A stretch of DNA of 64,000 nt from Cercospora beticola. Its lineage: Eukaryota > Ascomycota > Dothideomycetes > Mycosphaerellales > Mycosphaerellaceae. Below, in pieces: positions 1-64,000 of this stretch. A program made the translations under genes and the position numbers. The notes beneath the pieces were generated by a model. It was not told where the DNA came from, searched no databases, and saw nothing but the letters and a program-made list of their open reading frames with translations. Position 1 is the stretch's first letter, and each line of letters opens with the position of its first letter. The stretch is taken from contig NC_088940.1 in NCBI RefSeq assembly GCF_033473495.1, positions 1,178,001 to 1,242,000 on the forward strand. The letters run 5' to 3'.

Positions 1-377
1 TCCATTCACTTAGGAGTTGCCTAATCGGCAGTTCTTGTTTGCTCGTTCACTTAAGGTTGCAGCTTGAGTTCAACGCGTGGTCTGCATCTGAGCGCTGATG
101 TCAATCGATGACTGCTCCAACGCGCTTGTGATACCCCTGACCTATCCCTCTACCGGTGCTGTGTTCACGTACTCCGCAGCGCTGGCGATAACGCGACCCA
201 ATACCCCCCTATGCCCATAGTCCAACTGAACGCCTCGCTGTACCCGTTCTCTCCATAAATATTTCACAAAAAGATCATTCATTCATTTCGCCATCCCATC
301 ACAGAATCCCATGAGGAGCTCAGCGGTCCATACCCATACTCGTCCGCAGAAGAGAATCGTCGTGGATCGGATGCATA

Positions 378-2129
378 CTATGCATCCTTGATGCGCACTG
401 TACTGTCCACCAAAAGAGGGAATGTCTGAGCGAATCTGGTCCCGAGACTCCAATTATTCAGATCACGTAAATGATGCTCGAAAGCTGGATTCAATTCGAG
501 CGTTGCTCCGTCGTTGCCCGATCTTAGCAACACACAGTCGTGAGGAAGCGGCCAGTTCAGAGACAAGGTCGTGGTGTAGGAAACAAAGAAGTCCTCAAAC
601 TTCACTTCACCTTCGCGGAGCGCAATCTGTGAGCGCATGTAAGGCCTGTCGTACGGTCAGCAGCGAAACTCGTGCATCACAGTCTTAAGCTCAGATTCGT
701 ACCAAGGAAGATAGTCTGCCCATGCTACATGAGCTTTCTCCAGCTGCACCGCAGTCGGGCGACACCACTCTGGTAGGCGCTCATAGCACTTTTCGCAGGG
801 ACATATGAGCCAGCGCAAGACCAGGAACATGATGTAAAGCACAGCAACCTTTTCCGGTAGCTGTGCAACGTCGGGAAATTTGGAGAGAATGTCGATCAGA
901 AGTGCCGAAACCTGGTGACATTCCGAACGTCGACTGCCATCGCCAGGATCGACCATTGCTGCGAACGCCGGGTAGTCGGGCCCTATAGCCTCTTGCATGG
1001 ATGTACCGTCTTGCATCATCTTTCTGCGGCTTCGAAAGGCATCAAGGAGCAGTGAGTCTAGAGGGCACGAAGGGGGCCCTTGATTGGTGATGCGAGCATA
1101 AACGGGCAAATCTGGTGATCGTGAAGGTTGATAGGATTCTGTTGGTGGCGAGGCAGTGGTTTCGTGGGACTGCTGAGCATTGTCCAGGACATAGCTGAGT
1201 CCCAAGCGATCCCCATTGCTGTGATGATGCGGCTGTGCTGAGGTTTGCCTACGTTGTTCATATCGTCCTTCGTTCGGCGACTGAGAGTAACGTTGGTGCA
1301 CTGCGTTCCGGCCGGCTTCAGAATCTCCGTTGTGGTATGCAGAGCCACCTGAATCGGTCGAATGGCCAGCAGTTGGTGTCTGCCCTGAAGACTCTGTGCC
1401 CGGAGATCTCAGTTGTGGATGTAAATTAGGATTCTGTTGTGGTTGTTCGCTGTACCGATGTCCTTGATCCTGTGGGTAGCTAGAATTATTGAGCACGGTC
1501 AGCGGCGGCAGAGGACTCTGCTGTGCCGTCAAAGCCGCGAGCTCTATATCGTCGTCTGTGAGTAAGGATGGATCGATTAGTTGCTCAAATGTGAACGTAC
1601 CATTAAGGCTGGGATGTGGTTGCTGTGACGCTGCTCCTGCTATGCCTGCCACTGCTCCCAGACGTCGACGCAGCTCTTCGCATTCCGCCAGTGCCCTGTC
1701 CCTCTCCTGAACTACGCGCTGCAAGTCTTGGAAGGGCTGCTGGCTTTCGAGTTCTCTGATTCTCCGCTCGAGGCTCTCGATGGTATTCCGCGTCCGCTCT
1801 CTGATTGCTCTCTGTGCCTCTCTGTCGTTCGCCCGCTTTTTCGCTAGTTGCTCGGGCGTCAGGTTTGCGACGCCTCTGCTCCCTGGCGCGCCGGTCGCGC
1901 GCCGCTTGCGTGAATTCGTGGCATTTGGAGTGGGGATGTGATCTTGCGACAACGCTGCTGCTGCCGTTGCTGTCGCCGCTGCGTTGGCGGCATCGCCAGC
2001 GCCATGTGTTGACGGTCCATGCGAAGAGTATGGAGGCGATGGACCTATCGGCTGCTCCATGTCGTGGAAGCTGGGAGCGTGTCTTGTCATGCAACCTCGG
2101 TGACAGAGTGGAAAATGAATCAGTCTCAA
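378..2129 (-). CDS. bZIP transcription factor with C-terminal DUF3425
   Basis: Predicted nuclear DNA-binding regulator. A basic region followed by a leucine-zipper-like heptad stretch lies at about residues 75-135 (RKRRATG, then KKRANDREAQRAIRERTRN), with a second coiled segment after it. The middle is Gln/Ser/Pro-rich and low in complexity. The C-terminus is a DUF3425 domain, a fungal bZIP partner domain. The frame meets TGA at 657-659, but a 57-nt intron (646..702; GTACGA donor, CTGAC branch site, CAG acceptor) removes it exactly and joins LPW to PYMRSQIAL, restoring the domain that ends NNWSLGTRFAQTFPLL. The coding parts are therefore 703..2129 and 378..645. Start codons at 2129, 2090 and 2060 are all possible; MEQPIGP at 2060 would drop an unremarkable leader. 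The gene is divergent from the dynactin gene. Target genes cannot be inferred. Confidence 0.88.
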
Positions 2130-2859
2130 TCTCGAAAAGTGGGCCCGACCAGCTCAAGAGCGCCGAGCCTATTGGTAGGGAAAGAAGCACGAATGTTGTG
2201 TGCGGCAGTAATTCGCTCGCCGCGTAAATTGCGTAGAACAGTACGGAGGTAGAAGCATCAACGCGCGGAGCACTGCCCTCACATTATTGTGTCGCGGCCA
2301 GAGTTGTTGCGGGCCTGCCGCCGTACATGGACGTGACTCAGGCCCTCGAGACCGCTTCGAACTCTGCCGTGAGCTCGGGCCTATTGCTCACGTTGTATGT
2401 ATGTCTCCAGAATGCACCTCGACGATGGGCTACAGTAGGAGCGTTCTTATCGCACGAATACCTTGCTATCCACTGAAAATTCTTCTGCCATGTGCGTGGC
2501 ATTGCGTGTCTTCGTAACGAGGATCATCAGCGGGATTCGCGTTTGATCCGCGGAAGCTAGTCTAGCATGACTCGAGCTGCACCATTTCCAATGATAAACA
2601 GCAGCAGCAGCAACGCGGGCTGGTGGCAAGTCGAGCTTCAAAGCATTGTAGCGGCCTGCGAGACGCGAACGTAGCTTTCGCTAGCATTATTGCCGCAGTG
2701 AAATACACTTGCCAGAAAACTTGATGATCTTGCCATCCCTGTTATGCCACGTGCTGGCGTCTGCTAGCGTGTCTCCAGATGAAGCTTCGCGCGTGAACCG
2801 CAGCTCATCCATCTCTCACTGTCTCGCTCTACAGAGAGCCATCTCCCGGTGCAAGGTTT
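2130..2859. promoter_or_regulatory. divergent intergenic region between bZIP and dynactin genes
   Basis: About 730 bp with no convincing coding frame. It lies between two genes transcribed away from each other, so it presumably holds both promoters. I see a short AGC/CAG repeat near 2600 but no clear TATA box. Confidence 0.5.
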
Positions 2860-3506
2860 GTGACGATGGCCGCTCGACCCGCGCCTTCTGCGAAGCGAAC
2901 TTCAGCTGCTGTGCCAGCCGAGCTGTTTACCAGACCGCCTTGCAAGATACATCCTTCCGCCGTGGTTTCGGAGAAAGCGCAAATCACCGGAACGCACACC
3001 GTGGAACTGTGTGAGGACAGCGTCTTACATCCGCACTCCAAGATCAAGGCAGAGCGTGGCATCGTATACATTGGCAAACGCACAATCATATGCGGGGCTA
3101 CCACGGTCGGAGTGCTAGAAGGGGAAGGCAATGTCATCGTTGGAGATGAAGTAACAATCGAGGCCGGCGCCGTGGTTGAGGCCAAGAGTGTCGGCGATGG
3201 CACTGTGATAGAGGCGAAGGCGAAGATTGGTAGAGGTGCCGTGATCGGAAAGGTATCACAAGTGCGACACCTTGTGCGATTGGACTGCTGACAGTGAACA
3301 AGCATTGCAAGATCACGCCGCTGTCTGAAATTTCTGCGGATGAACAGCTGCCTGACTACACTATCGTCTATGGAGACAATCAGCGGCGACACGACCACAC
3401 TATGGCCGACAATGCCGAGATCCGCGACGCGCAGCGCAAAGGCCAAGTCCTCCATATCGAAACGCTGCAAAAGCTCATTCCCAACGCGTCCCATAAGTGG
3501 ACATGA
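2860..3506 (+). CDS. dynactin subunit 6 (p27), left-handed beta-helix protein
   Basis: Pointed-end subunit of dynactin, the cytoplasmic dynein activator. Two exons, 2860..3252 and 3303..3506, flank a 50-nt intron (GTATCA donor, CTGAC branch-like site, CAAG acceptor) and give 198 aa. The protein has the hexapeptide-repeat pattern of a left-handed beta-helix: IHPSAVVSEKAQITG, then short I/V-G-x4 turns through GAVIGK, continuing across the intron as HCKITPLSEI. The p27 family signature of a helix breaking into DYTIVYGDNQRR, with a helical C-terminus, is present. Length matches known p27 subunits. An ATG at 2866 is an equally good start. Bacterial-type acyltransferases share the fold, but this layout and the fungal context point to dynactin. 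Confidence 0.88.
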
Positions 3507-3623
3507 TCGAAGGGTCAGACCGAATTGCAGTACATGCAGTCGTGACCGCCTAGTCATTCGAAAAAGCCTTTTCGCCCCATTCAAAGCCATACCGATGCCA
3601 GTACTCCGGAATGCCGTCCCCTT

Positions 3624-4523
3624 TCACTTCTCTCGGCGTCCATGAGAGTGTCTTGTCGTTGTGACAGAGCAGACAGTGATCATGTCGACATAACCTCTAA
3701 GGACACCGGTGTTTACGATCTGACCAACAATGCTCCCTAAAGCATATAGCATAGTTTCCGGATTGGTCTCTCGATCGGACAGGGACATGTAGTGATCATC
3801 GTCATACTGGCGTGTGACGTCCTCGCGGCTTTCCAGGCTGATCCTCAGCTCTTCGAGGTGCATTCTGGCTGGAAGGCGATACCCGGGGTTGAATCTGGGT
3901 CCGCAGTGAAGAATGAAATTCAACGTCTGATAGAGGCCGCTTGTGATGCCACTAGTGATCGGTCAGTGTCATCTGGGTTCTCAGATCGAAGCTTCGCAGT
4001 CTGTAAATGCCTGAAGGAGGAGCTGCACACAGTCCCCACAGCGAGATAGGAAATATGTCTTTGACAATCGAGACACTTACTGCGGACCGCCATCGCCCCA
4101 CGACTGGAACCCTCTCTTGGTATTATAGCTGGCTTGCAGGATGCGGACTTGATTCGGCGGACACGGAATGCGCTGCCATGTGGTATGTCCCAATGCCATC
4201 CCTCCTCGTTTCCCTTCGAGTTCCAGAGACCAAGTAGTAGTTTGGGGATTTTCCAAGAACGACTTCTCTTTCATGACTGACTGCATTTCGCAAGCGAGGT
4301 CCTTGCAAGTGAGCATGATGCTTAGCCAGGGAACGATGAGGTCTGCATCTCTGTCGACCTCCGGTATACTCCGAAAGCCATGCTCCTGTGTATGGGTATC
4401 TCGCCAGCCGTTCAGAATCGTGCACTGCAGGTCCAAGGCGAAAACGTGCCGATATATCTCCAATCGCAACTCTCTGGGCAAGCCCAAAAGACTTGCTTGG
4501 CTCGTCGATCTCGTGTCCATCAC
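3624..4523 (-). CDS. F-box/2EXR-like fungal protein
   Basis: The N-terminus LLGLPRELRLEIYRHVFAL is the short F-box-like motif seen in a large, poorly characterised fungal family. The rest is a mixed alpha/beta region with the TCKDLACEM segment common to these proteins. The best model is 4081..4523 joined to 3624..3951 across a 129-nt intron with a perfect GTAAGT donor and a TAG acceptor, giving 256 aa. The acceptor was chosen because it keeps frame and skips an in-frame TGA. A small extra exon inside the intron cannot be excluded. A role as a substrate adaptor is inferred from the family only. Confidence 0.62.
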
Positions 4524-5544
4524 ATGGATAGGTCGCGCAACACCGGTTGGGATAGCTATTCTCCTGTCTATGGGGTTGGCACCTGGAGACGGATATGCAC
4601 TGACAACTTGACGACTGCTGCTCTTAGCTCGGAGCTCGGAACGTCATTGCGGGGTCGGCCCGATTGAGACATCCGAATCCCACGCCCGCTTATCTGCAGA
4701 ACACATCCTCCAATGTTTGTTCACATTGGGATGCCACAGGCTCACTGTATCGACTTGGTGAATCGACGCCGAATCCTCGGGGCTATGTCACAGTCCATCG
4801 AATTTAATACAACACTGGGTTCGGAATAAGTTGGAATTTCAATCCCGTGTCCAACTCGCTCCTGTGACCGGATCCCCAAGCCTGCGTGGGCTTCACAGTG
4901 CGTTGTCAGTGACGATGGTGCTCTCTCAGCGCTGGAGAAGTGATCTTTTGGACCATAAAGGTTCAGCGATCCCATCATTGTTCGCAAATGGCTCAACCAT
5001 GCCGATAGAGCGTTGCCTAGTCGCTCACAACTAGCCTCACCGCAACGTTTGCTGGCTTTAGTTGCACTCAATCTAGATGTGGATCCAGAATTCATGTGAC
5101 CGGTGCCGTGTCTCCCAAAAGGACCTGACACGGACGGTGAAGAGCTGTTCTTATGCACATGTGCAGGCTTTGCAGCGGGCAATAGTGTGACGCGCCTCGA
5201 AGTGAAGCACGGCCGTGGAGAGATCTGTGGCAGCACCTGCTGACCTTGCCGAAACGTTCGAGATTTGTTACACCGCCCAATGTTGCATGTCTTGGCCAGC
5301 CGCGAGTGTCAAGCACAGCGCGCGATGTTCAATGGCATTGTGCCTCCATTGACCATATGTGCAAGGCAAGGATTCCAATTCGCTAGCAGCAACGAACTGT
5401 CGGTCAAGGCGTCACTAGTTCGATCTTGCCCGCGATTCTCACTTTCCAGCGAGAGGCGGAAGTGAAGGGCCGCGCCTTCTTACCCCACCACGCGGAAGTG
5501 TGACAGGGGTCTATTGCCCCACCAAGGCAACAGCTCATCAAGAA
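4524..5544. other. intergenic region, nothing convincing
   Basis: About 1 kb between the F-box-like gene and the HAD gene leader. An open frame of 164 codons on the minus strand (4742-5236) has no recognisable domain and Ser/Arg-rich shadow-like composition, so I do not call it a gene. Confidence 0.4.
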
Positions 5545-5709
5545 TTAATTCCAAGATTCCTTTTCTTCCACCAACACATCAAACAAACCTCCACTTCCAC
5601 TTCCACTTCTTCCTGTCAACACACACAACCAACCGTCACTGCAACCACACACAACCTCAATCCACTCAAACAACAAGCTCAAACTCATCAAACCCACACC
5701 GTCGTCAAC
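5545..5709 (+). promoter_or_regulatory. CA/CT-rich leader of the HAD gene
   Basis: A strongly strand-biased run of C, A and T (repeated CCACTT, CACAACC, CAAAC) directly precedes the ATG at 5710. Such CAA/CT-rich leaders are typical of 5' UTRs of well-expressed fungal genes. CAACATGGGC is a good fungal start context. Confidence 0.6.
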
Positions 5710-6727
5710 ATGGGCAAGGTACGTCACTAACCCCAGCTTTTTGTCGCCGGCGGCGAGCATCTTCTCCACGTCGTGCCATTGGCAGACTCCACGCTCTTCA
5801 CACGCTCCCGCCGTCTAGCGATCCTGCGACAGGGCAGTTGGAGCCGCACTATTCCTGACGGCACCTCGTCGGCGCTCCCAAACACGCCAATGGCATTCAG
5901 CTAACTCGTGCCTTCCTCAGGTCAAGTACATCCTCCTCGACTGCGACAACACCCTCTGCCAGTCCGAGCGTCTGGCCTTCGAGGCATGTGCCGACCTCAC
6001 CAACGAAGTGCTCAAGAAGTACAATGTCGATGCCACCTACACCACCGACAGCCTCCTCGAGGACTTTGTCGGCCACAACTTCCGCAACATGCTCATCGGC
6101 CTTCAGAAGAAGCACAACTTCTCCATGCCACAGGATGAAGTCGACAAGTACGTCGACATGGAGCTCGGCCGTGTCACTGCCAAGCTCTCTGAGAAGTGTG
6201 TCGAGTGTCCTGGCGTCACCGAGCAGCTCGAGTGGGCCAAGGCTCAAGGCTACCCAATGTCCGTCGTGTCGACTTCCGCCAAGCCACGCGTTGTTGCATC
6301 TCTCGAGAAGTGCAACCTGATGCGCTTCTTCTCGGTATGACCATCCTCATCACACATCAGAACAGTAGACCTCGTTGACTGACACTTATGACAGGATGAG
6401 CTCGTCTTCTCTGCCGCCACTTCCATGCCAGACGGCCCATCATCCAAGCCAGACCCCAAGATCTACTTGTACGCCTGCAAGCAGCTCGGCGTCAAGCCAG
6501 AAGAGTGCCTCACCGTGGAGGACTCCAAGTCCGGTGCCACCGCTGGCATGCGTGCTGGTATTCCGCTGATCGGCTACGTGGGCATCTACGGTCTCGAGGA
6601 CGGTGCCGAGAAGGAGAAGCAGATGGAGAAGACGCTCACGGAGGTCACCAAGGCTGACTTCATCATGCACGACTGGAAGGAGTTCCCAGAGGCTGTGAAG
6701 CACATCGAGTCGAAGCTCAACAACTGA
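5710..6727 (+). CDS. HAD-superfamily phosphatase (subfamily IA)
   Basis: Predicted cytosolic phosphomonoesterase acting on a small phosphorylated metabolite; the substrate is unknown. Exons 5710..5718, 5921..6334 and 6395..6727 give 251 aa. The first exon codes only MGK, followed by a 202-nt intron, the longest in the window, with a CTAAC branch point; the second intron is 60 nt. HAD motifs are in order: motif I LLDCDNTL (Asp10 and Asp12), a helical cap, motif II VVSTSAKP, motif III lysine in SSKPDPKIY, and motif IV TVEDSKSG. The layout resembles phosphoglycolate phosphatase and 2-deoxyglucose-6-phosphatase relatives. The CA/CT-rich leader suggests good expression. Confidence 0.92.
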
Positions 6728-7153
6728 GTGGAGGACATGGAGTGACTGTTCTCTTGCGAGACAGCACTATTTCTGATTGCATTGACTTGAGCGAACCTGC
6801 AGCCACGAGGCTCCATCGAGTAGCGTACTCGAACCAGAAAGCGACGACATAGACAAAGGATTGAGCCAGGCGCTCGATACTGTAATGCGTATCCCTCTTT
6901 TGCCTATCGTTTCCCGTGATTGGTCATTAACGACTGTGCTGTTACGACGTGGACGCGAATGCGACTTGGCAGGTTGATCCTGCGATTCCTGCCTCGGGAC
7001 GTGTTAGGCAGAAACGCGCTAGCGGCGTTGCCAAGACATATCTAGCAGGAGGATCAGTCCATAAAGACCCTACGCAGGTACTGTAGCTCAGCCTTCTATA
7101 TCTGTCGCTCCAGGCCTGGGATTTTCAAAAAATTCAATCAGTTTGAACCCAAC
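6728..7153. other. intergenic region
   Basis: About 430 bp between two genes in the same direction. It should hold the HAD terminator and the next promoter. No further coding signal or RNA gene is visible. Confidence 0.4.
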
Positions 7154-8393
7154 ATGTCATCAACGTTGTTGGCTGCAGATGCTGCAGCACTTCGAACGAG
7201 CAGCCGAAAGCGTCCTCACATCTCTTACATCGAGGATGAACACTTCGACGAAGACGGCATTGACGCAGATGAAACAACTCAGACTGAGGACATCTATGAC
7301 TATGAGGACGAAGACGACGGGACTTACGGCAAGAAGGTACGTTTGTTTGCGTTGAGGGACGAGCTCGAGCAATATATCAATTTACCTTCCTGCATGCTTA
7401 TCCAAACACTGCTCGTTGTTTCATGATTGCAAGTGTCGCGGCTTTCTCGTTCGACCGCTTGCTGGGAGTTCCCCATAACTCACATATCACAGCGTACCTC
7501 CAAAACCAAAAGAGCAAAAGTCGCCAGAGCATTCGCAAAGCCGAGAAAGGATAAGAAAGTCAAGCCATTCCGCTTCTTGGACCTCTCCGCCGAACTTCGC
7601 AACCGAATCTACGAGTTCGCTCTGGTGGAGCCTAGCGAACTGACCTTGGTGGCTCGAACGAAGAATTATCGACGAGGCATTGTTCGTGGCGCAATTGACG
7701 TAGCTGAGACATCTCGGCATTATGGTAAGAAGTATCGTTATCGGTACTATGACTGCAGAATCGAAGGACATGACAAGGACGAAAGCGAGGAGCCGAAGAA
7801 TGATGAGCGCTCTTTGGTCCCGAACCTGCTCGCAGTCAATAGACAGATCCGTGAAGAGGCGAGCAGCTACCTCTACAAGCAGGAACTGATACTTGAGGAT
7901 ACGAATGCGCTGCATATCTTTCTCGCCTGTATTGGGCCATCGAATCGAGAGCTTTTGACTGACGTGACTATTCGCGGATGGGGAGTTGGTAAGTACAGTT
8001 TGCTGGTGAAAGAGTGATAGCAACTGACAAGATTCAGGCAGAGGCACCATGAAAGGCTACAATTTTTCTGCGCTCACCATGCTCCAAGGTTGCACCAATC
8101 TGCAGTCTTTGCGTTTCGAGTGCAGCCTGGACAGGTATCTTGATTCAGCAAGCCTTGCTCGCCAGATCTATCGCGATGGCGTCTTCTTCCTTGAGGCCAT
8201 TGGGGATGCGCAGGGCCGTTATGATGCCGCTGTGGACGTGGTGCAACTCGGTGACTGGCACTTCGACCCCAGCAAGCGTAATGGATGGTATGGAAAGAAC
8301 ACGGGCGAGTCAGCAGAAGTTATAACACAGAAGCGGCGTAGCGAGTTTGAAGCGGAGCTAAGGAGGCTGTTGGCCAGGGGTGCTAGACGTTAA
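7154..8393 (+). CDS. F-box-like fungal protein with acidic N-terminus
   Basis: Exons 7154..7336, 7493..7988 and 8038..8393 join in frame to 344 aa (introns of 156 and 49 nt; GTACGT and GTAAGT donors). The N-terminus carries a serine-arginine stretch and then a very acidic tract (EDEHFDEDGID to DYEDEDDGTY). A basic stretch (KTKRAKVARAFAKPRKDKK) precedes the F-box-like motif PFRFLDLSAELRNRIYEFAL. Next comes VPNLLAVNRQIREEASSYLY, the second conserved block of this fungal family. A role in ubiquitin-ligase recruitment is only a family-level guess. The acidic/basic leader suggests nuclear or chromatin contact, which is inference. Confidence 0.78.
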
Positions 8394-8916
8394 GTCAAGC
8401 GTTTGTCGTGCGCTGGTACGCAAGAAGGAAGGCGGTCTACACGCCTTGGATTGTTGTTCTCATTCCTGTACGTGTCTGTATGGAGCTGCAGCATGATCGA
8501 GCTGCGAGTTTTTGACACAATATGGATGCTGGATATGAGAGTGTCAATTGTACTCATTATATTTCTCAAGAATTCTTGACACAGCAATCTGCAATCCTGT
8601 CTTGGAGACTTGGTGAGAACTCGATCGAGGCTGCAGAAACAATGTTGTTCTGCGCATGCGCGTGAACCGAAGGTCAGACATATCATAGCGTTCTTGCGCT
8701 ATCTCGACTTGCTTAGAGGACGTTGCGTCCAATGCCATTCGATGGGAGCATGCTGGCAAGATATTGATGTAGTTAATGATCAAGAGTGAAAGACAAAAAG
8801 CCAGCAAGATGAGGTTCATTCCACGAAAGCTCCAGCCACTTCCACGCTTGCTCCGCAAAGACACCTGACCTCTTCCGGCGGTTCCACAATGCGACTTTCC
8901 CTCTGTCCACAACATC
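8394..8916. other. intergenic region
   Basis: About 520 bp with no supported gene; probable terminator of the F-box-like gene and promoter of the rhomboid gene. Minus-strand open frames here lack domain features. Confidence 0.4.
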
Positions 8917-9788
8917 ATGCTCGCCTCCGGCTTCACCAATGCCCCCATCTCGCGGCTCCTCGTCATTGGCACCGTACTCGCATCATTCCTCGCAACGCTG
9001 ACTGACACAAAATACTACTTCTGGATCGACGTCCGCCCGCACCTCTTCGACTACCACCAATTCTGGCGACTGTTCACCTGGCAGCTATGCTACACCAACA
9101 GCACCGAAGTGCTCTTCGCAGCCATGACACTCTACAATCTTCGAGTCATTGAACGACTCTGGGGCAGCAGGAAATTCGCCGTACGGTCTTTTCTGTCCCT
9201 TCGCGCGCAGTCAGTCCCATCGCTGACAGGTAAGATGAATTCTAGTCTTTCATTCTATCCACTTTCATCTACAATACTCTCCTCCCGCCGATTCTCCTCG
9301 CTGCTGTCATTCGGCCTTTGAGCTTCGGAAAGATCAATTACTTACCTGCTGGACCTACCCCGATCGTCTTTGCGCTTTTGGCGCAGTACCACGCTGCGAT
9401 TCCGCATATTTACAAATATCGCATTTCCACGTCGACGAACAATAATGCGGCTGAGGAGTCGGGTTTGATGCTCACGTCGAAGGTCACGTCGTACCTTATG
9501 CCTTTGCAGCTTGCGCTGTCGCAACTTCCTGGTTCGGCGTTGGCGGCTGGTGTTGGGTGGATTGTGGGGTTTGCGTACAGGAGGGAGATCTTGCCTGGTG
9601 CTGCGAAGTGGAGAGCACCTGCTTGGCTGGTAGGAGGAAGTGAGCAAAGAGAGCGATACGAGCATTTGAGGCGGAGAATGGAGGGCGAAGCTGGAAGGGC
9701 TACGGGAGTGGATACGGATGCTGGACAACAGGCTAGGAGGAGAGGTGTGCTGGGAGGACTGGCAGATCAGTTTAGAGGAGCTTTCTGA
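8917..9788 (+). CDS. rhomboid pseudoprotease, UBAC2/Dsc2 type
   Basis: Multi-pass ER/Golgi membrane protein of the derlin-like rhomboid group. Exons 8917..9180 and 9246..9788 (65-nt intron ending CTAG) give 268 aa. The N-terminus follows the UBAC2/Dsc2 pattern: [16 protein letters not shown] helix, [16 protein letters not shown], then [16 protein letters not shown] at the end of the second helix. Further hydrophobic helices follow ([52 protein letters not shown]). The active-site serine/histidine pair of true rhomboids is not evident. In fungi Dsc2 works in the Dsc ubiquitin-ligase complex that activates SREBP. The C-terminal UBA domain seen in UBAC2 is not obvious; the tail is charged and short. 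Confidence 0.85.
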
Positions 9789-9967
9789 GTGCATTAAATG
9801 GGACACATCTGCGGCATCGATAGGAAGTGCTGCGTTGAGACGCCATAGCTGAAATATAAAGCACTACAATTGCATTTTTGGCATCTGTTCCTGCAAGAAC
9901 AGTAGCATTCGTCCCGGCAGTCTTGTTCTATTCTGCAATCTAACTCTATTGATCCATTTGCCCACAT

Positions 9968-12900
9968 CTAAGCCCACATGGCGCGGAACTTGACAGTGAA
10001 CTCGGCGTGCAACTTTTGGAAAGCCTTCAGGACGTTCTTCAAACCCTCACCACCTTCACCATCCCAGGCACTGTTTGCCAGCTCTTGTGCAAGAGCCTCA
10101 GCCTCCTCACCAACAGAGTGCTCAAGCGCAGCCTGAACATCGTCTTCGTCCTCGCTTCCAGCCAAGTCCTCCCAGCTGTCTGCATTCTTCGCTTGCTTCT
10201 TGGTCGGAGCTGCCGGTCTGCCAGTGCTGGTTGCAGTGCGGTCAACGAGACCGACCGCACTGTCTCCGCCAACGCTTGGACCAGAGACAGTACTCTCAGT
10301 CTCAGTCGCTGCAACCTTATCATCCTCTGCCTCCTCGTGAGCATCCATGTTGCCCATGACCTCGAGCATGTCCAGATCGGTAGCTTCGCTGATCTTCATG
10401 AAATTCATGAGGCTGGTGATGATGGTTGCCAAAACGAGGGAGAAATCGTTCAGGAGGAACCAAATATCCGAACGAGAAACGCGGTTGGCACGTTCGATTG
10501 TGTGCACATCTCCGTGCTTGAAGAAGTCCAACAGATAGGCGTTCAATGGCACTTCCAGCTCCTCTGGGTAGACATCCATGTGCGGGATTACAGCCTCCTC
10601 GAGGAACACGCCATCTCGGACCGTGTGACAGAGATCGTGGATATTCTCGAATTCATCTCCAGCTCCAGACAGTGCAACGAAAGATGATCTGAGACGAGAC
10701 GGTGGCAGCGAAGGGATGCTCGCTGGTGCCGAAGACCCATCTGGGCCCGCGTTAATACCTGATAGAGGCAGTTTGCGGTCTTCGTCCTTGATGTGCTGAT
10801 CGACGAAGGTCGCAACATATCCGCGGTAGACGGAAAGCGTCTGCTTGTTGTGTTCCACCAAGATATCGGAGGCGGATTTTGGCATCGGCGGCAGAAAAAC
10901 GACAGACGATGATGGCTTAACGACCTTCTTACGGTATTCCTCATCAGACTGTCGACATTCGATCCGACCGAAGAGATGAGATAGCACGAGCATCAAGGAC
11001 TCCAAGGTGCCTTTCTCATTCTTTTCCACCTCAGCGCAGAGCTTGTGGAAGTAGCCTAGGTACGTGTTAGATGTGAAGTAAAACAGGGGATACGGTGTGG
11101 AACTTACCTTCTTTGAGGAGAGCATGGAAAGCAAAAGACGAGTTTTCTGTGAAGTACAAGTGCGACACGAGTCCAGCAAAGTTCAGAGGCGCGCCGTCGT
11201 TTCCGAGCAGTTGTTGGCGTCGTAGATACTCAATCGAGAACCGGAGATGGTGCATCGTCTGCTCTTTGAATGACTTGCCACCCATGTACATGCGTGGCTG
11301 CGATAACAGAGCATTGATAGCGCTATTGGCATATTTGGAGCCCTTCGATTCGTGCAACAGGGTAAAAAGACGCAGGACCAGAGTAGTCGTCAGCGGGAAA
11401 TGACCGTTGAGATCTGGCAGACGAGAACTGAGCAGTCTGCAGACCTTCTGGCGAGAAACACCTTGGAAGACCACATTTCCAAGCAAGTCGAATCCACGTC
11501 GTCCTGCTCGTCCTGCACACTGGCGGTAGTTGAGAGCCGTCAAGAAGACTGAATCGCCGGAGAAGACTACAGTCTTGCACGGCATGTTGATACCCAGCGC
11601 GAGTGTCCCGGTTGCGATGATTACTCTCAAGAATCCTTTGCGGAACAAGATTTCGACGATCTGGCGGAGCTTTCTGTTGAGACCAGCATGATGGACACCG
11701 ATTCCACGATAAAGAGCTTCAATGAAAAACTCGGGAACCTCGCGACGTCGCAATTGACGCACTAAGATCTCAAGATCGGATTTCAACACTTTCGTGTAGT
11801 CTGCGAAATGGTAGTTCTCCGAGGGAGCGTCAGGATCGAATGACTCCCACTTGGATACTCCATCATCAGTTCCATCGCGTTCGAGGTCGTTTTTGGAGCC
11901 CTTCTCGTCTCCTTCTCCCTGCAACTTTGTCTTCTTCGCGGTAGCTTTGGCGTTGCGGGCGTTGTTCTTGGCCTTAATCTTCTTGTACTCCTCGAAGCGC
12001 TCGAGTGTCTTTGCCCACTTTGGACCGCTCTTGACTTGCTTCTCCTCAGCTGATTGCAACTGGCCAACAACCTCTTTGCAAATACGCTCGCACTCATGGC
12101 GGTCGTAATTGAAGAAGATCGCGGGGATTGCGTCCTGCTCGTGGAGGCGGCACAGGAGTGCTAGAGTCGACGAGGCAGGACGATCTTCCTCGATCCGCGT
12201 CAATGCACCAGTGTCTGTCTGCTCGGGATCAGTTGCAAAGACCTCTTCGCGAGCTTCGTTCCGGAACTCTTGCCCCAGTTCTTGCACAACTTTATCATAT
12301 GGCGAGCTTGGATCGTTCAGCCAATCGCTGAGAAGATTCTTCAAGTTTTTCTCCCAGTTCAGGATATCAATCTTGCGAGAGACTTCGGGTAACGCCTTAG
12401 CCGGGCTCAGAGAGGCAGGTACCTTGTGCTTCTCAGTCTCGAACTTGGTCATTGCTTTCCACAAAGTAAAGCAATCACGTGGCTCAAGCGAAAGATCTTT
12501 GGGGATGCCACGAGATTTATCCATCAGTCCTGCAACAGGATGAATGAAGCTGAATCCAGTGAGGCCTTCGAGACCAAGAGACCCGAATGCTCTCTTCGCC
12601 GAAATTCCGTGGAAGCCGAACTTCTTGGGTGGGACATAGAAGTACTTGCGCAGGTCAGAGTAACGGTATGGATGGTGCACTGTCACCAACTCCTTCCCAA
12701 TCGCTTGCTGTGTGGTCGCAAGCCAGTCACTGAATTCCTTGGGATTGCCAACGGTGGCCGAAAGTGCGATGATGGGGCATGGCGCCATCAAAAGCAGCTG
12801 CTCCCAAACAACTCCGTCCTCGGCTTGTCCGATAGAATGAATCTCATCGAAAATGATACGCTTGACGCGCGATGACCACGTGTTGGCGTGAGCTGGGGAT

Positions 12901-15656
12901 AAAAGCATGATCTGAAGTACATGAGGTACCGTGACAAGAACCTGGCAACCCACCGGGTTGTTGATTCTGTAATCTCTCGTGTGAATAGCCCAAACGGACT
13001 TGCCACCGTACTTAAACTTCTTAGAGTATCGTGCTTGCACTTCTGCGGCAATTTGGTTGACGAGTGCCTTTGTAGGGGCGACGTATACGAGTACGCCGTC
13101 GTCGTCCGCCTCGAGGACCTTTCGCATGGCGTAGAAGGAGATGAATGTTTTACCAGCAGATGTGGGAGCAACAACAAAGGCAGATTTGTCAGCGTCAATG
13201 GTGTCTAGCACAGTACGCTGCCAGCCATCAGGCTTGAAATCGACACGGTGGTCGGATTTCGAATCGAAGGAGCGCTCAAGGTAAGGCCCACACTCGATCA
13301 ATTGGAATTCGCGCGATGGCAGCTCGACTGCGAGACCATCTGATTTGCCAGAAAGTGCGAAGGTGAAAGCCAATTTCCTGTCGACTGAGCCCTCTGTGTA
13401 GGCCGGAAGTGGTGGGAGGTTAAGACTTGTTCGTGTCAATTCCAGGTTCTTCGCGATTGTCTTTGACAATACTCCATGCTGCGCGATACGGCGGCAGTGA
13501 TCCCAGATCAAGGCGGCAACTTGTGCTCTGCTTTTCTTTTCGCCACGGCGGCATGCATCTGTCCAGAAGTGAAGGAGGTTGCTGACGAGATAGAGCTCTC
13601 CTTCAGCCCCAAAAACTTCCCTCCAAGCCGGCTGGATGTTGGTAAGGTACTCTTTCGCCTTGCGGTAACGTCCTCGAGGATCCTTGTCCGCCTCAAAGCC
13701 TTTGCAAGAGACTTGCCACGCAGCATGGATCTTGTCACTTGCACTCTCATCCTTCTTGGCTTTCGCTGCCGCGATGTTGTTGAGCATGGCTTGCTTGCCG
13801 GCGTTCTTCTGAGCAGTCTTGCCGCCCTTCTTTCCTCCAGATTTGCCTTTGCTCTGCACCGAGCTCGTGCTGTCGGTGTCGGAGTCTGCTGGTGAAGCAG
13901 TGCCACTCTTGATTGGAGCCTGTTTGACAGCACCGACGATGATGGTCTCGGGTTCCAGGCTTTTGCCCACCGCGTTTGTTAGAGAAGCTGCGTATGTCCG
14001 CATCTCAGCCATAAACAGCTGGTTTCTGCGATCCTCGCGAGCTTTCTTCCTGGCTTCCTTCGTATCTGTTGGTGCAACAGCCACAGGTTTGGCGGCGATT
14101 GGCTTCTTGTAATTGTGCCAATGGGTGACCTCGCGAAAAATTCTCTGCGCCTGAGCACTGCCTGGAGATTCTGCTGATGTAGTCTTAATCTTCACCAAGT
14201 CGAGATGCTTGTCGAATATCTGATTGGCAAATGGCAGGACCCTTACAGTCTTCTCTGCTGGAGCCTCCTGGGCTGGTATGGGCTTTGCATCAGCCGACTC
14301 AGATGGCATAGCGCTGGTGTCGATCTCTGCCTGTTGCGAGATGGCATGAAGGGCCGCCAGAAGCTCGTCAAGCGTACGCTTCACCTCAGACGTGACCTGT
14401 GGCTTTGAGTTTGCCACGTTCAGAAATAAGCGGCCGTCGATGAAGTCGAATATGTCCACCGCATTCTCGCTCCCCTTCAGATCGTCGAAGCTCGCACTGT
14501 TCAAAATGGCTTCAGCAGTAGCTGACAGGCCATTAAGGAAATCCTGTATCTCATTGCTCGCACCGCTCACTTGCACACGGCGTCCTGATATCGGGAGATG
14601 CTCAAGAAGAGCAGTGTGAAGCAGGAAAGTGGCGCCAAGACGGGCAGCTACTGCCACGTCCACGTTGGCATTCTCACGAAACATGCTTGCAATCGTCAAC
14701 ACTGCCAAACACTGCCTATGCGACAGACCAGTCGATTGTGACCGAAGTTTCCCCAGGTCTGCTGTCACATCCAGTTGTGGCAGGCTGGAGCTGTTAGGGG
14801 TGAACTGAAGCCCACTTTTCGCAAGTTTCGCTGTGCGTCTCCCTGTCTCTAGCACCATGGTCATGACTTTGGTATCGCGCCATTCAAGTCCATTGACCAG
14901 TGCCACGTTGTAACCCCGTCCGATGAAAGACAGAATCATCTGCCGCAGCGCAACTCTGTGAGCTTTCGGTGAGGGCGAGTCCAAATCGTCTACATTTCGA
15001 TTGGACTTGCGGTCAACGGCTCGTGCTCCATCGTGCGCCATCAAGAAGTACGGAGATGTTTCTTTAAGGTAGTCAATGAAAGTGGGCGAGTTCCAAGAAT
15101 CGAAGACATCGATATGAATGTCTGGGTGGACTCTTGCAATGTTCGCTTGCAAGTGGCGAATCACGGCCGCCCTTGTCAGGTAAAATCGGCTGGCAGTCGC
15201 ATCGTCTGCGAGCGGAGGAAGACAGAGCTTCCTATTGCTCTCGAAGAATATGATGTTGAAATTGCACTTCCTCTTAACCAATTGATGAAGGAAATGTTCC
15301 ACGTTGTAGACTGCGTGCAGAAGTTGCAAGCCAGGAGAAAAGTCCAGCTTCTCGTCATCCAAACATCTCCGCAGCATCGAGTCGCCTTCGATCAGGAAAA
15401 GCTCGTCTCCAGCATAGTCGCCAACCAGGTCGACTCGTCGAGATTGCAGCTTGCGGTACAGCGGTAGAGTCTCCGTTCCATCATCCTCGACTTTGGGCTT
15501 GGCAGATGATTCGTCGACTTCTTCCTCGTCCGACTCTACACTTGAAGACTCTTCATCGCTGGTGACATCAGTACTTGTCCCATTTTCGCCTTTTGGGACT
15601 TCAGCAGTGGTCTGCTCTGTCACATCGCCCCGCGGGGCGCCCACTTGAGCACTCAT
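9968..15656 (-). CDS. DDX60-like Ski2-family DExH RNA helicase
   Basis: Large superfamily-2 helicase of 1878 aa: exons 11108..15656 and 9968..11055, separated by a 52-nt intron (GTAAGT donor). Motif I is VVAPTSAGKT (near residue 829), the DExH box IIFDEIHSIGQ (near 937), motif III ALSATVGNP, then HHAGLNRKLRQ, ATGTLALGINMP and the motif VI box QCAGRAGRRG (near 1384). The long N-terminal half with no helicase motifs, including a fragment like a PIN/NYN fold, and the insert between the RecA domains match the DDX60/DDX60L family. The N-terminus is acidic; a Lys/Gly-rich linker (GKSGGKKGGKTAQKNAGKQ) lies near residue 610. In animals DDX60 acts on viral RNA and IRES translation; the fungal role is not established. 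It converges with the rhomboid gene 179 bp away. Confidence 0.93.
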
Positions 15657-16262
15657 CCTGGCGAACGTCCGATATTCGCTTGGACTCAGTGCGGCGCCTT
15701 CATCAAAAGTCCCTGCCGCTTGATCAACGAATTGCTGAGAAGATTCTGTGTTGAGGCGCGTCGGCTGTGTAGCTCCGAAAATGGCAATGTTGTTGTATGG
15801 AAGTTCGTTCGAATCTGTGGGTCAAACGCAGTTGGGATGACGATTAGCGCCAAGACTCACTCACTTTATCCTTGTCCTGCGATAACGATAACGCCTCGAT
15901 TTATAGCACATGGCGGTCTGGGAGGCACGAGACAGAGATTCTTACTTAGGACGTTTCGCTACACAAATAACCGCTATATGAATGTTGTACATGCTATCGA
16001 TATCTTGCTGGTGCGTCTTGATCGCGTGCGGTTCAAAGCGCGAGAAAACCGCATCATTCAGACCAATTACCGTCGACGTCTGTTAGCTTCGAACTCGTGA
16101 GAGGACGAAATGCTCGAGACATCATGTTCCCATCTCTTCGCACGGCTTGCCATGACTTCGCGAGTGGTGTAAGTGTGAGCACTTGCTCATGGCTGCGCCA
16201 GTATATGCATGCATCTTTGATGATGACTCGTGCAGTCAGTTCCGCGAATTTCCTCAGCCCGT
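15657..16262. promoter_or_regulatory. promoter region of the helicase
   Basis: About 600 bp upstream of the helicase start and downstream of the Zn2Cys6 gene, both on the minus strand. No extra gene is supported. Confidence 0.45.
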
Positions 16263-16397
16263 TCATTGCTCCATCTGCTGGTCAGAAGCCTTTACTGTGC
16301 TCGACAGATTGCGAACCAGCAAATTTATAAGCTCCGGATCTTCTTGTCGTGCTTCAGTGTCGCCATCGTGGTATCGTTTGGGCTTGTCGAATGGACT
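16263..16397 (-). other. possible C-terminal extension of the Zn2Cys6 gene
   Basis: In the same frame as the preceding stop, 44 codons remain open to a TGA at 16263-16265 and look coding (ending ELINLLVRNLSSTVKASDQQ and three more residues). A 42-nt intron (16383..16424, GTGGGC donor, CAAG acceptor) would remove the TAG in frame. It is unusually short, so readthrough or a plain 3' UTR are alternatives. Confidence 0.4.
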
Positions 16398-18743
16398 CTA
16401 CCCATGCGACTGTCCCTGGCCCACGGCGTACAAGGGCTCCAGTATACGCCAGCTCCATTCCGCGATGCCGTCTACTTGTCGAACATCCCGAACCCACTCC
16501 AACATGCACGAAACCGTACTCGTAATTTCGTCGCGATTAACGTGCTCATCGCATATGCGCCTGAGGCACTCATTCTCAGTGGTCATTCGCAGTATGAGCA
16601 AGATACCCATGAAATTCTGGGTCCATGCAAAAAGGTGCGGTACCAGGCGCTTCTTATTTTTCGGTGGAGCCATGGCCATGGGCCACAAGAGGGATGCTCT
16701 GATTGCTAGACCGCAGTAGTTGGCGTCTTCCTCAGTCATGAGTTCTGGAAAGTGTAGCGCCTTGTATACAAAAGGTCGATACATCATGAAGCGGGCGTAG
16801 TAGAATCGAGTCCGCAGCTGGGCTGTGACGAGATCAAGATTGTATTTGTGACCTATTGGTACTGGGCCTTGATCGGGACTGAAAAGCGGTTCGTTGGGTC
16901 TTCGTCCAGTGATATCGATATTTGGAAAGTCCAGTTGTTCGGTATCCTGCCACTGCAATGGCCGCGGCAGCAGCGAGCGCCATGATTCAAGCTGACGGGC
17001 CATTTCTCGAATGACAGTTACTGGAGGTCCACCGTAATCATCTGAAGATTCGGATTGTGTCGATGATGCTGCTCGTGATTAGTGATTGCCTACAGCACTT
17101 TGCCTTCGTGTCACTCACATTCATGGATTACTTCGTGGATCCGCGATATCAGCCTTCGCAAAGCGATCATGGCAAGAAAGTGGTACTGAAAATGCGATCG
17201 ATCTCTGTCTTCATATGTCGAGGCGCCACTAGTGTGCACGGGAAAGCCTGGAGTGTGCATTTCCTGGCCCTCGGTAAAGTAGGGCAAGGGAACCACGTCT
17301 TCGAAGGTCTGGATGCCACTCTGGGGCAGATCAAGGTCCAAGTGATAGAGGTCCTCGCTAAGGACACAAGTCCAGTACGCCCTTTTCACCAGATCTCCGT
17401 GATGAGACTGCCAATCGATAGTCTCGCACTTGAGAAGCACCTGACATGCCATGGACGCAGTCACTGTCGATCGCCAGAAGTCGAGATGCTTCGCGGTGGC
17501 TTCATAGTATGTGCCTTGCAGAAGTAGAATTTGCACGTTCTCTAGCGACATCTGTGTGGCCACAAAGCCAAGTCTACGTCGCGCCTCATTGAAAGTCTCC
17601 AGGCCAGGGGGCCGCTCAGCAGTACCCCCGCGGAATCCGCTTGGGGTACCGTTGACCATGCTGATCGGTCGCTCAAAGACACCCTCGGATGCGACTTGCC
17701 CCAATGCCAGAACTAGCAACGCAAGAACGCTGCTCGATTCTCCATCTGCAAAACCGCGTTGCAGAATGGGATTAATGATTCCCGACATGAACGTATCCCG
17801 GTTCAGCACTGGAGCCAGAACATTGAAGGTATTGAAATATGCGTCGCAGTACTCTTGAATGCGCGGGGGCGTTAAAGCATGAAACGCTACTCGAGGGGGC
17901 TTGCTTTGCCCGCCAGCGGGATCTTGGACATAGTAGCTTTGTAGACCCGGCTCTGCGGGAAGAGGGTCTTGGTGGCTCCTCATTTCTTGTTTGATAAACC
18001 ATTGAGTGCCTTCCTGGAGCACATATTGCAGGTCGGACGCCGCGCTGATGCCAGAATTGACAAGGTGTATGTACACGCTAGGCCAAAGTATGATCTTGTG
18101 TGGCACCGTTAGATGATGGTATCCTTGCTGCAATTCGGTGGGAAATCTCGGCGTGCTCTGTTCATTGCCACTTTGATACTGTCGTAAAGATGTTGCTGGA
18201 GTACTGGTCGCAGCTCCGTGGCTTGATACATTTGTCTCTGGTGTACTGGATCCTGTTGACCCCAGGGCGAGATTATCGAATTTATTCTCCAATCTCGTCA
18301 GGGTGTCGAGAATGTGGACCATGGTTTTGTCCTTCCTGCCCAGGTTTAATCAGCGCACTTTCTTGGTCAGGCGGAGCCGCTCCTCCTGGACACTATACAG
18401 TCACGTACTTCGTTGGGAGCGGCTCTCTGTAGACGCATTCGACATTGAGCCTGCGGCACAGACCACCTAGAGGGCGTAAGCTATTTCGTACGCTATGGGC
18501 TTCGAATTGTTCGTCCGAGTGGGTGTCCTACGCACACTTGGGGCGCGCTTCGTCACATTTGCTCTTTCTAGCAAGGCGTTAGTTGCACAGCGCTGTGTTG
18601 CTGCCAACTGGTCACTCATACCTGTTCCGACACGTTTGACACGCTTGGGCCGCGATCACGGCCCTTTCGCGTCGATGCGCACTCTCTGCGAAGCCGTGAG
18701 GCGAAGTCGAAGCCATGGCGGGATCTGGCTGTTGCGGGTCCAT
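16398..18743 (-). CDS. Zn2Cys6 transcription factor with fungal_trans domain
   Basis: Predicted nuclear regulator of 690 aa. Five exons fit: 18622..18743, 18536..18567, 18409..18466, 17119..18335 and 16398..17041. The start is the ATG at 18743 (MDPQQPDP). The binuclear zinc cluster is rebuilt only by splicing: six cysteines at residues 35, 38, 45, 52, 55 and 62 (ACQTCRNRKSKCDEARPKC, then GLCRRLNVEC) are spread over the first three exons. A coiled linker (LDTLTRLENKFDNL) follows, then the fungal-specific regulatory domain with EYCDAYFNTFNVLAPVLNRDTF and RAYWTCVLSEDLYHLDLDLP. Exon 2 ends at a weak donor (GTGCGT), chosen because no other join preserves the cysteines. The last exon stops at TAG 16398-16400, but the frame stays open afterwards (see findings). 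Targets are unknown. Confidence 0.88.
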
Positions 18744-19436
18744 CGAATCGCAAGGTGCACAATTTGCTTGTCGCGCGCGCACTGGGAGAGTGGGTCGGAT
18801 CGAGCATCTGGCGTTCTGAGAAGTTATCTGGTGCAGTCGCCACCAAGCTTCGCCCGCATTTTGAACCTCCGCCTGGAAGGCGCGATGCTGACACCGACAA
18901 TCTCGCCTGCCTGCCGTGCTATTTGTGCCTCGTGCTATCAGTCGCGTGGCGTGTCTCTCAGCGGACGACGATCTGTTCTGGCGTTGAGTTGTGCGACACC
19001 ACGTCAATCGGCCCCGTCTCTGAAGATTGACGTTGTTCTTGGCGACCATGGGAATGACCAGGTTCGGCGCTTGCTCCGTAGACCAGCCGAACGGTGCGAA
19101 GCTTCCTCAGTGATCTCGATCGTCGCAAACCTGGCCGCTCATCCTCAGAACGTGCCTGATGCCGGTGAATAGCGTGTCGGCCCGACGTTCGAGAGTGGTT
19201 GGAAGCTGCAAACGATCCCGGATGTAGCTGTTGCTGCAGCCTGTCGTGGAGGAGGGTTGCTGACGAGATGTTGGGTCGATTTATGTCTCGTCACGTGTTC
19301 ACGCGCTTCGCTACGCGGTCCAGCACGTCTTCCTCATCGAAGCTTCCGCGGACGATAATTCAGCATCGCGTCTGCCGCAAAAACATGCTGCATCAGGCCC
19401 GCCATGACCACGGCCGTGTATCGCAGCAGTCCGGCA
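18744..19436. promoter_or_regulatory. divergent promoter region with an E-box-like CACGTG
   Basis: About 690 bp between the Zn2Cys6 regulator and the ZGRF1_N gene, which run away from each other. A palindromic CACGTG lies at 19292-19297. Open frames on both strands lack recognisable domains. Confidence 0.45.
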
Positions 19437-21678
19437 ATGTCGGTGCCGCTGACACAGAACACTGCGCCTGTTCTGGAATTCAACTGTCTATACACGCAGT
19501 AAGTCGCCCCGAGGACACCCGGCTTGTCCGACGTACTGCTCACAACTCTCGCACAGTGATGCTCACAAGAAGCGACGCAAATGGCAAGATGGCTTCCTCC
19601 GCTTTCATACTTTCAACAAACGTGTCATGGTCTACGATATCCCGCGGAATTTCATCGGAGACGTGCACTGGGCGGGCAGCGAGGCGATTCAAGATGGTGA
19701 TGAGATCACGCTGCAGCAGGGCGGCGTGCTGGTTGAAGTTGGGGAGAGTGTTGGCCAGACGCAGACCGATCTGACAGAGTTGAGGAAGAGCAAGAGCAAG
19801 ACCAAAGGGCCATCATCATCTTCATCGCCAGAAAGAGCGGCGCAAATGGCGAGACCGCAGCCCACCGCAGGCCTGCAGAGAACCAGTGCACAAGCACCAC
19901 TGAAGCACAAATCATTGAACACACTTCTCGGGACACCGAGAGGACCGATTGGCAAAGCCCAGCTACCCACCAAATCTCCATTCGAGGAGAGGCATGCTCG
20001 TATGGAGAACGAAGAGTGGGAGAACGGGCGAGCACCCAAGCGCGCCCGGGTCGAGATTGAGACACGACCGAACGCCAATGAAACGCACAGGGGCTCTAGG
20101 AAAGGAGAAATTCAGGCTCCGTTGTGGGCAAGGACCGCTGATGCCGCCAAACGAAAAGCGCAAACATCTACGCACGAGAATGACCAACAGTCGGGCACGA
20201 AGGAAGTGATCGATCTATCGTCCGACGCGCCAACACAGGACGATCACCGGCCTGGATTCTCAGATGACATTCTTGAGAGTTCTCCAATGCCTCCGTCAAA
20301 GGCGCGTACCAACACAGACCATGATGCACCTGTCAGATCTAGTTCTCCCGCCTTTCAAGTACAAGAGCTGGCGTCCGATCGTAACCGCAAAATGGCCGGC
20401 AAGCAGACAGAACCTGACACGAATCAGCGTAGTGCAACAAACGATCGTACAGAGCAACGCAAGAAAGCTATAGAAAGAGTGACAGCTGAGAGCCCGTCAG
20501 CACAGCGGCGACAGAAGGCTCCGTCTGGTACGCACCACAGCGTTGCGGATAACAGGCCGATAGATACGACAATTCTTCCCAAGCGGATTGTCGCAACAGA
20601 ACGTGGTCAAACTCTCCGCCTGAGCAGTACTGGACGAAGAAAGAGAACGTTATTGTGCCACGATCAGCTAATGAAACCCGTTAAAGATGCTTCAACAACG
20701 ACTGCAGGAGTCAACCCGTCATCGTCTCTGAGTCAAGCTACTGACGGAGATCAAATCGACCGAGGGTCAACGCTGCGCGACAAGGTTGAGGCTCGACTTG
20801 CGCACATCAATGCGAAGAGGAAGGCATCAAAACGGTCTAGCGTGACTGAAAGCCACGTTGAAAGTCGTCCAGACGACTTGAGAACAAGTGCTGGTTACCT
20901 GGTTGACAGCAGCGTCGAAATGCAAGAAGGACCTGTTCCAGAATCTGCTGGCGAAGGAAATGTCTTGCGAGCTGGGCAAGAGCGTGAAACGTCTGCAACA
21001 CGATTGGCGCGACTGGATGGCCTCATGCTACCGCCAGCAGCCCCTCGACCAGCAACCGTACATGAGCCCCAGCCTGAAGTACCTTATAGAAGATCAGTAT
21101 CACCTGCGAAGGAGACGAGAACGCTCCGACGTGTATTATCCGACACAACACACCCTACCAAGTCGAAAAGGTTACCAGGTGCTCCAGTGCGGTACACGCC
21201 ATCCCCTACGAGGAGGTCGCGCGAAAACACTCCTGGACCCGGATCTCGCGATAGGCAGACAACGCCAGTGCCGGCGGGAGGCAAACCAGCCAGAGCTGCT
21301 CGCTCGCCTCCTGATAGGACTGCATACAGGAAGAAGGGGCCACTGCAGAAGTCTGTGAGCTTGAACGTGACGTCGAATGGCACATCAACGGTCATCCTGA
21401 GCAAACCATTTCACGCACCAGGCAAGGCAAATGCAAAACCGAAGCGTACTGAGGAGCCAAAAGATCTGGGGCCATGGAGTCGAGAGGCCTTTGATCTTTT
21501 CACTTGGCGGCCACCGGGCTGGAATGAAGATGCTTGGTGCCTGGGAAAGGGAGAAGGCTCGAAGGATGATGAAACAGTAGGAACAGCCTCAGAGAAACGC
21601 GCGGATGCTGCACCTCCACCTGGCTTGAGTGGTGGTACAGCTCTGCCCATGTTCGGGAGACCTGTGGTGCGCTTATGA
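19437..21678 (+). CDS. ZGRF1 N-terminal/Mte1-like (DUF2439) protein
   Basis: Exons 19437..19498 and 19557..21678 (58-nt intron, GTAAGT donor) give 727 aa. The N-terminal 90 residues form the DUF2439/ZGRF1_N domain: VLEFNCLYTHDAHKKRRKWQ, DGFLRFHTFNKRVMVYD, then DGDEITLQQGGVLVEVGE. Budding yeast Mte1 has this domain and works with the Mph1 helicase in recombination and telomere maintenance; animal ZGRF1 fuses it to a helicase. Here no helicase follows. The remainder is long, Ser/Pro/Arg-rich and probably disordered, with a possible SUMO-interaction motif (VIDLSSD) near residue 255 and a conserved-looking C-terminal patch (GPWSREAFDLFTWRPPG). A role as a DNA-repair adaptor is inferred from the family. 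Confidence 0.85.
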
Positions 21679-22363
21679 ACGACAGATACCCAATAAGTTA
21701 CGAATGCATATGACCTGTACACACAGATAGAAACATAGACACATAAACCTATACACGCTCATTGGAAGATTTCACACATGCAACGATGAGAAAGAGACTT
21801 GTGACAGATGTTCCGACAAGTCAGTCTGCATTATTCAATGGTATCTTCGGTCTTGCTACCTGGCCTGCATCAGTGGTTCGATGTCCAGAAGCATGCCTGG
21901 AGCAGCATAATGTACAGTGCTATTAGTCTGCGGCAACGATAGCATGGAGCCCCAATGTGGGAGCCATTCTTTGATCCTTTCCATCAGCTGGCCACACGCA
22001 TTGTGGCCTCTGTCGTACAGCATACGCTTTTTTTTTTTGTGTTTCACTCCGTCCGCAAATGCAATGCCGATCATAGCATCATCATAGAAAAGACAGGGCA
22101 TACGACAGGACCCGTTGCTTTCTATTGATAGCAGAAGCCCATCGGCGCTCGCAATGTGTTCTTGTACAGACCACAAGATCGCAGTTATGTTGGTCTTCTT
22201 CGTGTCGTTAAACGTTCCTCGGCATCCAATGCAGTAGTCTTACACGATCATTTAGTTCCCGAGTGCGCCTCTGCGGTGAATCCTGTCTGGTTCGAAAGTC
22301 CTTACGCTGAGAAGTACCCTGGATGCGAGAATGCCGGGTTTTCGAGATGAGATCTCTGGTGTC
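21679..22363. other. convergent intergenic region
   Basis: About 680 bp between the 3' ends of the ZGRF1_N gene (+) and the RING/RS gene (-). It holds an oligo-T run near 22027-22038. A 106-codon minus-strand frame (21856-22176) crosses this run as a lysine tract and shows no domain. Confidence 0.4.
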
Positions 22364-25300
22364 CTAGCTCATTTGGACCTCATCCTCGTACTTGTAAGGA
22401 ATTCTGCGCTCCTTTCTGCTCTTCTTGATTCTGTTGCGATCGCCCTTTGGCCCCGTAGGGACAACCGGCTCATCGTCGTATTCACGACCACGCTTGCCCA
22501 GAGAAGAGCGGGAATCGTTGGTCGACTGTCTGCGTTGAGCTTCCTTGGCTTCGCGGTCTTGCTGTGCGCGTGCGCGTTCTTCGGCATAGGGATCCGCGCC
22601 TGCAGACTCGGTGGCGGCACTTCCACGTCGATCACTGCGCTCACGATGGAACGTTGAAGGAGGTGCCATGCCATCCTTCTTGTTCTTGGTCGAGCCTTTG
22701 ATTTTGAAGCCAAGCTCATCGGAAGGAGGCTCGATGACGGGACGCGGGCGGTCGCGTTCACGGTCGTGCCGGGATGAGCGCGACGATCGGTCCTTCTTGC
22801 TGTCCTCATACTCGTAGTCATCTTCGCGACGGGAGCCCTTACGGCTGCTGCGGCTGTCCTTGTAGTCGTCGTACTTATCATCGCGTCGACTCTTGCGACG
22901 CGAGTAATGATCGTCATCGTAGTCTTTCGTGGGTGATTTGGAGCGGTGTCGGCGTGATCGATGTCGGTCTTTGCTCCGGTCACGATGCGAGCGTGAAGAG
23001 CGATGCTCATCGTCCTTGTCACGGTGGCGGCGTCGTGAGCCATCGTCCTCTCGCGACTCTGATCGTGACCGGTGCTTGCGGGACCCGCTATCTTCGTCAC
23101 GGTCTTCTTCCTCATATTTTCTCTCACGGTCCTTGCGCTCGCGACGCTTGCGCTCTTTGCGACGGGCATACGCTTCATCGTCCTCGTAGTCATCCTCGAC
23201 ATCACGCTCTCGGTCGTCCCTGCTGCGATATTTGGATCCTGACCGAGATGTTGATCGATCACGCGCATCAATGTCACGTTCATTCGAGAGATCATGCCGC
23301 GAGCGCTCAACTGAGCGTGTCTGAGAGTCTGAACGCTGAGGAGCAGGTGGATTTGTGCTCGCAGGTTTTGGCAAGCTAGCTCGGCTGACCCAGCCAGTAT
23401 TTGGGAGACCTTGACGCAACGCCTTGGGACCAGTCGGTGCATTGACTGGTGGAGCAGGCTTAGGAGTCAACTCGGTACTATCAGTGCCCCTGCCTTGGTA
23501 ACCGCCATAGCCTGATCCGCTCCGCCCTCTGAAACCTCCACGACCACTTGAGATGGCATGATCATGTTGACCGTACTGTGCGGCTTCGTCGAAGTTGCCG
23601 TATGAAGGATCTGCCACCACGACGCTCTCCATTCTGACACCATCGTTAGGTAGTGCCTGTCCGGCTGCTTCCAGAGTTGCCCCTTCGTCGTGGTCCGCGC
23701 CAAGCTGAGTAGCATCTGTAGCGACTGGTGAGCTTCTAGTGGCACGTGAAGAGGGAAAAGAAGGCTTACCTTGTGTGTTTGGCGCAGCGTCACCATCATT
23801 CTGCTCAACATTCTCGCCTGCGGCATTAGTATCGTTCTCTGCGCGATTAGTATCCTCGGACTCCTGGATTCCATTGGCAGCTTGTTCATTCACGTCGCCT
23901 CTCGACTCAGCGGGAGCTCCGTTTGAACCACCCATTGCGTCGTATGTTGGAGAGCCTCTGCGCCGGTTGGCTAGCTCTGTGGTGTTTGCTCCGCTCTGCT
24001 GTCGCGCTCCGCTAGGGCCCGTGGGCGCATTGGGAGGAAAGTCGGAGTGCTGACCACCGTACTGCTGCTGCTGAAATCCATATCCGCCGCGGCCGCGACC
24101 AAAGTTACCACGGGCGCCCCTACCGAAGCCGCCGCGACCGCCTCGGTAGCCACGATCATAGGAAAAGTTTTGCCGTGGACCGTTTCCGAAATTCTGTGAT
24201 TGCATATAGTTGCCTTGATTCGGGAAGAACCCAGGTCCATTCATGCCACCGAAACTGCCCATGCCCGACATGTCGCCCATTCCCATGCCGTTCATGCCCA
24301 TCATAGCACTCATATCTCCCATGCCGCCAAAGCCTCCATTGAACATCATGGATGGATCCATGCCCATGCCCATGCCTGGCATGCCTGCCCGAGGTATAAG
24401 CCGTCGCCGCTGCCGCGCCGTAGAAGGATAGTTGAAAGAAAAGGTGGACCTACCCATCATGTTTGGCATTCCCATGCCCATCATACCCATCATCGGATTG
24501 AAGCCATTCATGCCCATATTCGCGAAGTTGGCGTTGCCAAAGGCAGCCATGTTTTGATCGAAGCCGCCGAAGCCTTGCTGTTGGTTCATGGGCATGTTCT
24601 GACTCACCATTTGTTCGCCATTGGCCTCCTCCTCGTACTGCTCGTGCTCTTGGTCTTGTCCCTGTTGCTGCTGCTCCTCGTTGTCTGGTCGTTCAGTGGT
24701 GATTACAACGTCGTCATCGTCGGATTCGTCATCGTCTTCTTCGTCTTGCCCGCCATCAGCAGCGTTGACCTCTGTGTGCTCCAGATCGCCGTTCGCCTCA
24801 GTCTCACCCTGCATATGATCAGCACTTCCTGACTTGTCTTGTACCACTGATCTTACCTGAGGAGCATCTCCAGGTGCCGGCTCGCCATCGGCGCCGGCTT
24901 CCTGGACTTCAGCAGGAGCTACTGCGGGCTCGTTGTTGGCAGCAGGTGTCGGTGTTGCCTCGACCGCTGGCGCAGGCGTCGCCTCTTTGGCCGCGATCGG
25001 CTTGAGTGTGTCCCCGGTGATATCCATGCCTTGCTTCCCGGCCTGAGTCTTGAGGAAGATCTTGATGGTCGTGCGGTGATTGTTGGCCTTTTTCGCGGTC
25101 TCCATTTTGAAAGGAGTGTGGCCACATACTGGGCACTCGGATGGGTCGAGGTTCTCTTTGCCTGTTCCATGTCAGACATGCCTTGGCCGTGTTCAGCGCA
25201 CACTCGAGACCTACAATTACCGCAGATGTCGCTGTCGCAACACTCAACCCTGAATGCGAAGAGAGCCATCTTGTCACAAACGGCGCAACGGAGCTTCGCG

Positions 25301-25418
25301 GGAATGGACGCGACCTCGAACGTGCTGCCTGCAGGTTAGCGACTGTCGACACAGACTCGAAGTGCGTTGAGATATTGACTGACCCTGCGAACTCGATCGC
25401 GGCGCCGGTCAACGCCAT
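22364..25418 (-). CDS. C4C4-type RING zinc finger, RS-rich nuclear protein
   Basis: Exons 25384..25418, 25204..25324, 24454..25153 and 22364..24384 give 958 aa. The first two introns (59 and 50 nt, CTAAC and CTGAC branch sites) rebuild a RING-like module of eight cysteines: C25/C28, C40/C41, C46/C49 and C59/C62 (LRCAVCDKMALF, VECCDSDICGNC, SECPVCGHTPFK). HRTTIKIFLKT follows. The third intron (24385..24453, 69 nt) is in frame and stop-free; removing it joins two Met/Gly-rich repeats (MPNMMG to MPGMGMG). Next come a GRG/RGG-rich segment, a long Arg-Ser/Asp-Arg domain and the tail RRIPYKYEDEVQMS. The combination suggests an RNA-processing factor with E3-like or zinc-binding function. I do not recognise an experimentally named homologue. 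Confidence 0.82.
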
Positions 25419-26050
25419 CTTGGCGGTTTTGAGAGGGTTGCGCAAATGGGAGCGGGTGGTGGTGACAGCGGAGGTGCTGCTATCGCGGACAGCGGCCGCA
25501 GCTTAAGCTTGCGATGGAGATGTCGCTGTCCTCATCGGTGGCAGGCGCGCGATGAGGGCGGCGGGTAAGAATGCCGGCGGCGTATGCGGCTGGCCGTGAG
25601 AGATGTCGACGTCGTGAAGAGGTTGCGGCGATGGCAGGTCGGTCGCTGATGTCGTGCCTTGCGCTTGATAGCCACGCGACTGCCATCTTTTCCAAAGACG
25701 ACATGACTCAGCAAGCAAGCGCAACGCGGACCCTCCCGCTCCGCCGGCGATCCGAATGCCGATGACTTCACCAGCAGTGACGATTGTGCTACCATCGGAA
25801 TGCACACTTTCAGAAAATGACGGACTGGAGAACGAGATAGGCTACTGAAGTGATTGTCATCTACTAAAGCTGTAGAATCATCATCTCTGGCCAGCGAGAT
25901 ATATCATGTGCCTCTCGGCGCATTGACTACGTCAGCATGGACGAGTTGGATCCCGAGGCGCCAACGTTTCTAGCTTTGTTCCAACGCTTCCAACATCACT
26001 TTCTTCCACATGCCCGCCCATAGACATAGACTCTGGAGACCAGCAAAGCG
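25419..26050. promoter_or_regulatory. divergent promoter region between RING/RS and esterase genes
   Basis: About 630 bp between two divergent starts (25418 on minus, 26051 on plus). No coding evidence beyond short overlapping frames. Confidence 0.45.
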
Positions 26051-27337
26051 ATGATTCTAGGCCAAATAGCATGGGTCGATTGCATCGCCTTCCTCCTCTT
26101 CCTGGCCCCGCAACTTCTCATTCAGATTGGCTTCTTTCAGACAGCAATATGTGGGATCAGGGCCTTGCCGTTTCTGTGTAAGCCAAGCTAGGTCTCTCAA
26201 GCCTGTCGGTCCACAAGCTGACAGCGAGGGCAGTGATCAGAATGCCCATACAGCTCGTCCGTGAGCGTTACTTCACTCCCAGAAAGCAGCGATCTCCGTT
26301 CGTCCAGCGGGCCACTTTATTCCAGGACCTCGTCATCAGATGCGTGAGATACGCATTCTCGGACATCCCAGCAGCTATTGGCAAAGTCTTCTTCTCGAAA
26401 TGGGTGGCTTTGCCGTTTATGCGGTTTCGTATGCTGCGACATGGCATATTGAGAAAGCCCATCTACTGGCGTGAAGTCAATCGAGATGGCCTGAAAGGGA
26501 TCTATGCTGTTATGGATGCATCGCGCAAGCCAGACATAATGCTATACTACTGTCATGGTACGTGACCGACGGCAGTTCTTATCTTGCATACTGACCGTAT
26601 TAGGTGGCGGCTTCTCAATGGGCTCTTCATACTTCTATCTCGAGTTCTTGCTTGTCTGGTTAACCCTTCTCAAGGAAGCCGGTTATCAAAACCCAGCGCT
26701 TTTCGCCCTAGAGTACACTTTGGTACCTGAAGCCACTTATCCAACGCAAGTCCAGGAAGCTCTAGCTGGCTACAAGTACGTGCTTTCGACAGTCGACGAT
26801 CCTTCGCAGATCGTGGTCAGCGGCGACTCCGCAGGAGCAACACTGGTATTGAGCCTGATGCTATGCGTTTCTGGCTATTCATCTCTTAAAAACAAAATGC
26901 CTGGACTGGCCGTCATCATCTCTCCTTGGGCGACGATCATCTCGCCGAAGAATCAGAACACGCCCTCAGACTACCTCAACGCCGACAGCCTTCATCTCTA
27001 TGGAACACAATACATCGGCAAGAACGGGTCTCAAGACAATGCCTTGGTCTCACCAGGACGTTGCGATGATCTCAGCTGGTGGCGACGCGCATCTCCGAGT
27101 AAAGGCTGGTATTTCATCTACGCTTCTGAGGAGGTCTTCGCGCCAGAAGCGAAAGACCTTATCGCAAAATTGAACAAAGCCGAGGTGCGAGTGGACGAGT
27201 ACGAAGAGTATGGCTGGATCCATGCCTGGCCTGTGGTGAAGCTGTTCCTGTGCAACAAGCAAGAAGAACGCCAACATGGGTTGAGGAAAATTGTGGACGT
27301 TATCGCATCTCGCATAGAGCCAAGGAAAGCGTCATGA
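26051..27337 (+). CDS. alpha/beta-hydrolase, steryl acetyl hydrolase (Say1)-like
   Basis: Membrane-anchored esterase/lipase of the hormone-sensitive-lipase-like group, 397 aa. Exons 26051..26177, 26225..26557 and 26604..27337 join in frame over 47- and 46-nt introns. The first exon encodes a hydrophobic N-terminal helix (CIAFLLFLAPQLLIQIGFF). The oxyanion-hole motif HGGGFSMGS is split by the second intron; the nucleophile elbow is VVSGDSAGATL (Ser near residue 229). Candidate acid and histidine residues lie in YASEEVFAPEAKDL and GWIHAWPVVKLF. Say1 deacetylates sterol acetates in the ER, and the layout fits, but many fungal relatives act on other esters. The 3' end faces a short minus-strand frame. 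Confidence 0.88.
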
Positions 27338-27402
27338 GTACATTTGTTGGTACAGCAAGAACGAAGCTAATGTACAGTGCGATCGAATGTTCCGTTGCCA
27401 CC

Positions 27403-27696
27403 TCACTTGTCTTTCTTGCGCAGCATTGCTTCGATTATTTCAGCGGTCTTTCGATCGTCTCTTGCCAGACGCTCCCAGCCTGATGCGTTTCCGTCTCTGA
27501 AGATCGTGTCTTCTTTGCTCCTCAGCCAACGGTGAAAAGGATCGTCGTTATCCTTGCAGTCGTTCGTCGAAGGTGCTTCATCGTTCGAGGAAGCTAGCTT
27601 GCGTCCACATGGGCAAGTGTATCTTGGAGTAGCCAATGATGATGAATCTTGGGATTGGGCTGCATGGCCCTCAGTACTATGTTCCGTCAGCACCAA
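27403..27696 (-). CDS. possible small hypothetical protein or exon
   Basis: An open frame of 97 codons with hydrophilic, natural-looking composition: a CPC motif (RYTCPCGRKL) and a charged helical C-terminus (WERLARDDRKTAEIIEAMLRKK). No family recognised. It has no ATG at its 5' end (first usable codon is TTG), so if real it would be a downstream exon whose upstream part I could not place. Confidence 0.3.
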   Translation of the reverse strand: MVLTEHSTEGHAAQSQDSSSLATPRYTCPCGRKLASSNDEAPSTNDCKDNDDPFHRWLRSKEDTIFRDGNASGWERLARDDRKTAEIIEAMLRKKDK

Positions 27697-28898
27697 TGCA
27701 GGTTTTAAAGCTGCGGCAGCTTAGAAACCCGGTTCGCATAGCTAACTTTTTGGCCGCAGGATAGCTGGACATGCTCTCTGTTGAAGAGTTCCGCCGCCAC
27801 TTGCTTGTGAAAAGTTTGTTACGTTACCGAAGGCAGGGAGAGTTGGATTGTCTATCCATGGAGTTCGAGGGACGGGACTGACATGGCCGTTTCACGAATG
27901 GGCTTCTGCCTTACATTTATCTCTCGTTGACAGACGCCGAGGCGATGACATTGATCATGGGGCCACGGCAGGACAAATCTCAGCCGCAATGGCCGGTCGG
28001 TCTCTGTTTGAGCAATGCAACGACGGAATTGACCTCTGCCAATGGGATAGGAACCGCGGGCAAGGAGTACTAGTTGTACTGGCGGCGGAAAACCAGTGCC
28101 GAATGGATCTTCACGATCGAGATCTGGAGAGCACGATTTATACGCACTGAATCCGTTGCCACAGTCTGGCGAACAGGAATGTGCATGTACAAGTCCTCTT
28201 TGACATTGTAGGCAATGTGACTCTCACCAGTGATTCACAGCGTTCACAGAAACAGGTATAAGTCTTTCAGTAACTGTCTTGATGCAGTGTTTGCTCCAAC
28301 ATCGCCCTGGAAACCACCAGGTTGGATCGGCACGCGCCAGGCGCCGTACAGCAGTCACGCGGCTCTGAAGTATGCACGTTGACGAGGGCAGCGAGGCGAC
28401 AATTGGACCGACGCTACATCGACGTTGCGTTTATCCTGTCATCAGAGGCCTAGGCCTCTCGATGAGTTGCAGAACCGCGGCCAGACCCTAATCTGTCACT
28501 TCTATCCCGTCTCTCATGGGGCTCGCTATACCTGCGTCGAGGGTTTCCTATAGTCACAAGATCAGGATTGCGAGCGCAAGGCTGCGCTAGACGGGCACCG
28601 CCAATGCTACGAGCCGCGCTGCAGCACGCCACCATTTGAGATCATTGGACAATATGCGCCTATAGCTCACGTTGTAGTAGTGCTGGCCGCGGTATGTCGG
28701 AAATAAACATTCTGGCAATTTATGACCACGAATGACTTGCGAGCCATTGTGCATGACCACCAACCAAGCCCTAGCAGTTGCCTTCTGAACGCGTGAAGTC
28801 GCCCATCAACAGATCACAGGATTTAGATCGAATGTATCTTAAAAATAGCCTCGAGAGGACTTCATCAATTCGTGCAATTCATGTACTCGTACAAACTA
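27697..28898. other. intergenic region, nothing convincing
   Basis: About 1.2 kb between the esterase side and the zinc transporter's 3' end. Short frames occur on both strands but none has a domain, a good start and splice support together. No tRNA or repeat seen. Confidence 0.4.
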
Positions 28899-30580
28899 TC
28901 ATGCCGTAAGCGCACTGCTCGCGCCTAGTATACACATACCCGCAAAAGCTCCAATGAAGCACAAATGCTTCGAATGCGTCAAATCCAGACTCTCCGCAAA
29001 CAATTGCAATCCAACGCTCGTCATGATGCCAGCCGTGATGGCAAACATGGCGCCGTAACCGCTCTCTGAGGGAGCCCAATTGCTCTTACCAGCGAGTTTG
29101 AACCACACAGCTGCAACGCCTGCTCCAAGTGGTTGCGAAAGTCCACCAAGGACAAATGATATCACCATGGCCTTGAATCGATTGTTGATGGCCAGGTATA
29201 AGGGAAGCGCCATGGCGAAGCCTTCTGTGATATTGTGCATGAAAAGCGCTAAGAATACGGAAACTCCCAAGTTAGGGTTGGCGTGATTGGTGGCGTAGGT
29301 AATGAAACCCTCCGGAAGTTTGTGGAGGGCGATGGCTATTGAAGTCTGGAGTCCGATGTTCATAAATGCATTTGTAGGGACGTGGTGATGATGATGCTCA
29401 GGTTGTTGTTCGTCAGTCGTTGAGTTGTCGTGAGAATGTATTTTGTGCAGATGGTCGTCTTCAACCGCAACTGTTGTCGAGCTGTTATCTGAAGGTCCAT
29501 CGCTGTTGTGATGATCGTGTTCGCAGTCGGCCGCTCCCTCGGCCCTTGCTCGCGTCTGTGGCCGTTGCAGCGGCTCCTCGGCTATGCCTTGAAGTAAAGG
29601 TGTTGACTCTGTGGCTGTTGCACTCTTGACCACCGCTGGGCGGTGTGCTCCCCCTCTGACTTTGGGAAGTTTGAGACCGCCGGCAGCAGCTACGGTCTTA
29701 AAGCAATTGGCTTGGCAGGGATCGCTGTAGCCGAAACAAGGGCCATCGCATTCGCATTCAGCATCCTTTCCAGATGTCAATTTGGAGACGCTCGAAGTGA
29801 TGCGAGCTTGCAAAGTCGGCCTGCGCTCGGCATCATCGGCTGAGATTGAGGGCTTCATGAGATGTTCAGACTCCGCCGTCGTGGCCTGTGAGAGTGAAGA
29901 CTGGTGACTGCTGAAGTACGACGACGACTTGTGCGTTTCTTGCATTTGCAGGCTCCTGGAGGAATGCCTGTGGGATTTCTTTCTCGATGACCTGTTCAAG
30001 GAGTCGCCGTGTTGCTCGTGCTGGTGGCCGTTGCCATGCTCATGATGACTGTGGTCACCACCGCCCTCCTTCTGGGCCTCTTCATCTTCGTGTTCGTGCT
30101 CGCAGTCGACGACGTTGTGCGGCACACAATGGTGCATCAGTCTGGAAATAACCTGAATGCCAATCACACCACCGGCGAAACACGCGATCAGAACCCAAGA
30201 TGCCTCTTTCGGCGTGAAGCCGCCTTTCATCAGGGATGATTTGGCCGACGGCAGCATGTTGTATAGGGCGGAAAACAACTGTAGCCTGTCAGCGTGCACG
30301 GAATAATGCTGACGCGATCGGTCTATCCTACCATGACGCCAAAGCTCAGACTTAGGGACGTGGAGAGGAAGGCATCGCTGTCTTGTATCCGCCAGCCTTT
30401 CTTTCCCGGGAACTGGCGAACGAGAATATCGATACAGATGAATGAGGCTCCGAATATGCAAGCTGTGAATTTGTGCATTAGCTTGGTTGTCTGAATACGA
30501 CAGAAGCGGATGTCATGCAACTTACCCACGCCACTCAGGCCGGACATGATCCAACCCCGGTCATCGTTGGACAAAGGCAT
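28899..30580 (-). CDS. ZIP-family zinc transporter, vacuolar Zrt3 type
   Basis: Predicted to release stored zinc from the vacuole to the cytosol. Exons 30526..30580, 30332..30462 and 28899..30278 (introns of 63 and 53 nt) give 521 aa, close to yeast Zrt3. The second exon supplies helix 1 (ACIFGASFICIDILV) and the start of helix 2. The ZIP core motifs are HKLPEG (residue 381) and HNITEG (residue 410), with later helices AMVISFVLGGLSQPLGAGVAAVWF and CFIGAFAGMCILGA. A roughly 260-residue loop between helices 3 and 4 has His-rich stretches (DHSHHEHGNGHQHEQH; EHHHHH) and a five-cysteine cluster at residues 237-254 (CECDGPCFGYSDPCQANC), probably metal-sensing. The first intron is in frame and stop-free. 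Confidence 0.9.
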
Positions 30581-31185
30581 GATGGCATGCGGTCTTCACG
30601 ATGGTTTTCCAGCCAGGACTTGGCCCTGCTGCGACGAAGGACGTAGAGTTTGGATAGCAGCTGTCGGACGTCGCAGGAAATGGCCGATCACGTCTTGTTT
30701 CGAGTCGCTTCGTGAACTGTCCTGGCACCGCCACACCCACGTCCTTTGTCAAGCCACAACCCGACAGTGCACAAAGCCGCCGGTGGCCGGTCTGAGAGAT
30801 GCGTTTGCAGGAAGCAGATGCCCGTCCTGGGTGGTGGAGGAGGAAGAAATGAACGTCGACACAACGACGGACGGCGGCGTGCAGGTGATGAGAAGGAGCT
30901 GCCCAGTGCACGGGAGCAGGTGATGAATGGACGGGTGGACGCTTGGCTTGGGCCAGTGTTGACCTTGATGGTCGTTTTCACGCCCGCCTGCTCTCTCCCA
31001 CGCGCGCGAATCGAGCCGCCCACCGCCGCCCGATGATGACTTGCGTCTGTAATCAAATTTTGGTACAGGGTGGGGCCCAGTTGGCGGTGACGTGATGCAC
31101 AACTTGCGCTGCGCGTATCGCGGTGATGCCTGAGACAGCACTGCACAATATCACTGATTGTCGCCCGCACTGACTGCTCTCCAAC
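30581..31185. promoter_or_regulatory. divergent promoter between zinc transporter and Vms1
   Basis: About 600 bp between divergent starts. I looked for a zinc-responsive element and did not find one I could name. Confidence 0.45.
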
Positions 31186-33273
31186 ATGGCTGCTCCCAAC
31201 GGCCACGCAGACCAACTGCTGAAGCGTCCGCTGTACGGTTGGTCACTGCGCTCCTGGCCATGACGACTGCACCTGCTGACCGCCCTGCGATTAGTCTTCG
31301 ACTTGCCGGATGAGATCCTGTATACGCTGCAGCTCAAGTCCCAGCCCACCGCCGGTGCTGACCCAGACTTGACAACACCACCGCCTCCGACACCTGCCTC
31401 GCCCTCCCTCACCGCCACCGAAAACCAGGAAGGTGCCCCGTCGAAAGCCACATCATGCGCTCTCTGTGGCCTGAGCTTCGCCAGCCTGCTGGAACAGCGC
31501 AGCCACATCCGTTCAGACTTGCATGGGTACAATATCAAGCAGAAACAGCGGAATAAGAAGCCAGTGAGCGAGGCCGAATTTGAGCAGCTGGTGGGGCAAC
31601 TCGATGAGAGCATATCAGGCTCCGATACATCAGATACCGAAGATGACGAAGACGATAAGCACGAGTCAACCCTCAGCGCACTGCTGAAGAGACAGGCGAA
31701 GATCACAGATGGCGACGCTGATGATGCCCCAACACTGAAACGTAAGCGGGGCTCAGGGAAGCCGCCGATGATATGGTTCTCGTCGTCGAAGCTGCCTTTG
31801 AACACCTCGCTCGGAGTATACAGATCGATATTCACATCGAAGGAACAGGATCAGGAGGACAAACTCCTGGATGTTATCAAGCAAAAGCAACTTGCTCCAA
31901 AGCCTCAACCCTCACACCAAAAGAAGCAGCAGAGCAAAGATGAGGAGGAGGATGGAGGCGTCGCTTTGCCAGCTTCGATGATTCAGAGAGGAACGAGCGC
32001 CGATGGACCTCATTATTTTCTTTGCATGATCGGGGGTGGACATTTCGCTGCCATGGTCGTCTCGCTCACGCCCAAGCTTACCAAGAAAGCCGGGATTGAA
32101 GATCGATCAGCAACAGTCATTGCACACAAGACCTTCCACCGCTACACGACGAGACGGAAACAAGGTGGCTCACAATCTGCGAACGACAACGCGAAAGGGA
32201 ACGCCCATTCTGCAGGCTCTAGCATCCGGCGATATAATGAATCTGCACTAATTCAGGAGGTTCGAGATCTGTTGGCCGAGTGGAAGCCGCTCATCGATAC
32301 CTCAGAACTCTTATTCATCAGAGCTTCAGGGACCACGAATCGGCGGACTTTGTTTGGTCCGTATGAGGAACAAGTGCTGAATTCCCGCGACGATCGCATT
32401 AGAGGCTTCCCGTTCAACACGCGACGCGCGACGCAATCTGAACTCATGCGAGCTTTCGTCGAATTAACAAGAGTCAAAGTCAGTGAAGTCGACGAGGCTG
32501 CTCTTGCGAGGCAGGCTGAGGAAGATCAAGCCAAAGCTACTGCGAAAGCTGAAGCTTTGGCTAACAGCAAAAATAATGCACCGAAAGCCGCCAAGATCTC
32601 GAAGGAAGATGAAGAGGCAGCGCTGCACACGCAACAACTCCAAGCACTAATACGCCGGTCGAAAGCACCCGGACTGCTCTCATATATCCAGTCCAACAAA
32701 CTCAGTCCAGATCTTCGATTTGTTCCCGCTGAACACAACCACCACGCGCCTACGCCGCTTCATCTAGCCGCTGCCTCCAACAGCCCAGCCTGTGTATCCA
32801 CTCTATTGATCAAGCTAGGCGCAGATCCGACGACACGAAATGAGGATGGCAAATCAGCATTCGATATTGCAGGCGATCGTGCAACCCGTGATGCCTTCCG
32901 GCTCGCTCGCGCTCAGCTGGGCGAGGATAAATGGTCTTGGGAAGACGCAGGCGTAGCAGCGGCTCTATCGCAAGCGGATGCTCAAGCTCGTGCAGCTCGT
33001 GAGAAGGAAGAGAAGGCCGCAGAAGATGCTGCAGAGAAGCAGAGAAGGCAGGCTGAGATCGAGCGTCTACGCAAGGAGGACACGCAGAAACGCAACGATC
33101 AACAAGAGAAGAAATTCGGGAAAGGCCACATGCTAGCCAAACCGCAATTGACTGCAGAAGAACGACGAGCGGAGGAAGCAAGAGGAATGACCGACGAGAT
33201 GCGGATGAGACTCGAGCGTGAGAAGAGAGCCAGAGCCGCTGAAGAGCGGATGAAGCGCTTGGCTGGAAAGTAA
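31186..33273 (+). CDS. VMS1: Vms1/ANKZF1, ribosome quality-control peptidyl-tRNA hydrolase
   Basis: Vms1 releases nascent chains from tRNA on stalled 60S subunits and protects mitochondria during ribosome quality control, with Cdc48. Exons 31186..31237 and 31295..33273 (57-nt intron, weak GTTGGT donor) give 676 aa and the conserved opening RPLYVFDLPDEIL. Domains in order: C2H2 finger CALCGLSFASLLEQRSHIRSDLH (residues 72-94); acidic linker; VLRF1 catalytic core from IWFSSSKLP through YFLCMIGGGHFAAMVV, with the glycine-glutamine element in GGSQSAND that holds the catalytic Gln, and FIRASGTTNRRTLFG; ankyrin repeats (TPLHLAAASN and GADPTTRNEDGKSAFDIA); and a C-terminal Arg/Glu-rich helix that contains the Cdc48-binding VIM region in relatives. 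Confidence 0.95.
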
Positions 33274-33944
33274 TCCAAAATTCGGATGCGTGGTCATCCA
33301 TGTCACTCGAATGGCATCCCATCCAGGACATGACCTCTCGTGTTCGATCGGAATCCTGCAACGGCGTTAGCCGATCGCCAGCGCTAGAGTAGACCTCTGA
33401 CAGACCGCTCGTAGCACAGTCAAAGGCGCAAATACGATGGACGAAGATCAAGATGCGAGGCTGCCCTTAACTCATGGTACCCCAGCGGTTTCTGTTTATG
33501 ATCCGAAAGCTTCATCAATGCTTTGCCACACTTGCCCCCGCAATGACCCTTTGGACGCCACTGCAGAAGTAGGCTCTCACGTCATTGCCTATCCCACAGT
33601 ACAGGCCGGCCTGCAGTCTACCTATTAGGGCAAGAAGATCACAAATGCGAGCTGCGTAGTGGGCGCAGCATACGGCAGACACGACGGCGCGCTGCGGCTA
33701 GTCGTACTAAACTATGGCCTTAGCCCTAAGAACACGAATGGTATCAGAATAGCAACTCACAGTCCTCGAAGCTACGTCGGAACTGTAGAAACATCCCAAG
33801 CCCGAAAGCCCGTCTAGGTATACTTAAGAAACATGGTCTGGCGCATTCGAGTAGCACAAAACAACAGATCCTACATACAGAGCATAGCAACAGAGTCTTG
33901 AATACTTTCAGCTTCCCAATCATACAGCAACAAACTCCTTCAGA
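33274..33944. promoter_or_regulatory. intergenic region and promoter of the secreted protein
   Basis: About 670 bp downstream of VMS1. The last 100 bases are A/C-rich and precede the ATG at 33945 (CAGAATGAAA context). No other gene supported. Confidence 0.45.
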
Positions 33945-34463
33945 ATGAAATACTTCGCTACGGTAGCTGCCACCACCACCCTCTTCATCAGCGCCCTCGC
34001 AGCCCCAGGTGCCTGCCGCAACAACTACCCACCGTCATCCGCACCACCCAACGACACCGACGGCTCAGTCTTCCAAATCAAAGACTTCAGCGTCCGCAAA
34101 CTCAACGGCAAAGACATCAGCAACGTCTCCTTCCGCATCCTCGCCACCAATGGCGGAACACTAGATTTCCAATGCATCCCTTATGACCCTGCAACCGACG
34201 CCGCGACGACGAATTTCGTTCCAGGACAAGTCTACTTCTGCGGCAAAGATAGTAGTCTCAGTTTCAGTTATACTCCCAAGCACGACGATCAGAAGCAGAA
34301 TGAACTTTGGTTGTGGCAGACGATCACGCAGGAACAGGTTTATGCTGGACATGTGGATTTTGACGATCCGATTTGTAGGGCTGGAGGAGCGGGACAGAAT
34401 GATTTGATTTGTGATGTTCCGCAGGTTGTGGATTTGTTTGTTACGGTTGAGAAGGCTTCTTAG
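33945..34463 (+). CDS. small secreted AA1-like (Alt a 1-type) protein
   Basis: Single-exon protein of 172 aa with a clear signal peptide (MKYFATVAATTTLFISALAA, cleavage near residue 20). The mature part follows the AA1-like/Alt a 1 beta-barrel pattern: VFQIKDFSVRKLNGKDISNVSF, then LDFQCIP and VYFCGKDSSLSFSY, ending DLICDVPQVVDLFVTVE. Five cysteines are present (near residues 24, 76, 98, 147 and 157), consistent with intramolecular bonds. Members of this Dothideomycete-rich family are allergens, plant-defence modulators or of unknown function. Codon use is C-rich at third positions in the first half. Role as an effector is inference; no toxin activity can be read from the sequence. Confidence 0.82.
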   Translation: MKYFATVAATTTLFISALAAPGACRNNYPPSSAPPNDTDGSVFQIKDFSVRKLNGKDISNVSFRILATNGGTLDFQCIPYDPATDAATTNFVPGQVYFCGKDSSLSFSYTPKHDDQKQNELWLWQTITQEQVYAGHVDFDDPICRAGGAGQNDLICDVPQVVDLFVTVEKAS

Positions 34464-34981
34464 AGGAGAATACTGCAGTGAGGGGTGCTTCTGTTGTTGT
34501 TTGGTCTTAGCAAGGATTATGTATAGATGTAGAGATGAGTAACGATCATTCTTATGCGCTTGTCATCGTTTGCAGATGGACTGTGTCCTGGATCTGGGCT
34601 TCTTCAATTCTCAGTTCGGCACTGGAACCTTTTCTGCTAGCCCTATACCAGATCATGAATGGCCTGTGCTACTGACTCTAGTAGCTTGGCTGGCCTCCCA
34701 AATCCGGGCCTAGCAATCTGAACATTTCAAGCACGCTGGCTTGAAGGCGATATCATCAGACCTGCCGAGACAGCCGCGATGAATGTGAGTCGAGCAGAGC
34801 AGAGCAGAGGAGGGCGGATGTGATTGCTGATATCTTTCCTCTGACAGGCGTTCCCAACTTCAAGGTAATAAGACTTGCTGGAATCCGGTCGGCTCAGCTG
34901 ACGGAGCAGCTGCGGCACACTGGCTCAATTCCCATGCTTTAGCCCGTCATTCCTGTATGGTGAATGGTATCCTCGCAAGCT
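34464..34981. other. convergent intergenic region
   Basis: About 520 bp between the 3' ends of the secreted-protein and Mtg1 genes. It includes a short tandem AGCAG repeat near 34793-34807. No gene supported. Confidence 0.4.
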
Positions 34982-36075
34982 TCAGTCTGCATTGCCGGCT
35001 CGTCTTGCTTTCGCCCTTTCACTTGCAGCTCGCTTGCCCGCTTTTCGTGCTTGGCTGAGACTGCTCGACGGCATCTTCATCTTGTACTGCTCCAGTGCAC
35101 TTTCGGAAACTTCATCGAGCGTGAACGTTCCCAGGTGACCATTCCTCCATCGCTGAATCATCCAGAGGGCCGTGCTCTCCAGATCCGGCTCTCCTCCCTT
35201 CATCAACCTGCCAGTCTTCCTTGCCATTGCATCGAGCAGCTGCATGGCATCGTTGGTAGGCTCTGAGTACTCTTTGTACACTGTTGGGTCATGCAGATTA
35301 ACGTGATAAAGAAGATAGTCGGCCAGGTTGAACGGAGGGACTACTGTATCTTTCACGCTTCCACAAAGCGCCAACTTCAGCATAGCATCGGAGTCGGGCA
35401 CGTATGGCATGAAAACACCAGGTGTATCGAGCATGTACACGCCGCCTACACCTGTTTCGTCCGCCTCCACGATCTTGACGCCTGTCCCTATCTTTCTCGT
35501 GACTCCAGGCTGGGCGCCAGTATGCGCAACTTTGCCCTTGTTCACGCCCTCTCGGCGCAGTGCATTGAGTAGCGAGGACTTTCCCACATTCGGCATACCC
35601 ACGACCATCAAGTACGAGCCCGTCAAGCTCCCGCGATTGCGATTCGCATCTTTGATCGCATCCAGAATAACACGCACATCTTTACGATCTTTGTGATTGG
35701 AGAAGATGATTTTCGAAGGACGATGCCATTCACGAATCAAATCATGTCTCTACATACCGTAATCAGCTATCTACTCCCACTGATCGCATGCGCAAGATAT
35801 CACTTTCTGCCTACTTTCTTGTCTTCGGGTGTGCCTGTACTCCCTAGATCTTTCTTCGTGTACACGATCATGCGCTCCCGCCCCGCCAAACTGTCCTCGA
35901 ACATCGGATTGCGCGACGTGAGGGGGATGCGATAGTCGCGGCACTCGATGATGTGGTCGATCTGTGAGAGCATTGTCTTCATCTTCGCGAGTCCGGCGGC
36001 ATGATGTCCGAGGTAGTACGAGCGTGGGAGCGACTCGAGCGTCGGGAAGACGGTGCGCGGAACGAAGGTTGTCAT
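34982..36075 (-). CDS. MTG1: mitochondrial ribosome-assembly GTPase Mtg1
   Basis: Circularly permuted GTPase (YlqF/RbgA family) that assists large-subunit assembly of the mitochondrial ribosome at the inner membrane. Exons 35815..36075 and 34982..35749 (65-nt intron) give 342 aa from the ATG at 36075 (MTTFVPRT); an open upstream stretch to 36237 also contains ATGs. G motifs appear in permuted order: G4 IVYTKKDLG in exon 1, then G1 GMPNVGKSSLLNAL, G2-like threonine in GAQPGVTRKIG, and G3 LDTPGVF in exon 2. HHAAGLAKM and DHIIECRDYRIP are typical of the family N-terminus. The C-terminus is basic (RKAGKRAASERAKARR), suited to rRNA contact. It is divergent from the family-X polymerase. Confidence 0.92.
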
Positions 36076-36498
36076 ATTTAGCCTGTCTGGAGACATATTA
36101 TGCCTAGGTCCGAGGAGGTGATAATGTTCTTGATGCGGATGCCGTGTAGACGCAGGTGTAGGAAGCGGGTGGAGTACGGAGGAGCAAGCATTTCTTGGCG
36201 GCAGAGGCATTGGACTTCGTCGTGATCGCGTCACCATAACAAAGACCTATGTACATGCACCTGCTCACTTCTCATGACAACATCCCCACCGCATTTGGAC
36301 GCAGATTGGATAACGGCGACTACACTTCTGGACACATGTGATCGCGGATATGGAATTTGGCAAGCGCTCACTTGATGCGTATCGAGCACCCTATATGGAC
36401 CTCACCTGAGGCATAGAAAGCTCAGCCTACGAAATGTACAATTGGAAGCCCGCGTGACTGTATGATACGCGTTGATTTATTGACTTGAGATACTCATC
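36076..36498. promoter_or_regulatory. divergent promoter between Mtg1 and family-X polymerase
   Basis: About 420 bp, depending on which Mtg1 start is used. No motif I can name. Confidence 0.4.
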
Positions 36499-38736
36499 AT
36501 GGCGGATCACGATTCGACTCTTGGTTCCTCACCTCCATCGAACAACCGAGACCAATCCACGAGAGAAAGGCCGTCTCTGGACCTCAGTGCATTCCCGCCA
36601 ATTTATCTGGGCGCAACACACTTTGACACTGAAGACTTGCACGAATTTGAGGAGGAGCTCGATCGAGCTCACGCTGTCCTTACGTACTCAATCGACGAAG
36701 CCGAGATTGTGCTGAGCAGAGCGGTCAAAACAGCTCGCATCAAGCTTGATCTACGATCGAAAGGTCTTCATACCGAAGAAGTGCAAGTCAAGCCGACGGT
36801 GCCAGCGCTGCCATCACACGATAGTGCATATGAGTCACAGTCCACTCCAAGGAAGCGCAAGCGTGATGAGCTTGAGGCTGTGCAACAAGGCAAGCCTGAC
36901 CCTATACTCATTGAAGACTCCAGCACCGAATCTGAGGGCGAGACTGGCGATGAGAGCAGGCCAAATACGGCCAAGAACACTGCGCGTGCTCGTGTCGTGA
37001 CAAGTGGTTCGGACAAGCCAGAATTGTCTCCGGATCGGATTGTCAAAGTTGTGCGTACTGACTGGTTCAACGAATCTAGATCTGCTGGGCGCCTACTTCC
37101 AATAGAGAACTACATCACGTACGTTGGTCGCGTAGTTCATGCCCCGGACGATAAAGCATCTCAGACATATGCACCTTACCGAAAGCTACCCGACGCCGGA
37201 GCAGGGAAGCTCTCCGTCTCGATGCAGAATGCATCTGCAAAGACTGCATTTTCTGGCAGCGATCTCTTGCAGCGAGCCCGCGAGGATGCGCCCAAATCGC
37301 AAGTAGCCAGAGATCGTTTCGGGCGTCGAAAGTACCACTATCCAAACACCAAGACGCCGTCTGCGAACCCAGCAAGCTGGGAGGCGGGTCACGGAACACA
37401 ACCCGAATATGCACATTTACTGCACGAGACAACCACAGAACATGAGGGATATTCGAGCGATCTTCCTGAGGCCCCGGAGTGGGTCAAAGCACACGTTAAG
37501 TACGCATGCCAACGACTAACCCCGAAGGACAATTGCAACGATGATTTCATCAATCTACTGGAAGGAATCAAACTTGCGAGGCTGTTGACCAATGACGAGA
37601 TTGGAGTGCGAGCTTATGCTACCTCTATCGCAGCATTGCGCGCATATACACATAAGCTCAGTAACCCGAAAGAGGTCTTGCGCTTGCCTGGATGTGATGC
37701 GAAGATTGCCAACTTGTGGATCGAATGGAAGAATACGGGGAAGATCAAGGCTGTCGAGGATGCCCGGGCGGACGAAGATTTGAAGATACTAAAGCTTTTC
37801 TGGAATATTTGGGGCGTGGGTGTCACGACTGCTCGCGACTTCTATTTTGACAAAGGGGTAAGTGAGATCAACGTTTCATGAACTGCGATCCTTTCCCTAG
37901 CGAATGCGTCTATGCTGACAGAATCAAAGTGGCGTGAGATTGACGATATCGTCGAGTATGGCTGGTCAACACTGCAGCGCGTGCAGCAGATTGGAGTGAA
38001 ATACTACGATGAGTTCCTGGACCTAATCCCGCGTGCCGAGGTTGAAAGCATTTGCAAGATCATCCACCGGCATGCAGTCAAAGTGCGAGACAGCGGGATT
38101 CAGTCCATGATTGTCGGCGGTTACAGGCGAGGGAAAGAAGCTTGTGGGGACGTTGACATTGTCATATCGCATCCGGACGAAGCCGCGACGCACAACATCG
38201 TCGAGGACATTGTGGCTAGTTTGGAGGAGGAAGGCTGGATCACGCATACACTGACACTTTCGCTGAACAACTCGAAGCGTGGCCAACAAACGCTCCCTTT
38301 CCGCTCCGATGGTGGTGGGCACGGTTTCGATACACTGGACAAGGCCTTAGTTGTGTGGCAAGACCCAACCTGGCCTACCAAAGATGCTGATCTGGCTTCG
38401 AATCCCAAGGCGAAGAACCCGAACATTCATCGCAGGGTGGATATAATCATCGCGCCATGGCGCACTGCTGGTTGCGCAGTGGTTGGCTGGAGTGGCGCGA
38501 CAACATTTGAACGTGATCTGCGACGTTATGCGAAGAACGTCAAAGGCTGGAAGTTCGACAGCTCGGGTGTTCGAGATCGTGGGAGTGGCGAAGTCATCGA
38601 TCTTGAAGGCTATTATGGATATGGCGGGAAGGAGGGAGCGGCGGGACGGGCGAAGACGCTCGAGGAGGCGGAGCGGAGAGTGTTTGAAGGTTTCGGGCTG
38701 GAGTATCGAACGCCGACCGAACGGTGTACGAATTAG
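36499..38736 (+). CDS. family-X DNA polymerase (Pol lambda/Pol4-like)
   Basis: Nuclear repair polymerase for gap filling in base-excision repair and end joining. Exons 36499..37857 and 37930..38736 (72-nt intron; acceptor CAAAG chosen because it alone gives the family sequence DKGWREIDDIVEYGW) make 721 aa. The N-terminal third is low-complexity and I cannot confirm a BRCT domain; a basic KRKRDE patch may be a nuclear signal. Residues about 330-420 form the helix-hairpin-helix lyase domain (LTNDEIGVRAYATSIAALRAY). The nucleotidyltransferase signature is GGYRRGKEACGDVDIVIS, with catalytic Asp527 and Asp529, and the third Asp624 in RRVDIIIAP. The thumb contains GWSGATTFERDLRRYA. The protein ends 450 bp before the RIP-mutated block. 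Confidence 0.92.
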
Positions 38737-39190
38737 CTAAGTACACTGTGTGAATGGTATTCATAGTAACAACATGCCACCCTCCTGTCTCACGCTCACT
38801 GCGCTCCTTGCCAGCCAGCGCAGCCAGCGGCAGCCATGCATAACGCACTACTGTACGCGCCGGGTCCGCGCTACGTGTCAGACCATTTTTGAATCCCACC
38901 CCTGCTCCTGCCTTTCCGCCGTGTGTTGCTGCCTCTCGATGACAGTGAAGGTGATCGGTATCGATGAAAGAAAGCACGCATGCCGTGTAAATGTTCATCA
39001 TCGTCGGATCTGCAGTCCAAACCGGGGACAGCGGGATTGCAGCCCGGCTTACAGCGTTGCACGACACCCTTTCGGCCCTGTTTACCTCGCGAGCATTATC
39101 GTAATGCTATTCGCGATTATGGAATTCCCGAATTGCGAAAGAATTCTCACCGCTTTTTGCTGGCTTGGCTTTCGATAATTGTGCCTGTTT
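38737..39190. other. transition zone at the edge of the RIP block
   Basis: Normal dinucleotide content (CA and TG frequent) up to about 39187. It holds two copies of CCTGTTTACCTCGC (39077-39090 and 39184-39197) and a hairpin. No gene is supported. Confidence 0.5.
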
Positions 39191-39197
39191 ACCTCGC
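39077..39197. repeat. direct repeat of CCTGTTTACCTCGC flanking the composition break
   Basis: Copies at 39077-39090 and 39184-39197 match over 14 bases and continue similarly (GAGCAT versus TAGAGA). The second copy is the last normal-composition sequence before CpA/TpG disappear. Between them lies an inverted repeat, AGCATTA (39092-39098) and TAATGCT (39102-39108), extended by CGCGA (39088-39092) and TCGCG (39111-39115). Confidence 0.7.
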
Positions 39198-39560
39198 TAG
39201 AGAATTATTACTAAGATAGTTAGGTAACTAGTTAAAATTTAACTTTATATTATTATATATATTATAGAGTAGAATCTAGTCGATTAGTATACTCTTTACC
39301 TCTATTATCGTCTATAATTAAGAGGTATTTCTCGCCTTCTAATTCGCCGCTATACTAACTAACTAGAAGCTAGAATAAGAGAGTATTACTCTAGGTAATA
39401 AACTCTTTAATTATCTTATTAAATCGCTAGAAATAATAACTAATAATAGTAGTTTTAAGTACTCGTTCCTCTATTAATTAGCTTATAATATATTATCGGA
39501 ATAGGAGATAGTACTAGTATAGAAGCCTATTATAAATAGAGTTACTAAATAGAAGTATAT

Positions 39561-39565
39561 TTAGT
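39561..39565. repeat. target-site duplication TTAGT (left copy)
   Basis: Five bases immediately left of the 39566 LTR, matched by 46359-46363 on the right. A 5-bp duplication is usual for Ty3/gypsy integrases. Confidence 0.85.
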
Positions 39566-39760
39566 TATAAGAGTAGAATATAGTAATATATTAAGCGCCT
39601 CTAGACTCCCTATCTAGAGATATTAAGAATAATTCTTACCTTCTTAGTTTATATACGTTCTACGTACTTTTGTCCTACGCTAAGTATAAGTAGTACTAGC
39701 CGTTATACCTTAACGCCTAGTAAGCTACGCCTCTCGAGCTATATACTCCTAGCTCTTATA
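39566..39760 (-). repeat. 3' LTR of element A
   Basis: 195 bp, nearly identical to 46164-46358. It starts TATAAG and ends CTTATA, which fits the usual TG...CA termini after RIP. Differences between the two LTRs are about eight, all transitions. Confidence 0.92.
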
Positions 39761-39776
39761 ACTATCTCCTCTCTCT
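39761..39776 (-). other. polypurine tract of element A
   Basis: On the minus strand this reads as a run of G and A (GAGAGAGGAGATAG) ending one base before the LTR. It is the expected plus-strand priming site and confirms the minus orientation. Confidence 0.75.
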
Positions 39777-40079
39777 AATAGAGCTATCTTAGCTTATAGA
39801 GGAGACTATATATTTCTATCGTCTTAGTATAGTATCTAGTACGTTCGTACTACTTCTTATATACGTAAATATTAAGTCGAGTCTTAGCTCGTAGCTAGTT
39901 GCTATATAGTAACTCTTTATAGTAACGGGCTTATTAATAGTATATACTATCGGCGCTCGCGCTACGAGGCGCCGGTATACTATAAATTCGTTATATACCC
40001 TTCGCGTATTTTCTCTATTAACTATCTATATTTAGTAAGCTCTTCGTATCCGACTTATACTATATACTTAACTATCTAG

Positions 40080-41030
40080 CACTTCTCTCGCGCGCGACCT
40101 ATAAGCAATATACCTCCTAGAAGAGCTACTACTACTCCCGCTACTCCGGCCGCTAACCGTCTCTCTTATATAGTAGACGACCTACTAAAGATAGAGGATA
40201 ATAACTACTAGCGCTACCTCCTATATCTCGTAGACTATAAGTCGCGCGGTTCGTATACGTATTATATACTTCGAGTCTACTAACTCCTTATACCTAGCCG
40301 TCGAGCCGCGCTATAATAGCGATATAAAGCTCGGCTAGTAGCTAAACTATATTCGCTATAGTAAGTCTAACTATAAGTATATTCGTATTACTAATCCGGA
40401 CCTTATAAAGTAGGCGTAGCGCGCGCGCTACTACTACCGCCTACTACGTACGAGTAGGCGCGCCGTATACCTCTAGTAGCTCTACTACTATCTCGATAAC
40501 GTAGACGAGGCTATTACTACTACTCTTAAGCGCCTATAGAGTAACTCGGGCAAGTCCGCTAGTATCTTCTCTATACTAAAGAAGGCTAGCGAAGCGCTAG
40601 CTACTAGTATACTCTCTACTAACGAGCTCGTAGCGACGAGTATAGGCCTCGCTATCTAGTATAGTATATTCGAGCTAGAGTATAAGGTATATCTTATATC
40701 CTACTAGTCGCTTGCTCCTCTTATATAGTACTAATTCGTATAATAGAAGCTCCGCCTACTTAGCGCCTCTAGCGAGGCTCTAGACCTCGCCGTCGCCTCT
40801 GCCTACTCCGGCTAGTCTACTTAGAATAAGAGAGAGCTCTCTAAGCTCGAGGTAGATAATAAGGAGGAGAGTAAGAAGGAGGATAATACTATAGACGTAG
40901 GCGTAGGCGGCGAGTAGCCTACGGGCCTCGCGCTCTTCTTCTACTAGACTCTTATAGTACTTTTATATCTCGCTAGCCCTAGGCTATATACTTCTATTAC
41001 GTATAGTATACGCTATACCTATAGATACTA
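40080..41030 (+). pseudogene. antisense reading-frame relic inside element A
   Basis: Between the chromodomain end and the 3' LTR a plus-strand frame, opposite to gag-pol, looks coding over at least 40300-41000: a long stretch broken only by TAG/TAA codons that RIP would create from Gln or Trp, with an NSGKSASIFSILKKASEAL segment and an acidic/basic stretch RELSKLEVDNKEESKKED. The minus-strand reading of the same DNA is Ser/Leu/Pro shadow. No family recognised. It may be an extra ORF carried by this gypsy lineage. Confidence 0.5.
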
Positions 41031-41199
41031 TAAATAAATATCTTCTTTCCTTTTATAATATTTTAGTTTTCTAAGTTCTCGTATCTTAGCGGTTCTCGTA
41101 TCTTAGTAATACTTAGCGTTTAGAATTCTTAGAATTTTCCGCTATTCTACTAACTACTAGTATTACTATTTCTTCCGCGGTTTCGCCTTATATATAGGC

Positions 41200-44100
41200 T
41201 ACTTAGTTTCGCGTTACGCCTCGAATACGTTAAGTGCCTCGTAATCTCCGATATATTCTACCGGCTTCTAGGTATCGTATTCCTCCGGCTATTTATACTA
41301 TCGAACTAGGTACTTCTTTACGCCTTTCTCTATATAGCTTTCTAGTATTCTCTCGACTTCCTATTCGCCTTACTTATCTATAAGTAGTAGGCTAGTAGCC
41401 TACGTATCGCTGCCTTACTAGAGTTCTAAGAGGAATATATAGAAGATATTATAAATCTACGAGCCGATTAGTAGAGCTAGGCGGTACGCCTACTTTCCGA
41501 CTACGTTAATAACCTTAAATAGTCTAGCGAATCTATCTACTAGCTTCTTCGATAGTATCTTTAACTAGAGGTTCTTTATAGATAATAGGACTAAGTCGCT
41601 AACCTTAAATTCTATCGGCTAGTACTTCTAATTAAAGTACTTAGCCTAAGATTCGCTTACTTATTACTAGCGCTTAGTTAGCTCTTCGTAGTTCTGCTTT
41701 AACCTCTCTATAGTATTCTTCGCTACTAGTACCTCTTCTCGAAGAAGCGCGTCCTAAGCTTCGCCTATATTTCTCTTACGCGTTTCTATAGAAAGGTCTA
41801 GATTAAACCTATATACTACTCGAAATAGCGATATTTTAAGCGTAGTATTCGTACTATTATTATATACGAATTCCGCTAACGATAGGATAGACGCCTAGTC
41901 GTCCTATCGCTCGCTATAATAGATATATATATACTACTTAAGCGTCTAGTTTACGCGCTCGGTTTAACTATTAGTCTACGAGTAGAATATAGTACTTAGC
42001 CTACGTTTTATATATATCTCGTAGTAGAAGTCTAACTAGAACTAGCTAGTAAAGACTAAGCCTCTATCGCTTATAATACTAGCTAGTACGCTATATAGTC
42101 GTATTACTTTATTAATTAGGATATCCGTAAGCTCTACGCTAGTATAGTACTTTGTCGTTCGGACGAAAGTTACTATCTTCGAGTAACGATCTACGATTAT
42201 AAGGATCGTATTAAAGATACGGCTATTCTACTTACTAGGTAGAAGATCCGTAATAAAGTCTATAGATAAATCCTTCTAAGAATAGTTAGGTAGTAGGAGT
42301 ATAGCTATCTCGCTATAGGAGCGATAGCGCCTCGCTTTTAGCTTCTAATAGCTACTATACTACTCGACGTACTACTTTATATCGTTGCTAACCTCCGGCT
42401 ACTAGTACTTCTGCTTAACTAACTCTACTATCTTATCCTTACTAAAATAGCTTACTAGGATATCGTCGTAGTATATATAGATTACCTACGTCTATAATAC
42501 TAGGTCGTTCGGTAGGTATAGAGCCTCTTCCTAGTATATATAGCCGTCCTTAATAGTATATTTCTCGCTCGCTATACCTTTACGTTCGGCCTACTTATAT
42601 AGTGCTTTTGCTTTTAGATCGAGCTATACTAATATAGCGGTATATCTAATAATTATATCCGAGACGTTAGCGTACGGCTGCTCTTATATAGCAATAGCGC
42701 TAGCAACTCGTAAGAGTAGAGTAAAGCTAAACGGACGAACCGAATAGTTAACTACTACCGTAATATACCTACTATCGGGCAGCGCTACTCCTCCGCTCTT
42801 AACTACCGCTATAACTACCTTTAGAGTATCTAACTAAGCCTAGTAAGTAGCTTTTATATAGGTAATAACTAGGCCGCTTATAAGTATAGTGCTCTATACC
42901 TAGAGTTTCTACTATAGTAATAGTAGGAGATTACTTATCTCCTTCGCCTCTTATATATAGTCGCTACGTCTAGATAGCGTATCGGCTAGATTAAGCTTAC
43001 TAGCTCGATAGCTAATAGTAAAATTAAAGGAAGCGAGGAATATCGCCTACTTTACTTATCTACCTATTAACTACTTAACGCCTATAAATCCCTTAAGGTT
43101 AGTATAATTAATAAGTACCTTAATCTTATACGTAGCGCCTTCGAGGTATAGTCGCTACGCCTTAAATGCCTTAACTACTACGAGTAGTTCCTTATCGTAA
43201 ACCTCGTAGTTATATTTAGCGTTAATTATCTTCTATAAGAAGAAGGTAATTAGATACTATTCTACTTCGAATAGTTAGCTTAGGATACTAGCTACTACGA
43301 AGTCGGAAGCGTCGGTTTCGACTCGTAGGCGTAGCGTAGAGTTAAAGTGCCTTAGTAGTAGTATAGTCTAAAATCGATTTTTTAGCTTATAGAACGCCTA
43401 CTCCTTAGCTACTCTCTACTTAATTAGCCCTAGCTTCTTTCTATCCTTTATACTCTTTAATAGCGCTATTAAAGGTACTATAACTCTCGAATATCCGAAG
43501 ATAAATCGATAGTAGAAGTTCGCGAATCTAAGGAAGGATTAAACCTCTATTAGCGTAGTTAGAGTTAGCTACGAGGCGATTATAGCTACTCTACTTAGAT
43601 CTATTATAACGCTACTAGTAGTTACTATAAATCTAAGGAAGTCGACCTTTTTCTAGAAGAACTTATACTTAGAACGCTATACGTAGAGTCTAAACTTACG
43701 GAGCCTCTTAAGTATAGCGTATACGTCTCGTACGTGTTCCTCGCGTATCCTACTATAGATTAGGATATCGTCTAGGTATACTATATAGCTTATATCGACT
43801 AGCTCTACTAGCGTACGGTTAATATATACTTAGAACGTCGCTAGTATATTCGTTAAGCCGAAGGGTATTACCTTATACTAGAAATAGCTGTAGCGCGTAC
43901 GAAACGTAGTCTTCTAGCGGTTACTTAGCTTAATCCGAATATAGTAGTACGTATCGGCTAAGTCTAAGGATATAAACTATATAGCTCCTATAAGTCTATC
44001 TAGCGTCTTACTAATTAGAGGTAGTAGATACCGGTTCTTAATAGTAATCTCGTTTAGCCTATAGTAGTCGATATATAACTATAGCTTACTATTCTTCTTT

Positions 44101-46140
44101 AGTACGAATAGGATAGGCGTATCCGCCTCGCTATCGGAACGCTCGATCTAATCGTACTCGAGTCCTATCTTTAGGTACTCCTTAAGCTCGTCTAATTCTC
44201 GCCCTAACTAGTAATATAGTAGACGGAATAGTAGTATAGTTCTAGGCCGCAGGTTAATCGTATACTCTATACTATTAACTAGCTTGCTTCTTATTTCCTC
44301 TATCGGATTAAGAATATCGTTAAAACGATAGAACTCTTTAGAGATAGGCTTAACCTTATCGCCTATCTTACTTAGGCTTACTATAAATACTACTAGTGCC
44401 TTCTAAAGATCCTTAAAGAACTTATAGGCTTCTCGGACTTCGAACTTACTAAAACGATCGTTACTATATAGCTATTTATCTATAGCGCTACTAGCTAGTA
44501 CGCGCTAAGTACGTCGCTATAGATAGCCTAAGATTACGTTAGGAGTTAGTATATTATATATATAGAAGATACTACCTATAGATCGCTCCTTACTACTAGA
44601 GTCTACGATCCGTATACGTATATAGTATATACTATAATAGTGCTCTAATTTACTTATAAAGATAGTAACTAGCGGCAGAGCCGTATTCGGCCTTATTAGT
44701 AGGTTATACTATAGTATAAAGGCCCTTAATATTATATTAATATCTATAGTATCGTCGAGAAGGAAAGCGGCCGGCTTACTATCTAACTACGTTTCGACTT
44801 CTTCTTCTATACGCGTCGCTAGTATACTCTAAACCGGTAGAGAGTTATCGCTATCTAGTTTAGCGCTAGTAACTCGCGTATTATCTCTAGCGCTTTAGCT
44901 TTTTTCGCTCTCTACTCCTTTACTATAGTTACTCTACGAATAGCTAGCTTATTACTATCTTTCTTAAAGTTCGGGTAGTTAGAACTAATATAGCTAATCT
45001 CGCTATATACGAAGTACGTAGGTTACTAGCTCTTGCCTTTGCCTTTGCCTCTATATTTACTTTTCGGCTTACTACTATAGGTATCGCGTTAGCCGCTAGT
45101 CGAACTAGAGGCCCTTTTATAAGGAGTATCGCTATTAGTACGCTTACGCTTAGCCTACTTATTCTCGGTATTACTATAATATAGCTTATAAGGTATAGCC
45201 TTCTTAGCTTACTAGAGGCGCCTCGCTAGGGCGATAAGGTCGGTATACTTATTAGAGATAGTATAGTTCTTAATAATATCCTTATATAGCGATAGCTTTA
45301 GTTTTATAAGGAACTAGCGTACTAGCTACGCCTTAGTATAGTTACCTAACTAAGACTCTAAGTTACTAAGGTCTATTACGAACTATCGTACGCTCTAGCT
45401 CTTACTCTAGTATATATTCTTATATTCTACGGTTACGAGAAGTATACGGTTCGCTTAATCTCCGACGATATTATATAGGAATTAATAGAACCGAGACTAG
45501 GTATATTCTATAGGTAGAACGCCTAGATATTTATTATACTATACCTCTTACGCTTCGCCTACGAGGTATATAATACCTATAATTACCTTCTAGTAATCCG
45601 TCGGAAACCTCTTTAGTATAGCTATAAAGTTTACCTCGAGAGTATAGATAAATTCGCGTACCTTCTTTATAGTCTTACTTTTAAAGAGCTTAGGCGTACG
45701 TAGCTTAATAGACTCGTATAAGCTATACTCGTCGCTTTCGGAATATACGCCGCTCGTATAACTTACAGACGCGCTACTTTGCTAAGGTATTAGCTATCCG
45801 AGGCCTAGCGCTATCGCGCTTAGCTATACTAGCAATTTAATTATCTATACCTCTCTTAGTAAGCGTTCGTTCTTAGCCTTAAGAGTATAGATTTCTAGCT
45901 ATTCGCGTAACGTATTATTTTTAGCTTAGAGGCGCCTACGTATTATATACGCGTTACTAGCGTTATCGGTATTATCTATATCCTCGTCCTATTCCTCTTT
46001 AGCTTATACTATTCCGGATTCTAATATCTCTTCGATATAGCCTAATAGCTATCTATTATTCGGTACGTCGTCGTCGCGATTAGTCTACTAGGCAGATACG
46101 TTTCGCGTAAGTATAATAGGCCTTAATAGATCGCTACTCT
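41200..46140 (-). pseudogene. gag-pol relic of element A
   Basis: Recognisable segments from 5' to 3' on the minus strand: Gag; zinc knuckle whose Cys/His codons have become Tyr (TYFVYSEISYISSNYP, 45.03-44.96 kb); protease; RT with YLDDILIYS and FANFYYRFI; RNase H with ETDASDFVVASILSQ and YEVYDKELL; integrase with an HHCC-like region, VDRYSK and ASIISDRG; and chromodomain (EVERILESYIEKGVKKYLVR, then PEEYDT and PVEYIGDYEAL). Stop codons sit where Trp or Gln is expected, for example three TAGs at tryptophan positions of the chromodomain, so the damage is RIP, not random decay. Confidence 0.9.
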
Positions 46141-46163
46141 TAATAAGATAGAAGAATTATAAT

Positions 46164-46358
46164 TATAAGAGTAGAATATAGTAATATATTAAGCGCCTCT
46201 AGACTCCCTATCTAGAGATATTAAGAATAATTCTTGCCTTCTTAGTTTATATACGTTCTACGTACTTTTGTCCTATACTAAGTATAAGTAGTACTAGCTA
46301 TTATGCCTTAACGCCTAGTAAGCTACGCCTCTCGAGCTATATACCTCTAGCTCTTATA
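46164..46358 (-). repeat. 5' LTR of element A
   Basis: 195-bp partner of 39566-39760 and the promoter-bearing LTR for the minus-strand element. Compared with the other copy it keeps two TGCC where the other has TACC, and loses CG or CCG at two sites, so the copies received RIP changes independently. Confidence 0.92.
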
Positions 46359-46363
46359 TTAGT
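46359..46363. repeat. target-site duplication TTAGT (right copy)
   Basis: Matches 39561-39565 and marks the right edge of element A. Confidence 0.85.
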
Positions 46364-46899
46364 AGAAATAGAATAGATACTTAAAATATATTAGTAAATA
46401 AATATAAAATTAAACGAGAGGAGGGCGAAATTGCTCCTAACTCGGAACGTAAATATATATAAATTAGGACGCTATTTCGCTACTCGATAGCTCTAATACG
46501 ACTTAGCGTACGCTATAGCCTACCGCTCCTTAACTCTCCTAGTTAATAGACCTTTACGTAGGTAGTAGGCTCTATATATTACCTCGTAGAGCGCGCGCCT
46601 CGCTATATCTCTATATCTATACTAATTACTTCTTCTCTCTTCTATTTCTCTAAGGTATATAAAGGCGCTAGATCGCTATCTCTCGAGTTACTAGCCGGCC
46701 GGACTTATCTATTTATTCGTTATTCCTCCTTATATCTACTACGCTCCTATAGTACTCTACTAGTCGGCCTAGATATAGTTGCTCTACTATAAGGAATCGT
46801 AAGACGAATAGTATATAGTCCTATATCTAACGTAAGCCTTATATATAGTAGAGTCCTTCTAGCTATAGGCTATATAGTAGAAATCGGTAACGCGCTTTC

Positions 46900-49170
46900 T
46901 TAGGCGGAGCGCTTTAGACGTATAGAAGTAGAGTTCGATAAGGTAGTATATATATAAAAGATTTATACTAAAGGAAGTAAGTAGCTATAGAGCTAGGTAA
47001 AGAGATTATAGTATAAGTATATTACTAGTATAAGTAGATTACGACGTAGTATATAGTACTCTACTAACCTAATAAACGTAGATATTATTAGATAACTAGG
47101 AAAGATACTCTCGAAACGCTCTAAGTAATATCTATCGCTATTATCTACTTATTCTTTTACTAGTTACTAGAATAGAGGTACGAGACTTTATAAAGCGTAA
47201 GTACTCTATAGACGTACTAGAATACCTTCTATATTATATAGAAGACTAAGATAGGCTATATTATAATCGACCTTACGATTAAAAGTTAGATATATAGTAT
47301 ATATAGAGTATTAACGCTCTTATTCTAGCTTAGTTTCTACCGCTTATATATACTATAGGTCTAGTAGCGTCTAGCGTAGGAGTTCCGATTATAAATAGAG
47401 AAGAGACCGAAGCCGATTATACGAGCTAAGAATAAATTTAAACTACTAAAAACCTTATAGACCTCGCCTAAGTTTACGCTCGACTACGAATAGTTAAGAG
47501 TATAACTCGCCTTAATCCTCTAGCTTATAGGTATTACTAGTAACTAGCTAGGTACGCTCCTAGGACTCCGGTACGAATACCTTAAGCTTATACTTCTTCG
47601 AGATCCTATAGAAAGTAAATAGCTATAGCTTCTAATCGAGCTAACGTTTAAGTATACTAAAGGTTACCTAGGCTTAAAAGATACGTATATAGTGCCGCTA
47701 TACTATAATCGGTATTTAAGAATATAATCTAGATTACTAATATATATCTTAGGAATATATTTAGTATTCTAGATATCCCGAGCGAACTCTACTTTCTTCT
47801 CTACCTATAGATACTCCTCTTAAGCCTAGTATTTGCCGACGAAGCCTTCGTAGCGCCCGGCCTTATAGAACTAGAAGAGCTTTTCTATCTTCGAGTCTCT
47901 ATAGGTCTTAACTAGCTAGAGTTACTAATTAAGAACTCGAAGACTAGTATACTACTTTTTCGTAAACTAGAGAATACTATATATAGAATTATAGTCTCTA
48001 CTACTACTCCTATAATAGATAATTAGCTATATAGTAGACTATCTATACTCGGTAGAATTATAGGATTCGAGTATATAGTAAAACCTTACTACTTCTATAG
48101 AGGTAACGGCGAAGCTCTAGATAGTAGTAGTAGGTTCTATTCTAGCGTAGAGTAGATTAGTCGCTAAAAGCTTATAGATCTTATTAGTAACGTATAGCAG
48201 AACCTAATCCTCTAGTATACGAGCTTAGTAGTATTTTAGTATAACTACCTATCTCGTTATATTACTTAAGATATATATACTATCTACCGGAGCCTCGCGC
48301 TCTAGACCGAGGTTATAAGAGCTACGAGTAGTATAACTCGTACTATCGATCCGCGCCGACTCTATATATTAAACGAGATCTAAGTAGTATAAATTATATA
48401 TTACCTAGAAGTAAAGCTACTATATAGAATACGAAAGAGCTTAGTTAAGAAGATCTATACTAAGTATAGGACGTCTTCTAGAGCTCGAGGTACTTAGCTT
48501 TATAAAGCTTACTAGAGAGTAGACCGATAGTACTAGATTAAAAGAAAAGTAGTATATAAGATTATAATAGCTAATATTCTATAGAGATATTATAAGTAGC
48601 AATCCGCTATAGATATTACGAGTTAGCTCGAACGCTCTCCTATTAAGCGTAATAAGAAAACGCTATCGAAAGTCTAGCTATATAGTTAGCTTAGCGAAGA
48701 GTAGAATTATACTATAAAAGCTCTCTTTACTTTCGTAATATCCGATTATATCGAGGAATATCGACGATATACGAATACTATAAACGTAGTATTAGCGCTA
48801 AGTAGGAGCTAGAAACCTATCGAATAGAAGATATATCGTATAAAGTTAGCGTATATTAGTACGTACGACGGAGATATAAGTATAGATCTTCTATACGAAG
48901 TAAAAGTACTATAAGATCTGTTTCTAATCGAATATACTCCGATATAATATATATTCTATATTAGTAAGGCAGACCTCTATATCGATAAACGCTTAAAGAA
49001 ATTCTATAATTATAATAGGCTTAGGAGATATTTTTACTAGAAGTACCTATAGTATTATATAAATAATTAGCCGATTAGCTATCCTTATCTAAAGTGCTCT
49101 AACGTAAATCTTACTAACTTAATATATCTCTAAAACTATACTACGAGAGTTTATAAGACTATAATATAGA
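46900..49170 (+). pseudogene. DUF3435 tyrosine recombinase relic (Starship-captain/Crypton-like family)
   Basis: Read through RIP on the plus strand, this matches the fungal DUF3435 family (often labelled FluG-domain protein). Landmarks: VQLALILQLIGIT near 47.5 kb; ELTFKYTKGYLGLKDTY near 47.65 kb; VFADEAFVAPG near 47.83 kb; the recombinase box YRGNGEALDSSSR (48.08-48.13 kb), whose arginine belongs to the catalytic set; and LILQYTSLVVFQYNYLSRYIT (48.2-48.27 kb, Gln read for TAG), with Tyr where a catalytic His is expected and NYLSR carrying the tyrosine nucleophile. LALQTEVIRATSSITRTIDPRR follows (Gln read for TAG). A degraded C2H2-type finger (KCSNVNLTNLIYL) ends near 49.15 kb. Dozens of in-frame stops make it non-functional. 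The 5' limit is approximate. Confidence 0.82.
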
Positions 49171-49199
49171 TAGTAGATATTATAGATATATAGAGCTAA

Positions 49200-51000
49200 T
49201 ATAATTATATTATATAAAAGTCGACGTTAGGGAATACGTATACTAGTACGGATTAGATAGGTATTTCTCTAACTATAATTTCTTATTATAATAGATACCT
49301 AAGCGTTAGTAGCTTAGCCTAAACTCGCTTCTAGACGAAAAAGTACTAGCTCTTCTAACGTAATATCTAACTTACTTCTAATATAGGTAAAGTCGGCCGC
49401 TATCGATAGCGCTTCTTAATTCGCCTATAAGACTCTTAAGCTAGTATATAAACTCGCTATATCTATATAACCTATCTTTAACTATATATACGCTAGTATT
49501 ATTAAAGCTATAGTAAGGCTACCGAAAGCGGTAGCTATATTCTAATCTCTAGTTATAAATTTCTAACTTACTATAATTATTATAATAAAGTAAGGAATAC
49601 CTATAATATTTATTTCCTACCTTAATATATTAAACTCGTAGTCGATAAAAATACTATTAATAGGTATAGATAAACCTATCGGATTTACTCTACTTAGTAA
49701 TTTTAGATTTATAATTACGCTAGATTAGTAAGCTATTCGTATTACCTTATATAAAAGATATAAGCCTTACTTTCGATTATAGATATAGCTCTTTAGAACC
49801 TATCTAGTAGTTAATAGAAAGATAGTTTCTATAGTAGATAGTTCTTAAAAGTAGTAGATAAAGTCTATATACTATTTAGTATTATCCTATCGGCTTTTAT
49901 ATTTTATCTAAACCTCTATACTATACTAGTTAGTCTTAAAGTTATCTAAGAGCTATCCTTTAGAATAGAGAGGAGAGTTATACTATATTATAAACTACTC
50001 TCTAAAGGTATTAAAATCGCTATAGTATAGATACTTATCGAGTATATATTCGCTTATCTTTTCCTTAGCCTTATTATAAAGTTTACTTATAGCTTCCTAT
50101 ACTTCGTAGATATCGTTTACTACTCTAATTTCTACTTTAAAGTAATTTTCCTATTTTATATATAGTACTAGCTTTCTAGGATTAGCTTTATATACTTAGT
50201 AGGAAATTTCCTAACTTACTTCTCTTTCCTCTATAATCCGAACTCTCTAGAATAGTAAAAGAGAATACTACTAGCTCCGCTACGACTCGTAGTACTATTT
50301 TATATATTCCTAGATTACTACTTTACTTTCTCTAGAATATTACTAGCGAAATTCCTTCTATTTTTTAACTTTACGATATTTTCGTTCTAAGATAGGAATA
50401 GGTAATAGCTATAAAAATGTTTCTCGGTATTCTATTACTTAAGCCTAATCTTTCGAAAGATAGTATACTAGTATAAGAATAGCTTTATATAATTTATTCT
50501 TATTATTCTAATATATAAGGAGTATAGCTTATCTATCTTTACTAGTAAAGAGGCTAATATTCTCGTTAATATAATTTATATAACGACTTCTATTACTATT
50601 CTATACGGCTAATCCGGTAGTACGATATAGCTCTTCTAAAGAATAAGCTTATCTATTTAAGGTTTATAGTAGTCTATCTCTAATAGATATTCGTAGGTTA
50701 GGGCCTAATTCTAGATTTTAGGATACTATTACTAGTATAAAAATTTCTTTAGAGGCTATTAGGTTATTATAAATAGTTATTAATTATAGAGAGAGTAACT
50801 CGAATCCGGAGGAAGTTTAAGTTACTTTTAAATATCTCGATTTAGGTCGTAATAAAGAAGCGACTAGGCTAGCTACGAAGTACTAAGCTATAAGAAGCTA
50901 AGACGAGTAAAGGTTGCTTATATACTATTCTCTAACCTCTTTAGATATAGTATAAAGAATTCCGGTAGAGAACTATAGGAAGCTACTTCCTTCTACTTTA
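49200..51000 (-). pseudogene. unidentified coding relic
   Basis: On the minus strand about 50.4-49.3 kb reads as one long frame broken only by RIP-type stops (ILERKYRKVKK, then KEFR, SRESKVVI and EYIK, later ISKLYNKAKEKISEYILDKY). Charged and helical, and I recognise no family. It may be a gene of the element that carries the captain relic, or another transposon. Confidence 0.35.
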
Positions 51001-53850
51001 TAAGTAGCTTACTTCTCGATATATCTATAAAGAGATTAATTATAGTAGCGTTTGCTCGGATAATAGACTCTATTAAATAGTATAGTACTTATATAGTTCC
51101 GGCCTAGCGCGAGAAGCTATATTATAACTATAGAGGTAGAGTAGCTATTATATAAGAGCGACAAAGCTATTTCGCTTAGCGCTATTAGTCTATAATATTA
51201 GGAATTAATAAATACGGGCGATATAGATTAGACGTAAGTAGTAGTAAGCTATAGAAGCTACCGTCTATAAAGCGATTAATAGAGTAGTATAGCGAAGTAT
51301 AATAAAACTAGAGTAAGGTCTAGATAGTAGGCTAGATAGTAGTTAGTATTATCTAGGAGTTAACTTACTACTTTATAGAAACTCCCTTCTCTTATAGTAG
51401 CGGAGCACTCCTCTAGATACGTCTTACTAAGTACTATTAAACAGATTTCCGAGCTCGTAGTCTAGATATATAGAAAGCGCATTATAGTTATTTAAGTAAA
51501 AGCCTATTAAAATCGCTCTACTATCGTCCTTCTAACTTCTAGTAATACGCTTTAGGCTATATTAGCTCTTAGTTATAAGAGAATAGTATAGATAAATTTT
51601 ATTAGAGTAATACTCGTAAGGTATAGTAGGTTAAGTACTAGCGTCGAGGCCTAGTAAATAAATTAAAGAGCGTTTCTAAGAGTATATTCGTAGCTCGAGA
51701 CGCGATCGTAAGACTATACTATTCCGTCGTTTATTATCTAGAACAACGCCTTACTTAGCTAGCTATAGTCCTCGCGCCGTTAGTACGTCCTTTATAGAAA
51801 CTTAAGGATCGAGTAGAGCGTTCTATAGCGAGTAGATAACGGACGACTTCGAGCCGGTAGTAAGCGAAATAAAGCTAGCGCCTCGAGAGCCTTATCCTAG
51901 CGTATTTCTAGCCTATCTTACTTAGTATTAATTCCTACGCTATTGCTCGACTTAATTTATCCCGTCTATTAGTAGCTCTATTACTAATAGTTCTTTATAG
52001 TTCTAAGATAAGCGACTCTTTTTTATTAGCTATAGTAGTTATCGGCTTAATCTCTATTAGCTTCTAAGCTACTCGAGCTCTACGTAATACGATCCTTAGC
52101 TATAAGAACTATTCTAGGCAAGTTCGCGGCCGCTTAGATAAGCTTAAAGATCTACTTAGTATTCTTAGAGAGCTAGAGAGTATTATATATAATAATAGTA
52201 GATCGAGATTTATATTACTATACGTTCTCTTAAGTAATACGATACTACTTATAAATAGTTTATAAAAGCGCTACGTAATTGCAGAGCCTTAGATAATAGA
52301 GTATCGAGTACTAACTTTACCGGCTAGCTAAAGTACGATATATAGTTATAGAATAAATATCTCGGGCCTACTAAGCTTCTACTATATAGTAGCGCGTCGA
52401 TTTTCTTACTCGCCGAAAAAGTAAGACTATAGGCGCGTCCTATTATAGTCGCTAATTTATCTACTACTAGATCTATATACGACTATAGAGATAGTAATAA
52501 TTCCCTAGGTAAAGAACGAGCTCTATACGACTCGAGTTTATTATAAAAATACCTATTCTAAGTATCTCTCTATTCTATACGTTTTTAAAAAACGTATATA
52601 GCGAAGGCAAGAATAGATAAAGGCCGATATCTTATAGAACTTCGTTATACTATACTCGAGTAGAAACGAGTTCGAGTTCTAAAAAGCTAGTCTCTCCTAT
52701 TAGTAATACGAAATTATAAATATACTACTTCTACTTTTCTAATAGTACGACTATTAGGAAACGATATCTAGTACTTTGCTCTATCGTACGATACGAATAT
52801 TATTATAATTCTATTCTACTTATCTAATAATCCGAATAGCTTTAGCGCGACTATAGCGAGATCCCGAGTATACTATATTATTATAGAGGTATAGAGTAAG
52901 GTTTAGTACTAGTATATACGTATTATAGTAAGGTCTACTAATATATTTATTCCTAGATATTATAGCGCGACTTCTAATATAGATTAATAATATATAAAGT
53001 ATAAATATACTTTAGTTTATAGGTTTCTCCGAGTAACTATACTAGCTACCTTTATAGCGATAAACTATATTCTTCTTATTAATAGTCGCTATATAAGTAT
53101 AGTAAACCTATTCGGTAGTCCCTTAAATAACTTTAGTATTCTAATAGAATACTATATTTTAACGACTCCTAAGCTCTCCGAATAACTACTACTCTTAAAT
53201 AGTATTAAAGTAGATAGCGATAGCTTAGGAGCTATACTAAAATATATAAAAACTATAATTTAAATATCGAATATAATAGCGCTATAATTAAAGAGTAAGT
53301 AAGTAGTATAGTTATTATTAATATAATATATAAGTAAAATATAAAGTCGTAGTATCTATAAACCTTTTAAATAGATTAATTACTAGATATCTTCTATAAG
53401 TCTCGTTTATATAGTATTCGTAATAGATAGGGAAGGATTATATAGCTAAGTAGCTTTAGCTTAATATCTAAGTACTAATCGATAATAGTATAGCTCTAGC
53501 TTAAGCAAATCCTACTACGATACCTACTCTATAACTGCCTATAGCTATACTCTATATAGTAGCGAATATTCTACCTATAGATACGACCGAAAAATACGAT
53601 ATTACTCCGGCCGCTATTAAACCTAGGTTATATTTAGCTTTACTATCTTTCTAAGTAGAGGAATATACTACGTCTAGGACGAATAAGCTATAAGCGGCGA
53701 AGTATATCTCCCTATTATATCTATCTACTAACTACTATCTAAAGGAGGTACCGGCTGCTAAGTATAGCTAGTATAGTAGCGGCGGCTATATAGTTATACT
53801 ATAATAATTACCTCTCTCTCTATCTTAAAAAAGTATCGTCCTTAATATAG
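51000..53850 (+). pseudogene. unidentified coding relic(s)
   Basis: Plus-strand stretches read as protein through RIP stops, for example RGRLDKLKDLLSILRELES near 52.13-52.18 kb and NLFGSPLNNFSILIEYYILT near 53.1-53.16 kb. No family recognised. Part of 51.0-51.9 kb shows no convincing frame. Confidence 0.35.
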
Positions 53851-53859
53851 CGTATACCT

Positions 53860-56800
53860 TAGTACTAAATACGCGAGAGTACGTCTCGGTCTCTAAGCGC
53901 GAGCCTTCTTTATATCTCTTAGCTATCTTAATATCTCTAGGCTAACTAGCGCTCCTTCTTAGTAGTAGCCTACTTTAAGGCTTCGGTAGCTTTACGCTTT
54001 ATAGATCGGGTAGAAGTAGCTATAGTAGTCTCTTTCTAAGCTTCTACTAAGTAGCTCGAGCGGCGCTTAGTCTTCTCGATAGGCGTTCCTATAGAACTAT
54101 CTATTAGGCTAGTCTTTATTATAGACTTAGCTAAAGTTAGGCTAGTCTTTATTATAGACTTAGCTAAAGAGGATTTAGTAGCTAAGGAGTTAAGCTTAGG
54201 TAAGAAGGCTAAGAGTACCGACTTTCTAGTAGTCCTCTAGCTCTAGCTTTTTAGTATCTCGGTCGCGGTAGGCTTACTCTTCTTTAGCTAGGCCTTAGAG
54301 GTAGCCTATTAAAGATTATTAGACTTCTTCTTATAGTAAAGAGGCTTAGCTAGAGCCGCTATAGAGAGTTAGAGCTCGTCCTCTAAATCTTCTTCGATCT
54401 CTAAGGCTAGTAGAGAGTTAATAGCGCTATCGGAGTTATTATCGGTAGTATTATCTATTAGGCGTAAGGATAGGTATAAGTAGAGCGCCGAGTTATCCTT
54501 CTATACCTAAGTAAGAGCCTAGTAGCGGCCGTAGATAGAATATAAGAAAAGGAAGAGGCAGTCTAGATATAAGGATATAGTATACTTAAATTTTAACTTA
54601 TCGACTATATAGAGTAGCTTCCGACTCTTCTTCGGAGAGTTATAAGAGTAGAACGTAGCTTATAGCAGAGCAACTGTCTTAAGAAAGTATACTAGAGCCG
54701 GCGTCTACTCTTCCTTATAGAGTACTTCTAGTACTAAGGTCGGAATAGAGACGATATTAATCTCTACTAGCTAGTAGATATTATCCTCGTTTATAACGTA
54801 GTCGGAAGGATCGATCTAATTGCTCGTATAGTTAGCTTCGTACTACGTATAGTTTATACTATCGAGAAGATAGTATTTGTCGCTCTTTATATAGTATACC
54901 TTCTTATAAGCTACCTCGCTATAGAGAATATAGCGTCTATATCCTAGACTATAGCGCTTACTATTACCTTCCTAGATAATATATAGACGGCCGTAAGACT
55001 TATATATATCTAGGATACTACTCTTTAAATCGAAGACTACTAGGTAGAGCTTATAGAGAGTATCGAATAAGATATAGCTAGCGTCCTTTAGCTCGTATAA
55101 TCGTCCGAGATAGACGTCTTCTAGTCGGAAACTAGCTAGTAGTAGCGTATCTATATATACGAAACTCTAAGCGTCGAATAGTAAGATCTTAAGGATATTA
55201 ACTAGCGCGTTCGAGTACTCCTAGTCGAAGGCCTTCTAGTAGTCGAGATCGGAGTACTCTATAGTATTATACTAATACGTATCGAAGATAGTATCGTCGC
55301 TAGTAAGTACTATAGCAGCCGGCCGTAGAGCTAGATATAGTATATAGATAGGGACGCTAGTACTACTCTCTTCGTCGGACTCGTTCTAACTACTAACGTT
55401 ACTATATACGATACTATTCTTATTATACTCGACTTTAGGTAGAACGTTCTAGTCTTCTATATCTAGCCTATACGTATCCCTTCTAAATATAAATAGGCCT
55501 ATAGGATCGAAGGGAACTATATATACGAGTTAGTCGTCTAATTCCTTAATAATAGTATAGTCGGTAGAGTTAGAGCTATAGCTCGCGAATTCGATATAAT
55601 AGTAGTAGCCGTTATCGACGAGATAGACCTTATCGCTACTATTATAGAAGTAGTTATATAAGAGTAAAGGCCGTAGGCCTTCTAGTTCGTCCCTATTATA
55701 GACTAGTAGAAGCTATATAGTAATAGATCGGATAATACTATTTATAATAGGCTAGACGTCGATAGGCGCGCTATAGTTACTAAAACCTATTCTACGAAAT
55801 TTTCCTATATCCTAGCTATATTACTATACGTAGTAGTTAAGTCTCGTTAGCTCGTAGATACTACTTACGTTAGTATTTATCGTAGTCTAGATTAGGCGTA
55901 GCGTATAAAAGACTACGCCGTTTACCTCTACCTAGTAGTTAGAAGATCTATAGACAAAATTCTTATACTAGAGTCGAATAAGGTCGACGAATACGTTCTC
56001 CTCTATAGCCGAGTAGGTAGTTAGTATATTCTAGTTAGGCTTCTTAGCTACTCTAGCCTACTAGAAGTAGCGCTTCTAGGCGGCCTAATTCTATATAAGA
56101 AACTAGTTCTTATTAGTAGTATTATAATAAATAGTATCTCGTTCTATAAATTAGAGGAAGCGTCCTAGTATTAAGAGGTATAGGTAGTCGTAGTCTCTCT
56201 CGAGTAAGGCTAGGATAAAAGTATAAGCTATATTACCTAAGGCTTCCCTATAGAGGGCGTTAAGAATATCGGCTATATAGATAGCCGCCTAGTCGTAGTT
56301 AATATCGCCGGCGGAGTAGCTAGCCTACTCGGCTCTTACAAGATCTATAAGTATATAGGCCGTATACTATAATAGGTTATAATTAGTATATATATCCTTA
56401 TTTATACCGAATAAGCTAGAGGAGATATAGGCGTCGAACTAGGCTAAGGCGTTTAGTTAAGCTTAGAGCTTAAAGGAGGACGCGTAGAGTATAGACGCTC
56501 CTTCTCGAGTATCTCGTCCGCGCCTAGTAGGTAGCGTCCTAGGCTAACTACTACTACCGACTAGTAGAGATTCTTATCTAGGTTCTATAGCTATCTATTC
56601 GGTTTATATCTTCCCGAGCTTATCGTCGCTCTATTCGCCGGTAACGCCGACGTCCTAGTCGAGTAGTCTGTTATAACTATATTTTCTACCTATTTCGAAC
56701 GTTAGAGAAATTGCTATCTATACGAGGTAGAAGTAGTAGTATAGGTTAAATAGAAGCGGTATAAGTATAGATAGGATAGCCGGCTTAATAATATTATATT

Positions 56801-58400
56801 AGCCGACGATATCCTATCTTATCCTCTCTATAATATAGGTCTTATAGCGGGCGGTCTTAGTAGCGACCTAAAAGGCTCTTATATCGGTAGGCTTAATATA
56901 GACCTTATAGTAGCCTAGTAGATAGCTGCGTTTTAACTAGAGTAGCTTACTTACGAGAGTATCGTCCGCCTCGTTTAGAGCGACTACTACGATCTATTTA
57001 TATACTACCGGTAGGGAAATACGATCCTAGCTCTAGCTAGGATAATATAGGATAACGGCTAGTAGGCAACGGACGGTTTCGAGTATAAAATTAAAGCTAT
57101 AGATTAGTATATCGTATAGGAGGTAAGGCGTCTATTATACTCCTAGTTTTATCTAGGATAAGAACTATAGTACGAGCTATAGATCGTAGTAGAAGATAGT
57201 AGTATAGGTATAGTAGGTCTCGACTAGTAGTTAAATCTTCTATATAGTAGAGAGGCTAATTAGTAGGTAGTAGTTATATAAACGGGCGTATACTCTCGTT
57301 ATAAATATAGCGTTAGCTCTATAGTCGAGAAAATCTATAACTATAGACTAGATAGAGAGTAATAGCTAGGCGTCGGTAGTTATATCGATTAGTAGCGTCT
57401 AAGTCGCGCCGACTATTAGAGGATAGCTATCCTTAAAAGTAAACTAAAGATCTATATCGGTTAGAGAGAAGGCCTAGATAGATATAATTACTATAATTAG
57501 GCTATATATTATTACGTCGCGCTTCTACTATATAGTAACCGGGACGATATAGTACTTGCCTTATATTAGTACTATCGGGACCGGAGTATTCGCTACGTCT
57601 AGTAGTAGAAGGCCGTCGAACTTAGTAAGGAATTTAATAGAGTTTCGCTAGAAGAATAGGAAAGTAAAATCCTTAGCGACTATCGCGGCTATAATAGTAG
57701 GAGCGCCCTCTATCTCTATTATATAGTCGCCCTTCTCGCGGCCTATTTGTTTAATATATTTACTATAGAAGTCGTCCGAGGTCGAGATAGTATAAAGGAA
57801 TAGGTTTAGTACTAGCGTCGGAAGAGTAAATAGATAGTAAACGTCTTCCTTCTTCTACTCTATAGTCGGCTTAGCTATATTAGAGAGTATTATATTCTTT
57901 AGTAACGTTATAGACGTAGAGATAATTCTATTCTCGAAGACCGGCGTCTATATTTCGAGCGGCTTAGCGACTAGAGCCGTTTGCTTAAGGTCGCGAATAT
58001 TAACTAGAATAGTCTAGCTCTTATTAAACTTCTTATATATCTTTTCGCGTAGTAGGCCGAGCCGGTCGAGCTAGTCGTAGTTCGTTACTAAAGAAGCTAT
58101 ATTACTAGCTATATAGCGGACGAGATAGTTATAGTATTTATTACGTACTCTATAGAGCTAGCGAATACGTAAAGCGTAGACTTCCGGAGGTAGAGTTAGA
58201 GCAAAAATAGTATCGCTTAACGTATAGATAGACGTAGGTACGCTATTAGAGTTAAGGATATAGCCTTACCGATAGGTATTAGATATATCTAGTAGAAGAT
58301 ATAGCGGAGATACTAGTAGCTAAGTTTACTACTATCGTATAATAGAAATTTCTAGTAGCTAGTTACTATTAACTATAAAACACGCTAGTATAAATATAGA
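53860..58400 (-). pseudogene. long unidentified reading-frame relic, 3' of element B pol
   Basis: A minus-strand frame reading about 1500 codons with only RIP-type stops. It contains stretches such as LTLPPEVYALRIR, YDxLDRLGLLREKIYKKFNK, DDFYSKYIKQIGREKGDYII and PTIIAAIVAKDFTFLFF. The C-terminal part (54.5-53.9 kb) is Lys/Ser/Thr-rich, like a disordered tail. It is not RT, RNase H, integrase or Gag as far as I can tell. It follows the chromodomain of element B directly, so it may be an extra ORF of that element or a gene of a different one. Confidence 0.5.
54104..54169. repeat. 33-bp tandem duplication
   Basis: Two perfect copies, 54104-54136 and 54137-54169, equal to 11 codons in the minus-strand frame (LAKSIIKTSL-like unit). 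Perfect identity inside RIP-mutated DNA suggests either duplication after RIP or equal mutation of both copies. Confidence 0.85.
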
Positions 58401-58599
58401 CGTAAACGCGAAAGTAAAGTGCGACGTTACTAGCGTAGTCTATGCTTAATATACGTCTAGCGCGTAGTATCTCTATCCGCTTTTAAGTCGGAACGTAGAG
58501 GTCGTAGTAATAGTAAATACGAAAGTAATATAGTACGGCGGCCTAAAAAAGGCTAGGCCTCCTACTAGCGCTAATAGTTACTACGTCGTAGTTCCTACT

Positions 58600-61500
58600 A
58601 GTAAGGCAAAGGATAGTCTTAGTCGTAATTCGCTATTAAATCTATAGTATCGCGGAGGTCGTCGATATCGTACTAGATATTATAGCTATAGTTATAGTCT
58701 TTCTATTTTACTAAGTACTATAGCTAGCTATAGGACGTCCTACGATCGAGAAGCCTCTCGATCTTAAAGAAAAGTACGTTATTATCGTCGTAGTTAGCTA
58801 TCTATACCGGGCCTAGTTCTAGTAGATCGTAGTCGTAAGAGTTATTACCTTATAGGTACGGCTCTAACTAGGCTACCGAAACGACTAGATAGATCTTTAT
58901 TACTAGAGAAAGGACGAGTCTATATACGAGTCGTTCTATAGTACGATCTACTAGGAAAGAGCTAGCTCGCTAGTAATAGTACTTATAGTTATACTATCCT
59001 AAAATCTCGTACTCTCTATATAAGTAAAGAAGGACTTACTATCCTAGTACGAATCGGATAGAGTAGTATACTATATCGTACTAGTCTTTTATCGCTACTA
59101 CTACCTATACTATAGAGTTAGCGGCTTAGTCGCGTACCTCCTAGCGGATAGTAATATAGTCGGCTATAGGCAATTTAGCTAAAGGTAGGAGTACGTCTAA
59201 GTTATTCTTAAAACTCTAAATAATTATATTCGAGATTTCGCCGGAAGAGGTATTATAGGAATTATTAAGCTCGGCTTAAATATATAGGAGAGCCTCTATC
59301 TAATTAGCTACTAGGAAGAACGTAATAAAATATCGTAATACGATTTCTATAGTCTAGTTCGTCCTTTTACTTTAACTATCTATCTAAGATTAATAGGTAG
59401 TCGTAGCTAGGAACCTAGTACCTAGTTCTTAAAAAGCGGACTTTATAAAGTTAGATAGCTATCTCCGATTATAGTCGCTAATTATTACTACTAGTAGAGA
59501 TCTCTCGTAGACAATATAGCTATATAGCTAGGTAGTACTATATTCGGCTACGGACTAGTCTTCTTTTACTTTTATAAGGATAACTCTTTTCGAGAATTTA
59601 TAGGTCTTAGTAAGGAAGCTATTAAAGCCGTCTACTAGTAGAAGGCCGAAGATCTAGTTAGCTATAACTATATAGTCTAGTACTACGATAGCGTAAATAG
59701 GATTTAACTCTCTATATAGCTAGTAGTAGTAAGTCTAGTTTAAGATATAGTCCGAGTAGTACTTAATATAAAGATAGAGTTCCTTAGCTAGCCTATAGAT
59801 ATAGAAGGAGGCAAAGACGTAGGTATACGTATAGTAAAATCCGGAATAGTAGTAGTCGTTATAGGCTATTCTAAATACCTCCTTTATTAAGGAACTAGGA
59901 ATATAAAGGCGTTCGTAGCTATTAGTATTGTCCTTAAAATATATTAGGCCGTCGCGTAAGAAGAACTATAACTCTAAGAGTACTACTTCTTATTCGCTAT
60001 CGTTTTCGTCCTTACCTTTAAGGTCCTAGATACGCTACTACTCCGTAGCTTATAGTTGCTCTAGCTACTATACCTAAGCTAGGTCGTTCTAGTATCTATA
60101 GATTAAGTCGCGCTTAAACTCCTCCGATAACTCGACTAAGATAGAGTAAAACGCTATCGTCTCTATAGACGTATATATACGACTAGTATTCTTATCGATT
60201 ATTATAGCGTAGAAATACTATACGTCCTCGTGCCCGTATAGGTAAAGGTATATAGAGTTATCGACTATATTATAGGCTTAGTTAAGATCGTCGTATATAA
60301 GAGGATCGAGAGTATCTATATTCGTATATCTCCGGTCGTCGATTAAGCGACTAAGTGCGTCCGGAACGCTATATAGACGGCTAGGCTAGTAGATCGCAAC
60401 TATATCGTAGAACTACGATAAGTACTAGCTAGCTCGTATAAGGCAAAGGTTTATATAGTCTAGAGACGTAGTACTAGTTATCGACTCGGATACTATAATT
60501 CCTAAAGTAGTAGTATAATCTATAAATATAAAGATAGGTTTCTACGAGGCCTATAAGACGTAGTATAGTTTCCTTATAGTCTAGATAAAGCTAGCGACTT
60601 CTAGTTCTATTACTAGATATTACGATTCTATATCTAATAGAGCCTTACTTAAGTATATAACTAGCTAGACTTTAGTAGCTAGAAAACGAACTGCCTTACT
60701 ACTATCGGTAGAGGTAGAGTCGCCTTCTACTATATACGCGACTATAGTAAAGCTATCGTAGCTAGAATTAAGATCGATATAGAAAGGACGATAGAGGTTA
60801 GTATAGTAGAGGAAGAACGCTATTCGGTAGATCTTAGCTAGAATATCGAAATAGCGACGCTACTAGTTAAGGTTTTCGGCGTTATCCTACGCTCTAGTTC
60901 GCGCTACGAATCGCTTATAGAGATTGCCTCGATTAGGTCCCTATTATAGTAAGTACTTCTTCCTTTCCTCGAATAGAGCTATAATTTATAAAAAGTATAG
61001 GATATAGTGCTATTACTAGCCTGTAATACTAATATAAAATTCTAACTCCTTAAGTATCTATAGAAATAGAAGGTCGAGAATAGTACGAACCTTTTCTTTA
61101 TAGATAGTATAACTAAGGCTACTAACTCTCTAACTTAGAAGAGCTGCGGACGGGTACCTAAGAAAGGTTTTCTAGAGCGTAATACTAATATCGAAGGAAT
61201 TAAGAAGGCCGAATAGGTAGTTAAGGTATATAAGGTAGTCGTTAAACGTCTGCGAGAAGATAATAATATTATTAATATATATATAGTAGAAGTCTCGAAA
61301 CGGCTTAAGGATATAGTTAAGTTACTACTAGACGTATTAGACGCTACTAGCGTACTCTATAATTGCGATATTTATCTATTTCTATCTATAGTAGCTATTA
61401 ACTATAAATTTATAGTAGTCGCCTTTAGCTATAGCCTATTAGTAGAAGAACGATACTATATCGATTATAGTAATATATTCCGCGCTATAGAGAGCGTCTA

Positions 61501-64000
61501 CGATCTCGTCTTATTATAGTAAGAGATAAAAGTCCTTAACTACTATCTTATTTAAACTATAGATATCGACTATAGCTCTACCTTTCTATACTAGTTTACT
61601 ATCGAGTAGGACTATCTTCTAAATAATAAAGATAGGAAAACCGAAGAGAGTCGGCCTTATTATAAACTCTATTTTGCTATATTTATATAAGGCGTTAAAG
61701 GCTTTATTAACTACTTCGCGGTCGGGTCTAGAAAGAGAATAAATAGTCGTAGGTAAGTAGTAGGCCTTACTACTAGTAAGGAGTAGAATAGGTAGGTAAT
61801 CGGTCTTAGAGACTTTAACTATAGTGCCTTTATTAACCTAGAGGCGTTTCTACTTCTTAACTAACGTCGCGTATACCTTTTAGCGAGTCTCGTCTCTATA
61901 TACTATATACCTATTCTCTAATTTATACTCTATAGAGTTTAGTAGTATATCTAGAGGGACCGCTACCTTCGGTAGAGTAGACTTATAAGTTAAACGCAAC
62001 TCGGCCTTAGAAAATCTAGAAGCTCGGCTAAATCTTCGACGCGGCTAGCTAGAGTAGCTAGGAAAGCGCTCTCTAGTACTATTTTATAAACTACTCCGAG
62101 ACGCGTTTATAGTAGGAGAATTACCTCTATAGTACTATAATTAGCGACTAAGACGTACTCTATATAGCTATCTAAGACTACGTTTAAGATATATAGAGAA
62201 CGCTAGAGTCTAGTAAGATAGTTCGGCTTAGGAACGAAGTTAAAATTATAGTCGTTTAGTAGTAGGTCGCGTACGGCAATCGGGACCTAGAACTTAGAAT
62301 ATAGTAGTAATACGAAAGACTCTGCCGTCTCTAATATAGTATAGAATAGCGTCTTAGCCTTCCTCGTAACTAATAATAGGACCTTAGCGTTTTTATACTA
62401 CTCTAAAGTAGTAACCTTATAGCTAATATCTATTATAATATCCTCCGTAGCGATAACGTCTATTTCTATAAGTATCTTAACTAGTAAGTTACGGACGACG
62501 TAGATAGTATAGCGAACGCGAGCGAGAATATATTCTCTCTTAACTAAGGCTAGAATCTATATATCGATAGTAGCGAATCGGTCGTATTCCTATATATCTA
62601 CGATACCTCTAATCCGATACGGCCGAGGTAGTAGATAGAGTTATACGTTCGGGTAGTAGTTATATAAGAAGTCCTTATCTATAAGAGTACCGCTTACGCT
62701 AGTATTAAGGACTACCTAGTAATTAGAGCTGTTCTAGCGTACTCTTAAAGCGAGCCGGAGGTACTAAAAGGATCGTATTAGGACGTTACCTATACTATAC
62801 TATATAATAGTAGTCGATTCGATAATATACTCTAGTAGACCGACCTTATTCTCCGAGGAAAACTAGGTCGCTATTAAATATACCGAGGTTTAGTACGTCC
62901 TTAAGGCGGACGCTAATAGAAAGTATTACCTGTACGTCTAATAGTAGTATTCGTAAGAGAGGAAAGCTAGCGCGAAGGAACCTATTATAGCTATAATATC
63001 CGTAGCGAAGAAATAGGAATCTACGTTCCTTAGTACTATACTATAGTCGTCCTTAAAGTTAATTATACTTATAAATATACCTAGAACGTCCGGAGATACC
63101 GAATAGCTATAGGATCGGTCTTCGGTATAGTAACTATTAATAGACGAAGAATAGCTATCTAGGTTCGCTATATATATATAGCCTCTATAGCTCTTACGAC
63201 TATAAGAGCGGCTATAAGAATGCACTCGCTCGCGTCTAGGTTTAGTATACTTCTAGGAGAAATAGCCTAGCTTACTATAGTTATAGTAAGAATAGCTAGA
63301 ACGTTCGTCGATAGGTTCTTATTTAATACGTAGTTCTTATTTAATATAGACGTTATTAGATCCGCTACTATTTCTATAAAGACGTAGGAGGCGATCTTAT
63401 ATATAGTCGTTTTGCTATAGAGCTAGGTTAGGATATAGTCGGTCTCTAGGAAGCTAAGTATCTATAAAGCGACGGCTATTAGATTAGATCTATATAGAGT
63501 ATCGTCTATAGGTACGATTATACTCTCGCGCTAGTCTCTAATACCGACTATATCTATCTATATTAGCTCTATTAGTATTATACTTACCTAGGTAGTAGCT
63601 AGAGCGGCCGCGTTCTGTTTATTTCTAAGAAAATATTTAGTTCTTAATTTAGATAACGAATACGTTAACTATAGTCTCCGATATTAGAAAGAGTATAAAG
63701 ACGCGAAGATCGGAGTATAGGCGTATCTAGGCCGTACTTAATTATACTATATAGTCGGTTATATAGGCCTCTCTCGATAGGCGGACGACGTTTAGAACGA
63801 ACTCTATAGGTAAGTAGTCTATACGAATATCTTTCTATATAAAGGCTTCCGAATCTAGATAGGCTAAGGCCTTAGAGGCTAGTAATTAAAACTTGTTCTA
63901 AAGGGCTATCTTCTACCTATCGATTCTATAGCTACTTCGGATATTTCGATAGTCGTCCTTATTTAGTTCTAAGTAGAACTAGGATATCGCTATACCTCGT
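58600..64000 (-). pseudogene. second Ty3/gypsy gag-pol relic (element B), 5' end outside window
   Basis: Minus-strand order: zinc knuckle near 63.3-63.24 kb (CYSYYNYSKLGYFS pattern, Cys/His turned to Tyr); a Ser/Arg-rich linker and possible protease (63.2-62.9 kb, where a 95-codon frame happens to stay open); RT near 61.7-61.2 kb (KGRAIVDIYSLNKIVVKDFY; YINNIIIFSR); RNase H near 60.8 kb (FYIDLNSSYDSF) and PDALSRL near 60.35 kb; integrase (TYKFSKRV and VVIISDRS, 59.6-59.4 kb); and a chromodomain near 58.78-58.6 kb (KIERLLDRRTS, YDIDDL). It belongs to a different gypsy lineage from element A. LTRs were not found; one must lie right of 64 kb. Confidence 0.85.

What the first reader, a model, noticed from the sequence alone, without database searches (positions are those of the whole stretch)
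46900..49170. Fossil DUF3435 recombinase at the head of the RIP block: a possible dead Starship
The plus-strand relic carries the DUF3435 landmarks (ELTFKYTKGYLG, RGNGEALD, NYLSR, TRTIDPRR). DUF3435 tyrosine recombinases are the captains of Starship giant transposons and sit as first gene, reading inward, near the 5' end. Here element A (6.8 kb) lies between the block edge and the captain; subtracting it leaves only about 1 kb between the edge at 39.19 kb and the gene. Position and direction therefore match Starship architecture. Starship membership itself is inference, since stand-alone DUF3435 copies also exist.
Basis: partly seen in the sequence, partly recalled or inferred. Interest (0 to 1): 0.9.

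Follow-up and report, generated by a model that had tools for sequence, protein, structure and literature searches.

The report
Dead Starship transposon in beet fungus
The window holds the first part of a roughly 19-kilobase gene-carrying fungal transposon, led by a recombinase gene and destroyed by the fungus's own mutation-based genome defence; a sister copy on another chromosome and relatives with other cargo indicate that it once moved as a unit.

Summary
In detail: window 46.87-49.17 kb, plus strand, is a heavily stopped DUF3435 recombinase gene (PF11917, 138.6 and 44.1 bits in two frames; 43 stops in 673 codons read). The Starship idea is supported by the rest of the genome, which is Cercospora beticola or a very near relative. 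Nine other long copies exist. In seven of the nine the match begins at 46398-46404, with unrelated DNA before it, so the element's 5' end is about 46,401, not 39.19 kb; retroelement A lies outside. Downstream the copies fall into cargo groups. The window copy and one on contig C5 are collinear over 19,122 aligned sites (1,252 transitions, 27 transversions, evenly spread), broken only by different nested insertions. So 5' end, captain and about 16 kb of cargo moved as one unit and were then RIPped; a 2.8-kb stand-alone element does not explain this. The element runs on to about window position 85,935, beyond the window. The exact 3' end, direct repeats and an allelic empty site remain unresolved. 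Verdict: a RIP-killed Starship-type element, one cargo variant of a captain lineage with at least four.

The parts
46401..53663 (+). First segment of the dead Starship-type element (5' end, captain relic, first cargo). It continues outside the window after nested element B, at window-scale positions 66584-69156 and 76651-85935.
   Evidence: Shared 5' edge; collinear with the C5 copy
46401..46434 (+). Conserved 5' terminus, in most copies (A)TATAGAATTAAACGAGAGGAGAGCGAAATCGC or close to it
   Evidence: Alignment of nine copies, window included
46870..49166 (+). Relic of the captain: DUF3435 tyrosine recombinase with a C2H2-like tail by eye; start extrapolated, probable intron near 47.70-47.75 kb
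   Evidence: PF11917; tblastn of P0002; stops
52020..52235 (+). Cargo relic: PF17111 match (now named PigL_N; I recall it as the former N-terminal domain of fungal STAND proteins)
   Evidence: 28.2 bits, cut-off 27.2, the only match in six frames of 49200-53660
53664..64000 (.). Element B, an LTR-type element nested in the Starship (continues to window-scale 66583; terminal repeats of about 142 bp)
   Evidence: Many copies elsewhere; terminal repeats; site without B in the C5 copy
39562..46358 (.). Element A, an LTR-type element outside the Starship, 43 bp before its 5' end
   Evidence: 199-bp terminal repeats, 95% identical; absent at the C7 site
39074..39561 (.).
46359..46403 (.). Right part of the same shared flank, up to the Starship's 5' end (the C7 match fades out over the first bases of the element)

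Best explanation
A dead Starship-type transposon. When alive, its captain (the DUF3435 tyrosine recombinase at the 5' end) would have excised and inserted a unit of about 19 kb: 5' end, captain, and about 16 kb of cargo including a gene with a PF17111 domain. Shown: the unit is present at two chromosomal sites (C6 and C5) with unrelated 5' flanks; its 5' end and captain are shared with other copies that carry other cargo; the ten long copies of this captain all carry stops. Inferred: that the captain catalysed the move; that the C6 and C5 copies were nearly identical when RIP hit them in sexual cycles; that retroelements then nested in and around the wreck.
For: Captain relic. Common 5' edge: in seven of nine other long copies the match begins at 46398-46404, with no shared DNA to the left except one 36-bp match. 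Shared right-hand neighbours within groups. Collinearity of C6 and C5 over 19,122 sites with 27 transversions, evenly spread over captain and cargo. Clean nested insertions, different in the two copies. In the searches made, most of the cargo was found at length only at these two places. One-sided empty site on C7. Length of about 19 kb is above the 15-kb floor that one study uses (PMC12153272, passages).
Against: The 3' end rests on two copies, and on C5 an LTR-type element sits at that point. No direct repeat or terminal inverted repeat could be established. The right flank of the C7 site was not found beside the element on C6 (a weak negative, as 40 of 120 candidates were scored and a short abundant repeat filled the list). 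Only one weak Pfam match in the cargo of this copy. The captain was not placed in a named captain family.
Confidence: 0.88

Rival explanations
1. A stand-alone DUF3435 element of about 2.8 kb (46401 to about 49195), Crypton-like and without cargo; what follows is only its surroundings.
For: The stretch common to all groups ends near 49180-49200, at the end of the gene.
Against: Left neighbours differ in all nine copies compared while right neighbours are shared within groups. Captain and cargo of C6 and C5 have the same low transversion rate.
Confidence: 0.04
2. A chromosomal segment was duplicated between C6 and C5 by ordinary recombination, not by the captain.
For: The exact 3' end and direct repeats are not shown.
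Against: The left end of the duplicated stretch falls on the 5' edge that the other captain copies share, which a random breakpoint would not.
Confidence: 0.07
3. One reading: the element begins at the block edge of 39.19 kb and A is nested inside it.
For: Sharp G+C and RIP change near 39.2 kb.
Against: In the search of 39100-39561 the only other place was C7, which has no captain match; the shared 5' edge is at 46.4 kb.
Confidence: 0.01

Closest known systems
Starship giant transposons
   Same: DUF3435 captain first at the 5' end and reading inward; cargo moved with it; same captain with different cargo; insertion in AT-rich, repeat-rich DNA; a length just above the reported lower bound of 15 kb (PMC12134995 and PMC12153272, passages).
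   Different: Small; several copies in one genome; the ten long copies all RIPped. Direct repeats, terminal inverted repeats and captain family are not established.
Cercospora kikuchii DUF3435 proteins CKM354_001124100 and CKM354_000633300 (P0002, P0003)
   Same: Best named matches to the relic, 37% and 36% identity over 83% and 82%; open frames of 701 and 700 aa with PF11917.
   Different: Not stopped. In the tree they lie nearer to a second RIPped captain lineage of this genome than to this one. Their surroundings were not seen.
Cryptons and solo DUF3435 genes
   Same: Tyrosine recombinase without other transposition genes (recalled for Cryptons; solo genes are mentioned in PMC12134995, passages).
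   Different: Here a long cargo is shared between copies.

Membership tests
Starship | DUF3435 (PF11917) tyrosine recombinase as captain | tested here: met
   as a relic with stops
[quoted passage not shown]
   5' end about 46,401, gene about 46.87-49.17 kb on the plus strand
Starship | Cargo of many kb carried as one unit to more than one site (floor of 15 kb in PMC12153272) | tested here: met
   19,122 sites collinear between C6 and C5, 27 transversions
Starship | Short direct repeats at the ends, often terminal inverted repeats | tested here: inconclusive
   3' end uncertain; only very short AT-rich candidates seen
Starship | Empty site without the element | tested here: inconclusive
   Left side only, in a paralogous stretch of C7; right side not found; no other isolate available
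Starship | Accessory genes typical of Starships (NLR-like and others; list recalled) | tested here: inconclusive
   One PF17111 match in this copy; HET and dynamin domains in a related copy
Starship | Captain falls in a named captain family | not tested
   No reference captain library at hand; captains are reported not to form one clade (PMC12134995, passages)
Crypton or stand-alone DUF3435 element | The mobile unit is only the recombinase gene with its ends | tested here: not met
   Left neighbours differ, right neighbours shared within groups

The most novel reading that the evidence does not exclude
A small, multi-copy Starship lineage that worked as a portable captain cassette: a constant 2.8-kb head (5' end plus captain) joined to changing cargo, with cargo also exchanged between copies, and extinguished by RIP in this genome. 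Ten long copies with at least four different cargo tracts, and a C8/C2 pair whose captain end is old (about 3% transversions) but whose far cargo is nearly identical (0.2%), would be a fossil record of cargo swapping.
Probability: 0.3. Interest if true: 0.65.

Novelty: new member of a known kind. Interest (0 to 1): 0.5.

Why it matters
Starships are mostly found through strain comparisons and readable captains. Here a dead one could be traced inside a single genome from copy comparison alone, after near-complete RIP. It adds a multi-copy, multi-cargo captain lineage in Cercospora; three searches of the paper library listed no paper describing a Starship or DUF3435 captain there, though that library lacks most subscription journals. 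It bears on the open question of how far RIP limits Starship copy number (raised in PMC12153272, passages).

Tried and rejected
Stand-alone element: rejected from the asymmetry of neighbours. Edge at 39.19 kb: rejected. My first guess that the shared element ended at C6:1247156: rejected when C6 was found to resume the C5 sequence at 1254651. Pfam scans of other cargo stretches with X at stops: nothing in L043:1-5000 (six frames), L043:4951-9200 (six frames), L031:2584-5156 (six frames) and L045:1000-3600 (three frames). Cargo at C6:1254651-1256100 was not scanned, and C6:1256165-1257599 was in no genome search. Downstream of the C1 copy: no other full copy, only short matches. No PDB relative of P0002 at E up to 1. 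Catalytic residues and the C2H2-like tail were judged by eye only. The tree leaves the fork below this captain lineage open and warns of letter bias in the relics; it was not used to decide Starship status. Group 2: dynamin and RBR-type genes as cargo are likely but not firm, because that pair is mosaic in age and a run of T marks the C2 end.

Full report
WHERE IT IS. The window is G000:C6:1178001-1242000 of a 36.07-Mb genome in 10 contigs. The protein of window ORF 17111-18322, minus strand, is 100% identical over its 403 residues to CB0940_08360 of Cercospora beticola; the next named species, C. zeae-maydis, is at 88%. So the host is C. beticola or a very near relative. This rests on one protein.

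THE OBSERVATION. The four motifs are there. PF11917 is matched over almost its whole length in two frames, and the whole-genome search finds the same. Residues 76-255 of P0002 (C. kikuchii) map to 47101-47700 and 251-700 to 47754-49163. The frame change near 47.70-47.75 kb recurs at about the same profile place in other copies, so it is probably an intron. 43 stops lie in 673 codons read. The block is RIPped almost to exhaustion: (CpA+TpG)/(ApC+GpT) is 0-0.05 in its five stretches, against 1.34 in window 1-38900.

HOW MANY COPIES. PF11917 gives 48 matches in the genome at E up to 1, many of them pieces of one gene; 43 of the 48 contain stops, and the five without stops are all on C4. By DNA, window 46360-51000 gives 23 rows, self and short pieces included; they hold nine other long copies (about 2 kb or more): one on C1, two on C5, five on C2 and one on C8. 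Each of the ten, the window's included, carries stops.

THE 5' END. In seven of the nine the match to the window begins at 46398-46404; in C2:2556299 it begins at 46373 and in C2:2043065 at 46562 (longest reach of the loci of each copy). Aligned, nine copies (window included, C2:2043065 left out) share the terminus TATAGAATTAAACGAG or close to it, and nothing to its left. An all-against-all BLAST of the left flanks (43-488 bp each, C6 in two pieces) gave one match, of 36 bp. The mobile unit thus begins at about 46,401, 0.47 kb before the extrapolated start of the captain.

THE CARGO MOVES TOO. To the right the copies fall into groups: the window copy on C6 with C5:4712978; C8:998403 with C2:2477975, 2559279, 728165 and 896384; C2:2043065 with C2:2520349; and C1, whose downstream has no other full copy. 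The copy at C5:3564948 matches only to 48375. C6 and C5 are collinear in five segments (window-scale 46400-48689, 48673-52005, 51995-53663, 66584-69156, 76651-85935): 19,122 aligned sites, 1,252 transitions and 27 transversions, 0-0.22% transversions per segment. That is what a unit that moved once and was then RIPped would show. C6 carries element B (53664-66583) and a second nested insertion (69157-76650, flanked by a repeated 13-base word); C5 carries others, of 1.18 and 0.67 kb. The C5 copy shows the B site without B. Searches that cover most of the cargo found it at length only at these two places. Limits: only 40 of 85 candidates were scored, C6:1256165-1257599 was not searched, and short or weaker matches (for example 354 bp at 86%, and a family at 64-69% with a few short pieces up to 82%) occur elsewhere.

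WHAT THE CARGO WAS. In the window, PF17111 at 52020-52235, just over its cut-off. The other stretches scanned give no Pfam match. In the second group, the C8 copy has an un-RIPped stretch (index 1.33) and shows a HET domain (26.9 bits) after the captain, then Dynamin_N and Dynamin_M (50.2 and 38.1 bits). Its far part, with a piece of an RBR-type gene, is shared with C2:2559279. But that pair is mosaic: 15 transversions in 6,544 compared sites of the far part, against 48 in 1,357 of the near part. So for group 2 only the captain and HET region are safely one old unit.

THE 3' END AND THE SITE. The C6/C5 match stops at C6:1263935. On C5 an LTR-type element sits there; on C6 a different repeat begins 170 bp on. 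Direct repeats could not be established. On the left, C7:2698602-2699143 runs through window 39074-39561 straight into 46359-46403, without A and without the Starship; over 518 columns from 39100 the identity is 91%, and the match ends within the first bases of the Starship. The C7 right flank was not found beside the element on C6 (a weak negative: 40 of 120 candidates scored), so the site is shown on one side only.

RELATIVES. Protein searches found DUF3435 proteins, many called C2H2-type, in Mycosphaerellales, other Dothideomycetes, lichen fungi and beyond (6 hits; 103 hits; both scored a capped 7,998 candidates). In a tree of 42 rows (29 of the database proteins and 13 relics) the ten relics of this lineage form one group (100/100); three relics of another lineage sit beside C. 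kikuchii P0003. The tree warns of letter bias and long branches. According to PMC12134995 (passages) captains do not form one clade, so a tree alone could not decide.

VERDICT. A dead Starship-type element, one cargo variant among at least four of its captain lineage: a new member of a known kind. The detail of interest is the multi-copy, multi-cargo record killed by RIP. PMC12153272 (passages) says that some species accumulate copies of one Starship and that RIP may limit their number; PMC12289983 (passages) reports nested Starships and gain and loss of cargo in Verticillium. Three searches of the paper library listed nothing that describes a captain in Cercospora; the one paper naming both C. 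beticola and Starships (PMC13041039, passages) mentions Starships only in general.

Noticed in passing
L003:2800-4050 and L046:1-1400 (about G000:C8:1001050-1003700): Un-RIPped stretch inside an otherwise RIPped copy of the same captain lineage, with a HET domain; its C2 counterparts are RIPped. Why RIP spared it is unexplained.
   Followed up: partly
L046:8289-9764 (G000:C8): RBR-type gene (IBR domain, 32.8 bits) with normal composition; the C2:2559279 copy shares its C-terminal part with no transversion in 450 compared sites and then ends at a run of T.
   Followed up: partly
G000:C8:674602, C1:2135042, C10:212641: A second RIPped DUF3435 lineage, beside the C. kikuchii protein P0003 in the tree.
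   Followed up: partly
G000:C4:1341362-1341970 and C4:3502643-3503632: DUF3435 matches without stops inside, 37.1 bits (in an open frame of 1147 codons) and 46.9/32.7 bits; the only unbroken ones over the cut-off in this genome.
   Followed up: no
window 53664-64000 and on to L031:2583: Element B, 12.9 kb with terminal repeats of about 142 bp; seven other near full-length matches to window 57001-64000 at 90-91%.
   Followed up: partly
L031:5732-10000; L044:6091 to L042:2228: Very abundant LTR-type element (349 candidates, 30 scored), 6.14 kb with 238-bp repeats in the C5 example.
   Followed up: partly
G000:C5:4709507-4710688 and C5:4705500-4706172: Two short insertions in the C5 copy whose flanks overlap by 17 and 11 bases in the alignment to C6, as target duplications would.
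   Followed up: no
L043:2316-3966 and L043:9203-10000 with L045:158-1265: About 70% similar stretches in opposite orientation, one inside the Starship cargo and one just beyond its 3' end; possibly another related element next door.
   Followed up: no
G000:C1:1393992-1394907 and C1:1426055-1426970: Two ends of element B in opposite orientation with identical scores, flanking the C1 captain copy; perhaps an inverted duplication.
   Followed up: no
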